From positions 1,102,033-1,166,032 of the forward strand of contig NZ_JAVBIK010000001.1 of assembly GCF_032193805.1 (NCBI RefSeq): a stretch of 64,000 nt of DNA, written 5' to 3'. Origin of the DNA: Rhodoferax potami (lineage in GTDB: Bacteria > Pseudomonadota > Gammaproteobacteria > Burkholderiales > Burkholderiaceae_C). Below the pieces are notes generated by a model. It was given only the letters and a program-made list of their open reading frames with translations. It made no database searches and was not told where the DNA came from. The position numbers were made by a program, and so were the translations under genes. This document shows positions 1-64,000 of this stretch, piece by piece (positions within the stretch are counted from its first letter, which is position 1; every line of letters begins with the position of its first letter).

Positions 1-791
1 GCGAATACGCCGTCATGGATGCTGTCGGTCGAAATCGTCCCGCGGGTGGACTCGAAGCTGTCTGGGGTTTCCCACTCCATGGCGATCAGTGTGACGTTGT
101 CACAGTGCGGACCGCCTTGCAGCATGGCCTGCTCCACCAGATCAGGGGCCGACTCCGCCACCGGCTTTTGCGACATGTGGAACACGATATCGTCGTCTTG
201 CAATGGCCCCCAGAGCCCGTCAGAGCACAGCATCATGCGGTCGCCTTGGTGCAAGGGCACCGGTCCGGTCACATCAAACACCGGGCGGGTAGGAGACCCC
301 AAGCAGGTATAGAGCACATTGCGGTTGAAGTTGACCGGCGCCCCGCTGGGCCGCTCCATGTCCCGCTGCTCTGAATACGAGTGGTCACGCGTGCGGGTCA
401 GCAGCTCACCATGGCGCACAAAATACAAACGCGAGTCACCACAGTGCACCCAGTGCGCCGCTCCACCTTGCACCACGGCCGCTACCAGGGTGGTGCGTGG
501 GGTATCGGGCAAATTGCGTTCGGCTGCGTATCGCAGAATTTGGCGGTGCGCCGCAAGAATGGCTTTGTTGAAAAAGTCGCGCACATCCATCAATTCAGGC
601 TGTGCTTCCTTCTGGTACATCGCAGAAATGACCTGCAATGCCATTTGGGATGCGACCTCCCCCTCAGGGTGCCCTCCCATGCCATCGGCCAACAAAAAAA
701 TGCCGGAAGACTTGGTGTAGCAGTACCCCATCCGGTCTTCGTTTTTTTCGCGGCCACCTTTACGGCTGATCTGAAACACAGAAAACTTCAT
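1..791 (-). CDS. PP2C-type Ser/Thr protein phosphatase (partial, C-terminus off window)
   Basis: The reverse strand from the ATG at 791 reads MKFSVFQISRKGGREKNEDR and continues open to the window edge, giving about 263 codons. PP2C metal-binding motifs are visible: NEDR near residue 17, LLADGMGGH near 34, HCGDSRLY near 116 and LCSDGLWG near 190. The enzyme should remove phosphate from Ser/Thr using two Mn/Mg ions. Its start overlaps the stop of the upstream kinase gene by four bases (ATGA), so kinase and phosphatase are translationally coupled and probably form an antagonistic signalling pair in the cytoplasm. The C-terminal end lies outside the window. Confidence 0.9.
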   Translation of the reverse strand, partial: MKFSVFQISRKGGREKNEDRMGYCYTKSSGIFLLADGMGGHPEGEVASQMALQVISAMYQKEAQPELMDVRDFFNKAILAAHRQILRYAAERNLPDTPRTTLVAAVVQGGAAHWVHCGDSRLYFVRHGELLTRTRDHSYSEQRDMERPSGAPVNFNRNVLYTCLGSPTRPVFDVTGPVPLHQGDRMMLCSDGLWGPLQDDDIVFHMSQKPVAESAPDLVEQAMLQGGPHCDNVTLIAMEWETPDSFESTRGTISTDSIHDGVF

Positions 792-1801
792 TTCGGCCGA
801 GCCCCTTGCGCATCCGAGGCAGCACCCATTACGGTTTTCTTGGTGTCGGCGACGATGGAGTCAAACTGCATGCGCACTTTTTCGGTGACCGTCAGCTTGG
901 TGTAGCGGCGCTCTCCCTCCCGCGACAGCTCTTTTTGCAAAGCAAAAACGGACTGCGGCCGGGACAACGGATCCAGCGCCATACACCACTCGACAACCTC
1001 AATCAGGTTGTCGGAGTAGACGCCCCGCAGGCGCGCCAAGGCGGTGGCGATGCGGTCTTTTTCAATACGCTGGGGCGCTTCATTGGGCGGGTAACCCTGC
1101 ATACAGGCGTAGATACAAGCCCCGATCGCATAAATGTCGGTCCAGGGCCCCATGGAGGCGTCGCGCCGGTACATTTCGGGCGCAGCAAAACCGGGGGTGT
1201 ACATCGGGCGGATGAAGTTGCCCTCTTTGCTCAGCACTTCACGGGCCGCACCAAAGTCGATCAGCACCGAGCGGTTGTCGTCGGTGATGAAAATATTGGC
1301 GGGCTTGATGTCCAGGTGCAGCATCTTGTGCTGGTGCACGATGCGTAAACCGCGCAGGATCTCATCAAACAAAGAGCGGATGGTGGACTCGCGGAATACC
1401 TTGCTTTTTTTCTGGTCGCGCGCGGTCACGATGAAATCCTGCAAGGCCGCGCCTTCCAGGTAATTCATGACCATGTAAACGGTCTCGTTTTCGCGGAAGA
1501 AGTTCAACACGCTCACCACCGACGGGTGCGAGATCTGCGCCAGTGAGCGCCCTTCTTCAAAAAAACTCTTCAAGCCTAAGCGGTACAGAGACAGCTTTTC
1601 CGCTTGCACCTGCGGTAGCAACTCGCCGGGCGCCCGGGAGGCCAGTGACGAGGGCAGATATTCCTTTACCGCGACTTGCTGGCCCTCAGCATCGAGCGCC
1701 AGGTACACCAAGCCGAAACCTCCGGCTGCGACTTTGCGGATGATGCGATATCCGCCGATGATGGTGTCCGGGGGAAGAGGCGCTGGCTTGACCTTTGACA
1801 T
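788..1801 (-). CDS. Ser/Thr protein kinase (PknB/Hanks type)
   Basis: A 337-residue soluble protein kinase. Visible motifs are the glycine loop AAGGFGLVYLA (near residue 25), the VAIK-type lysine VAVKEY (about 46), the catalytic loop HLDIKPANI (about 163) and the DFG motif IDFGAAR (about 181), followed by an APE-like AAPEMY. The usual HRD arginine is leucine, so this is a non-RD type catalytic loop. There is no transmembrane segment or extracellular sensor, unlike PknB proper. It overlaps the downstream PP2C gene by four bases. Kinase-phosphatase pairs accompany some type VI secretion clusters, but no such genes are in view. Substrates are unknown. Confidence 0.92.
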   Translation of the reverse strand: MSKVKPAPLPPDTIIGGYRIIRKVAAGGFGLVYLALDAEGQQVAVKEYLPSSLASRAPGELLPQVQAEKLSLYRLGLKSFFEEGRSLAQISHPSVVSVLNFFRENETVYMVMNYLEGAALQDFIVTARDQKKSKVFRESTIRSLFDEILRGLRIVHQHKMLHLDIKPANIFITDDNRSVLIDFGAAREVLSKEGNFIRPMYTPGFAAPEMYRRDASMGPWTDIYAIGACIYACMQGYPPNEAPQRIEKDRIATALARLRGVYSDNLIEVVEWCMALDPLSRPQSVFALQKELSREGERRYTKLTVTEKVRMQFDSIVADTKKTVMGAASDAQGARPK

Positions 1802-1880
1802 AGGTGCAGTGGGATCACTCGTGATGTGGTGTTGAAACGGGTTATTCTCGGGGCCGTTTCCATCGCCGCGAAAGCCCTTG

Positions 1881-2798
1881 ATGCCAGTTTACAGCATGAC
1901 CGGCTATGCCAGTGCACAGCACAGCACAGCCCATTCCGCCCCTGAGGGTGAAGCCCGCAACCAACCGGTGACCCAGCTGGGCTTGGAGGTGCGCTCCGTC
2001 AACAGCCGCTTTCTTGACCTGACTTTCCGACTCCCTGAGGACCTGCGCCAGTTCGAGCCCGCCCTCCGGGAATTACTGGGCAGCAAGCTCAAGCGCGGCA
2101 AGGTCGAAGTGCGGGCCTCTGTGGAGACATCCAGCACCAGCAGCATTCCTGAGGCTACGCCCAAGCTGCTGCAAAAGCTCAATGCTGCCCAAGACAACAT
2201 CCGCGCGTGGCTGCCCAGTGCCAGCCCCTTAAGCGTGGCCGACGTGATCCGCTTGGCAGCGGCAGAGCAAGGCACGAGCCGCGACTGGAGTGCCGACGTG
2301 ATGCCCCTGGCCGAGAAAGTGCTGAAGGAATTGCTGAGCGCCCGCCAGCGTGAAGGCGCCCGGCTCGCCACCATGCTGTTGGGCCATATTGCCCAATTGC
2401 GCAGCCTTGCCGAGCAGGCGGGTCCACTTGTACCCAAGCTGGTAGAGCAACAACGCACCCGCTTCATGGAGCGCTGGAAAGAGGCAATGGCCCTCACCGA
2501 AGGCTCCACACTGCCGGAGACTGCCCAAGACCGCGCTTTGACCGAAGCCACAGCCTTTGCGATCCGCATTGACGTGGCCGAAGAGATCACACGCTTGAAC
2601 TCGCACCTGGACGAGCTGGAGCGGCTGATTAAAAAGGGCGGCGAGATCGGCAAGCGCCTGGATTTCTTGATCCAGGAACTGCATCGCGAGGCCAACACCA
2701 TGGGTTCCAAATCTGCGGCCCTGGAGCTGACCCATATCTCGGTGGACATGAAGGTTTTGGTCGAGCAAATGCGGGAGCAAGTCCAGAACATAGAATAA
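1881..2798 (+). CDS. yicC: YicC family endoribonuclease-like protein
   Basis: A 305-residue protein with the family's hallmarks: N-terminal SMTGYASA, then EVRSVNSRFLDLTFRLPE, and a C-terminal segment with EEITRLNSHLDEL and DFLIQELHREANTMGSK. YicC proteins are associated with RNA turnover. The ATG at 1881 is chosen over the adjacent TTG at 1878. The loop between MTGYASA and the conserved EVRSVNSR is longer than I remember for the family, and its DNA contains three tandem ACAGC units (1916-1930). It lies just ahead of gmk, an arrangement common in proteobacteria, and is divergent from the kinase. Confidence 0.9.
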   Translation: MPVYSMTGYASAQHSTAHSAPEGEARNQPVTQLGLEVRSVNSRFLDLTFRLPEDLRQFEPALRELLGSKLKRGKVEVRASVETSSTSSIPEATPKLLQKLNAAQDNIRAWLPSASPLSVADVIRLAAAEQGTSRDWSADVMPLAEKVLKELLSARQREGARLATMLLGHIAQLRSLAEQAGPLVPKLVEQQRTRFMERWKEAMALTEGSTLPETAQDRALTEATAFAIRIDVAEEITRLNSHLDELERLIKKGGEIGKRLDFLIQELHREANTMGSKSAALELTHISVDMKVLVEQMREQVQNIE

Positions 2799-2834
2799 GG
2801 CGACTTTAGACACCGCATCACGGAGCCTCAGTCG

Positions 2835-3455
2835 ATGGACTACCCCGGAAATCTTTTTGTTGTTGCAGCCCCCAGCGGCGCCGGCAAGTCAAGCCTGTGC
2901 AAGGCGTTGCTGGAGCTGGATTCGCGCCTGCAACCCTCTGTTTCCCACACCACCCGCCCACCGCGTGGTCAAGAAAAACACGGCCGCGAGTACTTTTTTG
3001 TGTCGCAGCCAGAGTTTGATGCGATGGTGGAAGCCGATGCGTTTGTCGAGTGGGCGCATGTCCACTCCAACCGCTACGGAACGTCCAAAAAAGCGATCGA
3101 AGATCGCATGGCCATGGGCGCTGACGTGATTCTTGAGATCGACTTCCAAGGCGCGATCCAGATCAAAAACGTGTTTGCCAATGCGGTTTGCATCTTCATC
3201 CTGCCTCCTAGCTGGGAAGAGTTGCGCTCCCGCTTGGAGCGACGCGGCGAAGACTCGGCAGACATCATCGACATGCGCATGAAAAACGCGCAGTTGGAGG
3301 TGGCTCAGGTCGCGAAATTCGACTTCGTTATAATCAATGAACTGTTCGACCGTGCGCTTTTCGATCTGAAAACCATTGTCCACTCCCAGCGACTCAAAAT
3401 ATCAGCCCAGCGCCGCGCTCGGGCCGAGACATTTCAAGCGCTGAACATCCTCTAG
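2835..3455 (+). CDS. gmk: Guanylate kinase
   Basis: A 206-residue enzyme that phosphorylates GMP to GDP with ATP in the cytoplasm. The P-loop APSGAGKSS lies at residues 12-20. The GMP-binding segment includes [19 protein letters not shown] (about 37-56), and later [11 protein letters not shown] and the lid RLERRGEDS are typical. A GGAG lies upstream of the ATG. It sits between yicC and rpoZ with short gaps, the usual gmk-rpoZ-spoT order that ties GTP metabolism to the stringent response. Confidence 0.97.
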
Positions 3456-3471
3456 CTTTCCGGAGAACTCC

Positions 3472-3675
3472 ATGGCCCGCATCACTGTTGAAGACTGCCT
3501 CGCGCAGATTCCTAACCGCTTCCAATTGGTTTTGGCTGCGACTTACCGCGCCCGCATGCTGAGCCAAGGCCATACCGCCAAGATCGAAAGCAAGAACAAG
3601 CCCGGCGTGACTGCGCTGCGCGAAATTGCTGCTGGCAAAGTCGGCTTGGAAATGCTCAAAAAAGTCCCGCTCTAA
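3472..3675 (+). CDS. rpoZ: RNA polymerase omega subunit
   Basis: A 67-residue protein beginning [20 protein letters not shown], with the conserved RARMLSQG and the [18 protein letters not shown] segment of omega. It assists beta-prime folding in RNA polymerase and forms part of one ppGpp site. A GGAG ribosome-binding site lies six bases before the ATG. It directly follows gmk and is closed by a strong terminator hairpin, so spoT downstream probably needs its own promoter or read-through. Confidence 0.97.
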
Positions 3676-3693
3676 GGACTCGCGCACCCCACT

Positions 3694-3719
3694 AAAAGCA
3701 CCGCTTGCGGTGCTTTTTT
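3694..3719 (+). terminator. Rho-independent terminator after rpoZ
   Basis: AAAAGCACCGC and GCGGTGCTTTTTT form an 11-bp stem with a two-base loop, followed by a run of T on the plus strand. It separates rpoZ from spoT. Confidence 0.9.
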
Positions 3720-3762
3720 CGTTTGAGCCACACAAGCTGCGCCGCCGCGCTACATTTACAAC

Positions 3763-6033
3763 ATGGGCATCACTCTCCAAACACCTCCAAGTACCGCAGC
3801 GGGTGGCAAACCGGCCAAGCCCGGCGCCACCATCGCGGCAGTGAATGCCGCTGCTGCCAGCTTTGCCAGCCTGACTGCCAAGCTCGACTACTTGAGCAGC
3901 AGCGATGTGGAGCAAGTGCGCTTGGCCTATCGTTTTGCGGATGAAGCCCACCTGGGCCAACTCCGCAACAACGGCGAGCCTTATATTACCCATCCGATCG
4001 CCGTGGCGGCTCAGTGTGCGGAGTGGAAGTTGGACGCGCAGGCCTTGATGGCTGCCCTGCTGCACGATGCACTGGAAGATTGTGGGATCACCAAAATCGA
4101 GCTGATCGAGAAGTTTGGCTCACCGGTGGCGGAGCTGGTCGACGGCTTAACCAAGCTCGACAAGCTTCAGTTCAACACCCGGGAAGAAAACCAGGCCGAG
4201 TCCTTTCGCAAAATGCTGCTGGCCATGGCCCGCGACGTTCGGGTGATTTTGATCAAACTTGCGGACCGGTCGCACAACATGCGCACACTGTCGGACACGC
4301 CGCGCAGCAAGTGGATCCGCATTTCGTCTGAAACACTGGACATCTATGCCCCGATTGCCCACCGCCTGGGCTTGAATCAAACCTACCGCGAGTTACAAGA
4401 CCTCTCTTTTCAGCACATCTGGCCTTGGCGGTACACCGTACTAGCCAAGGCAGTGTCCAAGGCGCGTAGCCGTCGGCGTGACCTGATCCAGAAAGTGCAA
4501 AAAGAAGTGGAAGCAGTCTTCGGCGAAGCCAAGATGCCGATCCGTATCGCCGGACGCGAAAAGACACTTTTCTCCATCTACCAGAAGATGGACAAGAAGC
4601 ACCTGAGTTTCGCCCAAGTGACCGATATTTATGGTTTCAGGGTATTAGTTCCCAACGTAACCGACTGCTACACCGCACTGGGCCTATTGCACCAACTCTA
4701 CAAACCGGTACCGGGTAAGTTCAAAGACCATATTGCGATCGCCAAGGTCAACGGCTACCAGTCTCTGCACACCACCCTCGTTGGGCCTGCCGGTATCAAT
4801 ATCGAATTTCAGATGCGCACCGAAGCCATGCATGTGGTGGCAGAGTCCGGCGTCGCTGCTCACTGGCTTTACAAGGTCAACAACCCTGAAGACGGCACCG
4901 CCGACCGGCTGGGCACCAAGTGGTTGCAGTCGCTGCTCGATATTCAGGATGAAACACGGGACGCTGCGGAGTTCTGGGACCATGTGAAGGTTGATCTGTT
5001 CCCGGACGCGGTATATGTATTCACCCCCAAGAGCCAGATCATGGCCCTGCCGCGCGGCGCCACGGTCGTGGACTTTGCTTACGCGATTCACAGCAACATC
5101 GGTGACCGCACCGTCGCAGCGCGCATCAATGGCGAACAGGTGCCTTTGCGCACCGAACTCAAGAATGGCGATGTAGTCGAAGTGGTAACCGCCACTGTAT
5201 CTACACCTAACCCCGCTTGGCTGGGGTTTGTACGCACCGGTCGGGCACGCTCCAAGATTCGCCACCACCTCAAAACCATGGAGCAAACCGAGTCCGAAAG
5301 CTTGGGGGCACGCTTGTTGGCGCAGGCTTTGCGCGCCGAAGGGATCGAGAGCTTTCCAGAAGAAACGGGAGCCAACCAGGCACTGTGGGAAAAGCTGCTG
5401 CGCTTTACTGGCAACAAAAACAAACACGAGCTGTTGACCGACATCGGGCTGGGCAAACGTATTGCCAATATTGTGGCCAAACGCATGGTCAACTTGCTCA
5501 GCGACGCCGGTGAACGGCCTGATGCGCTACTCCTCACCAGGGAGCGGTTCACAGCCCATGAAACCAACACACTCAGCTCCATCACGCTAGATGGAAGCGA
5601 AAACGCATCTGTGCAATTTGCGCCATGTTGCCGCCCGGTGCCGGGCGACTCCATCGTGGGCTATCTAGGCCGCGGCGAAGGCCTCGTAGTTCACATGGGT
5701 GATTGCGGTGTTGCCCGCAAATTGCTGGCCAAAGACAGCGAACGATTTATTGGCGTCGACTGGTCCGATGAGCCAGTACGCGCCTTCGAAACCGGCCTGC
5801 TGGTCACCGTCAATAACGGCAAAGGGGTGCTCGCGAAAGTGGCTGCCGCTCTGGCATCCGCAGAAGCGGACATCATCCACATCGACATGGGCCAGGATGG
5901 CGTGCGCGATGTCGCCGACATGCGCTTTCTGGTGGGTGTGCGCGATACCGCGCACCTCGATGTCGTGCTGCGTAACCTGCGGCGCACCCCGTTTGTGTTG
6001 CGTGCCCAACGGGCTACCAACGGGACGGGCTGA
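3763..6033 (+). CDS. spoT: Bifunctional (p)ppGpp synthetase/hydrolase
   Basis: A 756-residue Rel/SpoT homologue. The N-terminal HD hydrolase domain shows ITHPIAVA and LLHDALEDC (about residues 75-105). The synthetase domain shows VNGYQSLHTTLVGP and FQMRTEAMHVVAESGVAAHW (about 327-368). A TGS domain (DAVYVFTPKSQIMALPRGATVVDFAYAIHS begins near 410) is followed by a C-terminal zinc/ACT region. Both catalytic domains look intact, so it should make and break (p)ppGpp. Location after gmk-rpoZ is the classic spoT position. The first 40 residues are low-complexity Ala/Pro-rich, and a later start cannot be excluded. Confidence 0.96.
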   Translation: MGITLQTPPSTAAGGKPAKPGATIAAVNAAAASFASLTAKLDYLSSSDVEQVRLAYRFADEAHLGQLRNNGEPYITHPIAVAAQCAEWKLDAQALMAALLHDALEDCGITKIELIEKFGSPVAELVDGLTKLDKLQFNTREENQAESFRKMLLAMARDVRVILIKLADRSHNMRTLSDTPRSKWIRISSETLDIYAPIAHRLGLNQTYRELQDLSFQHIWPWRYTVLAKAVSKARSRRRDLIQKVQKEVEAVFGEAKMPIRIAGREKTLFSIYQKMDKKHLSFAQVTDIYGFRVLVPNVTDCYTALGLLHQLYKPVPGKFKDHIAIAKVNGYQSLHTTLVGPAGINIEFQMRTEAMHVVAESGVAAHWLYKVNNPEDGTADRLGTKWLQSLLDIQDETRDAAEFWDHVKVDLFPDAVYVFTPKSQIMALPRGATVVDFAYAIHSNIGDRTVAARINGEQVPLRTELKNGDVVEVVTATVSTPNPAWLGFVRTGRARSKIRHHLKTMEQTESESLGARLLAQALRAEGIESFPEETGANQALWEKLLRFTGNKNKHELLTDIGLGKRIANIVAKRMVNLLSDAGERPDALLLTRERFTAHETNTLSSITLDGSENASVQFAPCCRPVPGDSIVGYLGRGEGLVVHMGDCGVARKLLAKDSERFIGVDWSDEPVRAFETGLLVTVNNGKGVLAKVAAALASAEADIIHIDMGQDGVRDVADMRFLVGVRDTAHLDVVLRNLRRTPFVLRAQRATNGTG

Positions 6034-6065
6034 GCCTCTAGCCTGCAGCGCTTTTCGTCAAGGCC

Positions 6066-6626
6066 TCAGGTTGGAAGCGGCGCCGGGTATTGCACCCGCA
6101 GCACCTCGATGTCGCACACCCGGTCGGGCATAACCAACTTGAGCTCGTCGCCCTCGCGGGCCTTGAGCAGGGTCCGCGCGATGGGCGAAATCCAGCTCAC
6201 CTCACCGGCTGCACTGTTGGACTCGTCAATCCCTTTGATCGTGATAGTGCGCTCCACATCTTGATCGTCCACATAGGTCACCGTGGCGCCGAAAAAAATC
6301 TGCTCGTTGCCGTGGTGCAGTGAGGGGTCTGTGACCTCCGCAATCTCCAGACGCTTGGTCAGAAAACGGATGCGTCGGTCGATTTCGCGCAGGCGCTTTT
6401 TGCCATAGAGGTAATCGCCGTTTTCCGAGCGATCGCCATTGCTGGCAGCCCAGTGCACGATTTCCACAATCTTGGGGCGCTCGTTGTCGATCAGGTCGAG
6501 CAACTCGTCGCGCAGTGTGGCGAAGCCTTGGGGGGTGATGTAGTTTTTGCCGCCGACCGGCAGCGCAGGCAGTTGCAGCTCATCGTCGTCTGCACCATCG
6601 GACTCTTTGGTAAAAGCCTTGCTCAT
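6066..6626 (-). CDS. greB: Transcription elongation factor GreB
   Basis: A 186-residue protein with an N-terminal coiled coil (about residues 28-95) containing NGDRSENGDYLYGKKRLREI. The acidic tip and the LYGKKRLREIDRRIRFLTKRLE pattern indicate GreB rather than GreA. It is followed by the C-terminal FKBP-like domain with ISPIARTLLKAREGDEL. It rescues backtracked RNA polymerase by stimulating transcript cleavage. The first 25 residues are an acidic extension. The ATG at 6626 is preceded by GGCGGA. It is convergent with spoT. Confidence 0.93.
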   Translation of the reverse strand: MSKAFTKESDGADDDELQLPALPVGGKNYITPQGFATLRDELLDLIDNERPKIVEIVHWAASNGDRSENGDYLYGKKRLREIDRRIRFLTKRLEIAEVTDPSLHHGNEQIFFGATVTYVDDQDVERTITIKGIDESNSAAGEVSWISPIARTLLKAREGDELKLVMPDRVCDIEVLRVQYPAPLPT

Positions 6627-6649
6627 GGATCCGCCTATTTGGGAATCAG

Positions 6650-6686
6650 AATAAGAAAAAGGTCTGCAACCTTGCGATTGCAGACC
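6650..6686 (-). terminator. Terminator downstream of tRNA-Arg
   Basis: GGTCTGCAA (6661-6669) and TTGCAGACC (6678-6686) form a perfect 9-bp stem with an 8-base loop. Read on the minus strand it is followed by TTTTTCTT. It directly follows the 3' end of tRNA-Arg and lies before greB on the same strand. The plus strand also has a T-rich tail, so it may act both ways. Confidence 0.85.
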
Positions 6687-6695
6687 TTTACTTTT

Positions 6696-6772
6696 TGGTG
6701 CGGCTGGCAGGAATCGAACCCACGACCCCTTGGTTCGTAGCCAAGTACTCTATCCAGCTGAGCTACAGCCGC
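6696..6772 (-). tRNA. tRNA-Arg (anticodon ACG)
   Basis: The minus strand reads GCGGCTGTAGCTCAGCTGGA at the 5' end. The acceptor arms GCGGCTG and CAGCCGC pair perfectly. The anticodon stem CTTGG/CCAAG encloses the loop CTACGAA, giving anticodon ACG (read as ICG). The T loop is GGGTTCGATTCC and CCA is encoded. Total length is 77 nt. A good -10 (TAGAAT, minus strand, about 6783-6788) lies ten bases upstream. Confidence 0.97.
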
Positions 6773-6786
6773 TAAGCTTCGTATTC

Positions 6787-6823
6787 TAGCATGCTTTTTT
6801 TCATGCTATCCGGAAATTCCGGA
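6787..6823. other. Adjacent inverted repeats between tRNA-Arg and the cleavage-enzyme gene
   Basis: TAGCATG (6787-6793) and CATGCTA (6802-6808) form a 7-bp stem around an eight-base T-rich loop. They are followed at once by TCCGGAA-A-TTCCGGA (6809-6823). They could serve as the 3' end structure of the minus-strand catabolic operon. The first overlaps the upstream part of the tRNA-Arg promoter. No clear T-run follows, so a terminator call is tentative. Confidence 0.45.
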
Positions 6824-6871
6824 GAAACTTTTTCAAACGTTCTTTTCAGAAGCATTCGGGATGTACGTATT

Positions 6872-7747
6872 CTAACCTGTTCGCAGACCCAAAATGGCTC
6901 TCGCCTCAGAAGGATTTGCAATTGTTCGTCCTGCACGCTGGGCACACGCTGCCAGCGCCTCGATGAGTACACCATTACCGGCAGCGCGTGCACCATCGGG
7001 CAAATAGAAAGTGTCTTCCAGACCGGTGCGCAACATGCCTCCCAAATCCGCAGTCTTCTGGTGTACCGGCCATATCTCGCTGCGACCGATCAGCGTCGTT
7101 TGCCACACACTATCGGACGCCATGTACCTCGGCAATAGCGACAACAGTTCTGCGTCACACGGCATGCCCGAAGCCACGCCCATCACCAGGTTGTACTCTG
7201 CGCGCCCCATATCGGGCTTGAGCATGCCGTTTTTCAAATACATGGTTACCGACCGGACGATGCCCACATCGAAGCACTCGAACTCGGGGTGGGTGCCGCA
7301 CTCCTGCATCACATCCAAAAACTGCTGCACCTTGGCCACCGGGTTATCGAACACCATGGGCGGCCAGGCCCAGCTGCCGTCTTCCTTGAGCTTGAGGTAA
7401 TTCAGGCTACCCGCGTTACAGGCGGCAATCTCGGGCTTGACGCGGCGTATGCAGTTGAGCGGTCCGCTGATGTCTTTGCCCACCACGCCGGTGGTCAGGT
7501 TGATGATCACGCCGGGGCAGGCCTCGCGGATGGCGTTCACAATGCTTTCGGCTACATCCGGGTCCCAACTGGGCATGTGCCCCAGGCCGTCTTCCTGCAT
7601 GCGCATGTGGATGTGCATGATGCTGGCGCCGGCATTGAACGCATCGCGAGCCTCCGCCGCCATCTGGGCGGGCGTTACGGGTACGGGGTGCTGCTTGGGG
7701 TTGGTCAACACGCCAGTCAAGGCGCAGGTCAATATGGCTTTGTCCAT
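6872..7747 (-). CDS. Beta-keto acid cleavage enzyme (BKACE, 3-keto-5-aminohexanoate cleavage family)
   Basis: A 291-residue TIM-barrel protein of the DUF849/BKACE family. It starts MDKAILTCALTGVLTNPKQH and carries the zinc-binding HIHMR (about residues 46-50), then TTGVVG and the C-terminal LIEALAACAQRAGRTIA segment. Family members condense a beta-keto acid with acetyl-CoA and cleave it to acetoacetate plus a shortened acyl-CoA. It is the last gene of the minus-strand atu-like operon, eight bases after the biotin carboxylase gene. The context suggests a beta-keto acid from branched acyl-CoA catabolism as substrate, but the actual substrate is not readable from sequence. Confidence 0.88.
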   Translation of the reverse strand: MDKAILTCALTGVLTNPKQHPVPVTPAQMAAEARDAFNAGASIMHIHMRMQEDGLGHMPSWDPDVAESIVNAIREACPGVIINLTTGVVGKDISGPLNCIRRVKPEIAACNAGSLNYLKLKEDGSWAWPPMVFDNPVAKVQQFLDVMQECGTHPEFECFDVGIVRSVTMYLKNGMLKPDMGRAEYNLVMGVASGMPCDAELLSLLPRYMASDSVWQTTLIGRSEIWPVHQKTADLGGMLRTGLEDTFYLPDGARAAGNGVLIEALAACAQRAGRTIANPSEARAILGLRTG

Positions 7748-7755
7748 GGGATTCC

Positions 7756-9729
7756 TCAGTGTGTTTCAGTGGGGGTCACATCCGACCCAGGGCTCAGCTC
7801 CACCAGCACCGCGCCAGCTTCCACCTGATCGCCCGTACGGGTGTGTACCGCCTGCACTTGGCCCGCTTGTTCGGCGCAGAGCCACATCTCCATCTTCATG
7901 GCCTCCACGCAGACGAGTTGCTGGCCCTCTCTGACCGCGTCGCCCGGCGCCACCAGCACTTGCGTGACCTTGCCGGCCACAGGCGATAGTGCACGGCTGG
8001 CATCTTTCAAAGCATTGGCATCGGGGAAGGCCGACACCTCGCTGAACACATGACTGTAGCCTGCGTGCGCCACATGCCATGCACCCGCAGCGAACACGGC
8101 GATGGCGGTCTGAGCCACACCGTCCAGCTCCAGACGCAGAACGGCGTCTTGCCAAGCGATGACGCGGGCCTGTGTTGTCACCCCATCCATCGTGAGGATG
8201 GTCCGTCCCTGACCATCGCTGCAGATTCGCACAGAGCGCACCTCTTCACCGCACTGCAACTGCACGCTGTAAGCCGCCACACTGTTGGCCCGCCAGCTGC
8301 TGCCTTGCTGCTGCGCCAACGCCAAGGTAGCAACTTGCCAGGCCGCCAAAGAAGGCACCGGCGCTTGCAGCAAAGGCTCACCCTCCTCCAGCCACTGGTC
8401 GATCAGCGTGGTGGTCATACGCGCTTCGCGGAAGGCGGGGTGATCCACCAAGTCGCTCAGGAAACGACCGTTGTTCTTCAAACCCAGCAAGGGCGCGTTC
8501 GCCAAAGCTGCACGCAGGCGGCGAATGGCATCGCTACGGTCACGCCCGTGCACGATGACTTTGGCCACCATCGGGTCATAGAACGGCGAAACCACACTCC
8601 CTTGCTGGATGCCATCGTCAATACGTACGCCGGGCTGCAACGCGCGCTCGGGCTGCCAATAGGCCACGGTGCCGGTCTGCGGCGCAAAGCCGGTGTACGG
8701 GTCTTCGACATAGAGGCGTGCCTCAATGGCGTGGCCGCTCAGGTGGATGTCTTCCTGCCGCGCAGGTAAGGGCTCGCCTGCAGCTACTTGCAGCTGCCAC
8801 TCGACCAGGTCGAAACCGGTGATGCATTCGGTGACCGGATGCTCCACCTGCAGGCGCGTATTCATTTCCAGAAAGTAGTGTTTGAGGTGCTCATCGACGA
8901 TGAACTCAACCGTGCCCGCTCCGCGGTAGCCCACCGCCAGCGCTGCGGCCACTGCATCGCGCCCCATGGCCTCGCGCATGGCGGGGCTGACCACTGGGGA
9001 CGGCGCTTCTTCAATCACCTTTTGCCGGCGTCGCTGGGCCGTGCAGTCGCGCTCACCCAAGTAGACCGCATTGCCGTGTGCATCCGCAAACACCTGTATC
9101 TCGATGTGACGGCCGTTGTCTATCAAGCGTTCCAACATCAGCGTGCCATCGCCGAATGCGCTGATGGCTTCCCGGCGGGCGCCCTCCAGACCGGGCTGCA
9201 GTTCGGTGTCGCTGCGCACCAGCCGCATGCCGCGTCCACCGCCACCGGCCACGGCTTTCACCAGTAATGGGTAACCCAACTTGTAAGCTTCTTGCGTGAG
9301 TACTGCGTCGCTCTGGTCCGCTCCCAAATAGCCCGGTGCGCAGGGCACGCCCGCTTGCAACATGCGCTGCTTGGCCAAGGCCTTGTCGCCCATGGCGGTG
9401 ATGGCGTCCGGCGGCGGGCCGATGAACACCACGCCCGCATCGGCACAGGCCTTAGCGAACGCAGCGTTTTCGCTCAAGAAGCCGTAGCCGGGGTGCAAAG
9501 CATCCGCGCCGGTTTTGCGCACGGCTTCCAGAATGGCGTCTACCTTGAGGTAGGACTCGGCGGCCGATGAAGGGCCGATGTGCACGGCCTCATCGGCCAA
9601 GGCTACGTGGGGTGCGTCGCGGTCGGCATCGCTGTAGACGGCCACGGTTTGGTAGCCTAGTTTGCGGGCTGTGCGGATGACGCGGCATGCAATTTCGCCG
9701 CGGTTGGCGATTAGGATTTTGCTAAACAT
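7756..9729 (-). CDS. atuF: Acyl-CoA carboxylase biotin-containing alpha subunit (geranyl-CoA/methylcrotonyl-CoA type)
   Basis: A 657-residue protein: a biotin carboxylase domain begins MFSKILIANRGEIACRVIRT, has the glycine-rich ATP loop GGGGRGMR near residue 165 and EMNTRLQVEHPVTE near 287. A BT-type linker follows, then a C-terminal biotinyl domain with EAMKMEM (about 614-620, biotin on the Lys). It carboxylates its own biotin, which the beta subunit transfers to the acyl-CoA. GGAGG lies seven bases before the ATG at 9729; the codon before it is also ATG. Gene order carboxyltransferase-dehydrogenase-hydratase-this gene equals atuCDEF, so geranyl-CoA carboxylase is preferred over methylcrotonyl-CoA carboxylase. 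This subunit alone does not decide. Confidence 0.85.
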   Translation of the reverse strand: MFSKILIANRGEIACRVIRTARKLGYQTVAVYSDADRDAPHVALADEAVHIGPSSAAESYLKVDAILEAVRKTGADALHPGYGFLSENAAFAKACADAGVVFIGPPPDAITAMGDKALAKQRMLQAGVPCAPGYLGADQSDAVLTQEAYKLGYPLLVKAVAGGGGRGMRLVRSDTELQPGLEGARREAISAFGDGTLMLERLIDNGRHIEIQVFADAHGNAVYLGERDCTAQRRRQKVIEEAPSPVVSPAMREAMGRDAVAAALAVGYRGAGTVEFIVDEHLKHYFLEMNTRLQVEHPVTECITGFDLVEWQLQVAAGEPLPARQEDIHLSGHAIEARLYVEDPYTGFAPQTGTVAYWQPERALQPGVRIDDGIQQGSVVSPFYDPMVAKVIVHGRDRSDAIRRLRAALANAPLLGLKNNGRFLSDLVDHPAFREARMTTTLIDQWLEEGEPLLQAPVPSLAAWQVATLALAQQQGSSWRANSVAAYSVQLQCGEEVRSVRICSDGQGRTILTMDGVTTQARVIAWQDAVLRLELDGVAQTAIAVFAAGAWHVAHAGYSHVFSEVSAFPDANALKDASRALSPVAGKVTQVLVAPGDAVREGQQLVCVEAMKMEMWLCAEQAGQVQAVHTRTGDQVEAGAVLVELSPGSDVTPTETH

Positions 9730-9750
9730 CATGCGTCCTCCTGCTGTGGC

Positions 9751-9838
9751 GCCTGCGGGGCAATGCGCTTCGCTCCGTGTCCCCCGCCCGCTTTGCGGGC
9801 TCCTCCTTGACCTACGCAAAGCGCATTGCCCCACAGGC
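9751..9838. repeat. Palindromic intergenic element
   Basis: The arms 9751-9773 and 9816-9838 are inverted repeats of 23 bp with two mismatches. The core GGGGCAATGCGC is exact on both sides. Inside is a second hairpin, GCCCGC-TTT-GCGGGC (9786-9800). The element fills most of the gap between the hydratase and biotin carboxylase genes of one operon, so it is transcribed. It resembles REP- or MITE-type elements in structure and may act on mRNA stability or be a small mobile repeat. No second copy was seen in the window. Confidence 0.75.
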
Positions 9839-9868
9839 TTGGAGTCGCGTTGTTGGTTGACCAAAATT

Positions 9869-10771
9869 TCATGTCATGGCCCATTTGGGTTTGCGCTTTT
9901 GTAGGAATGCGGTCATGCCTTCTAGTCCCTCTGCGCTTTGCGCTGAGTGGGCGAAGACGGCTGCGGCTTGCTCCACCAGATCAGCAGCCGGGTTAAAGCG
10001 CGCTTGCTGCATCAAGGCTTTGGTGGCGGCCAAGGCGCCGGGGGCGCAGGCCAATATGTCGGAGAGCACGCGGTTCAGTTTCTGTGGCAAGTCGTCAGCA
10101 CTGCACAGCTCATGGACCAAGCCCAAGCGATGCGCCGCAGCGGCGTCCAAGCGCCCGCCAGTCACGGCCAAGCGTTTGGCTTGCGAATAGCCCAAGCGCT
10201 CGACCAGAAACGGCGCGATCTGTGCAGGCACCACGCCCAGCGACGTCTCGGGCAGGCGGAACGAAGCACTGTCGTCCGCCAGCGCCACGTCGGCCACACA
10301 GGCTAGGCCGAAGCCGCCGCCCATGACCGTGCCTTCCAGCACTGCCACCACGGCCAGCGGGGTCTGGGCGTAGGCCACGCACAGGCGGCCGAAGGCGGCG
10401 TTCACCTCCGCAATCGGGTCGGGCGCGCCAGCCTCGCGCTGCATGGAGCGCATGCGTGCGCCAGCCATGTCTTTGAGGTCCGCACCCGCGCAGAAGTGCC
10501 CGCCTGCGCCGCGCAACACCACCACGCGCACCGCGCCTTCGCTACCTGCAGTGGCCTCTGCCGCCTGCAAAGCTTGCTGCAGCTCGGCCACCATTTGCAG
10601 GGACATGGCATTGCGCGCCTCGGGGCGGTTCAAGGTGATGTGCAACACCGCGCCCACCTGCTCTGCACGGATATGCCCGTAGCCTGGCGCAGGCGTATTT
10701 GCTCCTTTTTCAGGAGCTGCTTTCGCACTATCCATGGGCGCTAGCGGGCTATTTGACTCAGAAACTTGCAT
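9869..10771 (-). CDS. atuE: Enoyl-CoA hydratase (isohexenylglutaconyl-CoA/methylglutaconyl-CoA hydratase type)
   Basis: A 300-residue crotonase-fold protein with LNRPEARNAMSL (about residues 46-57), the oxyanion segment AGGHFCAGADLKDMAGAR (about 89-106) and VMGGGFGLACVADVALADD. It would hydrate the glutaconyl-type product of the carboxylase. The gene begins three bases after the dehydrogenase stop. The first 30 or so residues are an unusual Ala/Pro/Ser-rich extension encoded by a copy of the dispersed repeat (10697-10754), so the ancestral start may have been downstream. The order of the operon supports atuE; leucine-pathway liuC is the alternative. Confidence 0.82.
   Translation of the reverse strand: MQVSESNSPLAPMDSAKAAPEKGANTPAPGYGHIRAEQVGAVLHITLNRPEARNAMSLQMVAELQQALQAAEATAGSEGAVRVVVLRGAGGHFCAGADLKDMAGARMRSMQREAGAPDPIAEVNAAFGRLCVAYAQTPLAVVAVLEGTVMGGGFGLACVADVALADDSASFRLPETSLGVVPAQIAPFLVERLGYSQAKRLAVTGGRLDAAAAHRLGLVHELCSADDLPQKLNRVLSDILACAPGALAATKALMQQARFNPAADLVEQAAAVFAHSAQSAEGLEGMTAFLQKRKPKWAMT
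10697..10754 (-). repeat. Dispersed repeat family copy inside the hydratase N-terminus
   Basis: On the minus strand it reads CTAGCGCCCATGGATAGTGC followed by GAAAGCAGCTCCTG and AAAAAGGAGC. It aligns without gaps to the copy at 36190-36243 over TAGCGCCC, TGCG and AGCAGCT. It encodes the SPLAPMDSAKAAPEK portion of the hydratase N-terminus. Confidence 0.7.
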
Positions 10772-10774
10772 AGC

Positions 10775-11929
10775 TCAGGCGGCTTTGCCGGGCAAGGTGC
10801 CTTCGAGCTTGCAGATGATGCCCAGCATGATTTCGTCGGCCCCGCCGCCAATCGAGATGAGGCGGCTATCACGGTAGGCCTGCGAGATCGGGTTATCGGC
10901 GGTGAAGCCCATGCCGCCCCAGTACTGCAGGCAGCTGTCGGTCACCTCGCGGCTCAAGCGGCCCGCCTTGAGCTTGGCCATGGATGCCAGCTTGGTCACA
11001 TCCTTGCCGCCCACGTATTGCTCCACCGCACGGTAGGTGAGCGCGCGCAGGCACTCCACCTCGGTGCGCAGCTCGGCCAGGCGAAAGTGCACCACCTGGT
11101 TGTTGAGGATGGGCTGCCCGAAGGTCTGGCGCTGGCGGGTGTAGGCTATGGTGAGGTTGATCAGGTTGTCCAGCGAGCGCAAGCTGCTGGCCGCACCGTA
11201 GAGCCGTTCCTCCTGGAACTGCAGCATCTGCAGCATGAAGCCCATGCCCTCTTGGCCAATCAGGTTGCGCTGCGGCACCCGCACATTGTCAAAAAACAGC
11301 TGCGCCGTGTCGCTGCTGTGCATGCCGATCTTTTCGATCTTCTGGCGGGTAATGCCCGGCGCGTCCATGGGCACGATGATGAGCGACTTGTTCTTGTGCA
11401 CTGCACCCTCGCTGGTGTTGGCCAACAGGCAGCACCAGTCGGCCTGCATGCCGTTGGTGATCCACATCTTGGAGCCGTTGATCACGTAGTCGCCGCCGTC
11501 TTTGCGGGCTGTGGTCTTGAGGGCTGCCACATCCGAGCCGCCCGTGACCTCGCTCACGCCGATGCAGCCCACCATGTCGCCCGCAATCGCCGGGGCCAGG
11601 TACTGGGTGCGCAACTCATCACTGCCAAAGCGGGCCAACGCTGGAGTGCACATGTCGGTCTGCACGCCGATGGCCATGGGCACACCGCCCACATTGCAGT
11701 CGCCCAGCGCCTCGGCCATCACCATGGAGTAGCTGAAGTCCAGCCCCATGCCGCCGAACTCGGTGGGGTACTTGATGCCCAGCAGCCCGAGGTCGCCCAT
11801 TTTCTTGAACAAGGCACGCGCCGGGAACATGCCCGCCTTCTCCCACTCCGCAGTGAAGGGGTTGATTTCGTTGGCCACAAATTTGCGCACCGTATCGGCA
11901 ATCTGGGTGTGCTCGGAGGTGAATTTCAT
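10775..11929 (-). CDS. atuD: Acyl-CoA dehydrogenase (citronellyl-CoA dehydrogenase-like)
   Basis: A 384-residue flavoenzyme starting MKFTSEHTQIADTVRKFVAN. The family signatures are VSEVTGGSDVAALKT (about 135-149), MWITNG, and the C-terminal QYWGGMGFTADNPISQAYRDSRLISIGGGADEIM region (about 335-370). AGGA lies before the ATG at 11929, preferred over an upstream in-frame codon. The FPARALFKKMGDLGLLGI and PMAIGVQTDM segments resemble what I remember of AtuD and differ from isovaleryl-CoA dehydrogenase. Expected role: FAD-dependent oxidation of citronellyl-CoA or a similar branched acyl-CoA, passing electrons to ETF. It is the second gene of the operon. Confidence 0.82.
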   Translation of the reverse strand: MKFTSEHTQIADTVRKFVANEINPFTAEWEKAGMFPARALFKKMGDLGLLGIKYPTEFGGMGLDFSYSMVMAEALGDCNVGGVPMAIGVQTDMCTPALARFGSDELRTQYLAPAIAGDMVGCIGVSEVTGGSDVAALKTTARKDGGDYVINGSKMWITNGMQADWCCLLANTSEGAVHKNKSLIIVPMDAPGITRQKIEKIGMHSSDTAQLFFDNVRVPQRNLIGQEGMGFMLQMLQFQEERLYGAASSLRSLDNLINLTIAYTRQRQTFGQPILNNQVVHFRLAELRTEVECLRALTYRAVEQYVGGKDVTKLASMAKLKAGRLSREVTDSCLQYWGGMGFTADNPISQAYRDSRLISIGGGADEIMLGIICKLEGTLPGKAA

Positions 11930-11974
11930 GGGGTGTCCTCGGGTCGTTGTAATGAGTGAGTCGGGCAACCGCGC

Positions 11975-13597
11975 TCAGAGGCGGGCCACACCAAAAGTGT
12001 TGGCGTTCAGCTTGCGGTCAGCGGCCTCGGCAGCCAGCGCTAGGCACAGGCCCAGAATGCGGCGGGTGTCGCGCGGGTCGATAATTCCGTCGTCCCACAA
12101 GCGGGCGGTACCAAAGAGGGCCGCGCTTTCTTTGTCCAGCCGCAGGCACAGCCCATCAGACATGGCTTTGAGCGCCTCGTCATTCGCCTCCATGCCCATA
12201 CGCTCCACCTTGGCGCGGTTCACGATGTCCATCACCTTGGCGGCCTGCGCGCCACCCATAACTGCCGTGCGCGCCGTGGGCCAGCTGAAGATGAAGTTCG
12301 GGTCAAACCCACGCCCGCACATGCCGTAGTTGCCCGCGCCATACGAGCCGCCCAACACCACGGTGAATTTGGGCACGCGCGCATTGGCTACCGCCTGAAT
12401 CATCTTGCTGCCGTGCTTGATGGCGCCATTGCGCTCGGCCACCGAGCCCACCATGTAGCCAGTGGTGTTCTGCAAAAACAGCAGCGGTGTGCCGCTCTGG
12501 TCACACAGCTGGATGAACTGCGCCGCCTTGGTAGAGCCGGCGGGTTGAATCGGCCCGTTATTGCCCAGAATGCCCACCAGCCGCCCCTCGATGCGGGCGT
12601 GGCCGCACATCATCTCGGGGGCATAGCCGGCCTTGAATTCCAGAAAGTCCGAGCTATCCACCAGCCGTGCAATCACCTCGCGCACGTCATAGGGCTCGCG
12701 CTCGTCGGCAGGGACGATGCCCATCAGCTCCTGCTCGTCAAACAATGGTGCGGCAAAGCCGGCGCCCTGGGCTGGAGCGTTTGGCGCAGTGTCCCAGTTG
12801 ATCTTGTCCATCAGCTCGCGGGTCAGGGCGATGGCGTGGGCGTCGTCCTCGGTGAGGTACTCACCCAAGCCGGTCACTTGCGCGTGCGTCTCGGCGCCGC
12901 CCAGTTCGTCGTCGGTGCAGTCCTCGCCGATGGCGGCTTTCACCAAGGGGGGGCCGGCCAGGTAGATGCTGCTGCGCCCGCGCACCAGCACCACGTAGTC
13001 CGACAGGCCGGGCAGATACGCACCGCCCGCCGTGCTGGAGCCATGCACCACCGAGATTTGCGGAATGCCTGCTGCCGACATGCGCGCCTGGTTGGCAAAG
13101 CTGCGCCCGCCCTCCACAAAGATTTCCGACTGGTACATCAGGTTGGCGCCGCCACTCTCCACCAGGTAAATCACCGGCAGCTTGTTTTGCAGGGCCACCT
13201 CTTGAGCGCGCAGTGCCTTCTTGAGGCCCATGGGTGCGACCGTGCCGCCTTTGACCGCGCTGTCGTTCACCGAGATCAGGCAGCGCTTGCCCGCCACGGT
13301 ACCGATGCCGATGATGGAGCCACCGCCTAGCACCGCCTTTTTGCCGTCGTCGTCGTGCATGTTGAGGCCGGCCAAGCGGCTCAGCTCCAAGAACGGCGAG
13401 TTGCGGTCCAGCAGGCGGGCCACGCGCTCACGCGGCAGCAGCTGGCCACGCTTCTCAAACTTTTCGCGCTTGCTTTCCGACTCGGCAATCACCATGTCCT
13501 GCAAGCGCTGCACCTCGGCCAGCAGGCCCTGCATGCGCTGGGCATTGGCGGCAAAGGCATCGGAGCGCGGGTTGATCTTGGAACGCAGGGCAGGCAT
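11975..13597 (-). CDS. atuC: Acyl-CoA carboxylase carboxyltransferase (beta) subunit, geranyl-CoA type
   Basis: A 540-residue carboxyltransferase with two crotonase-like halves. Visible are KRGQLLPRERVARLLD, LVESGGANL, HGSSTAGGAYLPGLSD (about residues 193-208) and GGSYGAGNYGMCGR (about 425-438). The LAGLNMHDDDGKKAVLGGGS stretch and the EIFVEGGRSFANQARMSAAG stretch look like geranyl-CoA carboxylase; methylcrotonyl-CoA carboxylases as I recall them have a bulkier FPDxxHFGRxF at that site, the pocket said to exclude long chains. With the alpha subunit it would carboxylate a branched 2-enoyl-CoA. It is the first gene of the operon, behind the promoter at 13627-13655. Confidence 0.86.
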   Translation of the reverse strand: MPALRSKINPRSDAFAANAQRMQGLLAEVQRLQDMVIAESESKREKFEKRGQLLPRERVARLLDRNSPFLELSRLAGLNMHDDDGKKAVLGGGSIIGIGTVAGKRCLISVNDSAVKGGTVAPMGLKKALRAQEVALQNKLPVIYLVESGGANLMYQSEIFVEGGRSFANQARMSAAGIPQISVVHGSSTAGGAYLPGLSDYVVLVRGRSSIYLAGPPLVKAAIGEDCTDDELGGAETHAQVTGLGEYLTEDDAHAIALTRELMDKINWDTAPNAPAQGAGFAAPLFDEQELMGIVPADEREPYDVREVIARLVDSSDFLEFKAGYAPEMMCGHARIEGRLVGILGNNGPIQPAGSTKAAQFIQLCDQSGTPLLFLQNTTGYMVGSVAERNGAIKHGSKMIQAVANARVPKFTVVLGGSYGAGNYGMCGRGFDPNFIFSWPTARTAVMGGAQAAKVMDIVNRAKVERMGMEANDEALKAMSDGLCLRLDKESAALFGTARLWDDGIIDPRDTRRILGLCLALAAEAADRKLNANTFGVARL

Positions 13598-13626
13598 AGG
13601 TCTGGGCTTTCTGAGTTGCTTGACGC

Positions 13627-13655
13627 ATTAGAGGCCAGGGTGACGTTAACGTCAA
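13627..13655 (-). promoter_or_regulatory. Sigma-70-type promoter of the atu-like operon
   Basis: On the minus strand TTGACG (13650-13655) and TCTAAT (13627-13632) are separated by exactly 17 bases. The predicted transcript start is about 20 bases upstream of the ATG at 13597. The -35 lies inside the palindrome at 13641-13654. Confidence 0.7.
13641..13654. promoter_or_regulatory. Palindromic operator, probable MerR/LiuR-type site
   Basis: TGACGTTAACGTCA is a perfect 14-bp palindrome. It overlaps the -35 of the operon promoter and lies in the divergent gap facing SCP2 and the MerR regulator. It matches what I recall of the binding motif of LiuR, a MerR-family regulator of branched-chain acyl-CoA catabolism (ACGT half-sites around an AT core). 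Overlap with the -35 suggests repression or MerR-style DNA distortion. Confidence 0.7.
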
Positions 13656-13754
13656 CCAGTTGCCGTATAGGTGTTTTCACTATGCCTTACGTTATGCTCG
13701 GCCACTACCATCCGCCACGGTCCATTCGATTTACCCGACACCGGAGAACACAAC

Positions 13755-14051
13755 ATGTCCCTCGAATCCGCAACCCAAGCCATCCGCGCCAAAGTGGGCG
13801 ACGACAGCGGCCTCAACGCCACCCTGAAGTTCGACATGGGCGCTGACGGCGTCATCGTCATCGACGGTGCCAGCACCCCCAACACCGTGAGCAACACCAA
13901 CACCGATACCGACTGCACCGTCGGCATCACCCTGGACAACCTGCAAGCCATGCTGGACGGCGACCTGGAGCCCGCCACCGGCTTCATGGCCGGCAAGCTC
14001 AAGGTCAGCGGCGACATGGGTGTGGCCATGCGCCTGCAACGCGTGATCTGA
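13755..14051 (+). CDS. SCP2 sterol-carrier-domain protein
   Basis: A 98-residue single-domain protein with the SCP2 pattern: GLNATLKFDMGADGVIVIDG, then the DCTVGITLDNLQAMLDGDLEP core (about 55-75), then GFMAGKLKVSGDMGVAMRLQ. SCP2 domains bind fatty acyl-CoAs or other hydrophobic ligands. GGAG precedes the ATG at 13755. It is divergent from the acyl-CoA operon and eight bases ahead of merR, so it probably belongs to the same regulon and may carry acyl-CoA substrates. Confidence 0.88.
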   Translation: MSLESATQAIRAKVGDDSGLNATLKFDMGADGVIVIDGASTPNTVSNTNTDTDCTVGITLDNLQAMLDGDLEPATGFMAGKLKVSGDMGVAMRLQRVI

Positions 14052-14059
14052 CCCTGCGC

Positions 14060-14536
14060 ATGGCCAAAAACGCCCCTGTGCCCGACGCCCTGACCGACGC
14101 GCAAGCGTTTGTCGACTCCCACCGCGACGAGGGCACCACCGAACTCTTCGGCATCACCGAGCTGTGTCGTGAGTTCGGCATCACCCTGCGGGCGCTGCGC
14201 TTTTATGAAGACAAGGGCCTGCTCGCCCCCCGCCGGGTGAACGGCGCCCGCGTCTACACCCGGCGCGACCGGGCACGGCTGGCCCTGATCCTGCGGGCCA
14301 AGGCCATCGGCTCGCCGCTCTCAGAAATCAAAACCTATCTCGATTTGTATGGCGACCACGGCGAAGGCCGCGCGCAGCAGCTGCAATACGTGATCACCCG
14401 CACCGACAACGAGATCACCGAGCTGGAGAAAAAGCGCGCCCAGATTGACGCGACCCTGGCCGAGCTGCGCGTCATCAACGGCAGCTGCCGTGGCCTGCTG
14501 GCCGAGCGGCAGCGCAAACCCAAAAGCAAGACTTAG
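14060..14536 (+). CDS. MerR-family transcriptional regulator (LiuR-like)
   Basis: A 158-residue regulator. The MerR helix-turn-helix FGITELCREFGITLRALRFYEDKGLL starts near residue 31, followed by the wing R-R-V-N-G-A-R-V-Y, and a C-terminal dimerisation helix (about 105-145). There are no metal-binding cysteine clusters, only one late Cys, so an organic or acyl-CoA effector is more likely than a metal. The N-terminus is about 30 residues longer than minimal MerR proteins. Its place beside the divergent acyl-CoA operon and the ACGT palindrome suggests it controls both. Confidence 0.85.
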   Translation: MAKNAPVPDALTDAQAFVDSHRDEGTTELFGITELCREFGITLRALRFYEDKGLLAPRRVNGARVYTRRDRARLALILRAKAIGSPLSEIKTYLDLYGDHGEGRAQQLQYVITRTDNEITELEKKRAQIDATLAELRVINGSCRGLLAERQRKPKSKT

Positions 14537-14562
14537 GGCCCTGCCAGGGCAAAATATGTATC

Positions 14563-14620
14563 AAATCAGGCGCCAGCCCACGTAGGAAATTCGCCTATTG
14601 CTCCTAAAACAGGAGCAAAT
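14563..14620 (+). repeat. Dispersed repeat family copy, intergenic
   Basis: The tail TTGCTCCTAAAACAGGAGCA and upstream CAGGCGCCAGCCCACG resemble the hydratase copy at 10697-10754 (CTCCTGAAAAAGGAGC there). It lies between merR and the convergent gene ending at 14631. Its GCTCCT-N4-AGGAGC hairpin could also act as a weak terminator. Confidence 0.55.
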
Positions 14621-14630
14621 CACCTGCGCT

Positions 14631-15017
14631 TCAAGTGAGCATTTGGTCTTTGGCCACAAAGTATTTGCGGGCGTAGGCCACTAGCTGGCTGTCGGTGGGG
14701 TGGTCAATCGTCTCTACACCCACCACCTTGTTGCCCACCTGCGGGTCGTGGCTGTGCAGGTGCTTGATGAGTTGCAGCTTGGCCTGTGCCGGGCCCACCA
14801 CCAAGATTTCTTCAGCGCCTTTGAGCGCCTCAGCAATCGCGTGAAAGTATTGCTTGTCCTCAGATGCCTTGCCCGAGCCCACTACGCCGCTCTTGGCGTG
14901 CACCTGCGAATGCGGGTGCTTGGGGCGCACGATGGACGCCTCCACATCGTACGGCGCAATGTGCATGACATGCGCCTCCGAATGATCCAACCAGACAACT
15001 GCGTGGTAATGCGACAT
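14631..15017 (-). CDS. Small eRF1-like/host-attachment-like protein of unknown function
   Basis: A 128-residue protein starting MSHYHAVVWLDHSEAHVMHI. It has alternating beta and alpha segments and EEILVVGPAQAKLQLIKHLHSHDP in the middle. This resembles small bacterial proteins annotated as translational machinery or host-attachment proteins, which share an eRF1/Pelota-like fold, but the match is from memory. The ATG at 15017 is preferred; upstream in-frame codons lack a ribosome site and contain low-quality sequence. No catalytic motif is evident. It is divergent from the SPOR lipoprotein gene. Confidence 0.65.
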   Translation of the reverse strand: MSHYHAVVWLDHSEAHVMHIAPYDVEASIVRPKHPHSQVHAKSGVVGSGKASEDKQYFHAIAEALKGAEEILVVGPAQAKLQLIKHLHSHDPQVGNKVVGVETIDHPTDSQLVAYARKYFVAKDQMLT

Positions 15018-15216
15018 GGTGTTTCTTTCTAAGTGTTGAACAACACCTCCAGCGTAGGCCGCTGGCAGCCGCAGGTATTGCGCTGGGTCAAGCTGCGCAC
15101 AGACGGTAGAACCATGCTTTACATACAGTACATTTTGAGGATTGCGCCCGCGAGCCTCGTGCATGCAGCGCAGCAGTCACCCGATGACCCCGTTTTAACG
15201 AGAAAGCAGCAGCCCC

Positions 15217-15861
15217 ATGTCTTCTGTGCCCCACTTGCCCTTGGCTCCCCACCCTTTGCGCACCGGCCGCACCCTGTTGGCCGCCGGCCTGATGGCCAGC
15301 GCGCTCTCCGGCTGCGCCATCTGGCCCAAGGCATTGACTTGGGGCGGTGCAGATACATCCACTCCCACCGCGGCTGCAGAGCCGCTGACACCGCCGCCTG
15401 CACCGCCCATGGTGGCCGAAGAAGCCCCCAAAGCGAACGCCAACCCAGTACCCGCTAGTGCGGCTGAAACAGCCACCATCGAACCGCGCCCTGTTTTGGC
15501 GTCCACACCCGTCATGGCACCGCCCGAAGCGGAAGCCCCCAAAGCCACCGGGCGCGCCGCAACCAATGGCAAAGCCAACGCCAAAGACACCGCCAAGTCG
15601 GCGCCCGCTAAAGCCGGCAGCAGTGAGTTGGTGCCTGGCTTTTATATCAACGTCGGTTTGTTTGCGGTGCCCAGCAACGGCACCAACGCCTTCCGCACCT
15701 TGGAGAAGGCCGAGCTGCCCGTGTTCACCGATGTGGTGAAGAGCAAGAAAGGCGCCCTCACCCGCGTGCGCGTCGGCCCTTATATGAACAAGGCACTGGC
15801 CGATGCTGCGGCTGAAAAGATCAAAGGGATGAAGCTGGAAGCGATGGTGTTTCAGCGCTGA
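15217..15861 (+). CDS. SPOR-domain lipoprotein
   Basis: A 214-residue protein. Residues 1-31 form a lipoprotein signal with lipobox ALSGC. Residues 35-140 are an Ala/Pro-rich linker. Residues 143-214 form a SPOR-like domain beginning PGFYINVGLFAVPSN and ending TRVRVGPYMNKALADAAAEKIKGM. SPOR domains bind denuded septal peptidoglycan, so an outer-membrane-anchored role in division or cell-wall organisation is likely. A bidirectional terminator follows. Confidence 0.85.
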   Translation: MSSVPHLPLAPHPLRTGRTLLAAGLMASALSGCAIWPKALTWGGADTSTPTAAAEPLTPPPAPPMVAEEAPKANANPVPASAAETATIEPRPVLASTPVMAPPEAEAPKATGRAATNGKANAKDTAKSAPAKAGSSELVPGFYINVGLFAVPSNGTNAFRTLEKAELPVFTDVVKSKKGALTRVRVGPYMNKALADAAAEKIKGMKLEAMVFQR

Positions 15862-15895
15862 GGTGCTGGTGCGCTGATTGCATCAGCGCGGAATG

Positions 15896-15932
15896 AAAAA
15901 AGCCTGTGGGTCGTGAGACGCACAGGCTTTTT
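15896..15932 (+). terminator. Bidirectional terminator between SPOR gene and tRNA-Ile2
   Basis: AAAAAAGCCTGTG (15896-15908) pairs with CACAGGCTTTTT (15921-15932), with T-runs on both strands. It would end the SPOR lipoprotein transcript on the plus strand and tRNA-Ile2 on the minus strand. A second hairpin, GCGCTGA/TCAGCGC (15871-15889), lies just upstream. Confidence 0.88.
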
Positions 15933-15944
15933 GCTTTGTTTGAA

Positions 15945-16021
15945 TGGTAGGGCGTGAGTGACTTGAACACTCGACCAAAGGATTATGAGTCCTCTGCTCT
16001 AACCAACTGAGCTAACGCCCC
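15945..16021 (-). tRNA. tRNA-Ile2 (anticodon CAT, lysidine-modified type)
   Basis: The minus strand 5' end reads GGGGCGTTAGCTCAGTTGGT. The anticodon stem AGGAC/GTCCT-type pairing encloses CTCATAA, giving anticodon CAT. The variable and T regions (TTGGTCG, GTTCAAGTC) match E. coli tRNA-Ile2 rather than elongator tRNA-Met as I recall them, so the C34 is probably converted to lysidine by TilS to read AUA. CCA is encoded. Length is 77 nt. A TACAAT -10 lies about 12 bases upstream (16034-16039). Confidence 0.85.
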
Positions 16022-16085
16022 AACCGAACCGCAGATTGTAGCCGCGGCGTTTGAGGGCATTAGGCTACAGACCCTCTTTCGATTT

Positions 16086-17033
16086 CTAGAGAAGCTCCGG
16101 CGCAGTTTGCACTGCATCCTCTGCGACAGCTCTGCGCCAATACGCCCCGTCTATCAGGACGCTTCCAACTTCACCGCTTTTTGCTTTCGAAACTCGAACA
16201 GACACAAAATGCCCAATCTGTACCAGAGGAAGTCCCAGTCCGTGTGCAATCTGGCGATGGGGTGCCAAGTGCCCCAAAATAATGATTCCCTCTGATCGCA
16301 AATGCTGCCTCGCCCCCCCATTACCCCTCACCCTTTTCAGAAAGTCATCCTGTTGTGCGACGGTTGCAACTGTGTTTCGATCCACGATCTTCCCTTGCGC
16401 CAATCGAAATAGTTGGTTTACCCGTTTGGTCCCATTTGGTTGGGCAAAAATACTCTTTACTTCATCTAGTGGCATTTGCAGAAGCAGATTTGGAGCTAGT
16501 GGTAGGTGTTGAAGCTTTGTAAGTGGGCCTGTCTGTAATAGTCCAGGGTCAGAAAAGAGCCACGTTATCGCCGACTTACCCTCCTTGTTTAAGGTAGCTT
16601 TTTTATCTCTGTTGGCGCCAGCGTTCAAAAACCTCGGTTCCGCTCTAATCAGACCCATATTCCAAAGCGCCTTGGCATCATCTGCCCATACGAGCAGACA
16701 TAACTTCCCTGCCGCTTCAGGGGGGATCATCCACCCACCAAGGTCCTGAGAATACTTGCAATCAACGTCGATGCCTGCTATCTCATAGTCCAAATCCGCA
16801 CCATCTTTGAATTGAAATTCGCGGTGAAGATTTATTTCAATCAGTGTTCCACAGTGCGTTTTCTCCGTTTTATGAAGCTGATCTAGCCTGTAACGGCCGG
16901 TTCTTTGACCGTCGTAAAGTTGGTTAAAGGTTTCTCTTATGACCTTCGCAACTCTTTCACCCTTTGGATCAAGCTCTTTTAGTTGGGCTATGACCGCCGA
17001 GAGTTCCTTGTCTGACAATATTGAGTACGCCAT
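16086..17033 (-). CDS. NaeI-family type II restriction endonuclease
   Basis: A 315-residue protein close in length to NaeI (317 as recalled). Near residue 36 it has QLYDGQRTGR, the ligase-like motif where NaeI keeps Leu43. It is followed by LHKTEKTH. The catalytic set of NaeI is conserved in order: E in TLIEINLHREFQF, D in ADLDYEIAG, then D and K in IDVDCKYS. The C-terminal half has ATVAQQDDFLKRVRGNGGAR and EGIIILGH. NaeI cuts GCC^GGC and needs a second bound site (type IIE). The ATG at 17033 has GGAG five bases upstream. It is divergent from the cytosine methyltransferase. Base composition is clearly lower in GC than flanking genes. Specificity GCCGGC is inferred, not seen. Confidence 0.9.
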   Translation of the reverse strand: MAYSILSDKELSAVIAQLKELDPKGERVAKVIRETFNQLYDGQRTGRYRLDQLHKTEKTHCGTLIEINLHREFQFKDGADLDYEIAGIDVDCKYSQDLGGWMIPPEAAGKLCLLVWADDAKALWNMGLIRAEPRFLNAGANRDKKATLNKEGKSAITWLFSDPGLLQTGPLTKLQHLPLAPNLLLQMPLDEVKSIFAQPNGTKRVNQLFRLAQGKIVDRNTVATVAQQDDFLKRVRGNGGARQHLRSEGIIILGHLAPHRQIAHGLGLPLVQIGHFVSVRVSKAKSGEVGSVLIDGAYWRRAVAEDAVQTAPELL

Positions 17034-17176
17034 GGGATCTCCAATAGGTTTCATTTGGCACACCGCCAAACCAAAACTCATTGTTGCCGACGTCTAATCA
17101 GCCAAATCGAAATAGCCCATCGTTGTGCACCTACCCAGCCGCTTTCGATTGCAAAACGCTATGCAGAAAACCCATG

Positions 17177-17196
17177 TACTGTTAAAATATACAGTC
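17177..17196. promoter_or_regulatory. LexA (SOS) box-like operator
   Basis: TACTGTTAAAATATACAGTC fits the enterobacterial-type LexA consensus CTG-N10-CAG (17179-17194) with an AT-rich centre and flanking TA. It lies in the 226-bp divergent gap between the restriction endonuclease and methyltransferase genes, about 65 bases before the methyltransferase ATG. If functional it would link this restriction-modification locus to DNA damage. Confidence 0.6.
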
Positions 17197-17259
17197 ATTC
17201 AATCAATAACCTCGAGCATTAGCCAATCGCCGACAAGACAAGCAAACTAAGGTGAACAA

Positions 17260-18231
17260 ATGAACTCAATCGAAATATGCGCAGGTGGCGGTGGACAGGC
17301 ATTGGGCTTGGAACAGGCTGGTTTTGATCATCTGGACTTGGTGGAGTTTGAGGCGCCTGCATGCGCGACATTGCGACTGAACCGACCCGCTTGGCGAGTT
17401 ATTGAAGGCGATGTCCGTGACTACAGTGCCAAGAACTTAAAAGGCGTCGAGTTATTAGCGGGTGGCGTCCCATGCCCGCCGTTTTCTCACGCCGGGAAAC
17501 AACTTGGGGCAGACGATGAACGAGACATGTTCCCAGAGGCCCTTCGCCTCGTGGAGGAAGCCTCTCCACTCGCCGTTATGCTGGAAAACGTACGTGGGTT
17601 GCTGGACCCACGTTTTGATGCCTATCGAGCAAATGTTATGTCTACCCTTGAAAAGCTAGGCTACAAGGCTGAATGGAAGCTTCTGCATGCCAGTCACTTT
17701 GGGGTACCACAATTGCGTCCACGCTCCATTTTGGTAGCGCTCAAGAATGATTTATTTCCCTTTTATCAATGGCCCTGCGAAATGCAAACGCCTCCAGTAA
17801 CCGTAGGAGACTCGCTAGTAGATTTGATGGCGAGCAACGGCTGGCAAGGGGCAGAATCTTGGAGAGTGAAAGCGCAAGGCATAGGTCCGACTCTCGTCGG
17901 TGGATCCAAAAAGCACGGCGGGCCGGATTTAGGACCTACGAGAGCAAGAAAGGCTTGGGAAGCGCTCGGCGTAGATGGGCGAGGCCTCGCAAATGAGGCA
18001 CCTCCGGTGGATTTCGACGGACTCCCAAAGTTGACGGTACGCATGGCAGCACGAATCCAGGGTTTCCCTGATTCTTGGCAATTGGCTGGCAAGAAAACCG
18101 CCTCGTATAGGCAAATTGGGAATGCCTTTCCACCGCCAGTGGCAAAAGCAGTCGGTGAAAAGATTAAAGAAGCGATCGAAAAAGCGTCCCGCAAGAGAAC
18201 GCTCAAAAAACGATTAGTAGCGATCGCTTAA
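17260..18231 (+). CDS. DNA cytosine-C5 methyltransferase of the NaeI-type system
   Basis: A 323-residue enzyme with the C5-methyltransferase motifs in order: motif I ICAGGGGQALGLEQAGF (residues 6-22), motif IV GGVPCPPFSHAGKQLG with the catalytic Cys (about 68-83), motif VI MLENVRG (about 107-113), motif VIII QLRPRSIL (about 150-157) and motif X IGNAFPPPVAKAV (about 286-298). The target recognition region lies between VIII and X. It transfers methyl from SAM to cytosine C5 and should protect the host from the divergent NaeI-like nuclease. GC content is lower than in surrounding genes, suggesting joint transfer of the pair. Confidence 0.93.
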   Translation: MNSIEICAGGGGQALGLEQAGFDHLDLVEFEAPACATLRLNRPAWRVIEGDVRDYSAKNLKGVELLAGGVPCPPFSHAGKQLGADDERDMFPEALRLVEEASPLAVMLENVRGLLDPRFDAYRANVMSTLEKLGYKAEWKLLHASHFGVPQLRPRSILVALKNDLFPFYQWPCEMQTPPVTVGDSLVDLMASNGWQGAESWRVKAQGIGPTLVGGSKKHGGPDLGPTRARKAWEALGVDGRGLANEAPPVDFDGLPKLTVRMAARIQGFPDSWQLAGKKTASYRQIGNAFPPPVAKAVGEKIKEAIEKASRKRTLKKRLVAIA

Positions 18232-18267
18232 AGGCGAGCCTTCTGTAACGCAACAACCTTTGCATCT

Positions 18268-18291
18268 AAAAGCCCCGAATCTCACAGGGGC
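18268..18291 (-). terminator. Terminator of hrcA
   Basis: GCCCC (18272-18276) pairs with GGGGC (18287-18291). On the minus strand it follows immediately after the hrcA stop and is followed by TTTTAG. The stem is short, and it may also stop the convergent methyltransferase transcript. Confidence 0.6.
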
Positions 18292-19305
18292 CTATTTGTG
18301 ATGGCTCAGGGCGTTGCTCACCAGCTTGGAGGTGATGTCCACGATCTGGATCATGCGGTCATACGCCATGCGGGTGGGGCCGATCACGCCCAGCGTGCCG
18401 ACCACTTTGCCGTCCACCTCGTAGGGGCTGCTGACGATGGACAGGTCTTCAAACGGCACCACCTGGCTCTCGCCGCCTATGAAGATGCGCACGCCTTCGG
18501 CTTGGCCGGTCACGTCCAGCAGGCGCATGAGCTGGGCTTTTTGCTCAAACAGCTCAAACGCGCGGCGCAGGTGGCCCATGTCGCTCGAAAAGTCTGACAC
18601 TGACAGCAGGTTGCGCTCGCCGGAGATCACCACTTCGTCTTGCGTCTCTGAAATCACTTCCGAGCTGGCGTTCACCGCCGCCTGCATGAGAGTGGCAATC
18701 TCGCCGCGCAGGCTTTCTACCTCGCCTTGCAGGCGCTGGCGCACTTGCTCGATCTCCAGCCCCATATAGCTGCTGTTCAAAAAGTTGGCCGCCTCGGCGA
18801 GCTGGCTTTGGGTGTAGTCCACCTCGGTGAAGATGACGCGGTTTTGCACATCGCCATCGGGCGCCACGATGATGACCAGCAGCCGCCGCTCCGAGAGGCG
18901 CAAAAACTCAATATGCCGGAAGGCGGATGTGCGGCGCGGCGCAATCACCACCCCCACAAACTGCGACAAGTTGGAGAGCAGATTCGCCGCGTTGCTGATG
19001 ACTTTTTGCGGCTGGTCGGGCGCCAAGCTGTGCGTAGCCATGTGGCCCTGCTGCACGGTGAGCATGGTGTCCACAAACAGGCGGTAGCCGCGGGCGGTGG
19101 GAATGCGCCCTGCCGAGGTGTGGGGGCTGACGATGAGGCCCAGGTCCTCCAGGTCCGACATGACGTTGCGGATGGTGGCGGGCGAGAGGTCGAGGCCGGA
19201 CTCTTTGGAGAGCGTGCGGCTGCCGACGGGCTGTCCATCGGCGATATAGCGCTCTACGAGCGCCTTCATCAACATCTTGGAACGTTCATCGAGCATGCCG
19301 GTCAT
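18292..19305 (-). CDS. hrcA: Heat-inducible transcription repressor HrcA
   Basis: A 337-residue repressor. The N-terminal winged helix contains [20 protein letters not shown] and [18 protein letters not shown] (about residues 12-58), followed by [18 protein letters not shown], the family signature. A long GAF-like domain follows. HrcA binds CIRCE elements of groESL and dnaK operons with GroEL as co-effector. AGG lies eight bases before the ATG at 19305. I found no CIRCE repeat in its own upstream region. It is divergent from nadK with only about 31 bases between starts. Confidence 0.95.
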
Positions 19306-19336
19306 TTTAGTAACCTATTTAGTGTCTAATTTGCGC

Positions 19337-20233
19337 ATGTTGTCTCTATTTAGGCATGTCGCTCTGATCGGCAAGTACCAAACCACCGGCACCAGCGCTG
19401 CGGGGGCCTCGTCCCGCAAATCGCTGGACGAGATTGCCCATTATTTGATGGACCAGGGCTGCGAGGTGGTGATCGAAGCCGACACCGCCGCCAACACGGG
19501 CTTAAGCAACTACACCACCATGGATGTGGACGGCATTGGCACCCACTGCGACCTGGCCCTGGTGGTGGGTGGCGACGGCACCATGCTGGGCATAGGCCGC
19601 CAGCTGGCGCGCTACCAGGTGCCGCTGATCGGCATCAACTCCGGGCGGCTGGGGTTTATCACCGATATCCGCTTCGAACAGTACAAAACCACACTGGCCC
19701 CCATGCTGGCCGGCCACTACGAGGTGGACGACCGCGCCCTGATGCGCGCCCGCGTCATGCGCGACGGCCACTGTGTGTTTGAGGCCGAGGCCATGAACGA
19801 CGTGGTGGTGAACCGCGGCGCCACCTCGGGCATGGTGGAGCTGCGGGTGGAGGTGGACGGGCACTTTGTGGCCAACCAGCGGGCGGATGGGCTGATCATC
19901 GCCTCGCCCACGGGCTCTACCGCCTACGCCATGTCGGCCGGCGGGCCGCTGCTGCACCCCTCGATCGCCGCTTGGGTGATGGTGCCGATTGCGCCGCATA
20001 CATTGTCAAATAGGCCGATAGCGCTCGCCGACAGTGCGCGGATAGCTATAGAAATAGTAGCAGGGCGCGATGCCAGCGCCAACTTTGACATGCAGAGCCT
20101 GGCCAGCCTGATGCACGGCGACCGCATTGAGGTGACCCGCTCGCAGCACAAGGTGCGCTTTTTGCACCCCAAGGGCTGGACTTACTTTGACACCCTGCGC
20201 CAGAAAATGCATTGGAATGAAGGGGTGGCGTAA
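19337..20233 (+). CDS. nadK: NAD kinase
   Basis: A 298-residue enzyme that phosphorylates NAD to NADP. Visible are the [17 protein letters not shown] motif (about 77-87), [22 protein letters not shown] (about 151-160) and [19 protein letters not shown]. The ATG at 19337 is chosen because the protein then begins [15 protein letters not shown], the expected first beta strand. Residues about 225-243 ([20 protein letters not shown]) are conserved in NadK, yet the DNA that encodes them (20007-20061) closely matches the dispersed repeat family, an oddity discussed separately. Confidence 0.95.
20007..20061 (+). repeat. Dispersed repeat family copy inside nadK
   Basis: AGGCCGATAGCGCTCGCCGA and TGCGCGGATAGCTAT align without gaps to AGGCCTATAGCGCCCGCAAT and TGCGCGAGCAGCTAT of the copy at 36190-36243, about three of four bases identical over roughly 50. 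It is in frame with a conserved NadK segment. Confidence 0.6.
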
Positions 20234-20253
20234 GCACCACCCCTATTGAAAAC

Positions 20254-21904
20254 ATGGCACTCAAGCGAATTGTTCTCAAAGACTTTGTGATCGTCAGCGA
20301 GCTGGAGCTGGACCTCGAATCCGGCTTTTCGGTGCTGACAGGCGAAACCGGCGCGGGCAAATCCATCCTGATTGACGCGCTGCAACTGGTCACCGGCGCG
20401 CGCGCCGACACCGGCGTGATCCGCGAAGGCGCGGCCCGCACCGATGTGAGCGCCGAGTTTGACAACGCACCGGGCCTGCAAGCCGTGCTGGACGACGCCG
20501 GTTTCGAAGCTGGCGACACCCTGCTGCTGCGCCGTACGGTAGACACGCAAGGCAAAAGCCGCGCTTGGGTGAATGGCAGCCCCGCCACCGCCCAGCAGCT
20601 GCGCACCATCGGCGAGCAGCTGCTGGACATTCATGGCCAGCACGCCTGGCAAAGCCTGACCCGGCCCGAGGCCGTGCGCGGCCTGCTGGATGCGTATGCC
20701 AAGGTGGACACCAGCGCCTTGAGCAGCCTCTGGGCCACCTGGCGCCAGACCCAACAAGCCCTCACCCAAGCCCAAGCCGCGCAAGACAGCCTGCAGCGCG
20801 AGCGCGAGCGCCTGGCCTGGCAGATTGGCGAGGTGGACAAGCTCAACCCCGGCACCGACGAGTGGCCCGAGCTCAACGCCAGCCACAGCCGCCTGGCCAA
20901 TGGGCAGGCGCTGATTGACGCGGCCCAAGGCGCCGTCAACCTGCTGGAAGACGACGAAACTAATGCGCTGGCCCCGTTGCACGCCGCGCTGCAACTGCTG
21001 CAAGCCCAGTCGCACCTGGAAGCCGAGTTCAAAGATGCCATTGAAGCCCTCAACTCCAGCGTCGCGCAGATAGAAGACACGGTGCACAGCCTGCGCTCTT
21101 ACGCCCGCCGCGCCGAGCTGGACCCCGAGCGCCTGGCCGAGCTGGACGAACGCATGTCCCTCTGGGTGAGCCTGGCGCGCCGCTACAAGCGTCCGCCCGA
21201 AGAGCTGGCTGAGGTGTGGGCGAGCTGGAAAACCGAGCTGGCCCAGCTGGATGCCGCTGCCGACCTGGATGGCCTGCAAGCCAAAGAGCGCAAAGCCCAG
21301 GCCGCCTTCATGGCGGAAGCCAAAGCCCTGTCCAAACAACGCGCGAAAGCCGCGCCCCTGCTGGCCCAAAGCATCACCCAAGCCATGCAAGGGCTGGGCA
21401 TGCAAGGTGGCCGGTTTGAGGTAGCGCTGGAGCCACTGGCCCAACCCCAAGCCAGCGGCCTGGAAGACGTGCAGTTTCTGGCCGCCGGCCATGCCTGGCA
21501 GCACACCGCGCCCGGTGGGCAAGGTAGCTTCGGGCGGAGAGTTGTCGCGCATGGCGCTGGCCATTGCGGTGACCACCAGCCGCTTGGGCACGGCCCAGAC
21601 ATTGATTTTTGACGAGGTGGATTCCGGGGTGGGCGGCGCAGTGGCCGAGACCGTCGGCCGCCTCATGCAGCAGCTGGGCAGCGACCGCCAGGTGCTGGCC
21701 GTGACCCACCTGCCCCAGGTAGCCGCCTGCGCGCACCACCATTTGGTGGTGTCCAAGCAGCTGCAAGGCAAAGCCACCCTGAGCACCGTGGCCCCCGTGG
21801 GCGGCGAGCAGCGCGTGGCCGAAATTGCCCGCATGTTGGGTGGGGAGAAGCTTTCGGGCACTACGCTGGCACACGCGAAAGAAATGTTGCAGTCAGGCCT
21901 ATAA
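20254..21904 (+). pseudogene. recN: DNA repair ATPase RecN, frameshifted
   Basis: The reading frame starts MALKRIVLKDFVIVSELELD with Walker A GETGAGKS (about residues 31-38) and a long coiled-coil region. It leaves frame near 21496, where an extra T in GCC-T-GGC appears to have been inserted, and stops at 21612. The other frame carries the rest of RecN: GKVASGGELSR (ABC signature), [12 protein letters not shown] (Walker B), VTHLPQVAA and the C-terminus ending at 21904. Removing the T restores one protein of about 549 residues, the normal RecN length. As written, the product lacks signature and Walker B and could not hydrolyse ATP. It may be a real mutation or a sequencing error. Confidence 0.88.
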
Positions 21905-21909
21905 AAAAA

Positions 21910-22800
21910 ATGAGCTCTCTACATACGTCGATGGAAATTGTGCTGATCACCGGCATGTCGGGTTCCGGCAAATCGGTGGCGCTTCACGCCTTGGAAGACG
22001 CAGGCTTTTACTGCGTCGACAACCTGCCGCCCGAGCTGCTGCTGCCCTTTGTGGAGCTGGAACGCCAGCACGACGCACAGCGCATCGCCATTGCGATGGA
22101 TGTGCGCAGCGCGGTCTCACTGCCTTTGGTGCCCCAGCAGCTGGCTGCGGTGCGGGCGCTGGGCGTGGTGGTTAAGCCTTTGTTTTTGGACTCGACCACC
22201 GACACGCTGGTGCGCCGCTACTCTGAGACCCGGCGCAAGCACCCTTTGTCACAGGGCAGCTCCGACCATGGCGAGCGCGATGAACGCCGCGCGCTGGTCG
22301 ATGCGATTGAGCTGGAGCGCGAGCTGCTGGCCGACCTGCGCGAGCAGGCCCATGTGATTGACTCCAGCATCATTCGCCCCTCGCAGCTGCAGAGCTACGT
22401 CAAAGCGCTGATCGCTTCGCCCGGCGGGCAACTCACGCTGGTGTTTGAATCGTTTGCCTTCAAACGGGGCGTGCCCACCGATGCGGACTACGTGTTCGAT
22501 GTGCGCATGCTGCCCAACCCGCACTACAACCCCGAGCTCAAGCACCTGACCGGGCGGGACCAGCCGGTGATGGATTTCCTGATGGCCGAAGATGCCGTGG
22601 CGCTCATGCAGCACCACATTGCCCACTTTCTGGAAAGCTGGCTCGATGCTTTGGCGAGCGACCACCGCAGCTATGTCACCGTGGCCATCGGTTGCACGGG
22701 CGGCCAACACCGCTCGGTGTTTTTGGTGGAGCAACTCGCCAAGCGCTTCAGTGGAGAGTGGATCACGCTCAAACGCCACCGCGAGATGGACGCGAGGTAG
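21910..22800 (+). CDS. rapZ: RNase adapter protein RapZ (P-loop, YvcJ family)
   Basis: A 296-residue protein with Walker [13 protein letters not shown] (about 15-26), [12 protein letters not shown], a Walker B-like DVRS region and the C-terminal motif [19 protein letters not shown] (about 255-273). RapZ directs RNase E to small RNAs controlling glucosamine-6-phosphate synthase and binds that metabolite in enterobacteria. Two in-frame ATGs, at 21910 and 21931, are possible. The second gives the usual [11 protein letters not shown] start. Five bases separate it from the recN frame. Confidence 0.92.
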
Positions 22801-22810
22801 GCGGTAGGCT

Positions 22811-23875
22811 CTAGCCTTCCAACAGCTTTCGCACCGGGGCAGGCAGGCCAGCCGCAGCCCATTCGGCAGGCGTGAACCAAGCGCCTTCGCCCAAGTCACT
22901 TGCTATTAAATCCATAGCGACATGCGCACACTCCACCTGAGCTGGATGCATAAATAGGTCTTTATGCGTGAGCACATGGGTCACTGCAGGCATAAACCGC
23001 AAGTCGCCCGCAAACACGGGCGGTAACGCGGCGCGCAACGCGTCTTCACTCTCAAACAGCGGAAAGCACTGCAAGCCCGCCCACACCCCAGGTGTGGGGC
23101 GCTTGCTCAGCCACACCGCGCCATCAGCACGCCGTAACCACAAGAGCCACAGGCTCTGGCTGCTACGCTTGAGCTTGCGGGTGCGCACCGGGTAGCGCTC
23201 GGCGTCACCCGCCTTGGCAGCGGCGCATTGGCTATTCACCGGGCAGAGCAAACAGCTGGGCCGCTTGGGGCTGCAAAGCGAGGCGCCCAAATCCATCATG
23301 CCCTGTGTATAGCGTGGCATCACACGCGGGCCCTCAGTGGCCACCTCGGCCGCGCTGGGCAGCAAGGCTGTGGCCTGGTCCCACAGAGCGCGCTCATTCT
23401 TGGTGGAGGCCAGATCGGCGTCAAACCCCAGCACACGGGTGAGCACCCGCTTCACGTTGGCATCCATGATGGCCACCCGCTCATCAAAACACAGCGAGGC
23501 AATTGCCGCAGCGGTGGAGCGGCCTATGCCGGGCAAGGTGACCAGCGTCGCCGCATCGCGCGGGAAGGCACCACCGTGCAGCTCCATGACCAGCTGGGCA
23601 CAGCGGTGCAAGTTGCGGGCGCGGCTGTAGTAGCCCAGGCCGCTCCAGAGGCCCATGACCTCGTCACTGCTGGCGGCGGCCAGTTCTGCCACCGTGGGGC
23701 AGCGGGCCAAAAAGCGGTCGAAATAGCCGATGACGGTGGCCACCTGCGTTTGCTGCAGCATGATTTCTGACAGCCACACCCGGTAGGGGTCTTGGGTGTT
23801 TTGCCAAGGCAGGCTGTTGCGGCCATGCTGCGCCTGCCAGCGCACCACGGCGGTGGCAAAACTCGGTGTCGCCAT
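22811..23875 (-). CDS. mutY: Adenine DNA glycosylase MutY
   Basis: A 354-residue glycosylase that removes adenine mispaired with 8-oxoguanine. The sequence shows the catalytic Glu in SEIMLQQTQVATVIGYF (about 36-52), the helix-hairpin-helix LVTLPGIGRSTAAAIA (about 111-126), the catalytic Asp in IMDANVKRVL, and the iron-sulphur ligands C-x6-C-x2-C-x5-C in CSPKRPSCLLCPVNSQC (about 196-212). A C-terminal NUDT1-like domain begins near residue 235. It is the last gene of the mutM-GTPase-mutY series. Part of a repeat-like sequence (22899-22935) lies in the C-terminal coding region. Confidence 0.96.
   Translation of the reverse strand: MATPSFATAVVRWQAQHGRNSLPWQNTQDPYRVWLSEIMLQQTQVATVIGYFDRFLARCPTVAELAAASSDEVMGLWSGLGYYSRARNLHRCAQLVMELHGGAFPRDAATLVTLPGIGRSTAAAIASLCFDERVAIMDANVKRVLTRVLGFDADLASTKNERALWDQATALLPSAAEVATEGPRVMPRYTQGMMDLGASLCSPKRPSCLLCPVNSQCAAAKAGDAERYPVRTRKLKRSSQSLWLLWLRRADGAVWLSKRPTPGVWAGLQCFPLFESEDALRAALPPVFAGDLRFMPAVTHVLTHKDLFMHPAQVECAHVAMDLIASDLGEGAWFTPAEWAAAGLPAPVRKLLEG
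22899..22935 (-). repeat. Possible dispersed repeat family copy inside mutY
   Basis: TTGCTATTAAATCCATAGCG followed by ACATGCGCAC resembles the TTGCTAT-N6-ATAGC-N4-TGCGC half of other copies. It encodes part of the HVAMDLIASDLG segment of MutY. Similarity covers only about 35 bases. Confidence 0.4.
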
Positions 23876-23877
23876 AG

Positions 23878-25839
23878 TCAGACCAGTTCGACGTCGACTT
23901 CGGTCAGCGCGGTGCTGCTCTGGTGCGCCGCTACCAGGTAGGAGGTGAGCTCCATCAGCTTGTCGTCCAGCACGTTCAGGGCGTTGCTCTGCAGGTTGAT
24001 TTCACCAATACGGTCCTCCAGGCCACCCGCGGCCTGAGAGATGCGGTCAATCGCTTCTATGCGGCGCACAAAATTGCGGCGGCGCTCGCGCAGTTGGGCA
24101 TCGAGCTGCGCTGCTGACGCTTTGCTCCAGAGCTCGACATCCGCCAAGGCGGTTTCGTGGACCGTGCGCAGCCGCGTGGACAAGGCGCGCACCAAGCGGT
24201 CTGCAAACTCCGGCTGGGCGAGGCGGAATGCATTGCCCAAGCCCAAATATTGCAGGTGATTGCGTTCGATCGTGTCCAGATCCACCGTGAATCGGGCCAT
24301 GTCCGGCTGCGCCGGTGGCTGCAGCGAGAAGCCGTATTCGGCGTTCAGCGCGGTAAAGCTGGCCTCCAGCATCGTCTGGATTTCGGCGCACAAGGCTTGC
24401 ACCCGCTGCAGGTTGGCACGCAGACGGTCAAAGGTTTCGCTGTAAGCCCGCTTGACGCCCAGCTTGAGGCCCTTTTGCAGCAGCGTGTCACCCAGCCCGG
24501 CCATTTCTTTCTTGAGCATGGCCGCGCCCAAGATGTTGAACACCTCGCGCAGCAGGCGCAGGTGCACTGAGCGCACCGCATGAATCTTGGCGCCGCCCTG
24601 GTCGAACTCGGCCTGCTCTTGCGAGATGCGGTTGCGCATGTGCTTGATAACGTTGGCGTTTTTGCCCTGCAGGCTCTGCAACTCCATCATCTGCTCTGTC
24701 AGGTCGCGCTTGCGGATGTTGATGACGCGGCCGGTTTCAGCCCGCAAATCCGTAATTCCGCCCTTCATGGCGGAAGCCAGAATCTGCTGGCGCTTGCCCA
24801 TCATGCCGTGGCCGAGCACGTCTTCGAGCACCGGCAGGCAGCTCTGGCGCAACAGCGCATCGTCTTCGGTGACTTTGGCGACCAAGCCCTTCTGGGCCGA
24901 CACCGCAATCACCCGCTCTTTGGGAATACCCAAAATATCAGCGGTGCTGGTGCGCTGGCGGTCGATCTGGGTCTGTATCTGGGCCGGGGTACTGAGGGCG
25001 TCCCACAAAGTGTCAATCTTGTTGAGCACCACCAAGCGCGCTTCGGGGTCGGTGGACTCGGTGATCAGGTGCTCGCGCCAGATAGCCAAGTCCGACTTGG
25101 TCACCCCAGTGTCCGCGCCCAACATGAACACGACGGCGTGTGCCTGGGGAATCAGGCTGACGGTCAGCTCCGGCTCAGCGCCGATGGCGTTCAGGCCCGG
25201 GGTATCCAAAATCACCAACCCCTGCTTGAGCAGCGGGTGGGCAATATTGATGAGCGCGTGGCGCCAGCGCGGCACTTCGACCATGCCTTGCGCATCCACC
25301 ACGGGGTTGTCTTCAGGGGCTTGGGCATTCCAGAAGCCGAGGGCGCGGGCCTCTTCTTGTGTCGCCCGAATGGTTTCGGCGACTTTCTCCAAGGCCTTGG
25401 CCAGTTGCTGGGGGTTGTTCACATCGAGGTCGATGCGGGTCCACTTCTCGGGCGCCATGCGCCATTCCATCAGCGCCTGGGGTTGCAGGCGGGTCTCGAT
25501 GGGAAGCAGGCGCAGGCAGGGGGGCACCTCAGCGTCATAGCCCATCTCGGTGGGGCACATGGTGGTGCGGCCTGCGCTAGCCGGCATGATGCGCCGGCCG
25601 TAGCCCGCAAAAAACAAGGCGTTGATCATCTCGGATTTGCCGCGCGAGAACTCGGCCACAAAGGCCACCATCACCTTGTCAGAGCGCAGCTGGGTCTCTA
25701 GGCGCAACAGGCGCTCTTCGACGCCGGCATCCAGCAACTCGTGGTCTTTCAGCCATTCGGCCAGCAGCTTCAGGCGCAGCGCAAACTCACGCCGCCATGT
25801 GCCGTGTTGGTCAAATTGATCGTTGAATGAAGTAGCCAC
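23878..25839 (-). CDS. Dynamin-family GTPase
   Basis: A 653-residue protein. The GTPase domain shows G1 AEFSRGKSEMINALF (about 61-75), a G2-like RTTMCPTEMGYD, G3 LDTPGLNAIG and G4 VLNKIDTLWD. Long helical coiled-coil regions occupy residues about 360-640. It resembles bacterial dynamin-like proteins that act on membranes, but no membrane segment or lipid paddle is obvious. The chosen GTG at 25839 has GGGGG six bases upstream; a TTG at 25863 is an alternative. It sits between mutM and mutY on one strand, with only two bases before mutY, so it is cotranscribed with oxidative DNA repair genes. Function is unknown. Confidence 0.8.
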   Translation of the reverse strand: MATSFNDQFDQHGTWRREFALRLKLLAEWLKDHELLDAGVEERLLRLETQLRSDKVMVAFVAEFSRGKSEMINALFFAGYGRRIMPASAGRTTMCPTEMGYDAEVPPCLRLLPIETRLQPQALMEWRMAPEKWTRIDLDVNNPQQLAKALEKVAETIRATQEEARALGFWNAQAPEDNPVVDAQGMVEVPRWRHALINIAHPLLKQGLVILDTPGLNAIGAEPELTVSLIPQAHAVVFMLGADTGVTKSDLAIWREHLITESTDPEARLVVLNKIDTLWDALSTPAQIQTQIDRQRTSTADILGIPKERVIAVSAQKGLVAKVTEDDALLRQSCLPVLEDVLGHGMMGKRQQILASAMKGGITDLRAETGRVINIRKRDLTEQMMELQSLQGKNANVIKHMRNRISQEQAEFDQGGAKIHAVRSVHLRLLREVFNILGAAMLKKEMAGLGDTLLQKGLKLGVKRAYSETFDRLRANLQRVQALCAEIQTMLEASFTALNAEYGFSLQPPAQPDMARFTVDLDTIERNHLQYLGLGNAFRLAQPEFADRLVRALSTRLRTVHETALADVELWSKASAAQLDAQLRERRRNFVRRIEAIDRISQAAGGLEDRIGEINLQSNALNVLDDKLMELTSYLVAAHQSSTALTEVDVELV

Positions 25840-25882
25840 GTAGTCCCCCGAGGAATCGGCCAATATAGCACCCCATCCAGCC

Positions 25883-26698
25883 CTAGCGCTTCTGGCAAAT
25901 CATGCAGAAATAGGTAGACCGCTGCCCTTGCCGGATCGCTCGCACCGGTGTCGCACACACACGACAAGGTGCGCCTTCACGGCCGTAGACATTGGCCTCC
26001 AGCTGGAAGTAGCCACTCTCGCCATTGGCGTTGGAAAAGTCGCGCAGCGTGCTGCCGCCCTTCTCGACCGCGCGGCTCAGCACATCCTTCACCGCCGCAT
26101 GGAGCTTGGCAACACGGGGCTTGCTGATGCTGTTGGCCGGGCTCGTGGGGCGGATGCCCGCCAAGAACAAGGCCTCGGAGGCATAAATATTGCCCACCCC
26201 CACCACCACCTCGCCTGCCAAGAGCACTTGTTTGATGGGGGCTTTGCGCTGCCGCAGCCCCGCTAGAAAGGAGGCCACATCAAAACCATCACCCAACGGC
26301 TCTACGCCCAAGTGGCCCAGCAGCTTTTGCGCAACCGGGTCTGACTCACCCGCCGCAAACACCACCGCGCCGAAGCGGCGGGGGTCGTGCAGGCGCAGGG
26401 TGCCGAGATCGGTGACCATGTCAAAGTGGTCGTGCACGCCCGCGGGCGGCAAGTGCCGGTCAAAGACCACCGAACCCGACATGCCCAAGTGCACCAGCAG
26501 CAAGCCCTCGCTGAGGTCAATCAACAGATATTTACCCCGACGCCGGACGCAACGCACCCGCATGCCTGCTAGCTGTGCTGGCTCACATTGCAGGGGCCAG
26601 CGCAAAGGTTTGCCCATGTGCACTGCCTGAATCGTGGCGCCGGTGATGCGGTCAGCAAAACTCCGGCGGGTGACTTCAACTTCGGGCAATTCAGGCAT
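25883..26698 (-). CDS. mutM: Formamidopyrimidine-DNA glycosylase
   Basis: A 271-residue protein starting [14 protein letters not shown]. The catalytic Pro and Glu are present right after Met. It has [17 protein letters not shown] and [17 protein letters not shown], and ends in a zinc finger with C-x2-C and C-x2-C pairs (CRVCATPV near 243 and CMICQKR at the end). It excises 8-oxoguanine and ring-opened purines and nicks DNA. The ATG at 26698 is set by the invariant PELPE start. It leads the mutM-GTPase-mutY operon and is divergent from the TPR protein gene. Confidence 0.97.
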
Positions 26699-26737
26699 GG
26701 GCGCTCTCAGATACGGGGGTTGGATTATTATGGTCTG

Positions 26738-28474
26738 ATGCACCGCACCCAACGCCTCATCGCTATCGCTTCCATCGTGGCCGGACTCATTCCATTCGGG
26801 TCCGCGCAGGCTGTGGCGCCAGCGCCCGTCACAAACTCGGACCTCAACGCCGGGCTGATGTACCAGATCCTGGTGGCAGAAATGAGTGCCTTCAATGGCG
26901 ATGAGACCAACGCGTTCTCCTTGACCCTAGATGCAGCCCGGCGCGCCAATTCACCGCGACTGTACGAGCGGGCGGTGGAGCTGGCCTTGCGCGCCCGAAG
27001 CGCGGACTTTGCGCTGGAGGCCGCGCGCGCTTGGCAGCGGGGGTTCCCCAGCTCAAAAGATGCCAATCGCTACATCTTGCAAATATTGATAGGTACGAAC
27101 CGCCTGTCTGAACTGACCGAGCCACTCAAACGCGAACTCCAAGGCCTCTCGGGCAAGGACCGGGTAGGCACTATTAATGTGTTGCCACGCTATTTCCAGC
27201 GGGTAACCGATAAAACACTGGCCGCAGCGGTGCTCGAACAAGCGCTGGCAGCGGACCTGCCCACCACGCTCTACGGACCCGCGGCATGGAGTGCTGTGGG
27301 CGTGATGCGAATCGGCGCCGGCAACCTGCCCGGCGCGCTGGAGGCAGCCCAACGCGGCGCCGCGCTGGACGCCAACGCAGAAGAGCCCGCAGTGCTCGCC
27401 CTGAATTTGATGGATGCCAAAGCGCCGGCGGCCGAGGCGATCGTGCGCAAATACCTGGCAGGCAATGCGCTGCCCGAAATCCGCATGGGCTACGGGCGGG
27501 CCTTGATAGGTGCGCAGCGGTTTGCCGAGGCACTCACCCAAATGCAGCTGATCAACTCGCAAAAGCCTGATTTTGCAGATGCTTGGCTGGTACGTGGGTC
27601 TCTGGAAATCCAGGACAAAGGCCCGGTCGCTGCAGAGAAATCACTTAAGCAGTACCTGAGCCTGCTCCCCGCCGAGCAAGACCCCAATGACGAGACCGAA
27701 ACCGGACGGGGTGCGGTACAAGCCTATTTATTGCTCGCCCAGATTGCAGAACTGAACGGCAAGCCCGACGAAGCCAATGCACTCCTGCAACGGATCAAAA
27801 GCCCCCAAGACGCTCTGCGGGTAACTGTGCGCCGCGCCACGTTGATGGCCCGCCAAGGCAAGCTGGACGAAGCCCGTGCCGCGATCCGCAACGCCCCGGA
27901 ACGACAAGCCGATGACGCCCGCACCAAGCTGGCCACCGAAATCCAGCTGCTCCGCGACTACAAGCAAATGAGCGAGGCCTACACCCTGCTCACAACCGCG
28001 GTGCAGACCTACCCGGATGACAACACCTTCGCCTACGACTTGGCCATGGTCGCAGAAAAACTCGGTCGACCCGAGGAGATGGAAACCCTGCTGCGCAAGC
28101 TGATTGCCAAAGCGCCGGACTACCACCACGCGTACAACGCATTGGGCTATTCTTTGGCGGACCGTGGCATACGCCTGCCAGAGGCGCGGCAACTGATTCA
28201 AAAGGCGCTGGAGTTCGCACCCGCCGACCCCTTTATCGTCGACAGCCTAGCGTGGGTGGAGTTCCGCAGCGGCAATCTCCCCGAAGCACAGCGCCTCTTG
28301 CAGCAGGCCTATGCCAGCCGGCAGGACGCAGAAATAGCGGCCCATTTGGGCGAAGTGCTGTGGGTCTCAGGGCAGCGCGAAGCGGCGACCAAAATCTGGC
28401 AGCAGGGCTTGGAACTGCAGAAAGACAACGAAACCCTGCGCGAGACTATCCAGAGGCTGAACCCGTCCTTATGA
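26738..28474 (+). CDS. Exported tetratricopeptide-repeat protein
   Basis: A 578-residue protein with a Sec signal peptide ([20 protein letters not shown], cleavage after AQA near residue 25). Tandem TPR-like helical pairs run through most of its length, for example [22 protein letters not shown] (about residues 460-480) and [25 protein letters not shown]. It should lie in the periplasm or at the outer membrane as a scaffold. Its stop overlaps the lolB start (ATGA), so a link to lipoprotein localisation is plausible. The same TPR-lolB-ispE order is common in betaproteobacteria. Confidence 0.85.
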
Positions 28475-28974
28475 GCTTGGGAATCCGGACCCGAACGCTA
28501 CTCACGCTCTGGATTGCTATTTTTTCGATAGCGGGTTGCGCACATAAAACGGGCGCAAACAGCACTTTTCCTGCTGAATCGCAGTGGAGCGGCAGGCTGG
28601 CCCTCAAAGTGCAGAGCACGCCACCCCAGGCCTTCAGCGCCGACTTTGAATTGGGTGGCTCGGCCGAAGCAGGCCAACTGGCTTTCTACACCCCCCTCGG
28701 CACCACTGCGGCAAAGCTGCAATGGGCGCCCGGCACCGCAACCCTCGCGGCAGAAGGGCAAATCCGCCAATTTGACTCGGTAGAGGCCCTGGTGCAGCAA
28801 GCCACAGGCGCCGAACTCCCGGTGCAAGCGCTGTTTGATTGGCTCCGGGGTACGGCTACGCCCGTGCCGGGCTGGTCCGTGGACCTGAGTGCCCTGGAGC
28901 AAGGTCGGTTGATGGCCCAGCGTGATGACCCTTCGCTGCCGCGTATTGAGTTGCGAATCATTCTGCAGCCCTGA
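28471..28974 (+). CDS. lolB: Outer-membrane lipoprotein LolB
   Basis: A 167-residue lipoprotein with an N-terminal signal ending in lipobox SIAGC (about residues 19-23). The body has WSGRLALKVQ, the FSADFELGGSAEAGQLAFYTPLGTT strand region and LPVQALFDWLRGTATP, typical of LolB. It accepts lipoproteins from LolA and inserts them into the outer membrane. The ATG overlaps the TPR gene stop by four bases. The hydrophobic core of the signal and the lipobox are encoded by a copy of the dispersed repeat (28513-28555). Confidence 0.9.
   Translation: MSLGIRTRTLLTLWIAIFSIAGCAHKTGANSTFPAESQWSGRLALKVQSTPPQAFSADFELGGSAEAGQLAFYTPLGTTAAKLQWAPGTATLAAEGQIRQFDSVEALVQQATGAELPVQALFDWLRGTATPVPGWSVDLSALEQGRLMAQRDDPSLPRIELRIILQP
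28513..28555 (-). repeat. Dispersed repeat family copy encoding the LolB signal peptide
   Basis: TTGCTATTTTTTCGATAGCG, GTTGCGCA and AACGGGCGC follow the TTGCTAT / ATAGC / TGCGCA / GGGCGC order of the 63842-63898 copy. It encodes the IAIFSIAGCAHKTGA part of LolB, including the lipobox Cys. Confidence 0.55.
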
Positions 28975-29007
28975 ACGACACGCCCAGCAGCGCAGATAAT
29001 CGCCGCC

Positions 29008-29883
29008 ATGCAGTCGCTCTACGACATTCCCGCCCCCGCCAAGCTCAACTTGTTCCTTCATATCGTGGGTCGCCGCGAGGATGGATATCACCTGTTGCAG
29101 TCCCCCTTTATGTTGATTGATTGGAGTGACACCCTCCACTTCGACCTGCGCAGTGATGGCGGCATCAGCCGCGAGGATCTGAGCTGGGCCTTGCCCGAAG
29201 ACGATCTCGTACTCCGCGCTGCCCGCGCCCTGCAGCAAGCCACCGGTTGCGCCCTAGGCGCCCACATTGGCATCCACAAATCCATCCCGGCGCAAGCGGG
29301 CATGGGCGGAGGGTCTTCGGATGCAGCTTCTACGTTGCTCGCCTTGAATCGCCTGTGGAACTTGAATCTGCCGCTGCCCGCGCTGCTGGCGATCGGCCTG
29401 AAACTGGGGGCAGATGTGCCCTTTTTCCTCGGCGGAAAGAACGCATGGGTAGAAGGAATCGGAGAAAAACTGACACCCATCGACATCCCGGTTTCGCCTT
29501 GGTTGGTCGTGAAACCCGGGGCCGGTTTAGAAACAAAACGAATTTTTTCTGATCCAAGCTTGAAACGTGATTCAGAGTGCGCTACAATCTATGGCTTCGC
29601 TGCACACACTTTCGAAAATGTCTTAAAGACAACAAGAAATGATTTGCAGGCCATAGCCCAGATGCTGTGCCCGGAAATGAACCAAGCCCTTCAGTGGCTG
29701 AATTCAAAAGGTCTCAGTGGTCGAATGACTGGTTCAGGAAGCGCAGTTTTTGCGCACTGCACTCAGAGCATCGAAATGGGTGATGCGCCTACTGACTGTC
29801 AAGTCAGGTTGTGCAGCAGTTTGGATGTTCACCCACTTCAGGGATGGGCACCCAGCGATGGTTTATCGGTGGGTAGCGTTTAG
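29008..29883 (+). CDS. ispE: 4-diphosphocytidyl-2-C-methyl-D-erythritol kinase
   Basis: A 291-residue GHMP kinase of the MEP isoprenoid pathway. It has PAPAKLNLFLHIVGRREDGYH (about residues 8-28), the ATP loop PAQAGMGGGSSDAASTLLALN (about 94-114) and the C-terminal GLSGRMTGSGSAVFAH motif. It phosphorylates CDP-methylerythritol. The coding region drops in GC towards the 3' end (about 29540-29800). tRNA-Gln begins 15 bases after its stop, and the ispE-tRNA-Gln-prs order is typical for the group. Confidence 0.95.
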   Translation: MQSLYDIPAPAKLNLFLHIVGRREDGYHLLQSPFMLIDWSDTLHFDLRSDGGISREDLSWALPEDDLVLRAARALQQATGCALGAHIGIHKSIPAQAGMGGGSSDAASTLLALNRLWNLNLPLPALLAIGLKLGADVPFFLGGKNAWVEGIGEKLTPIDIPVSPWLVVKPGAGLETKRIFSDPSLKRDSECATIYGFAAHTFENVLKTTRNDLQAIAQMLCPEMNQALQWLNSKGLSGRMTGSGSAVFAHCTQSIEMGDAPTDCQVRLCSSLDVHPLQGWAPSDGLSVGSV

Positions 29884-29897
29884 CTACCAACCCGTGT

Positions 29898-29974
29898 AGG
29901 GGAGTCGCCAAGTTGGTTAAGGCACTGGATTTTGATTCCAGCATGCGAAGGTTCGAATCCTTCTTCCCCTGCCA
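29898..29974 (+). tRNA. tRNA-Gln (anticodon TTG)
   Basis: The plus strand 5' end reads AGGGGAGTCGCCAAGTTGGT. The acceptor arms AGGGGAG and TTCCCCT pair. The anticodon stem CTGGA/TCCAG encloses TTTTGAT, giving anticodon TTG. The T arm has GGTTCGAATCC and CCA is encoded. Length is 77 nt. Confidence 0.96.
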
Positions 29975-30053
29975 AATTGCTGTTCGGGCCGGTCCCGATG
30001 CAGCATGCGATCTGTGAAAAAATAAACCCACTCTCTTCGCTGGACCTCCCCAC

Positions 30054-31016
30054 ATGCAGGCATTCACACCCCCTGATTTCATGGTTTTCACTGGCAATGC
30101 CAATCCTGGCATGGCGGAAGACATTTCCAAGCACCTCGGCATTTCCCTCGGTGCAGCCACCGTCGGTCGCTTCTCGGATGGCGAGGTCACGGTAGAGATC
30201 AACCAAAACGTTCGCGCCCGCGACGTGTTTGTGGTTCAGAGCACTTGCGCTCCTACCAACGAAAATCTGATGGAACTGCTGATCATGGTCGATGCACTCA
30301 AGCGTGCGTCTGCTGAGCGCATCAGTGCCGTGATTCCCTACTTCGGTTATGCACGTCAAGACCGTCGCCCCCGCTCTGCCCGTGTGCCTATCACTGCCAA
30401 AGTGGTCGCCAACATGCTGCAGGCTGTGGGCGTAGACCGCGTGCTGACCATGGATTTGCACGCTGACCAAATCCAGGGATTCTTTGATATTCCGGTGGAC
30501 AACATTTATGCGTCCCCCGTGCTGCTGGGCGATTTGCGCCAGAAAAACTACAGCGATCTGATCGTGGTGTCACCTGACGTGGGTGGCGTGGTGCGTGCCC
30601 GTGCGCTGGCCAAGCAGTTGAACTGCGACATGGCCATCATCGACAAGCGTCGCCCCAAGGCAAACGTGTCTGAAGTGATGCACGTGATCGGCGAGATCGA
30701 AGGCCGCAACTGCGTGATCATGGACGACATGATCGACACCGCAGGCACTTTGGTCAAAGCCGCTGAAGTATTGAAAGCCCGCGGCGCGAAGAAGGTGTAT
30801 GCCTATTGCACACACCCCATCTTTTCCGGCCCAGCCATTGAGCGTATCGCTGGTGGCGACGCCCTGGATGAAGTCGTGGTGACCAACACCATTCCTTTGA
30901 GCGCTGCCGCCGCGCAGTGCACCAAAATTCGCCAACTCTCCGTGGCTCCGCTGATCGCCGACACGATCCAGCGTATCGCCAAGGGAGATTCGGTCATGAG
31001 TTTGTTCACCGAGTAA
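30054..31016 (+). CDS. prs: Ribose-phosphate pyrophosphokinase
   Basis: A 320-residue enzyme that makes PRPP from ribose-5-phosphate and ATP. It contains [13 protein letters not shown] near the start, [40 protein letters not shown] (about 97-115), the metal-binding [14 protein letters not shown] (about 130-143) and the PRPP loop [13 protein letters not shown] (about 221-233). Length matches the bacterial class I enzyme. Confidence 0.97.
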
Positions 31017-31043
31017 CACTACCCGGTGCAAAAAGCAGATATT

Positions 31044-31071
31044 GCCGGCGATGTGCCGGCGATGTCTTTTT
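31044..31071 (+). terminator. Possible terminator or attenuator between prs and rplY
   Basis: GCCGGC (31044-31049) and GCCGGC (31055-31060) can pair across the loop GATGT, followed by GATGTCTTTTT. The same six bases form two GCCGGC sites, the NaeI recognition sequence. Confidence 0.45.
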
Positions 31072-31118
31072 AAAGTCGGAGTCACACTGGTCGCGGTGGA
31101 CTCTTTTAGGAGTTGATT

Positions 31119-31742
31119 ATGAAATTTGTCGCTTTTGAGCGCGCTAAGCAGGGCACGGGTGCGAGCCGCCGTCTCCGCGTTACCGGTCGTACACCTGGCA
31201 TCGTTTACGGTGGCACCGGCGAACCCCTCTTGATCGAGCTGGACCACAACGCTTTGTGGCACGCCATCAAGAAAGAAGCTTTCCACTCCACCATCCTGGA
31301 CATGGAGTTCAACGGCAAGGAAAGCAAGGTCCTGCTGCGTGACGTGCAAATGCACCCCTACAAGCAATTGGTTCTGCACATCGATTTCCAACGCGTGGAA
31401 GCCAACACCAAGCTGAGCATGCGCGTTCCTTTGCACTTCAGCGGCCAGGAAAACTCGCCCGCAGTGAAGACTGACTCTTGCCTGATCAACCACGTGATCA
31501 CCGAGCTGGAAGTGGCTTGCTTGCCTGCTGACCTGCCTGAGTTCATCGCTGTGGACCTGAGCGGTCTGGTGAAGGGCAAGTCCCTGCACGTGAACGATCT
31601 GGCTATGCCCAAGGGAACTGTTGCTGTGACTCACGGCAAGCCAAACCCCGTGGTCGTGTCCGTGGTCGCACCTGTGGAAGAAGTGATTGCACCCGTTGCA
31701 GCTCCCGCTGCTGACGCCAAGGGTAAAAAAGGCAAGAAGTAA
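31119..31742 (+). CDS. rplY: 50S ribosomal protein L25 (Ctc/TL5 type)
   Basis: A 207-residue long-form L25 that binds 5S rRNA. It starts [20 protein letters not shown], with [10 protein letters not shown] (about 23-32) and [19 protein letters not shown] (about 73-91). The C-terminal Ctc domain is followed by an Ala/Pro/Lys tail. AGGAG lies seven bases before the ATG at 31119. It follows prs, as usual in proteobacteria, and is closed by a hairpin. Confidence 0.95.
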
Positions 31743-31768
31743 TTAACGCTTTGCGTTGAGGACTTAAG

Positions 31769-31795
31769 AACGGCCCACCTCGGTGGGCCGTTTGC
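31769..31795 (+). terminator. Terminator after rplY
   Basis: AACGGCCCA (31769-31777) and TGGGCCGTT (31784-31792) form a 9-bp stem around CCTCGG, followed by only three T. Confidence 0.7.
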
Positions 31796-31841
31796 ATTGG
31801 GGCGTGCTCTACAGCCCCGGTTGTGGGCCATAATTTTTAGC

Positions 31842-32522
31842 ATGATCAAACTATTTGTCGGACTGGGCAACCCAGGCCCGGAGTACGAAGGCACTCGCCA
31901 TAACGCCGGCTTCTGGTGGGTTGATGCCCTCGCGCGTGAACTCAAGCTGAATCTCTCGATGGACAAGGGCTACCACGGTCTGGTGGCCCGCACTACCCTG
32001 CAAGGCAAGACGGTCTGGTTGCTAGAGCCGCAAACGTTCATGAACCTCTCCGGCAAATCGGTGGGCGCGCTGGCCCGCTTTTTCAAAATAGCGCCCCAAG
32101 AAATTCTGGTGGTTCACGACGAGCTGGACGTGGTGCCGGGAGAGGCCAAGCTCAAGTTCGGTGGTAGCCACGCCGGACACAACGGTTTGCGAGACATCCA
32201 TGCCCAGCTAGGCACCGGTGATTACTGGCGCTTGCGCTTGGGCGTGGGACATCCCGGCGTGAAGTCAGAAGTCGTGCACTGGGTCCTCAAGAAGCCTTCG
32301 CTCGACCATCGTATTGCCATCGACCAGAGCATTGACCGTTCGCTCAAAGCACTGCCGCACTTGTTGGCCGGAGACATGGACAAGGCCACGATGCTTATCC
32401 ACACCAGCAAGCCCCCGCGCCCTAAGCCGCCACGCCCCGCTACCCCACCGGTACCGGCTGCAGATGCGGCGGGCTCACTATCCGCAGTACCAAACACATC
32501 CACGGTACAAAGCACCCCCTGA
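31842..32522 (+). CDS. pth: Peptidyl-tRNA hydrolase with Pro-rich C-terminal tail
   Basis: A 226-residue enzyme that releases peptides from peptidyl-tRNA. It has [20 protein letters not shown] (residues 5-24, with catalytic His), [14 protein letters not shown] (about 61-74), [30 protein letters not shown] (about 92-121). The standard enzyme is about 190-195 residues; here a tail of about 35 residues rich in Pro/Ala/Ser follows, with [16 protein letters not shown]. The tail may be unstructured. The ATG at 31842 gives the canonical start. Confidence 0.95.
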
Positions 32523-32546
32523 GCCCCTGCCCCACCGGAGACCTGT

Positions 32547-32945
32547 ATGCGCCACGCCATAACCTTTGCTATTGTTTTTGCAGCATTAATCGCAACAGGG
32601 ACAGCGGCTCAAGCCCAAAAAGTCTACAAGTGTGGCAACACCTACAGTCAGACTCCCTGTGGTGATGGCAAAACGCTGGACACAACGGCGCCGGATGCGA
32701 GCACAGACATTGCACGCAAACAAACGGTAGACAAAGAAAACAAGCGCCAATTGGCGGCAGCCAAAGCGCTGGAAAAAGAGCGCCTCGCCACCGAAGCCGA
32801 GGTTAGAAAGCGCCACGCTCTGGAGGCCAAAGCCTTGGAGCGAGAGAAAGCCCGTACCGCAAAAGGCTCAGGCAAAGACAGCGCAAAGAAGAAAGAGGGA
32901 CCGCAGTTCTTCACCGCCAAGCAGGTCCCACCTGCAAAGCCTTAA
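32547..32945 (+). CDS. Secreted DUF4124-like protein
   Basis: A 132-residue protein with a Sec signal peptide (cleavage after AQAQ near residue 24). A short DUF4124-like module KVYKCGNTYSQTPCGDGK follows, with two cysteines. A Lys/Glu/Ala-rich helical region (about residues 60-115) that looks like a coiled coil makes up the rest. No enzyme motif is visible and no function can be assigned. It is convergent with the ferredoxin gene. Confidence 0.75.
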   Translation: MRHAITFAIVFAALIATGTAAQAQKVYKCGNTYSQTPCGDGKTLDTTAPDASTDIARKQTVDKENKRQLAAAKALEKERLATEAEVRKRHALEAKALEREKARTAKGSGKDSAKKKEGPQFFTAKQVPPAKP

Positions 32946-32975
32946 CAGCCGGGGTGACCGCTAGCCTGCTAGCCC

Positions 32976-33239
32976 TCAGGCAGGCTTGATCGCCGCATCC
33001 TGCAAGCGCAGGTACTTTTGCATCAAAGTTTCTTTGCTTTCGGTGAAATCGGGGTTCACCGGAATGCAAGACACGGGGCACACCTGTACGCACTGGGGCT
33101 CGTCGAAATGCCCAACGCACTCGGTGCATTTATGCGGATCGATTTCGTAAATCTGCTCACCCAAGTAGATGGCCTCATTCGGGCATTCGGGCTCGCATAC
33201 ATCGCAGTTGATGCATTCGTCGGTAATTAACAGTGCCAC
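32976..33239 (-). CDS. fdx: Ferredoxin, 2[4Fe-4S] YfhL type
   Basis: An 87-residue protein. The first cluster motif is CINCDVCEPECPNEAI (C-x2-C-x3-C-P style, from residue 9). The second is CTECVGHFDEPQCVQVCPVSCI (from about residue 38) with the long insertion typical of the Alvin/YfhL ferredoxins. It carries low-potential electrons in the cytoplasm. It is the last gene of the rsmD-coaD-usp-fdx series, the usual neighbour of coaD in betaproteobacteria. Confidence 0.94.
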   Translation of the reverse strand: MALLITDECINCDVCEPECPNEAIYLGEQIYEIDPHKCTECVGHFDEPQCVQVCPVSCIPVNPDFTESKETLMQKYLRLQDAAIKPA

Positions 33240-33271
33240 AGCAGTTCGCGCTCCATGGCAGGATTATCGCC

Positions 33272-33716
33272 TCAGGGGCTCAAGCCCTCGTCGTCAGCGG
33301 GGAGTTTGACGATCACCACCGCCACGGTGCTGGTCCGCAGCACTTCGTTGGCGACTGATCCGACCAAACCGGACCCGAGTGCCCCGGCACTCTCAGCCCC
33401 CATCACCACCAGATCTACGCCGTGCCGCTCACCGACCTCAATAGCCATGTGCGCCGGGTCGCCGATCGCGACTTCGGAAACACACTCCACCCCGGCAGCG
33501 CTCAGTAGAGCGCGCGCCAGCTCCAGGCAATGCATGCCGGCATCAGTGCTGACCTGGCTCAACACATCGGCGTCGTGTGCCACCACCAACTCATAAAGAT
33601 TGGCAGGCTCCTGGACATTGACCAACACCACCTCGACCGGCAGGCCTTGGTCCCGGGCGGCTAGCACCCAGTGAACGGCCTCCATCGACAACTCCGAACC
33701 GTCAACAGGACTTTCA
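33272..33716 (-). pseudogene. Universal stress protein UspA, 5' frameshift
   Basis: An ideal start (AAGGAG, six bases, ATG at 33716) reads MKVLL and then leaves frame and stops after about 18 codons. The proper UspA frame, beginning PVDGSELSMEAVHWVLAARD, is entered without its start. Expected MKVLLPVDGSE would be restored by about seven extra bases between GTC and CCTGTTGAC, so a small deletion between CCTG repeats is likely. The remaining protein is about 139 residues if started at TTG 33691, with the nucleotide-binding VMGAESAGALGSGLVGSVANEVLRTS-type C-terminus intact in outline. It may be translated from a weak internal start, or be inactive, or reflect a sequence error. Confidence 0.7.
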
Positions 33717-33735
33717 TGGCAGGCTCCTTGAAGGG

Positions 33736-34224
33736 TCAGGGTGTCAGGCGGTCCATCAAACGGGCATGAACCACCGGGGCCACGAAGGCGGCAACGTCGC
33801 CCTTGAGCGTGGCAATCTCCCGGACCAGCGTACTCGAGATGAATTGAAAACGCGAGTCCGGCGTGAGGAAAACCGTTTCTACATCAGGGGCTAAAGACTT
33901 GTTCATGCCGGCGAGTTGCGCCTCGTAATCAAAGTCGGTCACCGAACGCACGCCACGCACCATGGCGCGGGCACCATGGGCGACTGCGAAGTCGCGCACC
34001 AGCCCACTGAAGCTCTCTACCTGCACGTTGTCGAGCGGCTGGAAGACTTCGCGCGCCATCTCCAAACGCTCGTCGAGACTGAAAAGCGTCTTCTTGTGGT
34101 GGGCAACCGCCACTGCCACGATGACCGTCCCGAAGAGACGCGACGAACGACGGATCAGGTCCTGGTGGCCCAAAGTAATAGGGTCAAAGGTTCCGGGGAA
34201 AACAGCAATTGTGGCTTGGGGCAT
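33736..34224 (-). CDS. coaD: Phosphopantetheine adenylyltransferase
   Basis: A 162-residue nucleotidyltransferase in coenzyme A synthesis. It has AVFPGTFDPITLGHQDLIRR (about residues 7-26, with the T/HxGH motif), VRGVRSVTDFDYEAQLAGMN (about 89-108) and FISSTLVREIATLKGDV (about 128-144). Length is typical. It lies between rsmD and the damaged uspA on the minus strand. Confidence 0.97.
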   Translation of the reverse strand: MPQATIAVFPGTFDPITLGHQDLIRRSSRLFGTVIVAVAVAHHKKTLFSLDERLEMAREVFQPLDNVQVESFSGLVRDFAVAHGARAMVRGVRSVTDFDYEAQLAGMNKSLAPDVETVFLTPDSRFQFISSTLVREIATLKGDVAAFVAPVVHARLMDRLTP

Positions 34225-34246
34225 GGCAGGGCCTTCTCAAAGGGGC

Positions 34247-34891
34247 TTAGGGCGCAACCAGCGCTTGCAACAGGTGGGCATGGACCGCGCCCGCCTTCAG
34301 ATGCCGGTAGACCCGCAGTCCATACGCGCTCAAGGCCTCATCGGTGTAGGCGGCAGGGGACTCCAGATACACCCAGCCACCGGTGGCCAATGCATGGGCA
34401 CAGGCACCCAGCGCGGGCTCAAACAAGGGTGCATCAAACGGCGGATCGATAAAAATCACATCCAGACTTGCGGGTGCCGCCTGCCGGATCGCCGCAATGC
34501 CGTCACCGCGTTGCACCAGCACCATGCCGGCGTTAAGCTGGGATTGGGTCTTTTTGAGCTGGTCGATCAGGGCGGTGTCCTGCTCGATCAATGTCACTTG
34601 CTTGGCGCCGCGCGAAGCGGCTTCAAAACCCAGGGCGCCGGTACCGGCAAAGGCATCCAGACAGCGCAAGCCGGTCATGTCCTGGCCCAGCCAATTGAAC
34701 ACGGTTTCACGGACCCGGTCGGGCGTGGGGCGCAGGCCCGGCTTGTCTGCGACCTTGAGTTTGGTGCGCTTCCAGAGTCCGCCAATGATGCGGATTTCGT
34801 GGCTCTGAGCCGCCCGGGGGCGTGGGGGGCGCTTGGCGGCGCCTGCAGCACCGCGGGGAGATGTGGTTTTAGAGGAAGCTTTGGCGTTCAT
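34247..34891 (-). CDS. rsmD: 16S rRNA (guanine-966-N2)-methyltransferase RsmD
   Basis: A 214-residue protein. It has a basic Ala/Pro/Arg-rich N-terminal extension of about 30 residues, then EIRIIGGLWKRTKL, RPTPDRVRETVFNWLG (about 55-70), the SAM motif CLDAFAGTGALGFEAASRGA (about 77-96) and the catalytic DVIFIDPPFD (about 148-157, the N/DPPF motif). It methylates G966 of 16S rRNA. The 22-base gap to coaD and the preceding M16 genes suggest one operon. Confidence 0.93.
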   Translation of the reverse strand: MNAKASSKTTSPRGAAGAAKRPPRPRAAQSHEIRIIGGLWKRTKLKVADKPGLRPTPDRVRETVFNWLGQDMTGLRCLDAFAGTGALGFEAASRGAKQVTLIEQDTALIDQLKKTQSQLNAGMVLVQRGDGIAAIRQAAPASLDVIFIDPPFDAPLFEPALGACAHALATGGWVYLESPAAYTDEALSAYGLRVYRHLKAGAVHAHLLQALVAP

Positions 34892-34900
34892 GGAGTGAGC

Positions 34901-36253
34901 TTACCGCACCGGATCCGGCGCACCCAGCACCACGGTGGACATCCGGTCGGGCTGCAGCACACGGGCCATGGCTGCGCGCACATCTGCTGCTGTGAGCTTG
35001 TCGATCTGCTGGGTCCAGGTGTCGAGGTAATCGAGCGGCAGGCGGTTCCAGGCGATGTTGGCCACGTTGTCCAGCAACTTCTTGTTGCTGTCGATCCGCA
35101 GCGCAAAGCCGCCCATCAAATTGTCTTTGGCGGCTTGCAGCTCCTTGTCAGACGGGCCCTGCGCAACAAACCGGCTCAGCACTTCCCGCACCAAGGCCAG
35201 CGCCTGCTCTGCTTGGTCGGGCCGCGTCTGAAGGCCGACGGTAAAGGCACCAGCGTGCAGACCCGGCGCAAAGAAGCTGTACACGCTGTAGGTCAGGCCT
35301 CTTTTTTCGCGCACCTCTTCGGTCAAGCGTGCGGTGAATCCGCCGCCCCCCAGAATGTGGTTGCCCACCGTCAGCGCAAAGAAATCAGGATCGTTGCGCT
35401 TGAAGCCTGGTTGCCCCACCAGCACATGGGCCTGGGCAGAGGCAAACGCAATCCGCTGGTCACTGGCGGCCGCCAAGGGCTGCACCTCTGGCACCGGTGG
35501 TGGTTTCACACAGCCGGCTTGGGGCAAGCGGGCCAGCAACTTGGTCACCAGTGCGTCGGCCTGTGTCCGGTTGAGTGCACCCACGATGCTGACCTGGACC
35601 GCACACGCCCGCAGAACACGGGCATGCAAGTCGCGCATGTGCTGCACGTGGGTGCGGAGCAAGCTCGCCTCGGTCGGTTCATAACCATAGGGGTGGTTGC
35701 CATACACCGCGCGGTTCAAAGCGCGGGCTGCCAGTGTGGCGGGCCGGGTGTTGGCCTCCTTGAGGCTGGCGATCAGCTTGGGTCGGTCGCGCAACCACGG
35801 CGCCTCCGGAAACGCCGGCTCGCCAATCTGACGCGCAGCCAGCGCAACCGCTTGGTCCAGGATATCGGGATAGGTCAAGGACCGCAGCGCGAAGCTCATG
35901 CGGTCGGCGCTCGCGCTGCCACCGAAAGAAGCTCCCAAATCCGCCCACGCCTCGCTGAGTTGGTTTTCATCCAGCGCCGGGCCGGCATGGCTGGCGCGCA
36001 CACCGTTGGAGGTGCTGGTGGCCATCAGATTCGCCAGACCAGGCTGGTCGGCCGGGTCGCGCCGGCTGCCGGCATCCAGATCAATTTGCACATCCACCAT
36101 CGGGATGGCCGGGCTCTCGACCAGATACACCCGGGCGCCTTGGGGCTGCGTCCAGTGCTGAATGGGAATGCCCGCCCAAGCAAAGTTTATATAAAAAAGG
36201 CCTATAGCGCCCGCAATCATTGCGCGAGCAGCTATCAATTTAGGAGTGTTCAT
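34901..36253 (-). CDS. M16-family peptidase homologue, non-catalytic partner
   Basis: A 450-residue periplasmic protein with a signal peptide of about 26 residues. It has the M16 fold: GSRRDPADQPGLANLMATST where active members carry HxxEH, and KRGLTYSVYSFF and NKKLLDNVANIAWNRLP further on. The zinc motif is absent, so it is probably the inactive half of a heterodimer with the gene upstream (36269-37747), 15 bases away, as in other bacterial M16 pairs. The whole signal peptide (MNTPKLIAARAMIAGAIGLF) is encoded by a copy of the dispersed repeat. Confidence 0.9.
   Translation of the reverse strand: MNTPKLIAARAMIAGAIGLFYINFAWAGIPIQHWTQPQGARVYLVESPAIPMVDVQIDLDAGSRRDPADQPGLANLMATSTSNGVRASHAGPALDENQLSEAWADLGASFGGSASADRMSFALRSLTYPDILDQAVALAARQIGEPAFPEAPWLRDRPKLIASLKEANTRPATLAARALNRAVYGNHPYGYEPTEASLLRTHVQHMRDLHARVLRACAVQVSIVGALNRTQADALVTKLLARLPQAGCVKPPPVPEVQPLAAASDQRIAFASAQAHVLVGQPGFKRNDPDFFALTVGNHILGGGGFTARLTEEVREKRGLTYSVYSFFAPGLHAGAFTVGLQTRPDQAEQALALVREVLSRFVAQGPSDKELQAAKDNLMGGFALRIDSNKKLLDNVANIAWNRLPLDYLDTWTQQIDKLTAADVRAAMARVLQPDRMSTVVLGAPDPVR
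36190..36243 (+). repeat. Dispersed repeat family copy encoding an M16 signal peptide
   Basis: Plus strand AGGCCTATAGCGCCCGCAAT, TGCGCGAGCAGCTAT and CAATTTAGGAG. It is the clearest copy in the window and is used here as the reference. Read on the minus strand it encodes LIAARAMIAGAIGLFYI, the core of the signal peptide of the gene ending at 34901. Confidence 0.75.
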
Positions 36254-36268
36254 GGTGTCGTGTAGTGC

Positions 36269-37747
36269 TCAGTGCCGCATGCCAGCCGCCGGCGATCGGG
36301 GCTTGCGCGCCATCTCCAAAGGCTGGGGAATCAGGGTGGCAACCGTCAGCGCATCGTCCCCGAAGTAACGTGCAGCAGCGGATTGCACCTGCACCGCACT
36401 CACCCCGCGAAGCCGCTCCAGCAGCACCGTGTCGCTGCCCAAGGCAAATCCGTTGATCCAACTCACCCCCAACAAGCGGGCCTGGTTAAACACACTGTCT
36501 TGCTTGTAGACCTCACCGGCCACCCAACGGTTTTTCACCCGCAACAGCTCGGCCTCGGTCACCCCCTCCTTGGCCACCAGGGCGATCTGGGCGCGCAAGG
36601 CGGCCTCCACCTCTGCCGCGGTCTTGCCCGCCGCAGGCACCCCGTAGAGCGTGAAGAGCTGTGGCCCCCGGGCGGTCAACCCGTAATAGGCGCCGGCGCT
36701 GTCGGCCACCGAAGGCTCGGTCAATGTCAAGGCACGCGGGAGCCGCGCACCGTCGTAGCCCGACAACACGGCAGAAAGCACTGTCAAGGCCAAAGCGTCT
36801 TCGCTGGGCGCATCCATGGGCACGGTCGCTTGGGCAGGGAGCCCCTCGGGCCGCAGACCCGGCACCTTGAAGGACAGCGCCACATAAGCCTGCTCTGCCG
36901 GGGCCTTGAGAGCCAAGCGCCGCAAGCCGGCCTGCTCCGGCTCGGTGCGGGGCTTGCGCAGGGGCACCGCACGCGCAGGCAGGCTGCCGTAGTACTTTTC
37001 GGCCAAGGCCCGCACGGCATTCACCTCCACATCCCCGGCCACCACCACGGCGGCGTTGGTGGGGGTGTACCAGCGGCGGTAAAAGTCGCGCGCGTCCTCC
37101 GGTTGCAGGCTCTCCAGATCGCTCATCCAGCCCACAATCGGGCGGCGATAGGGGTCTGCCTGGTAGGTCACACCGTCCATCGCCTCGTGCAGGCGCGCAT
37201 GGGGTTTGTCTTCGGTGCGCAGGCGGCGCTCTTCTTTGACCACCTCCAGCTCCTTGCGGAAGTCTTCATCGGTCCAGGTGCTGTTGGCAAAGCGGTCGGC
37301 CTCGAGGCGCATCACATCCTCCAGCCGCTGAGAGGGGATCTGCTGGAAGTATCCGGTGTAGTCTTTGCTGGTAAACGCGTTTTCACGCCCGCCCAATGCC
37401 GCTACCTGGCGGGAAAAATCGCCGGCTTTGACCGTAGGTGTGCCTTTGAACATCATGTGCTCCAAGACATGGGCCACCCCACTGCTGCCATCGACCTCGT
37501 CCATCGAACCCACCCGCACCCACAGCATGTGGACCGCAGTGGGCGCCCGCCGGTCGGGCTTGACGATCAGGGTCATGCCGTTTTTCAAGGTGAACTGCTG
37601 CGCCAGCGGTGCGGTCACAGAAACCGGGGGTTTCGCTTGGCCCAATGCCAGAGGGCTCGCACTGATCAGCGCCAGCGCACATGCCCCTGCAGACCACGAA
37701 ATGCAGGCGCGCCGCAGAGCGCCCGTCAGGTGAAATGGGTGTTTCAT
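36269..37747 (-). CDS. M16-family zinc metallopeptidase
   Basis: A 492-residue periplasmic peptidase. A long signal peptide (cleavage after LALGQA near residue 36) is followed by the M16 active site: GSSGVAHVLEHMMFKGT with HxxEH (about residues 85-101), then AFTSKDYTGYFQQIP and a downstream glutamate region EADRFANSTW. It would cleave peptides with a zinc ion and likely pairs with the catalytically empty homologue downstream. The ATG at 37747 is chosen; longer in-frame readings run antisense through ftsY and are not credible. Its start is only 28 bases from the divergent ftsY start. Confidence 0.92.
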   Translation of the reverse strand: MKHPFHLTGALRRACISWSAGACALALISASPLALGQAKPPVSVTAPLAQQFTLKNGMTLIVKPDRRAPTAVHMLWVRVGSMDEVDGSSGVAHVLEHMMFKGTPTVKAGDFSRQVAALGGRENAFTSKDYTGYFQQIPSQRLEDVMRLEADRFANSTWTDEDFRKELEVVKEERRLRTEDKPHARLHEAMDGVTYQADPYRRPIVGWMSDLESLQPEDARDFYRRWYTPTNAAVVVAGDVEVNAVRALAEKYYGSLPARAVPLRKPRTEPEQAGLRRLALKAPAEQAYVALSFKVPGLRPEGLPAQATVPMDAPSEDALALTVLSAVLSGYDGARLPRALTLTEPSVADSAGAYYGLTARGPQLFTLYGVPAAGKTAAEVEAALRAQIALVAKEGVTEAELLRVKNRWVAGEVYKQDSVFNQARLLGVSWINGFALGSDTVLLERLRGVSAVQVQSAAARYFGDDALTVATLIPQPLEMARKPRSPAAGMRH

Positions 37748-37775
37748 AGAATGCTGTGATTCTAGAAACGCACTC

Positions 37776-39044
37776 ATGTTCAGTTTTTTCAAAAAGAAAT
37801 TCTTTTCCTCGACGACTCCGGCCCCTGAAGCGGTAGCGCCCGACGCGCCTCTGCCCGCCGAATCCCCATCGCCCGCCGCCCCGGCACTGCCCACGGCCTC
37901 TGCCCCGGCCACGCCAGCTGCATCGCCCGCCGCGCTGCCTGACGCAGCCCCGGCAGCGCCTGTACCCGCTGCGGTAACCACTGCAGCAGCCAGCCCCGCG
38001 GCGCCCGCCGTTGTTGTTGCAGTGCCCGCGCAGGCTGTGCAAACAGCGCCTGCTTCGCCGCCGCCTTCCTGGGGCACTGGCTCGCTGATTGGCAGCGCCT
38101 TGGTGGCGCCGATTGAGATTCCCGAGCCACCGGCTACACCGCCTGAGCGCCAGAAGTGGCTCGACAAGCTCAAAGCCGGTCTGGGCAAAACCGCGAGCAG
38201 CATCTCCGGTGTTTTCGTCGGGACCCAGATTGACGAGGCGCTGTACGAAGACCTCGAAGGCGCCCTGCTGATGGCCGATGCGGGCGTCTCCGCCACCGAG
38301 CACCTGACGGCGGCCCTGCGCCGCAAAGTCAAAGCGACCGGCGTGACCCACCCGACGGCGCTGAAAAATATTTTGATCGCCGAGCTCACCGAGCTACTGC
38401 AACCACTGCAAAAGTCCCTGGTAATCGGCGAGCACACGCCCACCGTGGTGATGGTGGCAGGCGTCAACGGTGCGGGCAAAACCACCAGCATCGGCAAGCT
38501 GACCAAGCATTTGGCCGACAGCAACGCCAGCGTTTTGCTGGCAGCTGCAGACACCTTCCGCGCAGCAGCGCGAGAACAGCTCACCGTCTGGGCTGACCGC
38601 AATACGGTCGAAATCGTCAGCCAAGAAGGTGGCGACCCCGCTGCCGTGAGCTACGACGCGGTCACCGCCGGCAAAGCGCGCGGCAAAGACGTGGTGCTGG
38701 TCGACACCGCGGGCCGATTGCCCACCCAGCTGCACCTGATGGAAGAGCTGAAGAAGATCAAACGCGTGATCGCCAAAGCCGACGGCACTGCCCCGCACGA
38801 AGTGCTGCTGGTGATCGATGGCAACACCGGCCAGAACGCGGTGCAGCAGGTCAAAGCGTTCGACGACGCGCTCGGCCTCACCGGCCTGATCGTTACCAAG
38901 CTAGACGGCACCGCCAAGGGCGGCGTGCTGGCGGCCATCGCCCGCGAGCGGCCGATTCCGGTGTACTTCATCGGGGTGGGCGAGAAGCTTGATGAACTGG
39001 AAACTTTCAACGCCCGGGAATTCGCGCAGGCCTTGCTGGCTTAA
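37776..39044 (+). CDS. ftsY: Signal recognition particle receptor FtsY
   Basis: A 422-residue SRP GTPase. MFSFFKKKFF starts the protein, then residues 15-120 are an Ala/Pro-rich low-complexity A domain. The NG domain follows with GVNGAGKTTSIGKL (G1, about 230-243), DTFRAAAREQL, VDTAGRLPTQ (G3) and TKLDGTAKGGV (G4). It docks SRP-ribosome complexes to the SecYEG translocon. A terminator starts inside its stop codon. Confidence 0.97.
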   Translation: MFSFFKKKFFSSTTPAPEAVAPDAPLPAESPSPAAPALPTASAPATPAASPAALPDAAPAAPVPAAVTTAAASPAAPAVVVAVPAQAVQTAPASPPPSWGTGSLIGSALVAPIEIPEPPATPPERQKWLDKLKAGLGKTASSISGVFVGTQIDEALYEDLEGALLMADAGVSATEHLTAALRRKVKATGVTHPTALKNILIAELTELLQPLQKSLVIGEHTPTVVMVAGVNGAGKTTSIGKLTKHLADSNASVLLAAADTFRAAAREQLTVWADRNTVEIVSQEGGDPAAVSYDAVTAGKARGKDVVLVDTAGRLPTQLHLMEELKKIKRVIAKADGTAPHEVLLVIDGNTGQNAVQQVKAFDDALGLTGLIVTKLDGTAKGGVLAAIARERPIPVYFIGVGEKLDELETFNAREFAQALLA

Positions 39045-39083
39045 CCCCTGATACCTGCAGTGTAAGAAAACGGGGTTATTTTT
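39042..39083 (+). terminator. Terminator after ftsY
   Basis: TAACCCC (39042-39048, including the ftsY stop) pairs with GGGGTTA (39072-39078), then TTTTT. The loop is long (23 bases), so strength is uncertain. Confidence 0.6.
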
Positions 39084-39115
39084 CGACTCATGTTTTTTTA
39101 AGGACGCTTCGCACC

Positions 39116-40315
39116 ATGACTCTTCGCATCGCACGTCGCCAACTGATCGCCGGCACTGCTGCCGCACTCGCGGCTCCCGCATTCGCCCAATCCACCGCCG
39201 CCTGGTCTGCCATTGAGGCCAAAGCCAAAGGGCAAACGGTGTACTTCAATGCCTGGGGCGGGTCGGAGACCATCAACGCCTATATCCAGTGGGCCGCGGG
39301 CGAGGCGCAAAAGCGCTTTGGTGTGACGGTGCAGCACGTCAAAATTGCCGACGCGCCGGACATGATCAAGCGGGTGCGCAACGAAAAAGCCGCTGGCAAA
39401 ACCAACGGCAGCGTGGACATGGTGTGGATCAACGGTGAAAACTTTTTGACCATGAAGCGCGAGGGCCTGCTCTTCGGGCCTTTTGCTGAGAGCTTGCCCT
39501 CGTATGCCAAAGTGGACGTGCAAGGCAAACCCACCACCCGCCTCGACTTTGCCGAGCCCACCGATGGCCTGGAAGCCCCCTGGGGCATGGCTCAGCTGAC
39601 CTTCATGGTCGACAGCAAGCGCACCCCCAAGCCGCCACAAAACCTGGCCGAGCTGCAAGCTTTTGCCAAAGCCAACCCCGGCCGCGTAACCTACCCGCGC
39701 CCGCCCAACTTCCACGGCACCACCTTCTTGAAGCAAGTGCTGATGGACGTGAACACCAATCGCGACACACTCTACAAACCAGTCACCACCGACGCGTTTA
39801 CCAAAGCCACCGCTCCCCTGTGGGCAGCGCTGGACCAGATGCACCCGCACCTGTGGCGCAGCGGCAAGCAGTTCCCCAACAACGCTGAGGCGATCCGCCA
39901 GATGCTGGCCGATGGCGAAGTAGCAATTGCACTCACCTTCAACCCCAACGACGCTGCAAATGAAATCGCGGCCAAGCGCCTTCCTGCGAGCATCACCAGC
40001 TATCAATTCAGTAGCGGCACGATCGGCAATACGCACTTCGTTGCGATTCCGGTCAACGCGACTGCCAAAGAAGGCGCGCAGGTATTCGCCAACTTCTTGC
40101 TCAGCGCAGAGGCGCAAGCCCGCAAGGCTGATATCGCTGTCTGGGGCGACCCGACGGTGCTCGCGCTCGACAAGCTCAGCGCCAGCGAGCGCGCTGCATT
40201 CGCGGCTAAGCCTTTGCCCGGCCAAGTAGAAAAGCCGGCACCTGCTATTCCAGAGCCCCACGGCAGCTGGGTCGATGCGCTGGAAAAGGAATGGACCAAG
40301 CGCTACGGGGCATGA
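39116..40315 (+). CDS. ynjB: ABC transporter substrate-binding protein, YnjB-like
   Basis: A 399-residue periplasmic binding protein with a twin-arginine-like signal (MTLRIARRQLIAGTAAALAA, cleavage after AFA). The mature part has VYFNAWGGSETINAYIQWAAGE, DMVWINGENFLTMKREGLLFGPF and PWGMAQLTFMVDSKR, matching the YnjB family as I recall it. The ligand is unknown. Its likely membrane partner genes ynjC and ynjD lie about 20 kb away at 60794-63107. A repeat-like stretch CAGCTATCAATTCAGTAGC (about 39998-40016) lies inside the gene. Confidence 0.85.
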   Translation: MTLRIARRQLIAGTAAALAAPAFAQSTAAWSAIEAKAKGQTVYFNAWGGSETINAYIQWAAGEAQKRFGVTVQHVKIADAPDMIKRVRNEKAAGKTNGSVDMVWINGENFLTMKREGLLFGPFAESLPSYAKVDVQGKPTTRLDFAEPTDGLEAPWGMAQLTFMVDSKRTPKPPQNLAELQAFAKANPGRVTYPRPPNFHGTTFLKQVLMDVNTNRDTLYKPVTTDAFTKATAPLWAALDQMHPHLWRSGKQFPNNAEAIRQMLADGEVAIALTFNPNDAANEIAAKRLPASITSYQFSSGTIGNTHFVAIPVNATAKEGAQVFANFLLSAEAQARKADIAVWGDPTVLALDKLSASERAAFAAKPLPGQVEKPAPAIPEPHGSWVDALEKEWTKRYGA

Positions 40316-40345
40316 GAAATAGTTCGCAGATCGGCGAACTATTTC
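40316..40345 (+). terminator. Perfect 12-bp hairpin directly after ynjB
   Basis: GAAATAGTTCGC (40316-40327) and GCGAACTATTTC (40334-40345) form a perfect 12-bp stem with a six-base loop, starting at the base after the stop codon. There is no T-run, so it may stabilise the mRNA end or be an operator rather than an intrinsic terminator. Confidence 0.5.
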
Positions 40346-40437
40346 CAATGTTTGTAAGCAATTGCTAGACAGACCCACGGCTTAGGCGTTTCAATGCGTC
40401 TGGGCCAGTTGGCGGCCTTTTATTTGGATCTGTCTGT

Positions 40438-41058
40438 ATGTCTTACCTCTCCCGTTCTACCCACGCCGCGCGTCTGTGCACCACAGTTGCCGCCCTCGCC
40501 TTCACCGGCGCATTGCTGAGCGCTTGCCAGCAGGCGCCAGTGGTGCCAGCCACCCCGGTCTACACCGGGCCGACCTTGCCGATTGCCCAGTCGGAGCGTG
40601 GTGTTCAGATTTTTCTGCCGAGCTCGGCCTTGTTTGAGTCGGGCAAGTCCAGCCTGAACGTCACAGAGTCCTCCGCCTATTTGCAGCGTGTTGCGGTGTT
40701 GATCAACACCAAGACCGACAAAAATGTGATCCTCGAAGGCCACACCGACAACCTTGGCAACGAAGCCCTGAACCAAGAACTCTCGGAAGCCCGTGCCCGT
40801 AGCGTGCGCCAAGCCTTGATCGCCCAAGGCATTGATGCCAAGCGCCTGAGCACCGCAGGCTACTCGTTCAACCGCCCTGTGGCCTCCAACGCCAACGACG
40901 AAGGCCGCAAACTCAACCGCCGTGTCGAGGTGGTGATTCTGGAAGAAAAAGTGGAAAACATCACCCGTGGAGAAGCGCCCAACGCCTTCGAGAACGCCTG
41001 GGACCGCCTCAAAGCCATGATGGACAAGGGCTTGATTCAACCCGTGATGGGCAAGTGA
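40438..41058 (+). CDS. OmpA-family lipoprotein
   Basis: A 206-residue lipoprotein with signal and lipobox LLSAC (Cys near residue 30). The C-terminal OmpA/MotB peptidoglycan-binding domain contains ILEGHTDNLGNEALNQELSEARARSVRQAL (about 100-129) and RLSTAGYSFNRPVASNANDEGRKLNRRVEV. It should anchor the outer membrane to peptidoglycan. The start region is unusual: AGACAGA (40367-40373) can pair with TCTGTCT (40429-40435) right before the ATG. The stop overlaps the start of the patatin gene (TGATG). Confidence 0.9.
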   Translation: MSYLSRSTHAARLCTTVAALAFTGALLSACQQAPVVPATPVYTGPTLPIAQSERGVQIFLPSSALFESGKSSLNVTESSAYLQRVAVLINTKTDKNVILEGHTDNLGNEALNQELSEARARSVRQALIAQGIDAKRLSTAGYSFNRPVASNANDEGRKLNRRVEVVILEEKVENITRGEAPNAFENAWDRLKAMMDKGLIQPVMGK

Positions 41059-41957
41059 TGGGAGCGCCCGGCATGCTGCGTCGCACTTTCGCCCGTCAAC
41101 TGGCCACCGGTGTGGCGGCAGCCTCCGCCCTCGCCCTCTCAGGCCCCGCCGCCGCGCAGGCCACACCCCGGCGCACCGGCAAGCTCGGGCTTGTGCTGGG
41201 TGGCGGGTCCGCGCGCGGGTTTGCGCACATCGGTGTGCTCAAGGCGCTGGAAGAAAGCGGCTACAAGCCCGATGTGGTGGTTGGCACCAGCGCCGGCTCT
41301 CTGGTGGGCGCTTTCTATGCGGCGGGCTTCAGCCCCTGGCAAATGGAAGAAGTCGCCCTCAAGGTGCGTGATATCGATGTGGCCGACTTCAACTCGGCCA
41401 ACAAACGCGGCATGTTCGCAGGCGAGGCGCTGCAAAAGCTGATCAACGAATACGTGCGCAACCAACCAATTGAAAAGCTCAAGCTCACGTTCGGCGCTGT
41501 GGCCACCAACTTGAACAACGGTGACGCGGTGCTCTTGCGCTCCGGCGATACCGGCCAGGCGGTGCGGGCGTCGAGCGCGATTCCGGGCGTTTTTGTGCCG
41601 GCCGTTGTGGGCGGTGTGGAGCTGGTCGATGGCGGCTTGGTGAGCCCCCTGCCGGTGCGATTTGCGCGCACTTTGGGCGCCAGCCAAGTCATTGCAGTGG
41701 ACGTGGGCACCAAACCCCAGAACAACGTGGGCCATGGCCTCTACGAAGTGATCTTGCAGTCGTTTGAAATCATGGGCCGCGCACTGACCAATCTGGAGGC
41801 CAAAGAAGCCGACGTATTGATCCGGCCAGACACCGCCCGCTTCAGCAGCACCGACTTCGGTGCACGCAAAGACCTGATCCAGGCAGGCTATGTGGCCGGG
41901 CGAGCAGCCGTGGCAGAGATGAAAAGCAAGATTCCCCCCAACGCCCGGGGCAACTGA
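41058..41957 (+). CDS. Patatin-like phospholipase (RssA/YchK type)
   Basis: A 299-residue protein with an N-terminal export signal (RRTFARQLATGVAAASALAL, cleavage after AAAQA). The patatin motifs follow: oxyanion LVLGGGSARGFAHIGVLK (about 43-60), nucleophile VVGTSAGSLVGAFYAAG (G-x-S-x-G near 77) and the catalytic DGG in VELVDGGLVSPLPV. It should hydrolyse acyl esters, possibly membrane lipids, in the periplasm. ATG 41058 overlaps the stop of the OmpA gene. GTG at 41055 is also possible. Confidence 0.9.
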   Translation: MGAPGMLRRTFARQLATGVAAASALALSGPAAAQATPRRTGKLGLVLGGGSARGFAHIGVLKALEESGYKPDVVVGTSAGSLVGAFYAAGFSPWQMEEVALKVRDIDVADFNSANKRGMFAGEALQKLINEYVRNQPIEKLKLTFGAVATNLNNGDAVLLRSGDTGQAVRASSAIPGVFVPAVVGGVELVDGGLVSPLPVRFARTLGASQVIAVDVGTKPQNNVGHGLYEVILQSFEIMGRALTNLEAKEADVLIRPDTARFSSTDFGARKDLIQAGYVAGRAAVAEMKSKIPPNARGN

Positions 41958-42032
41958 ACCGGCTGGCGTGCCACCGTGGCCGCTTAGCACGGCGGTGGCA
42001 CCCGGCCCTGGCCACGGGGCCACAATAGCGCT

Positions 42033-43373
42033 ATGCCGCCTACTGCCCCACCTTCCTCTGCGCCGGTCGTCAGCGCATCGCACATGCTCCGCACACACCA
42101 CATCAGTCTTGCGCTGGTGATAGGGGGCGTGACCCTGGCCTTGTTACTCGGGAGTTGGGCGGAATACAACCGCCAGAAAAGGGCCCTCAGCTGGGCACTC
42201 AGTGCCCAAGGGGAGCAGCTACAAACCGCCCTCAACGGGCCGCTGGATGCCGCACGCCAGCATGTGGCCGGCATGCGCCAGAGCGCCGAGCGCAACCTGC
42301 GTCAAGCCGGTTTTGTGGATGCCAGCCTGGCCGAGCGCCTGGAGCGCCGCAACCTCGCGCCCCTGCGGGATGCGCCTTGGGACCGGATGCCGCAAGACCT
42401 GGTCAAAGACATGGGTTCCATCCATGTGAACCCCAGCGCAGGCGGAGATTACCGGCGCGAGCTCAATGCCCCTTTGGGGGCGCTCGGACAGGTTGTTGCC
42501 GCCCACAACACCCAATCCCGCTTGGTGTGGAGCTATTTTTACGACGCGCCGCAGCGCTGGCGCTGGGTGTACCCCGCGCAATCGCGCGATGAGGTGTTTG
42601 CCGCCACCGGCAAATCCGACATGGGCACCGCGCTCGCCGTGTTCTGGGAGGCACAAGGCGCCCGCCCCGTGGAGGCAGCGGGCCCTACCCGCAACCCGCA
42701 AAAGGAACCGGTCTGGACCCTGCCACATACAGACACGCTCAAGGGCATTCCAGTGGTTTCCGTGTTGGCGCCGGTGTACGCCGGCAACGCCTATGTAGGC
42801 GTCATGGGAACCGACTTGGCAGTCGACGCGCTCAACGCCGTCATGCAACAACACCCGCTGACGCTGGGCCAAGCCTGGGTGATCGACACCGAAGGCCGCA
42901 CCTTGGCCGCCAGCGACAGCAAAGCGGCGCTGCCTGCGGGCCCCTACACCACCGAAGCCGGCTGGCTCCGGTTCGCCTTGCGGGGCTCGCCCTTCAGCCT
43001 GGTGATTTACCAGCCGGCAGAGGCCATGGCATCGCAAGCACTCAGTAAAACCTGGCCCATGTTGTTGACCGGCCTCCTCGGGCTGCTGGCCACTGCAGGC
43101 ACTGCGCTGTGGCTGAGCCGGCGCTTTACGCAGCCGGCCTTGCAGTTGGCCGACTATGTCCAGAACGCCGAGGGGCCCAACATCAAGCGCCCACCCAAGG
43201 TACCGGCCCTGTGGAAGCCCTGGTTTGTGCGGGCAGGACGCGCCGCCATCGACCGGCGAGACCAGCTGATGCACCACCACCAGCGCAGCAGCCAGCTGGA
43301 AAAACGCGTCGCACAGGTCGAGGCTCAGGCCCGCACCAGCGACAGCGCTCACGACAACCACAGCAAAATCTAA
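42033..43373 (+). CDS. Membrane-anchored Cache-type sensor protein without output domain
   Basis: A 446-residue protein. A first transmembrane helix (about residues 24-43, ISLALVIGGVTLALLLG) is followed by a periplasmic domain of about 280 residues with dCache-like features: WSYFYDAPQRWRWVYPA and PVVSVLAPVYAGNAYVGVMGTDLAVDAL. A second helix (TWPMLLTGLLGLLATAGTAL, about 332-351) follows, then a cytoplasmic tail of about 90 residues ending in a predicted coiled coil (QLEKRVAQVEAQA). No histidine kinase, GGDEF, EAL or chemoreceptor domain is visible. It may signal through a partner. The domain call is from pattern, not search. Confidence 0.7.
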   Translation: MPPTAPPSSAPVVSASHMLRTHHISLALVIGGVTLALLLGSWAEYNRQKRALSWALSAQGEQLQTALNGPLDAARQHVAGMRQSAERNLRQAGFVDASLAERLERRNLAPLRDAPWDRMPQDLVKDMGSIHVNPSAGGDYRRELNAPLGALGQVVAAHNTQSRLVWSYFYDAPQRWRWVYPAQSRDEVFAATGKSDMGTALAVFWEAQGARPVEAAGPTRNPQKEPVWTLPHTDTLKGIPVVSVLAPVYAGNAYVGVMGTDLAVDALNAVMQQHPLTLGQAWVIDTEGRTLAASDSKAALPAGPYTTEAGWLRFALRGSPFSLVIYQPAEAMASQALSKTWPMLLTGLLGLLATAGTALWLSRRFTQPALQLADYVQNAEGPNIKRPPKVPALWKPWFVRAGRAAIDRRDQLMHHHQRSSQLEKRVAQVEAQARTSDSAHDNHSKI

Positions 43374-43414
43374 ATGCATTCGCCCGAGTATTCGGGCTCT
43401 CAGGGAAACACGCT

Positions 43415-44530
43415 TTGAAGAAACTTTTGAACCTCGTTTTGGGGGTCGTGGGCTGCGCCACGCTGTATCTGCTCTTGTGGCCAGTCCCGGTGAGCCCCGT
43501 GGCGTGGGATGCGCCCACCGCACCCGGCTATCAAGGCCCCCACGCCGTCAACGACCGGCTGAGCGGTTTAAAAATGATCAACCTGCACGGCGAAGTGGGG
43601 CCGGAACACATCCAGTTCGGCCGCGACAGCAAGCTCTACACGACGGTGGCTAGCGGCAACATCTTGCGCATGGAGGCCGACGGCAGCGCGCAGCAGGTGT
43701 TTGCCAACACCGGTGGTCGGGTGCTCGGTTTTGACTTTGATGCAGAGGGCAACCTGATTGCGGCGGATGCGTTCAAAGGGCTGCTGTCCATCGCGCCGGA
43801 CGCCAAAGTGACCGTGCTCACCGACACGGTGAACGGCGACCCGATCCGCTATGCAGATGCGGTGGTAGTCGCTCAAAACGGCAAGATGTATTTCAGCGAT
43901 GCATCCACCCGCTTTGCACCCAAAGATTGGGGCGGCACCTTCGAGGCAAGCCTGCTCGACATCGTGGAGCAGTCCAGCACCGGTCGCATTCTGGAATACG
44001 ACCCTGCCACCAAAGCCACCCGCCTGGTCGCGACCGGCTTGAGCTTTGCCAACGGCGTGGCACTGAGCCAGGACGAGCAGTCACTGTTTGTGAACGAAAC
44101 CGGCAAATACCGGGTCTGGAAGATTGCGGTCAGCGCCCACCAGCTCGACGTGCGCACACTTGACACCCACACCCAAGGCACCACACAAGCCCGGGTGCTG
44201 CTGGACAACCTGCCCGGCTACCCTGACAACCTGATGCGCGGCCTAGACGGAAAGATCTGGCTGGGCTTTGCCAAGCCCCGCAACGCCACCATCGACAACT
44301 TGTCGGCCATGCCATGGCTGCGCAGCCTCACTCTGCGCTTGCCGCGCGTGCTGTGGCCCATCCCCAAGGCCTACGGCCATGTGATCGCCTTCACCGAAGA
44401 CGGCAAAGTAGTGGCCGACCTGCAAGACCCGAGCGGCAGTTACCCCGAAACCACGGCGATTACCGAAACCAAAGACCGCCTGTATGTGCAGAGCCTGCAC
44501 GCCCACGGGCTGGGCTGGCTGCCCAAGTAA
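43415..44530 (+). CDS. SMP-30/gluconolactonase-like beta-propeller protein
   Basis: A 371-residue protein. The likely start is TTG at 43415 (AGGGA ten bases before), giving a hydrophobic anchor MKKLLNLVLGVVGCATLYLL. The body is a six-bladed propeller with GPEHIQFGRDSKLYTTVASGNI, YADAVVVAQNGKMYFSDASTRF (about 148-169) and LSFANGVALSQDEQSLFVNETGKYRVWKI, resembling strictosidine-synthase/SMP-30 family lactonases. It would sit in the periplasm tethered to the membrane. The substrate is unknown. A hairpin, GCCCGA-GTAT-TCGGGC (43382-43397), lies just upstream. Confidence 0.85.
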   Translation: MKKLLNLVLGVVGCATLYLLLWPVPVSPVAWDAPTAPGYQGPHAVNDRLSGLKMINLHGEVGPEHIQFGRDSKLYTTVASGNILRMEADGSAQQVFANTGGRVLGFDFDAEGNLIAADAFKGLLSIAPDAKVTVLTDTVNGDPIRYADAVVVAQNGKMYFSDASTRFAPKDWGGTFEASLLDIVEQSSTGRILEYDPATKATRLVATGLSFANGVALSQDEQSLFVNETGKYRVWKIAVSAHQLDVRTLDTHTQGTTQARVLLDNLPGYPDNLMRGLDGKIWLGFAKPRNATIDNLSAMPWLRSLTLRLPRVLWPIPKAYGHVIAFTEDGKVVADLQDPSGSYPETTAITETKDRLYVQSLHAHGLGWLPK

Positions 44531-44535
44531 AGCGC

Positions 44536-45420
44536 TTACTGCACCAGCCCGGCCGCCACCGCTGGCGGCTCGCGCTTGGCAGTGACCGCGCTGCCGGCTG
44601 CAGCACCCATGATGAACACAATCGCCCACCACTGCTGGGCGCTGAGTTGCTCATGGAGCAACATCAGGCCTAACAAGGCCGCCACCGCCGGCTCCATGCT
44701 GGTCATGATGCCGAAGGCCTCTTGCGGCAGGCGCTTGAGGGCCACCATCTCCAGCGAGATAGGTAGGGCGCTTGAGATCGCGGCCACCACCAGCCCGATC
44801 CATAAAACGTGTGGATCCAGCAGAGCCGCACCCGCGTGCCAGATGCCAAAGGGCACTACGGTAATGGCGGCCACCGTGAGCCCCAGTGCCACCGAGTGGC
44901 CTGCGTGCAAATGGCCCACCCGCTTGCCGAACACGATGTAAGCGCCCCAAAACGCGGCGGCCGCCAAGGCATAGAGCACGCCGGTCACATCCAGCGACTG
45001 CACGTTGCCGCCGAACGGCAGCAATAGGCCCAGACCCGCAATCGCCAGCGCCAGCCACACAAAGTCCACCGGCTTGCGCGACGAATAGAGGGCCACCGCC
45101 AAAGGCCCCGAAAACTCAATCGCCACCGCAATGCCGAATGGAATGGTGCGCAGCGACATGTAAAACAGCAAGTTCATCAGCCCCAGCGCCACGCCGTAAC
45201 GCAGCAGTGACATGCGGTCGGCCGGCGCCAGTGCCCAGCGCCAGGGCCGCCAGATCAGCAAGAGCAACAGGGCCGAAAACCCCACGCGCAAGGCGGTGGT
45301 GCCCAGGGACCCGACCACGGGAAAGAGCTGTTTGGCGATCGACGTGCCCAGCCCCAAGGCGGTGACAGAACCCAAAACCGCCAACAAAGGCAGCACATGA
45401 TGAAAGCGGTGTGAAGACAT
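44536..45420 (-). CDS. rhtA: DMT-family amino-acid exporter, RhtA-like
   Basis: A 294-residue inner-membrane protein with about ten hydrophobic helices and two EamA repeats (about residues 10-135 and 145-280). GLGTSIAKQLFPVVG, SLRTIPFGIAVAIEFSGPL and PISLEMVALKRLPQEAFGIMTSMEPAVAALLGL match the threonine/homoserine exporter RhtA as recalled. It would export amino acids using the proton gradient. It is convergent with the SMP-30-like gene. The substrate is inferred. Confidence 0.82.
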   Translation of the reverse strand: MSSHRFHHVLPLLAVLGSVTALGLGTSIAKQLFPVVGSLGTTALRVGFSALLLLLIWRPWRWALAPADRMSLLRYGVALGLMNLLFYMSLRTIPFGIAVAIEFSGPLAVALYSSRKPVDFVWLALAIAGLGLLLPFGGNVQSLDVTGVLYALAAAAFWGAYIVFGKRVGHLHAGHSVALGLTVAAITVVPFGIWHAGAALLDPHVLWIGLVVAAISSALPISLEMVALKRLPQEAFGIMTSMEPAVAALLGLMLLHEQLSAQQWWAIVFIMGAAAGSAVTAKREPPAVAAGLVQ

Positions 45421-45488
45421 GCCTTGACGATAACCGCTGCAACTCGGGTATAAACCCGTCTCCCAAATTCAATACCAAGGCCCGCGCC

Positions 45489-46160
45489 ATGACTGCCCTG
45501 CTCGACTGCATCGAACTCGAATCCGCCCCCAACCCCACGGCCGCCGTCATCTGGATGCACGGGCTGGGCGCTACCAGCGATGACTTTGCAGGCCTGGTGC
45601 CCGAGCTGGACTTGGAAGGCTGCCAGCCTATCCGCTTTGTGTTTCCGCAGGCGCCCAGCATCCCGATCACCATCAACGGTGGCTATGTGATGCCCGGCTG
45701 GTACGACCTGTATGGCATGGACCTGGTGAGCAAGCAGGATGCGGCGGGCATCCAGCGCTCTGAGGCGGCGATTGCGGCCCTGGTGGATCGCGAAGTGGCC
45801 CGTGGCATCGCGGCCGATCACATCGTGTTGGCGGGTTTTAGCCAAGGCTGCGCCATGGCACTGCACACCGCCTTGCGCCTGCCACACAAAATTGCGGGCG
45901 TCATGGCCCTGTCCGGCTACCTGCCGCTGGCAGACCGCTTTGCCACCGAGCGCAACGCCGCCAACGCATCTACCCCCATCTTCATGGCCCACGGCACCCA
46001 AGACCCGGTGGTGATCTTGAAGCGCGGCGAAGACTCGCGCGATGCACTGGCCGCCCTCGGCCACAAGGTGCAGTGGCACACCTACCCCATGCCGCACAGC
46101 GTGCACCCGCGTGAGATTGCTGACATTGCCGCCTTTTTGAAGCAGGTGCTGCCCGCGTGA
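45489..46160 (+). CDS. Carboxylesterase/phospholipase (alpha/beta hydrolase)
   Basis: A 223-residue cytoplasmic hydrolase. It has AVIWMHGLGATSDDFAGLVPEL (about 18-39), the nucleophile elbow LAGFSQGCAMAL (G-x-S-x-G near 117-121), the acid in MAHGTQDPVV and the catalytic His in YPMPHSVHP. Length and motifs fit bacterial carboxylesterase II / acyl-protein thioesterase-like enzymes acting on short to medium acyl esters. The TGA stop overlaps the ATG of the Hsp70 gene, so the two are coupled. Confidence 0.92.
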   Translation: MTALLDCIELESAPNPTAAVIWMHGLGATSDDFAGLVPELDLEGCQPIRFVFPQAPSIPITINGGYVMPGWYDLYGMDLVSKQDAAGIQRSEAAIAALVDREVARGIAADHIVLAGFSQGCAMALHTALRLPHKIAGVMALSGYLPLADRFATERNAANASTPIFMAHGTQDPVVILKRGEDSRDALAALGHKVQWHTYPMPHSVHPREIADIAAFLKQVLPA

Positions 46161-47422
46161 TGGAGACTGTTCGCCCCCTGGTGCTGGGCATTGACTTCGG
46201 CACCTCGAATTCCGCCTGTGCACTGATCGACGCGCAAGGCGCCTTGCAGGTCATCCCGCTGGACGGCGCTAAGGCTGAAATGCCCACCGCCCTGTTTTTT
46301 GCCAGCGAAACCCACAGCGTGCTCTTTGGAGCCGAGGCCATGCAGGCCTACCTGAATGGCACTGAGGGTCGCTTGCTGCGCTCGCTCAAAAGCCTGATGG
46401 GCAGCCGCCTGATGGACGAGTACACCGCCGTGGGCGATAAGAGCATCCGCTTCTTTGACATCGTGGTGCTGTTCTTCAAAGAGCTCAAGCGCCGGTGCGA
46501 AGCCCATGTGGGCCAGCCCCTGACCCACGCCATGCTGGGCCGCCCGGTGCACTTTGTAGACGACGATGCCGAGCGCGACCAGTTGGCACAAGAGACGCTG
46601 GGCCGCGCCGCGACAGAGGCCGGCTTCACCCACATTGCCTACCAGCTCGAACCCATTGCCGCCGCGCTGGACTACGAGCAGCGCGTAGCCAAAGAGACTA
46701 CGGCACTGGTAGTGGACATTGGCGGCGGCACCTCCGACTTCACGGTGATCCGCCTCAACCCCGAGCGCAGCGCGCAGGGCGACCGCACCGCAGACATTTT
46801 GGCCACCACAGGCGTGCACATCGGCGGCACCGACTTTGACCGCTTGCTGGACCTGACCACCGTCATGCCCCACTTGGGCTACAAGCACGTAGGCACCGGC
46901 GGGCGCATTGTGCCCAGCAGCGTATTTTTTGACCTGAGCACTTGGCACCTGATTCACCAGGCCTACACCCGCAAGTCCATGCACTTTGCGAAGGAGCTGT
47001 GGACCGACTACACCGACCAGGCCCTGCACCGCCGCCTGATGGATGCGCTGGAAGAGCAGCACGGCCACCGCATGCTGGCTAGCGTGGAAGCCGCCAAGAT
47101 TGCCTGCTCCATCAGCGGTGATGGCGCGGTGGTCAACCTCGACTTTCTGGACCGCAGCCTGGCCCCCACGGTGGACGCGGCGAACATGGAATCCGCCCTG
47201 CACGCCTCGCTGGCGCAAGTGGTGCAGTGCGCCCAGGACTGCGTGGCCGCTGCCGGCCTGCAGGCCGTGGACGCGGTGTACCTGACCGGTGGTTCTTCCG
47301 CACTGCGCACCCTGATCGCAGCGCTTCGCGCTGCCATGCCCGAAGCAACGCTGGTGGAAGGCAACCGCTTTGGTGGCGTAGCCGCCGGGCTGGCGTGGGC
47401 GGGTGCGGTTCACCCGTATTGA
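46160..47422 (+). CDS. yegD: Short Hsp70-family protein (YegD-like)
   Basis: A 420-residue actin/Hsp70 ATPase domain. It shows phosphate-1 LGIDFGTSNSACALID (about 9-24), phosphate-2 VVDIGGGTSDFTVIRL (about 185-200) and the adenosine motif VYLTGGSSALRTLIAAL (about 374-390). The C-terminal substrate-binding domain of DnaK is absent, as in YegD. It may be a chaperone-like regulator; clients are unknown. The ATG at 46160 overlaps the esterase stop; GTG at 46157 is possible. Confidence 0.88.
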   Translation: METVRPLVLGIDFGTSNSACALIDAQGALQVIPLDGAKAEMPTALFFASETHSVLFGAEAMQAYLNGTEGRLLRSLKSLMGSRLMDEYTAVGDKSIRFFDIVVLFFKELKRRCEAHVGQPLTHAMLGRPVHFVDDDAERDQLAQETLGRAATEAGFTHIAYQLEPIAAALDYEQRVAKETTALVVDIGGGTSDFTVIRLNPERSAQGDRTADILATTGVHIGGTDFDRLLDLTTVMPHLGYKHVGTGGRIVPSSVFFDLSTWHLIHQAYTRKSMHFAKELWTDYTDQALHRRLMDALEEQHGHRMLASVEAAKIACSISGDGAVVNLDFLDRSLAPTVDAANMESALHASLAQVVQCAQDCVAAAGLQAVDAVYLTGGSSALRTLIAALRAAMPEATLVEGNRFGGVAAGLAWAGAVHPY

Positions 47423-47903
47423 GGCACAGCCACCTCAGTGCGAATTTGCTATATTTTTAATAGCTACTCGCGGCTTATTTATCTGGGCTAGAGGTACTTT
47501 TCACTCTAAATTGAGTGGTAAGCCTAGCGCTCTTATCAGCCCCGTCTTGTGGGCGGCGTCCGCCTCGGCCCGACGAAAGACGACGATCAGGTCAACGTGG
47601 TCAGTGGATGGGTACCAAGTAGAGGGCTTTCAGTGGGTGGCGTATGGCCGGGTTAGACGATGTGCAGCCTTTTACGAGCATCCGCTGTTTCGCAACCTTT
47701 TGGCAACAGCGCCATTGGTGCACATCGGCACATTCAGGGCGCCTCTTATTCCTGTTGCAGATTTACCAATAACTGTCGAGGTCCCTTGCACATCGGCTGC
47801 GCCACGGCCGACGTCCGAAATAGAAGCGATCTGGGTTTCGCCCTAGCGAGCTTTGAAAAATATACTCTTGAACCATAGTAATAACTCCAAGGGAGGGCCC
47901 TCT
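47423..47903. other. Gene-free stretch before mcrB
   Basis: About 480 bases with no convincing gene. A dispersed repeat copy occupies 47446-47500. The open frame to 47846 encodes a low-quality peptide that starts inside yegD and spans the repeat, so it is not credited. A TATACT -10-like hexamer (47861-47866) lies 38 bases ahead of the mcrB ATG with no good -35. This is probably a junction where the McrBC pair was inserted. Confidence 0.5.
47446..47500 (-). repeat. Dispersed repeat family copy, intergenic
   Basis: Plus strand TTGCTATATTTTTAATAGCT, ACTCGCGGCTTATTTATC and GGGCTAGAGG follow the order of the other copies (TTGCTAT-N-ATAGCT-N-CGCG-N-GCTA) in reverse orientation to the 36190 copy. 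It lies 24 bases after the yegD stop. Confidence 0.6.
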
Positions 47904-49724
47904 ATGTCCTTATTCCACGACAAGATTGATGGTGTGCCGCAGTTTGTGAGCTACTTCCCAGCTGTACACCGAGCAATGCAGCACTTTGGGGGGCAAGCAG
48001 TGCCCAAGCAGGTATATGCCTTTATTGCAGAGCACGAAGGGCTTACTGCGGAGGACATAGCCCACAAGAACAAAAACGGTGGTCCCACTTTTGAGAACCG
48101 TGCAGCATGGGCGCGGTTTTACATGACCAAAGCGGGCTGGATGTATGCCCCGAAGCATGGTATCTGGGCGCTATCAGAGGACGGCGTTAAAGCTAAAGAG
48201 CTATCGCTTGAACATGCTGTTGCCATGTTTAAAAGCGTAGCTACAAAGCTCAAAGGTCATGAGGAAGACGTCAGCGTACCTGAGGACGTTGAGCCTGAAA
48301 CCGCGCAGTACTGGTTTGTCGGCGCAGCATGGGATAACAACGATCAGATGTCCCGTTTCCTAAGCGAAGGGATTTGGCAAAACGGCCATGAGCACAAGTT
48401 TTCCGACCTCGTACGCGGCATGAAGCCAGGTGACCGCATCGCGATCAAATCCAGTTTTGTGCGCAAGCACAACCTCCCATTTGATAACAAAGGTGTGCGA
48501 ATCAGTGGCATGAAAATTAAGGCTACGGGCGTTATCACGCGCAATCACGGCGATGGCAGGACTGTGGATGTGGCCTGGCAAGTACCCGTGGAACAACCCC
48601 GAGAGTGGTATTTTTACACCTACCGGACGACGGTAAGCCGCGCCCGCGTAGAGGATGAAGGGCTAGCCTGTAAATTGGTGGCGTTTGTTTTTGACGGAGC
48701 AGCGCAAGACTACGACTTTTTCATGTCGTACCCCTATTGGCGCGATCGATTTGTAAGTCCCGATGCGGATGCACTGTCACAAGAAAACTCTGAAAGCAGC
48801 GAAGACTTGTTAGATGAAGAAGAGCAAACCTCCGTGGCTGCTGTGTATGACATAGGTGACATCGTGACGGAAGGGTGCTTCATGCAAGAAGCCGCACTGC
48901 ACAGCATTTTGGGGCTATGGCGCGCCAAGAAAAACCTGATTTTGCAAGGCCCGCCAGGTACAGGCAAAACCTGGCTGGCAAAGCGGCTGGCCAAAGCTTT
49001 GATTGGCCTTAAGACGGTGCCTGATGAGCAGTTACGCGTCGTGCAATTTCACCCTGCGCTCTCGTATGAAGACTTTGTCCGTGGCTACCGCCCCGGCGGG
49101 GATGGACGATTGACTCTCACAGATGGTGTGTTCCTGCAGGTGGTACAGGCAGCCATTGCCCAGCCCGACATGGAGCATGTTTTAGTGATTGAAGAAATCA
49201 ACCGTGGGAACCCCGCGCAGGTGCTCGGTGAGATGTTGACTCTGCTAGAGAGCAGCAAGCGTTCCCGCGCCGATGCAATTGAACTGGCGTATTCCAAGGC
49301 ACGTGGCGAGAAGGTGTATGTGCCCGAGAACCTGTATGTAATTGGGACTATGAATGTGGCTGACCGCTCGCTAGCACTGGTTGATTTGGCTCTACGTCGG
49401 CGTTTTGCGTTTGTGAACTTGGTGCCGAATTTAAATGAAGCTTGGCAGCAGTGGTGTGGGAGCAAGGGGTTGAATGCAACAGCAATTGACCACATTCAGT
49501 CCCGCATGCAAAGTTTGAATGAAGAAATCGCAGCTGACCGCGCGTTAGGGCCACAGTTCCAAATCGGCCATTCTTATGTAACCCCGCATGAACACGTGCA
49601 CGATTCGCAAAAATGGTTTTCAGACATAGTGAGATCAGAAATTAGCTCCTTACTGCACGAATACTGGTTTGATACGCCACAGCGTGCGGATGAAGCCATC
49701 GCTCAATTACTCAAGCTTGGATAG
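47904..49724 (+). CDS. mcrB: McrB-like AAA+ GTPase of a modified-DNA restriction system
   Basis: A 606-residue protein in three parts. Residues 1-95 look like an Mrr-N-type winged helix (VPKQVYAFIAEHEG, WARFYMTKAGWMYAPKHGIWALSEDG). Residues about 130-275 resemble an EVE/PUA-like modified-base reader (YWFVGAAWDNNDQMSRFL, VRGMKPGDRIAIKSSF). Residues 325-560 are the AAA+ motor: Walker A LQGPPGTGKTWLAKRLAKAL, Walker B HVLVIEEINRGNPAQVLGEML, and the McrB signature GTMNVADRSLALVDLALRRRF. It should use GTP to drive cleavage of methylated DNA with McrC. GGGAGG lies seven bases before the ATG at 47904. GC is lower than in neighbours. Confidence 0.88.
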   Translation: MSLFHDKIDGVPQFVSYFPAVHRAMQHFGGQAVPKQVYAFIAEHEGLTAEDIAHKNKNGGPTFENRAAWARFYMTKAGWMYAPKHGIWALSEDGVKAKELSLEHAVAMFKSVATKLKGHEEDVSVPEDVEPETAQYWFVGAAWDNNDQMSRFLSEGIWQNGHEHKFSDLVRGMKPGDRIAIKSSFVRKHNLPFDNKGVRISGMKIKATGVITRNHGDGRTVDVAWQVPVEQPREWYFYTYRTTVSRARVEDEGLACKLVAFVFDGAAQDYDFFMSYPYWRDRFVSPDADALSQENSESSEDLLDEEEQTSVAAVYDIGDIVTEGCFMQEAALHSILGLWRAKKNLILQGPPGTGKTWLAKRLAKALIGLKTVPDEQLRVVQFHPALSYEDFVRGYRPGGDGRLTLTDGVFLQVVQAAIAQPDMEHVLVIEEINRGNPAQVLGEMLTLLESSKRSRADAIELAYSKARGEKVYVPENLYVIGTMNVADRSLALVDLALRRRFAFVNLVPNLNEAWQQWCGSKGLNATAIDHIQSRMQSLNEEIAADRALGPQFQIGHSYVTPHEHVHDSQKWFSDIVRSEISSLLHEYWFDTPQRADEAIAQLLKLG

Positions 49725-49736
49725 AGGCACGTGGGA

Positions 49737-50810
49737 ATGGCCACACCCATACCTCTGCGCAATATTTGGCTGCTTTTTCTGTATGCGGCCGATTTGGTGC
49801 AATTTAAAGACAGCACTCAGGTAGAAGCTGAATCGGCCAGAAATCTGCCAGAACTGCTAGCGCGACTCCTTACTCAGGTAGTGCGGCAGCGATTGCGCAG
49901 CAACCTAAGCAGAGGTTATCAACCGAGGCATGCCGTGCTGTCGCGTGTGCGTGGTCGCATAGATGTATTGGCAACTGCATCCGGACAGTTGCTGGAACAA
50001 GGGCGTGTAGCTTGCAAATTTGAAGAACATACGCTGGACACCCCGCGTAACCAGTTGGTCCGTGCTGCACTAGAAAATCTAGCGATCAGGCTTGAACTGC
50101 CTGAGTTGGTACATGAATGCAAAGCGCTATCTCACCTAATGGCAAGCATGGGGGTTGGTAGCCAAAGGCCTTCTCGCTCCCAGTTAGCAACAGACCAAGT
50201 CAACCGCAATGAGACTACCGACTTGTTGATGTTGAGCCTAGCCAAGATGGTGTTTGAGGCTTTTATCCCCACTGAGGAAAATGGCCAAACAAATGCGGTT
50301 TTGGCGGATGCTGATGTGCATTTGGTACGCCGTTTGTTTGAAAAAGCAGTCGCCAATGCATTACGTATCCAGCTCCAGCCCGTTGGTTGGCAGGTCTTGC
50401 GCGGCCGCAAGCTTAGGTGGCCTGTGCAAGCGATATCAGAAGGACTTGATGCTCACTTGCCGGGTATGCAGACGGATATAGAACTACTGCACCATGCCCG
50501 GAAGCACAAGTTGGTGATTGACACCAAGTTCACCAACATCTTTACCTCAACGCAGTTCAAAGAACAGGTACTGCGCAGTGGGTACCTTTATCAGCTCTAC
50601 GCGTACTTGCGCACACAGGAAGATGCAACCTTAATGCGGGGTTGGCGCAGCGAAGGGATTTTGTTACATCCCCAGTGCGGCGAAACCCTTAATGCTTATA
50701 TGAGCGTGCAAGGCCATTGCATGAGATTTATGACGATTGACTTGATGAGTTCCGCTGAGGTGTTCGAGCAGCAACTTTTGAGTTTGGGTGAATCGATCGA
50801 GCATACGTAA
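49737..50810 (+). CDS. mcrC: McrC-like nuclease subunit
   Basis: A 357-residue protein that starts MATPIPLRNIWLLFLYAADL, typical of McrC-family proteins. The N-terminal half has SRVRGRIDV and TLDTPRNQLVRAALENL. The C-terminal PD-(D/E)xK nuclease core has LPGMQTDIELLHHARKHKLVIDTKF (about 247-271), where D-x(n)-D-x-K supplies the metal site. It cuts DNA when activated by the McrB hexamer. The ATG at 49737 has GAGG nine bases upstream; GTG 49731 is an alternative. It follows mcrB by 12 bases and shares its lower GC. Confidence 0.88.
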   Translation: MATPIPLRNIWLLFLYAADLVQFKDSTQVEAESARNLPELLARLLTQVVRQRLRSNLSRGYQPRHAVLSRVRGRIDVLATASGQLLEQGRVACKFEEHTLDTPRNQLVRAALENLAIRLELPELVHECKALSHLMASMGVGSQRPSRSQLATDQVNRNETTDLLMLSLAKMVFEAFIPTEENGQTNAVLADADVHLVRRLFEKAVANALRIQLQPVGWQVLRGRKLRWPVQAISEGLDAHLPGMQTDIELLHHARKHKLVIDTKFTNIFTSTQFKEQVLRSGYLYQLYAYLRTQEDATLMRGWRSEGILLHPQCGETLNAYMSVQGHCMRFMTIDLMSSAEVFEQQLLSLGESIEHT

Positions 50811-50903
50811 AGGTTCTTCCGCTACAAGCAAAAGCCATCACGCCTAAAGTGATTGACTGTTGCTTAGTAAGAATTTGCCGCGCAAACCGAAGCGCCGGCT
50901 CAA

Positions 50904-50934
50904 ACTGCTACGATTTTCATAGCTACCCGCACAG
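50904..50934 (-). repeat. Partial dispersed repeat copy after mcrC
   Basis: ACTGCTACGATTTTCATAGC followed by TACCCGCACAG resembles the TTGCTAT-N-ATAGCTAC-N-CGCA half of the family. It lies between mcrC and the convergent LysR gene. Confidence 0.4.
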
Positions 50935-50980
50935 CCTACACCTGAGCTTTCTGCCGATTTCATTCAAAAACCGCCCCACC

Positions 50981-51904
50981 TCACGCATCCCCCAGTGCCG
51001 CCTGCAGCATCTCAATAAACACCCGCGTCTTGGGTGGCATGAGCTTGCGACCGGGGAAGACGGCTGAGACAGGCATTTGCGGAAAACACCACTCGGGCAA
51101 CACCCGCACCAGCGCGTGGCGGCGCAGATCGGCTTGGGTGAATACATCGGGCACTGCGCCTATGCCGGTGCCGGCCAGCACCAGGCGCAACAGCAGGTCC
51201 GGCGCGTTGGCCGCAAAGCGGCCGGGGGGTAGCGCAGTCCATGCCTGCTCGCCATTCACCAAGCGCCAGGGCAGGGGCTCCCCGTTGCCGCCCAGCAAGC
51301 GCACCGCCTGGTGCTGCAGCAGGTCTTGCGGTGTCTGCGGTGTGCCGTGTTCGGCCAGGTATTGGGGCGAGGCATACAACCCGGTGGACATGAGGCTCAG
51401 GCGCCGCGCAGCCAGCAGGCTGTCGTCCGGCAAGGCGCCGATGCGCACCGCCACGTCAAAACCTTCACCCAGCAGGTCTACCCGGCGGGCCGATAGGTCC
51501 AGCTCCAGCGAGATGCCGGGGTACATGGCCACAAACGCACCCAGCATGTCGGCCAAGAGCAAGTGGGCAATGTCTGCCGGCATGGACACCCGCAGCCGCC
51601 CGGTGGGCGTGGCCTGGCGGCGCTCGCTCAGGGCGGCTACAGCCTCTACCTCCAGCACCACCTGCTTAGCGTGCTCGAGCAGTTGCTGGCCGAACTCGGT
51701 CAGTGTTTGGCGGCGGGTGGTGCGCAGCAGCAGGCGCTCGCCCAAGCGCTGCTCGAGGGCTGCGAGCCGGCGCGACACGCTGGACTTGGGCAGCCCCACC
51801 TTGTCGGCCGCACGGCTGAAACTGCCCAGCTCCGCCACGCGGGCAAAGATGAGCAGGTCGTTAGGGTCGATGGCGGCAGTCTGGAGTGCGCTTGATTGTT
51901 CCAT
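50981..51904 (-). CDS. LysR-family transcriptional regulator
   Basis: A 307-residue LysR regulator. The N-terminal helix-turn-helix is LLIFARVAELGSFSRAADKVGLPKSSVSRRLAALEQRLG (begins near residue 17), and the effector domain has GRLRVSMPADIAHLLLADML and FDVAVRIGALPDDSLLAARRL. The subclass resembles CrgA/DmlR-type regulators. ATG 51904 is preferred over ATG 51925. It is divergent from doxX with a gap of about 100 bases, so it probably controls the doxX-pirin pair. The inducer is unknown. Confidence 0.9.
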   Translation of the reverse strand: MEQSSALQTAAIDPNDLLIFARVAELGSFSRAADKVGLPKSSVSRRLAALEQRLGERLLLRTTRRQTLTEFGQQLLEHAKQVVLEVEAVAALSERRQATPTGRLRVSMPADIAHLLLADMLGAFVAMYPGISLELDLSARRVDLLGEGFDVAVRIGALPDDSLLAARRLSLMSTGLYASPQYLAEHGTPQTPQDLLQHQAVRLLGGNGEPLPWRLVNGEQAWTALPPGRFAANAPDLLLRLVLAGTGIGAVPDVFTQADLRRHALVRVLPEWCFPQMPVSAVFPGRKLMPPKTRVFIEMLQAALGDA

Positions 51905-52004
51905 GGTGACAACAATCATATCCATTTCAAGGGATTTTCAGGCTGATTGATGAGGAATACAGTTCACCCATCGCAAACAACTTCCCCCTTGAAAGGAAAT
52001 CACC

Positions 52005-52427
52005 ATGTCCTCTAGCAACACCACCACTACCGCCCAAAACGCACTCAACCTCGCAGGCCGCGTGCTGTTGGCTGCCCTGTTTTTGCCAGCTGGCATCAGC
52101 AAGCTCACCGGCTTTGAAGGCACCGTGGGTTACATCGCTTCCGTCGGTTTGCCACTGCCCGCCGTCGGCGCTGTGCTGGCACTGTTGGTTGAAATCGTCG
52201 GCAGCGTGGCGCTGATCGCCGGCTTCGGCACCCGCATCGCTGCACTGGTGTTGGCCCTGTTCACGCTGGTGGCCAGCTTCTTCTTCCACGCTTTCTGGGC
52301 TGTGCCGGCTGACCAGGCCTTCATGGTGCAACTGCTGTTCTTCAAGAATGTGGCAGTGGTCGGTGGCTTGTTGGCCTTGGCTGCTAACGGCGCCGGTGGC
52401 TGGAGCCTCGACGCTCGCCGCGAATAA
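52005..52427 (+). CDS. DoxX-family membrane protein
   Basis: A 140-residue protein with four hydrophobic helices (about residues 15-33, 50-73, 78-100 and 108-125). It has RVLLAALFLPAGISKLTGFEGT near the start and ALFTLVASFFFHAFWAVP, the DoxX signature. Small DoxX proteins are found in oxidative-stress and redox contexts; the exact reaction is unknown. AAAGGAAA precedes the ATG. It is followed by pirin, and the pair is divergent from LysR. Confidence 0.9.
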   Translation: MSSSNTTTTAQNALNLAGRVLLAALFLPAGISKLTGFEGTVGYIASVGLPLPAVGAVLALLVEIVGSVALIAGFGTRIAALVLALFTLVASFFFHAFWAVPADQAFMVQLLFFKNVAVVGGLLALAANGAGGWSLDARRE

Positions 52428-52477
52428 GACCCGGTACAGCTCGGCGCGGCACGCCGCACACAGCCCTTCAACCACGG

Positions 52478-52494
52478 GCCGCCTTTGCGGCCTG
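52478..52494 (+). other. GC-rich hairpin between doxX and pirin
   Basis: GGCCGC and GCGGCC pair around a short CTTT loop, followed by TGTCTGTCTGTT. It may lower transcription into pirin, or protect the doxX mRNA end. The T content after it is moderate. Confidence 0.4.
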
Positions 52495-52523
52495 TCTGTC
52501 TGTTCAACCTCAAGGAGATCACC

Positions 52524-53387
52524 ATGACAGTTCAACAATCACGCACCATTGAGCGCCTGGTGGCAGGGCAAGCCACCTCGGACGGCGCAGGCGTCAAGCT
52601 CACCCGGGTACTGACCCAGAACCTGCAACACCGCTTGGACCCCTTTTTGATGCTGGATGCCTTCGGCAGCGACAACCCGGATGACTATATTGCCGGCTTC
52701 CCCGAGCATCCGCACCGCGGGTTTGAGACTGTGTCGTACATGCTGAACGGCCGCATGCGCCACCGCGACAGCGCGGGCCACGAAGGCCTCGTCACAGACG
52801 GTGGCGTGCAGTGGATGACTGCGGCGCGCGGCGTGATCCACTCCGAAATCCCGCAGCAAACCGAAGGCCGCATGGAGGGCTTTCAGCTCTGGCTGAACCT
52901 GCACAGCAGCGAAAAGATGGGCGCCCCCTGGTACCGTGACATCCAGGCGACCGACTTGCCCAAAGTCACTACCGACCAAGGCGTGCAACTGACCGTGATT
53001 GCAGGCGAAAGCCATGGCACCGAAGGTGCTGTGCAGCGCGAGAAAACCCAACCGCTGTACCTGGATGTGCACATGCCTGCCGGCAGCACCTTCAGCCAAC
53101 CGCTACCCGCCACACACAACGCGTTCATTTATGTGTACCGCGGTGACGTGCAGGTGGGCGACAAGGCGGTGCCCGCCCAGCGCATGGCCATTTTCCGCAA
53201 CGATGTGGCTAGCGATGGAGTAACCATCACCGCCAGCGCAGACACCAAGTTCCTGTTGATTGCCGGCAAGCCGTTGAAGGAGCCCATCGTGCAATACGGG
53301 CCCTTCGTGATGAACTCTCAACAAGAGATTTATCAGGCACTAAGCGATTTCAGGGATGGGGTCTTGGGCGAGCCGTCAGCTGCCTGA
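52524..53387 (+). CDS. Pirin family protein
   Basis: A 287-residue bicupin. The N-terminal metal site is FPEHPHRGFETVSYMLNGRMRHRDSAGHEG (starts about residue 59) with the conserved His-x-His and Glu/His ligands. It continues VQWMTAARGVIHSE and the second cupin LPATHNAFIYVYRGDV. Bacterial pirins include quercetin 2,3-dioxygenase-type enzymes and metabolic regulators. AAGGAG lies seven bases before the ATG at 52524. It likely shares the LysR-controlled transcript with doxX. Confidence 0.92.
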   Translation: MTVQQSRTIERLVAGQATSDGAGVKLTRVLTQNLQHRLDPFLMLDAFGSDNPDDYIAGFPEHPHRGFETVSYMLNGRMRHRDSAGHEGLVTDGGVQWMTAARGVIHSEIPQQTEGRMEGFQLWLNLHSSEKMGAPWYRDIQATDLPKVTTDQGVQLTVIAGESHGTEGAVQREKTQPLYLDVHMPAGSTFSQPLPATHNAFIYVYRGDVQVGDKAVPAQRMAIFRNDVASDGVTITASADTKFLLIAGKPLKEPIVQYGPFVMNSQQEIYQALSDFRDGVLGEPSAA

Positions 53388-53413
53388 ATGCCGCCTTGCC
53401 CTAAGCTCGGGGC

Positions 53414-54532
53414 ATGACCGACCCCAAAACCCTCACCGCCACGCGCCCCATGGTCAACCTCGCCCTGCAGGGCGGGGGCTCGCACGGGGCATTCACTTGG
53501 GGGGTGCTGGACGCCCTGCTCGAAGACGGCCGGCTGGACTTTGAGGGCATCAGCGGCACCAGTGCCGGCGCCATGAATGCGGTGGCGCTGGCCCACGGCT
53601 TTGCGCAGGCCGAGGGTAAATCGCGCAAGGTGGCCAGAGACAGCGCCCAACAGTCGTTGGCAGATTTTTGGGAAGGTGTGGTCAGCATGGGCGCGCTCAG
53701 CAGCTCGCTGGCAGGCGCCCACAAGGTGCCGTTTGACTTGCTGTTCGGCGGGCTCTCGGCCCTCACCGGCTCGGCATCTCCCAGCCAGATCCTTTCTGAC
53801 GCGGTCACCAGCTTCTGGACGCAAGCGGTATCGCCCTACCAAAGCAACCCGCTGGACATCAACCCGCTGCGCGACTTTTTGGAACGCCAAATGGACTTTG
53901 AGCGCCTGGCTGCCTACCAAGCACTCAAAGTGTTTGTAGTTGCGACCAAGGTGCGCACCGGCAAGGCCGAGATTTTTTCGGGCAAGCGGCTAACGGCCGA
54001 TGCAGTGATGGCCTCCGCCTGCCTGCCCACGGTGTTCCAAGCAGTGGAGATTGAAGGCGAGCACTACTGGGATGGTGGCTACGCCGGCAACCCCGCCATT
54101 CACCCGCTGATTTACGAATGCACAAGCCCGGACGTGATGCTGGTGCAGATCAACCCCATCGAACGCCACAAGCTGCCCACCACGGCGGCCGGCATTCTGG
54201 ACCGACTCAACGAAATTACCTTCAACTCAGCGCTGATTGCCGAGATGCGCGCCATCGACTTTGTGAAGCGCCTGCTGGCCGAGGGCAAGCTGGACCCTGC
54301 GCGCTACAAGAATGTGCTGATGCACCGCATCGATGGCGGCAGCATTCTGGAGGGCTACCCGGCCTCCACCAAGTCCGACACCGACGCCAAGCTCATTCAC
54401 ACCCTGCGGGACTTGGGCCGCGCCTCTGCCAAAGAGTGGCTTAAAAAACATGTGGCCTCCATCGGGGTGGAATGCAGCATCAACATCGCCGCCGACTACC
54501 TGGACGACCTGCGGGTGCCTACCGCGGACTGA
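53414..54532 (+). CDS. Patatin-like phospholipase family protein
   Basis: A 372-residue protein with no signal peptide. It has the oxyanion loop LALQGGGSHGAFTWGVLDALL (about residues 16-36), the nucleophile elbow FEGISGTSAGAMNAVALAHG (about 43-62), and the acid motif YWDGGYAGNPAIHPL (about 218-232). It is longer than the patatin at 41058 and lies in a different subfamily with a C-terminal helical domain (AIDFVKRLLAEGKLDPARYKNV). It should hydrolyse lipid acyl chains in the cytoplasm or, if exported by another route, outside it. It is convergent with katG. Confidence 0.9.
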   Translation: MTDPKTLTATRPMVNLALQGGGSHGAFTWGVLDALLEDGRLDFEGISGTSAGAMNAVALAHGFAQAEGKSRKVARDSAQQSLADFWEGVVSMGALSSSLAGAHKVPFDLLFGGLSALTGSASPSQILSDAVTSFWTQAVSPYQSNPLDINPLRDFLERQMDFERLAAYQALKVFVVATKVRTGKAEIFSGKRLTADAVMASACLPTVFQAVEIEGEHYWDGGYAGNPAIHPLIYECTSPDVMLVQINPIERHKLPTTAAGILDRLNEITFNSALIAEMRAIDFVKRLLAEGKLDPARYKNVLMHRIDGGSILEGYPASTKSDTDAKLIHTLRDLGRASAKEWLKKHVASIGVECSINIAADYLDDLRVPTAD

Positions 54533-54535
54533 AGC

Positions 54536-54579
54536 AAAAAACCCCGCTGCATCACCGGTACACCGGCAGCACAGCGGGG
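54536..54579 (-). terminator. Terminator of katG
   Basis: CCCCGCTG (54542-54549) and CAGCGGGG (54572-54579) form an 8-bp stem. On the minus strand it is followed by TTTTTTGCTTC. The plus strand lacks a T-run, so it serves katG. Confidence 0.8.
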
Positions 54580-54624
54580 CTGTAAGCCGCCACCCGGGGG
54601 CAGCGGCAATCACCAACCGTTAGC

Positions 54625-56905
<2,281 letters not shown>

Positions 56906-57020
56906 TTGGATTGCCCAATAGCACCGATAGTGATTTTTATAAGCCACACACTGCATACACTCCCCGCATCCTCTACTGAATAAACGCCCCTTGCAAGCTC
57001 TGCTCTCTACCATCGCCACG

Positions 57021-57923
57021 ATGGAACTCCCCTCCGATGCCTGCCGCCTGTTTCATGGCCGGGGCGGCCTGTTCCCCGGCAGCGAATCCTGGTCGCTGGA
57101 CTGGTACCCACCGGTGCTAGTCGCCACCAGCTTTGCGGTTGCGAGTGAGGCTGAGCTCGCGGCGCTGGGCGATGCATTGACAGCGCGCTGGGCCCAGATC
57201 GGCGACGGGCAGCCTCTGAATTGGGTATTTCAATGCCGTGCTGACGGCCACGCCGACACCCGCTTAATGGCCGGCGCAGTGCCTGAGCCCCATGTGGTCA
57301 CCGAAGCGGGCAGCCGCTACAAAGTGCAGTTGTTAAAGGGCCAGAACCACGGCCTGTTTCTGGACATGGCAGAGGGCCGGCGCTGGGTGCGCGACTATGT
57401 GGCCCGCCACCCGAAAACTTTTGCCTTCCGGGTGCTCAACCTGTTTGCCTATACCTGCTCGTTTTCGGTGGTGGCCTTGCAGGCCGGTGCCCGGCATGTG
57501 GTGAATGTGGACATGAGCCAGGGCGCACTCGCAACCGGCCAACACAACCACAGGCTCAATGGCATAGAGAGTGGGGTCAGCTTTTTGGGGCATGACATCT
57601 TCAAAACCTGGGGCAAGATCACTCGCAGCGGCCCTTATGACCTCGTCGTGCTGGACCCGCCCAGCTACCAGAAAGGCAGCTTTGTGGCCACCAAAGACTA
57701 TGGGCGGCTTGTGCGCCGCCTGCCCGAGTTGTTGGCGCCCGGCGGTCATGCCTTGGTGTGCCTGAACGCACCGGAGCTGGACACCGACTTCCTGAAAAAC
57801 CATGTGCGGGAGCAAGCCCCCACCTTGGAATTTGTGCAACGCCTGGCCAACCCGGCTGCATTTGCCGATATTGCGCCAGAGCGGGCCCTCAAGGTATTGG
57901 TCTACCGCATGCCGGAGGGCTGA
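57021..57923 (+). CDS. Class I SAM-dependent methyltransferase (RlmI-like)
   Basis: A 300-residue protein resembling the C-terminal domain of rRNA large-subunit methyltransferases. It has FLDMAEGRRWVRDYVA, the SAM motif VLNLFAYTCSFSVVALQAGA (about 141-160), VNVDMSQGAL and the catalytic LVVLDPPSYQKGSFVATKDY (about 211-230, DPPS). Substrate is likely 23S rRNA cytosine or a related base. ATG 57021 is chosen, TTG 56991 is possible; neither has a clear ribosome site. It is divergent from katG. Confidence 0.82.
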   Translation: MELPSDACRLFHGRGGLFPGSESWSLDWYPPVLVATSFAVASEAELAALGDALTARWAQIGDGQPLNWVFQCRADGHADTRLMAGAVPEPHVVTEAGSRYKVQLLKGQNHGLFLDMAEGRRWVRDYVARHPKTFAFRVLNLFAYTCSFSVVALQAGARHVVNVDMSQGALATGQHNHRLNGIESGVSFLGHDIFKTWGKITRSGPYDLVVLDPPSYQKGSFVATKDYGRLVRRLPELLAPGGHALVCLNAPELDTDFLKNHVREQAPTLEFVQRLANPAAFADIAPERALKVLVYRMPEG

Positions 57924-57945
57924 AACCGCTCAGGGGGCCAAGGCG

Positions 57946-58224
57946 CTAGTCAAAGATCTCGTGCAACCACGATTTCTTGCGGCTCTGCGGGTAGCGCTTG
58001 TGCTCGTGAAAGTCAGAGTCTTCAAAATCGCGATGCCGCGGCGCCGACGGAGGGCGTTCCGCCGGCATGGTCTGCACTGGGGCGGAGCCGGAGGCTTTGT
58101 CCAGCAGCTTGTCGAGTTCGCCGCGATCCAGCCAGATGCCACGACAGGTCGGGCAATAGTCAATCTCGACGCCTTGCCGCTCGGTCATCACCAGGGTGCT
58201 GCTGGGGCAATGGGGGCATTTCAT
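57946..58224 (-). CDS. TFIIB-type zinc-ribbon protein
   Basis: A 92-residue protein beginning MKCPHCPSSTLVMTERQGVE and CPTCRGIWLDRGELDKLLD. The C-x2-C pairs at residues 3-6 and about 24-27 form a zinc ribbon, followed by an Asp/His/Lys-rich tail. This is the zf-TFIIB family of small bacterial proteins, function unknown. It is convergent with the methyltransferase. Confidence 0.88.
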   Translation of the reverse strand: MKCPHCPSSTLVMTERQGVEIDYCPTCRGIWLDRGELDKLLDKASGSAPVQTMPAERPPSAPRHRDFEDSDFHEHKRYPQSRKKSWLHEIFD

Positions 58225-58310
58225 AGGGAACTCTTTGCTTCAAAAATTCGAGGTTTCGGGCTGCGACAGGACCCAGCCGATCCATACCCGTGTTAAAAAA
58301 TCTTCGCCCA

Positions 58311-58655
58311 TCAATTCGCTTCGCGGATTGGTTTGGCCAGTCGTGTGCGGGCAGGCTTTCTCTGGCGGTCCATAGTTCGCGTCAGGGCGCGCACCAGGCG
58401 CTCCAAACCGTCATCCAGTGCGGTGCGCCAATCGCTCGCCAGCGAAGAAATCACCAGCACCCCCGACTTCTCGGTTTTCACCTCCAACAAGCAATGCTTG
58501 TCTACGCCGCCCTTAGGGCCATTGATGTCGGTGAACATGACTTTGGTCCGCGGCACCGTGGCACCTAGCCTGCGCAAGACAAACCGCACCCGCTCCAGGG
58601 CCTCTTGGCGCAAAGTGCTGCCAGTTGCATGTCGCGATTCAAAAATGACTTGCAC
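58311..58655 (-). CDS. HPF/RaiA-like ribosome-associated protein
   Basis: A 114-residue protein. The GTG at 58655 has AAGGAG six bases before it and gives MQVIFESRHATGSTLRQEAL. The body has a beta-alpha-beta pattern with RTKVMFTDINGPKGGVDKHCLLEVKTEKSG and a basic C-terminus (RKPARTRLAKPIREAN), as in ribosome hibernation or sigma-54 modulation proteins. It may bind the 30S subunit under stress. The upstream in-frame extension to 58760 has no ribosome site and is not used. It is divergent from nhaR. Confidence 0.8.
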   Translation of the reverse strand: MQVIFESRHATGSTLRQEALERVRFVLRRLGATVPRTKVMFTDINGPKGGVDKHCLLEVKTEKSGVLVISSLASDWRTALDDGLERLVRALTRTMDRQRKPARTRLAKPIREAN

Positions 58656-58735
58656 AAAAAACTCCTTGCTGTGAATGAGCCTCCACCTTAAGCACGAGAA
58701 CATTCTGCAAAAAGCAGATAATTTCTGATCTACAT

Positions 58736-58747
58736 TCCTGTAAATAC
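58736..58747. promoter_or_regulatory. Inverted repeat before nhaR
   Basis: CTGTA-AA-TACAG, flanked by TTC and GAA-like bases, ends six bases before the nhaR ATG. LysR proteins often repress themselves through such sites. Spacing is too short for LexA. Confidence 0.35.
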
Positions 58748-58752
58748 AGAAT

Positions 58753-59637
58753 ATGAGCACGAGCTTTAACTACAAGCACCTGTACTACTTTTGGGTGGTG
58801 GCCAAGGAGGGCGGCATGTCACGGGCGGCCGACAAGCTCGACATGGCAGTACAAACCGTGAGCGCGCAGGTCCGCGAACTGGAGCGCTCGCTGGGTTATG
58901 CCCTGCTCAAACCCGCCGGCCGCGGCTTGGTGCTCACAGATGCGGGACAGACCGCTTTGCAACTGGCCGACCAGATATTCCAGATCGGTGAGAACCTGCC
59001 CGAGCGGGTGCGCGAATCAGCCAGCGCCCCGTCTATGCGGCTGGCTGTGGGCATATCAGACGGCTTGCCCAAGCTGGTAGCGCGCCGCCTGTTGCAACCG
59101 GTCATCAGCGAGCCGACCCTGCGCTTGATTTGCCACGAAGGCGAGCTTGACGAGTTGTTGGGGGACTTGGCCTTGCACCGGCTCGATGTGGTGTTCTCAG
59201 ACCGCCCAGCTCCGGCCAACCCCAACATCAAGCTTTATAGCCACGCCATGGGGCAGTCGCCCATGGCGTGGTACGGCACCCCCGCATTGGTGGACGGTGC
59301 AGCGAGCCACTTCCCCCAGTGCCTTGCCAGCACCCCGGTGCTGCTACCCACAGCCCACACCGCCGTGCGGGCCCGCCTGGACCACTGGTTTGAGCAACAG
59401 GGCGTTCGCCCGCGCATCGTGGGCGAGTTTGAGGACAGTGCGCTGCTCAATACCTTCGGGGCCAGCGGCATGGGCATTTTTCCGGCAGCCGAATGGGCTG
59501 AGCAAGACTTGCTTGCCAACTATGGCGTCGAACGATTGGCTCCCTGCGAAGGCGTGACCGAACATTTCTTTGCGGTGGGCACCGAAAAGAAAGTCCAGCA
59601 CCCCTTGGTGCAGCGGGTGCTGGATGGCATCGCCTGA
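58753..59637 (+). CDS. nhaR: LysR-family regulator, NhaR-like
   Basis: A 294-residue LysR protein starting MSTSFNYKHLYYFWVVAKEG. The HTH GGMSRAADKLDMAVQTVSAQVRELE and the effector domain with MRLAVGISDGLPKLVARRLL and LLPTAHTAVRARLDHWFEQQG match NhaR, which activates Na+/H+ antiporter genes and also responds to Na+. No nhaA is adjacent. CTGTA-AA-TACAG (58736-58747) lies just before the ATG and may be an autoregulatory site. Confidence 0.88.
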   Translation: MSTSFNYKHLYYFWVVAKEGGMSRAADKLDMAVQTVSAQVRELERSLGYALLKPAGRGLVLTDAGQTALQLADQIFQIGENLPERVRESASAPSMRLAVGISDGLPKLVARRLLQPVISEPTLRLICHEGELDELLGDLALHRLDVVFSDRPAPANPNIKLYSHAMGQSPMAWYGTPALVDGAASHFPQCLASTPVLLPTAHTAVRARLDHWFEQQGVRPRIVGEFEDSALLNTFGASGMGIFPAAEWAEQDLLANYGVERLAPCEGVTEHFFAVGTEKKVQHPLVQRVLDGIA

Positions 59638-59739
59638 ACCTTCAGTTTTTTACGGAACGTTATTCTTAAATACACTGGTTTTTAATTGGTCTTTTCGCAC
59701 GTAATCTCCGCCTGTCATTCATTTTTTCAGGAGATCGAC

Positions 59740-60672
59740 ATGAAAAGACTTCTTTCCGTTCTCGCGGTAGTGTTCACGATGGGCATTGCCAGCGTTTCCA
59801 TGGACGCCGAAGCGGCCAAGCGATTGGGCGGCGGCAAGTCCATGGGCACCCAGCGTCAAGCCACCCAGGACAAAGCGCCATCAGCCCCTACCGCCCAAAA
59901 CGCGGCACCGGCCGCAGGCGCAGGTGCTGCCGCAGCTTCCAAGCCCTCTTGGATGGGGCCAGTCGCAGGTATCGCAGCGGGCTTGGGTATCGCCGCGCTG
60001 GCATCGCACTTCGGTTTCGGTGATGAGCTCGCCTCCATGATGACCATGGCCTTGATCGCATTCGCCATCATGGCAGTGGTGGGCTTCTTCCTGCGTAAGC
60101 GGGCCATGGCTCGCCAAGGTGGCGCGGCAGGTGCAGGCGGCTTGATGCCGGCTGGCGCCTCTGCAGGCCAAGGCGGTGCAGTAATGCCCCAACAGGCCTA
60201 CAAAATGGCGACACCAGCAGCATCCGGCATGGGCGGTTCGTCCTCCGGCTCGCTGATCGGTGCTGACATTGGCGGCCAGCCCGCTGCAACGTCTGCCATC
60301 CCCGCTGACTTTGACCGTGCCGGCTTTGAGCGCAACGCGAAAGTGAACTTCATCCGTTTGCAAGCGGCTTATGACGCAGGCAACCTGGACGACATCCGTG
60401 AGTTCACCACGCCAGAGATGTTTGCAGAAATCAAGCTCGACTTTGCCGAACGCGAAGCATCTGCCCAGCCCGGTGAAGTGGTTCGCATCGACACCACCGT
60501 GCTCGAAGTGGCAGAAGAAGCGCAGCGCTATGTGGTGAGCGTCAAGTTCACCGGCTTTATCCGCTACGGCGCAGGTTCCGACGACGAAACATTCGACGAA
60601 ATTTGGCACCTCACCAAGTCCCGCCAAGGCAATGGCGGATGGGTGTTGGCTGGTATTCAACAAGCCAGCTAA
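59740..60672 (+). CDS. Tim44-like domain membrane protein
   Basis: A 310-residue protein. The ATG at 59740 with CAGGAG seven bases upstream starts a signal peptide MKRLLSVLAVVFTMGIAS (cleavage near AEA). Residues about 78-124 form two short hydrophobic helices (WMGPVAGIAAGLGIAALASHF and MMTMALIAFAIMAVVGFFL). A Gly/Ala linker follows, then a C-terminal Tim44-like domain with FERNAKVNFIRLQAAYDAGNLDDIREFTTPEMFAEI (starts about residue 200). Bacterial Tim44-like proteins are poorly understood; it may help at the inner membrane. A strong terminator follows. Confidence 0.85.
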   Translation: MKRLLSVLAVVFTMGIASVSMDAEAAKRLGGGKSMGTQRQATQDKAPSAPTAQNAAPAAGAGAAAASKPSWMGPVAGIAAGLGIAALASHFGFGDELASMMTMALIAFAIMAVVGFFLRKRAMARQGGAAGAGGLMPAGASAGQGGAVMPQQAYKMATPAASGMGGSSSGSLIGADIGGQPAATSAIPADFDRAGFERNAKVNFIRLQAAYDAGNLDDIREFTTPEMFAEIKLDFAEREASAQPGEVVRIDTTVLEVAEEAQRYVVSVKFTGFIRYGAGSDDETFDEIWHLTKSRQGNGGWVLAGIQQAS

Positions 60673-60712
60673 ACCCTGCAAGGCGGGCCACACCGGCCTG
60701 CCTTGCCCCCCG

Positions 60713-60747
60713 AGCCCGGTTTGCACCAGCAAGCCGGGCTTTTTTTC
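60713..60747 (+). terminator. Terminator after the Tim44-like gene
   Basis: AGCCCGG (60713-60719) and CCGGGCT (60734-60740) form a 7-bp stem, followed by seven T. Confidence 0.88.
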
Positions 60748-60793
60748 GCGTGCGGCCTCCGCCAGCCACCAAGGCTTTGATTAGGATGCAGCC

Positions 60794-62464
60794 ATGCCCG
60801 TCGCACGCCTTTTGCGCCTCTTTGTTCCTCTTGCACTGCTGTTACTCGTGGCCGGCCCCTTGCTGTGGGCGGTAGGCAGCACCGTGCCTTTTGGCATGCA
60901 AGCGCCGGCGTGGGCCGCCCTGTTGCAGCACCCACAAACCTGGCCCGCCTTGGGCATGACGATATGGACCGGCTTGAGTGCCACCCTGCTGGCAACCGGC
61001 ATCACTGCGTGCATTCTGGCGCGCTGGTTGGCAGCCAACAGCACCGCACAGGGACTGGATAAATGGACGCGGTGGATGTCGCCCTTACTCTCGGTACCCC
61101 ATGCGGCGTTTGCGATTGGCATGGTGGCCCTGCTCGCACCGGGCGGGTGGTTGTTGCGGCTCATATCGCCCTGGCCCAGCGGGCTGGAGTCTCCGCCCGC
61201 CTGGGCCACGACCCAAGACCCCTGGGGCCTGGGCCTGATCGCGGTGCTGGTGTTGAAAGAAGTGCCTTTTTTACTCTGGGCCGCGTTGGCCTATGTGCAG
61301 CAGCCGGGTGTGCAAGCGCAGTTGCGCCAGTCCTTGCGCTTGGCGGCTACTTGGGGTTACAGCGATGCGCAGGCCTGGTGGCGCATCGGCTGGCCGCAGC
61401 TGGTGCGCCACCTCACAGCCCCCCTGCTGGCAGTGCTGGCTTACAGCCTGACGGTGGTCGATATGGCGCTGGTGATCGGGCCGACAGCGCCCCCCACCCT
61501 CTCGGTGCTCGCCTGGCAATGGCTGCAAGATGCGGACCCTGATATCAATGCCCAGGGCGCAAGCGCCGCCTGGCTGCTGGCGGCAGTGCTGCTGGGGTGC
61601 GCCGGCGCGCTGGTGGCTTGGAGAGCCTGGCCCCTGTGGCGCCAGCGTCAGGTGCGCGGCGTCACGCTTGCGCAGCACGCCATCACATTACGTAAGCCCG
61701 ATGCCGTAAGCGCCCCTTTGGTAGCGCTCTTGGGCGTTTATGCAGCGGTGCTGGCCGCCCTCGCAGCGGGCAGCGTCTCGGGGCCCTGGCCTTTTCCGGC
61801 CCTTTTGCCGGAGGTCTGGACCCTCCATGCCTGGGAGGGCGTACTGCGCAGCAGCCGCACGGTATGGATCACCCTGGGTTTGGGACTGCTAAGTGCGGCC
61901 ACCGCACTGGCCTTGGTGGTGGCTTGGTTGGAGTGGGCTCCACTTGACTGGCAGCGGCGGATGCGCCCGGTCTGGATGCTGCCTTTGGTGCTGCCCGCAG
62001 TGCTCTGGGTGGTGGGTCTGCACCGCCTCAGCCTGGCCTGGGGGCTTGATGGGCAAGCTGCCGGCCTCTGGCTGGCGCACACCTTGAGTACCTTGCCGTA
62101 TGTGCTGATTGCGCTGCAAGGCCCTTACGGAGGTGTAGATCCACGCTTCCAGCAGGTGAGTACAGCCCTCGGGCGCAGCCGGGCAGCATTCTTGTGGCAG
62201 GTGAAATGGCCGCTTTTGCGCAGCGCGCTGGCAGCGGCGCTGGCGGTCGGCTTTGCGGTGAGCGTGGCGCAGTACCTGCCGACCTTGTATGTCGGGGCCG
62301 GGCGGTTTCAGACGGTCACTACCGAGGCGGTCACCTTGGCCTCCGGCGGGCAGCGCGCGTTGACCGCTGCGTTCGCCTGGCTGCAATGGCTGTTGCCGAT
62401 GTTGATGTTCGGCCTGGCCGCCTGGTGGGGACGGCCCCGCCGCTGGCCTGCGGCGGCACAATAA
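60794..62464 (+). CDS. ynjC: ABC transporter permease, YnjC-like
   Basis: A 556-residue inner-membrane protein with about twelve helices. It is a fused double permease of two six-helix halves (about residues 1-270 and 305-550). EAA-type loops are visible, for example LRQSLRLAATWGYSDAQAWWRIGWPQL and FQQVSTALGRSRAAFLWQVKWPLL. It fits the YnjC family. AGGA precedes the ATG. ynjD follows by four bases. The likely binding protein is at 39116, about 20 kb away, not adjacent as in E. coli. Confidence 0.88.
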   Translation: MPVARLLRLFVPLALLLLVAGPLLWAVGSTVPFGMQAPAWAALLQHPQTWPALGMTIWTGLSATLLATGITACILARWLAANSTAQGLDKWTRWMSPLLSVPHAAFAIGMVALLAPGGWLLRLISPWPSGLESPPAWATTQDPWGLGLIAVLVLKEVPFLLWAALAYVQQPGVQAQLRQSLRLAATWGYSDAQAWWRIGWPQLVRHLTAPLLAVLAYSLTVVDMALVIGPTAPPTLSVLAWQWLQDADPDINAQGASAAWLLAAVLLGCAGALVAWRAWPLWRQRQVRGVTLAQHAITLRKPDAVSAPLVALLGVYAAVLAALAAGSVSGPWPFPALLPEVWTLHAWEGVLRSSRTVWITLGLGLLSAATALALVVAWLEWAPLDWQRRMRPVWMLPLVLPAVLWVVGLHRLSLAWGLDGQAAGLWLAHTLSTLPYVLIALQGPYGGVDPRFQQVSTALGRSRAAFLWQVKWPLLRSALAAALAVGFAVSVAQYLPTLYVGAGRFQTVTTEAVTLASGGQRALTAAFAWLQWLLPMLMFGLAAWWGRPRRWPAAAQ

Positions 62465-62468
62465 ACCC

Positions 62469-63107
62469 ATGAGTCTGGATATCCATATCACCCAACTGGC
62501 CAGCCCTGCTGGCGACTTGCTGCGGAGTCTGCACATTCATGTGCCTGACGGCAAGGTGCACACCCTCATGGGGCCCAGCGGCTGCGGCAAAAGCAGCGTG
62601 CTGGCTGCCGTGTGCGGCACGCTGGATCACGGCATGCTGTGGGACGGCCGCGTGACGCTCCATGACCAGCGCATCGAGTCTCTGCCGGTGCAGGCGCGCC
62701 GGGTGGGGCTCTTGTTTCAGGACGACCTGCTGTTTGCCCACATGACCGTGCGCGAAAACCTGTTGTTCGCCGTACCCGCTGGCGAGCGCCAAGCGCGCGA
62801 GCGGGCGGTGGAAGCAGCATTGGACGATGTGGAAATGCGAGAGTTTTTGCACGCCAACCCCGCCCGACTCTCCGGCGGGCAACGGGCGCGCGTGGCCTTG
62901 GCCCGGGCATTGCTGGCCCAGCCCCGCTGTCTACTGCTAGACGAGCCCTTCTCCAAACTCGATGCCGCCCTGCGCGAACGCATGCGCGCCCTGGTGTTCG
63001 GGCTGGTGGCGCAGCGGGCCATTCCGGCGCTGCTGGTAACCCACGATCTGGCCGATGTCGCCGACCCCCAACACCTCACCCGCTTGGACACAGCCGGCGC
63101 GGTGTAA
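62469..63107 (+). CDS. ynjD: ABC transporter ATP-binding protein, YnjD-like
   Basis: A 212-residue ATPase with Walker A MGPSGCGKSSVLAAV (about 34-48), Q-loop LLFQDDLLFAHMTVREN, signature LSGGQRARVALARALL (about 134-149) and Walker B CLLLDEPFSKLD (about 154-165), then the switch His in LLVTHDLADV. It powers the YnjC permease. The start lies four bases after the ynjC stop. Confidence 0.93.
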   Translation: MSLDIHITQLASPAGDLLRSLHIHVPDGKVHTLMGPSGCGKSSVLAAVCGTLDHGMLWDGRVTLHDQRIESLPVQARRVGLLFQDDLLFAHMTVRENLLFAVPAGERQARERAVEAALDDVEMREFLHANPARLSGGQRARVALARALLAQPRCLLLDEPFSKLDAALRERMRALVFGLVAQRAIPALLVTHDLADVADPQHLTRLDTAGAV

Positions 63108-63162
63108 GGAAATGCGCGCACCGGCGACTAACCACCTGCCCGCTTCACCGTAGACTCGCCAC

Positions 63163-63714
63163 ATGCCCCACACCTTCACCGCCCCTTGGCTCCGCCTTGC
63201 CCTGACAGGCCTTCTGGCATTCGCCTGCAGCCTGGGCATGGCCTTCAACGCGGCAGCGCAATCCACAACACCCGCCGCCGCGGGATCGACGGCCATAGCG
63301 AATGGCAACCGGCTGCAGTTGCCGGCGGTCTATGCCAATGGGCAGCGCTTCAGCACCCAAGCGCTGGACGGCACTGTCACAGTGGCCTTTTTCTGGAACA
63401 CCGACTGCGCCGTTTGCCGCGACAGCCTGCCCGAACTGCGCGCCAACCTGAATGGCTGGAAAAACAAGCCCTTCAGCCTTCTGCTGGTCAATCTGGACCG
63501 CAAAGCCAGCGATTGGCAAACCTACGAAAAGCTGGTGGGCCAGACCCAGATGAACGCCAAAGGTCTGCTGTCGGTGCGCATGGAAGAAGAGCTCCCCGCC
63601 GGCACCCGTTTGCCGCTGACCTTGCTGATCGATAGCAAGGGCCGGGTATTGCAACGGTTTGAAGGTCGCCTGGCCCCTGAGGTGTGGGACGGCGTCGCCG
63701 ACCTGCTGCCCTGA
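63163..63714 (+). CDS. Exported thioredoxin-like protein (TlpA/Res A type)
   Basis: A 183-residue protein with a signal peptide (MPHTFTAPWLRLALTGLLAF, cleavage after NAAAQ near 32). The thioredoxin fold includes VTVAFFWNTDCAVCRDSLPELRANL (about 70-94) with the redox motif CAVC, and cis-proline region GTRLPLTLLIDSKGRVLQRFEG. It acts in the periplasm on disulfides. In E. coli the ynj cluster has a different periplasmic enzyme (YnjE) at this position. Confidence 0.88.
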   Translation: MPHTFTAPWLRLALTGLLAFACSLGMAFNAAAQSTTPAAAGSTAIANGNRLQLPAVYANGQRFSTQALDGTVTVAFFWNTDCAVCRDSLPELRANLNGWKNKPFSLLLVNLDRKASDWQTYEKLVGQTQMNAKGLLSVRMEEELPAGTRLPLTLLIDSKGRVLQRFEGRLAPEVWDGVADLLP

Positions 63715-63720
63715 GCCGCC

Positions 63721-64000
63721 ATGCTGGACCGTTTTGCCACGCCCTTGCTGCGCACGCCCCTGCAGGCCATGGCACGCCTGCTGGTGCGCGCCGGCGTGGG
63801 TGCGAATGCCGTCACGCTGGCAGGATTTGGCGTCGGCCTTGTTGCTGCAATTTTGATAGCTAATGGCGCATATGCAGCGGGCGCTATCGCCCTTTTAACC
63901 TCCAGACTGCTGGACGGACTGGATGGTGCGGTGGCCCGCGAAACCCAGCCGACGGATGCGGGCGGTTTTCTCGATATCTCGCTGGACTTTTTGTTTTACG
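63721..64000 (+). CDS. ynjF: CDP-alcohol phosphatidyltransferase, YnjF-like (partial, cut by window end)
   Basis: The visible 93 codons start MLDRFATPLLRTPLQAMARL. They contain a hydrophobic helix (GLVAAILIANGAYAAGAIALL) and the catalytic motif DGLDGAVARETQPTDAGGFLDISLD, that is D-x2-D-G-x2-AR then G-x3-D-x3-D. It transfers a phosphoalcohol to CDP-diacylglycerol-type substrates. The neighbours match the ynjC-ynjD-x-ynjF order. The DNA of the first helix is a dispersed repeat copy (63842-63898). The rest lies outside the window. Confidence 0.85.
   Translation, partial: MLDRFATPLLRTPLQAMARLLVRAGVGANAVTLAGFGVGLVAAILIANGAYAAGAIALLTSRLLDGLDGAVARETQPTDAGGFLDISLDFLFY
63842..63898 (-). repeat. Dispersed repeat family copy inside ynjF
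   Basis: Plus strand TTGCTGCAATTTTGATAGCT, GGCGCATATGCAGCGGGCGC and TATCGCCCTTTTAA. Its reverse complement aligns to the 36190 copy over AGG-C-ATAGCGCCCGC, TGCGC and AGCTATCAA. It encodes the LIANGAYAAGAIALL membrane helix. Confidence 0.65.

Follow-up and report, generated by a model that had tools for sequence, protein, structure and literature searches.

Within the gene of an M16-type protein (34901-36253, minus strand), the codons of the signal peptide coincide with a copy of a sequence of about 55 bp found at many other places of the same genome, and the locus raises the question of what such a repeat does inside coding sequences and what keeps it there. An earlier note on the window, meaning the whole 64-kb stretch analysed here (C1:1102033-1166032), had listed ten copies, all of which can be read in the sequence where it placed them, and had described them as a dispersed repeat recruited into genes as signal peptides, lipobox and membrane helices.

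Copies were searched for in a sample of 841 kb (831 kb without N, 10 kb N), made up of the window and 39 evenly spaced stretches of the same contig (777 kb), from a genome of 4.0 Mb in three contigs. A profile seeded on 58 pattern matches converged to the 55-bp consensus TGCTATTAATTTAATAGCTGCTCGCGCACATTCTACGTGCGCTAGAGGCCTATTT and was used for an nhmmer search, which returned 118 matches at 117 places, one place being counted on both strands; extrapolated to the 4.0-Mb genome, this corresponds to about 560 copies. Nine of the ten listed copies were recovered (E 8e-11 to 1e-5), while the tenth, at 39998-40016 on the minus strand, turned out to be a left half-site only, with no full copy (best E 0.38), kept in Comamonadaceae bacterium OS-4 and in Rhodoferax bucti. 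Controls were empty at E<=0.1: the reversed 841-kb sequence gave no profile match up to E 10, and three dinucleotide shuffles gave none at E<=0.1, one of them yielding 1 match at E<=1 and 2 at E<=10. Allowing up to one mismatch, GCTATN7ATAGCN3TNGCGC occurs 194 times in the whole genome (104 and 90 on the two strands), against once for the same pattern read backward. The dispersed repeat is thus real, its copies exceeding chance.

The motif is laid out as an AT tract, AGCTGCTnGCGC, an AT-rich stretch, GnGCTAGnGGC and ATTT, with a fixed length of about 55 bp. The 70 best copies contain about 50 bits of information, conserved columns being present along the whole length, and full-length scores are continuous, from 5 to 70 bits. 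Both strands are used about equally (62 plus and 56 minus among the profile matches; 36/38 relative to the GC-skew strand), and no replichore or strand bias was seen. The number of copies per stretch rises with GC content (Spearman 0.43, p 0.005, n=40). Four stretches hold no copy: one with a ribosomal-protein/SecY cluster, surely core, one with an island of IS66 and Mu/Tn7-type transposases, one with a sugar-nucleotide cluster, and one that is half masked. Among 2.9 million viral contigs, 18 stretches match a pattern that occurs 13 times in the own 841 kb (reversed control 2).

In the window, the copy of the M16-type gene lies at 36194-36246 (minus strand, E 8e-11) and reads KLIAARAMIAGAIGLF in the sense frame; the protein, a match to the NCBIfam YfmF family below the cut-off, is 98% identical to that of OS-4 and 83% to that of R. 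bucti (best segment), and both carry the copy too. In a LolB-like gene (ORF 28252-28974, plus strand; TIGR00548 lolB match below the cut-off), the lipobox IAGC falls within the copy at 28515-28569 (plus strand, E 6e-9). The one at 10700-10754 (plus strand, E 7e-9) covers, antisense, the stretch by which an enoyl-CoA hydratase-type protein (gene at 9869-10771, minus strand) is extended at its N-terminus; its family matches start at residues 30-44, and it has no in-frame start between residues 13 and 39. A further copy, at 63843-63896 (plus strand, E 5e-8), lies where a CDP-alcohol phosphatidyltransferase-like gene, truncated at the end of the window, encodes a hydrophobic stretch (NCBIfam NF040950 match below the cut-off). 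The overlap with coding sequence is borne out at the genes that the earlier note named. Two copies lie inside well-known enzyme genes: nadK (19295-20233, plus strand) holds one at 20008-20062 (minus strand, E 3e-10), read in the antisense frame as a 19-residue peptide, and mutY (22811-23875, minus strand; Pfam NUDIX_4 at 245-353, TIGR01084 mutY above the cut-off) one at 22901-22951 (plus strand, E 7e-8), in its C-terminal NUDIX region. The remaining three are located between predicted genes: at 47447-47500 (plus strand, E 2e-6), between 46160-47422 and 47904-49724; at 50906-50960 (plus strand, E 4e-6), between 49737-50810 and 50981-51925; and at 14563-14617 (minus strand, E 1e-5), between 14060-14536 and 14631-14966, the last being weaker (26.0 bits) than its OS-4 orthologue (36.6 bits).

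Genes were predicted by a home-made gene finder, predicted starts being its least reliable part. Of the 117 places in the sample, 44 (38%) are within genes, 41 (35%) intergenic, 20 over a stop, 6 over a start and 6 in a possible 5' extension, where random placement would expect 82.5%, 7%, 5%, 3.4% and 2.2%, respectively. Genic copies occur in both orientations, and some lie in conserved enzyme folds, such as that of NadK; UreF and a DsbD-like gene (L016) are further carriers. These figures do not support the element as a general supplier of signal peptides. Copies near starts are in excess, which speaks for that idea: 33 of the 118 profile matches fall between -45 and +120 nt of a predicted start, against 14.7% at random (p 2e-4); but only 16 of the 33 lie on the strand of the gene, and 23 of the 33 have their midpoint 25-44 nt upstream of the predicted start. 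The encoded peptides, described in the earlier note as hydrophobic, are only slightly so, with a mean Kyte-Doolittle value of 0.45-0.52 versus -0.02, and just 2 of the 44 exceed 1.6, compared with 2.3% of all windows. Supply of N-termini was therefore rejected as the general role, most copies being elsewhere and their peptides not generally hydrophobic. Recruitment may hold locally, as suggested by the copies in the M16, LolB, DsbD-like and phosphatidyltransferase genes; as an account of the whole family it is refuted and scarcely tenable. As for the M16 site itself, 26 of 80 orthologues have a profile match there, and those without one have, by eye, N-terminal hydrophobic stretches too, some of equal length. 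Several motif-poor genera retain a partial motif at this site, so that the M16 signal peptide may descend from a motif-bearing one, and the motif-bearing state may be the older.

How the motif came to lie within conserved proteins was addressed with well-known ones chosen from the 44 genic copies. NadK is gap-free at the copy when aligned to solved NAD kinases (PDB), and the register at the copy is kept in NadK from all of 30 further genomes of the family. Among those taken as motif-rich, 12 of 20 match the profile at this site (8e-12 to 2e-2) and 8 do not; none of the 10 taken as motif-poor does. Genes with the motif use AT-rich codons (TCA AAT AGG CCG ATA ... ATA GCT ATC GAA ATA GTA GCA), those without it GC-rich codons for nearly the same residues, with few changes (e.g. 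V for A). AT-rich codons of this type are rare in GC-rich genomes. Alanine racemase (Alr), YciO, ApaH and a HisC-like aminotransferase (weak copy, E 2e-3) are likewise gap-free at the copy against solved structures. The same is true of GST against G004, G018, G028 and Variovorax, with a one-residue gap against Curvibacter lanceolatus, and of AidB against G004 and Variovorax, the sole comparators found besides OS-4. RibD, which also aligns without a gap at the copy, was not counted, the similarity being weak. Two cases are ambiguous: PGI (L013) shows a 6-residue difference near the copy, and one copy in DnaE2 (L028) lies in a region longer than in PolIII alpha. Since homologues align without gaps at the copies, the motif in these conserved proteins evidently arose, as far as alignments tell, by base substitution and not by insertion. 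The comparison of orthologues with and without the element, proposed in the earlier note, thus finds differences by substitution and no insertion in proteins that are essentially gap-free.

Copies in variable loops speak less clearly. Tex carries two copies in linkers, the first 23 residues longer than that of Variovorax, and the TlyA copy is in a loop of which solved homologues have a far shorter form. An old insertion would look like this, which counts against a reading by substitution only and leaves an ancient mobile origin some probability. By eye, the loops of Tex and TlyA vary in length with no unit-length step. In 28 TlyA orthologues, the loop matches the profile in 12 of 18 motif-rich and in none of 10 motif-poor genomes. 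Four of the latter (G018, G004, G028 and G036) have a peptide of equal length at the copy, the other six a shorter or different one; at the DNA level these four score -28, -14, -42 and -38, whereas 300 random windows taken as background peak at -15.8 and five motif-rich genomes range from 39 to 63. Loops of the TlyA and Tex type may have been gained once; among congeners, the motif, on the evidence of these alignments, comes and goes by substitution.

Nothing in the 70 full copies points to shared descent: coupling between columns fades within about 6 bases (z 17.8, 7.3, 3.4, 3.3), and at column distances of 7 or more no mutual information was found beyond permutation (z 1.0, 1.2, -0.3). The most similar pair is 80.4% identical (0.804), versus 79.9% (0.799) expected from independent columns, and a single copy of the 70 has an indel in the alignment.

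The copies are kept in place. For 32 of the 118 matches both flanks were found in the OS-4 stretches examined, and all 32 sites are occupied there (16.5 to 46.4 bits), none being empty; 30 pairs are of equal length. At columns of high information (>=1.2 bits), 7 of 234 positions differ between the two genomes in genes (3.0%) and 13 of 306 elsewhere (4.2%), compared with 29 of 195 (14.9%) and 43 of 255 (16.9%) at columns of low information (<0.5 bits) and with 160 of 1842 (8.7%) and 191 of 2424 (7.9%) in the flanks. The frequency of change at informative columns is thus four to five times lower than at uninformative ones (ratio 0.20-0.25), a ratio below one half in a test that is partly biased, own copies having been picked for high score, which masks changes on at most one of the two branches. 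Positions are retained across genera too, as at the 5' end of the M16 gene, in NadK and at a place near the Y1_Tnp gene described below; in stretches chosen to cover ComEC, a copy is seen by eye at one spot of this gene in the own genome and in three other genera.

The repeat family is shared, patchily, by Comamonadaceae, as the earlier note had suggested: 59 of 150 genomes match at E<=0.001, 37 densely (at least 33-34 matches), two with 29-30 and 20 with 1-16, and 91 have none. In an order-level draw of 250 genomes only 4 match at E<=1e-4, all from the same family. Within the genus, 14 of 31 genomes have at least 150 matches, one has 25, seven have 1-4 and nine none. In a set of 22 named genomes, the most matches among those listed (at least 150) are found in OS-4, R. 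bucti, a Curvibacter MAG, Polaromonas eurypsychrophila, Acidovorax sp. sic0104 and three MAGs; counts are high in Comamonas aquatica (146), C. kerstersii (143), a Ramlibacter MAG (62) and C. avium (48), and low in four Paracidovorax species (3-21), Variovorax (7), a Hydrogenophaga MAG (3) and Curvibacter lanceolatus (1), with no match in Caenimonas sedimenti, Ramlibacter albus and a Limnohabitans MAG. Within the draws made, the distribution is bimodal and restricted to the family. Seven nearly motif-free genomes have one or two strong copies each, and no common neighbour gene was found in the five such loci scanned with Pfam; two loci of one genus, L235 (scanned with Pfam) and L241, have equal gene coordinates.

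The motif also has dialects. The own genome, OS-4, R. bucti and G160 read ...AGCTGCTnGCGCA... where G159, G117 and G056 read ...AGCTGCTnGCGCTTGnnnnnACAAGCGC..., the spacing being otherwise equal. Unique copies per 100 kb amount to 14 in G160, 27 in G159, 18 in G117 and 15 in G056, as upper estimates, some stretches having been chosen around listed matches. A model of the second dialect matches 61 of the 150 family genomes.

A sequence which is long, rigidly spaced, constrained column by column, free in orientation, present in coding and non-coding DNA alike and divided into dialects must be read by something, and the use of dialects by different lineages indicates that the reader acts in trans. 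We judge it very probable that the motif is a DNA-level signal kept in place today, a judgement that includes part of the domesticated-element explanation discussed below. Our preferred reading, to which we give a probability of about 0.4, is that of a putative watermark of the uptake-signal type. The copy number, the differences by substitution only at conserved genes, the constraint on columns, the dialects and the patchy presence in the family are observations; a reader protein and its role in DNA uptake are what we infer here. The motif would be kept by selection or biased transmission acting on DNA, any site gaining, keeping and losing it by base substitution, in or out of genes, where the peptide tolerates it. 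A competence receptor would prefer motif-bearing DNA, and motif-bearing alleles would spread by transformation and recombination. The parallels with uptake signals are the equal use of both strands, the excess in intergenic regions and at gene ends, the dialects and the conservation in place; the few viral matches may be another, depending on how many of those viruses infect the family. More tentatively, Comamonadaceae may have a third family of DNA uptake signals, of about 55 bp in spaced blocks with genus-level dialects, which would overwrite conserved coding sequence by biased transformation; gain or loss of the reader would switch close relatives from no copies to hundreds or back, and peptides such as the TlyA loop would be left behind as fossils. 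One member of the family is Verminephrobacter eiseniae. This species is reported to be naturally transformable, with hints of sequence-limited uptake (PMC4212676).

Several observations weigh against uptake. The length is atypical, and ComEC, considered as a discriminator, was discarded, being present in 45 of 46 genomes, motif-rich and motif-poor alike (the lone genome without a match, G026, in 90 contigs, is motif-rich). Outside full copies, half-built sites are not clearly more frequent than in the reversed control, the one exception being the left half when the threshold is loosest (5 vs 1). This agrees poorly with stepwise building, though full-length scores are continuous. Also to be counted are the sites without a match in motif-rich genomes (8 of 20 for NadK, 6 of 18 for TlyA), the isolated strong copies and the copy-free ribosomal cluster.

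The same evidence for a column-constrained, dialect-bearing DNA motif also supports a site bound by a chromosome-organising protein, or by another DNA-binding protein useful to the host, with ordinary selection acting site by site and the dialects reflecting co-evolution with the protein. The copies are spread fairly evenly (mean 2.8 per stretch, variance 2.3, 39 stretches), and the AT tracts of the consensus are, by eye, about two helical turns apart, as might suit such a protein. However, per-site selection would have to account for some 560 sites and for amino-acid changes in conserved enzymes (NadK, AidB), which is asking a lot; neither strands nor replichores show a pattern, and genomes of the same genus do without the motif, so that we hold this explanation to be somewhat doubtful. 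We consider it unlikely that the copies descend from an ancient small mobile element, RPE-, REP- or MITE-like, which spread in an ancestral lineage of the family and has since begun to decay or been domesticated. The intergenic and stop-codon excess, the expanded loops of Tex and TlyA, the lack of a clear half-site excess and a weak Y1_Tnp trend would agree with such an origin; the gap-free copies in conserved folds (NadK, Alr, YciO, AidB) strain it, none of the 32 sites is empty in OS-4, distant columns are unlinked and column conservation is uneven. REP sequences with their RAYT (Y1) transposases are similarly dispersed, often near gene ends, usually with one Y1_Tnp gene in carriers, but no compensatory base pairing is seen here and the association with Y1_Tnp is not significant: the protein is present in 20 of 20 motif-rich versus 21 of 26 motif-poor genomes (Fisher p 0.06), and 7 of 19 loci have a copy no more than 700 bp from the domain, where 26% would be expected (p 0.2). 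A link to RAYT was dropped accordingly, presence being at p 0.06 and flanking not above chance. In one case, the second Y1_Tnp gene of G015, copies lie on both sides. A copy is found 5.2-5.4 kb from the Y1_Tnp gene in 14 of the 18 loci whose stretch reaches that far; 12 of those loci were read, and the own copy at this place lies at the end of one predicted gene and before another that reads like gltD.

Rickettsia palindromic elements (RPE) are insertions. They resemble the present motif in lying inside ORFs as short repeats with readable frames (PMC3733652), whereas the conserved proteins tested here show no insertion. A structured RNA or terminator-type element acting in transcripts appears very improbable: the inverted arms GCTAT...ATAGC, or GCGCTTG...CAAGCGC in the second dialect, and the 20 of 117 places over stop codons would suit it, but the GCTAT/ATAGC arms do not covary (13 double changes versus 22.6 in shuffles), nor do both arms of the second dialect (8 versus 14.4), and copies occur in both orientations inside genes. 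An Rfam search of the window gave gathering scores to three tRNAs only, with no family match at the copies.

Uptake-type watermarks are established for two bacterial families, DUS in Neisseriaceae and USS in Pasteurellaceae, both of about 10 bp. Like the present motif, they are scattered over the genome in hundreds of copies that face either way and lie both inside and between genes; unlike it, they have a core of about 10 bp, against about 55 bp with several spaced blocks, and belong to other families, the motif described here being known from sequence alone. DUS have been reported to form lineage dialects (PMC3630211) and to be conserved in place at permissive core-genome sites, partly arising by recombination (PMC2397512); some copies of the DUS/USS type lie at annotated gene starts, and annotation suffers from it (PMC2346458). 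If the uptake reading is right, this would be a third watermark of the kind, much longer and with dialects, and its presence in some close relatives and absence from others would allow the origin, the spread, the overriding of codon choice and the loss of such signals to be tested directly. It would also offer a way into species-specific transformation among freshwater Comamonadaceae. Should the reader serve another purpose, it would still be unusual for a 55-bp DNA motif to reshape, at hundreds of sites, conserved enzymes such as NadK, and the matter is easily tested.

The earlier note knew of no description of the element's coding use. In the literature searched, sequence-based searches included, we found no account of the motif as a whole, of its dialects or of its use in coding sequence, and nothing relevant in the accessible parts of PMC12616744. 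Fragments, on the other hand, were printed in 2017, and "undescribed" applies to the whole motif only: a study of the unsupervised statistical discovery of spaced motifs in prokaryotic genomes (PMC5217627) lists motif pairs as potential novel motifs on account of their intergenic location and, in the parts accessible, gives no whole motif, dialects, coding use or function. Rhodoferax ferrireducens has the most motif pairs of all, 140 (PMC5217627). The pair GCTTAT(N)5AAGCG of Acidovorax ebreus (114 copies, 5 in genes) fits, as far as its printed letters go, the right-hand palindrome of the second dialect, letter for letter in some copies (e.g. L215:6291-6356), and ATAGCT(N)22CAAAAG of Polaromonas naphthalenivorans (125 copies, 18 in genes), which shares ATAGCT, likely belongs to the motif as well (PMC5217627).

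Of the 19 loci compared, which encode Y1_Tnp, the transposase domain typical of RAYT proteins, only one, the second such gene of the family genome G015, is flanked on both sides by the motif, with copies lying -129 and +428 bp from the domain match (L286, G015:C65:20600-28273, about 5.9-6.8 kb). This arrangement resembles that of REP-RAYT systems, where repeats are found on both sides of the RAYT gene. A motif copy located 5.2-5.4 kb off the Y1_Tnp gene was detected in 14 out of 18 loci: it lies near a gene junction, at 13215-13260 in L274 and at about the same place in the 13 further loci, upstream of a gene which we take to resemble gltD.

Seven motif-poor genomes contain one or two strong copies each (best E-values 9.5e-14 to 6e-9; L229-L235 and L241), mostly intergenic and apparently sharing their position in two species of one genus. 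Such isolated copies may reflect recent transfer or the retention of a functional site.

No motif copies were found in the L018 island of the R. potami genome, where inverted copies of IS66-type genes occur together with a gene for a Mu/Tn7-type transposase. The gene at 47904-49724 of the window, which encodes a McrB-like AAA protein (NCBIfam PRK11331, score below the family cut-off), belongs to a segment that has no long match in the comparison with the close relative Comamonadaceae bacterium OS-4.

Within coding regions of the R. potami genome, two tandem PhzF-type genes carry one copy apiece at about equivalent places (L016:6671-6725 and 7567-7609), the motif having probably been duplicated together with the gene. 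The ComEC gene (L006:15513-18023) contains two copies, and one of them has a counterpart at roughly the corresponding position in the ComEC genes from three other genera.
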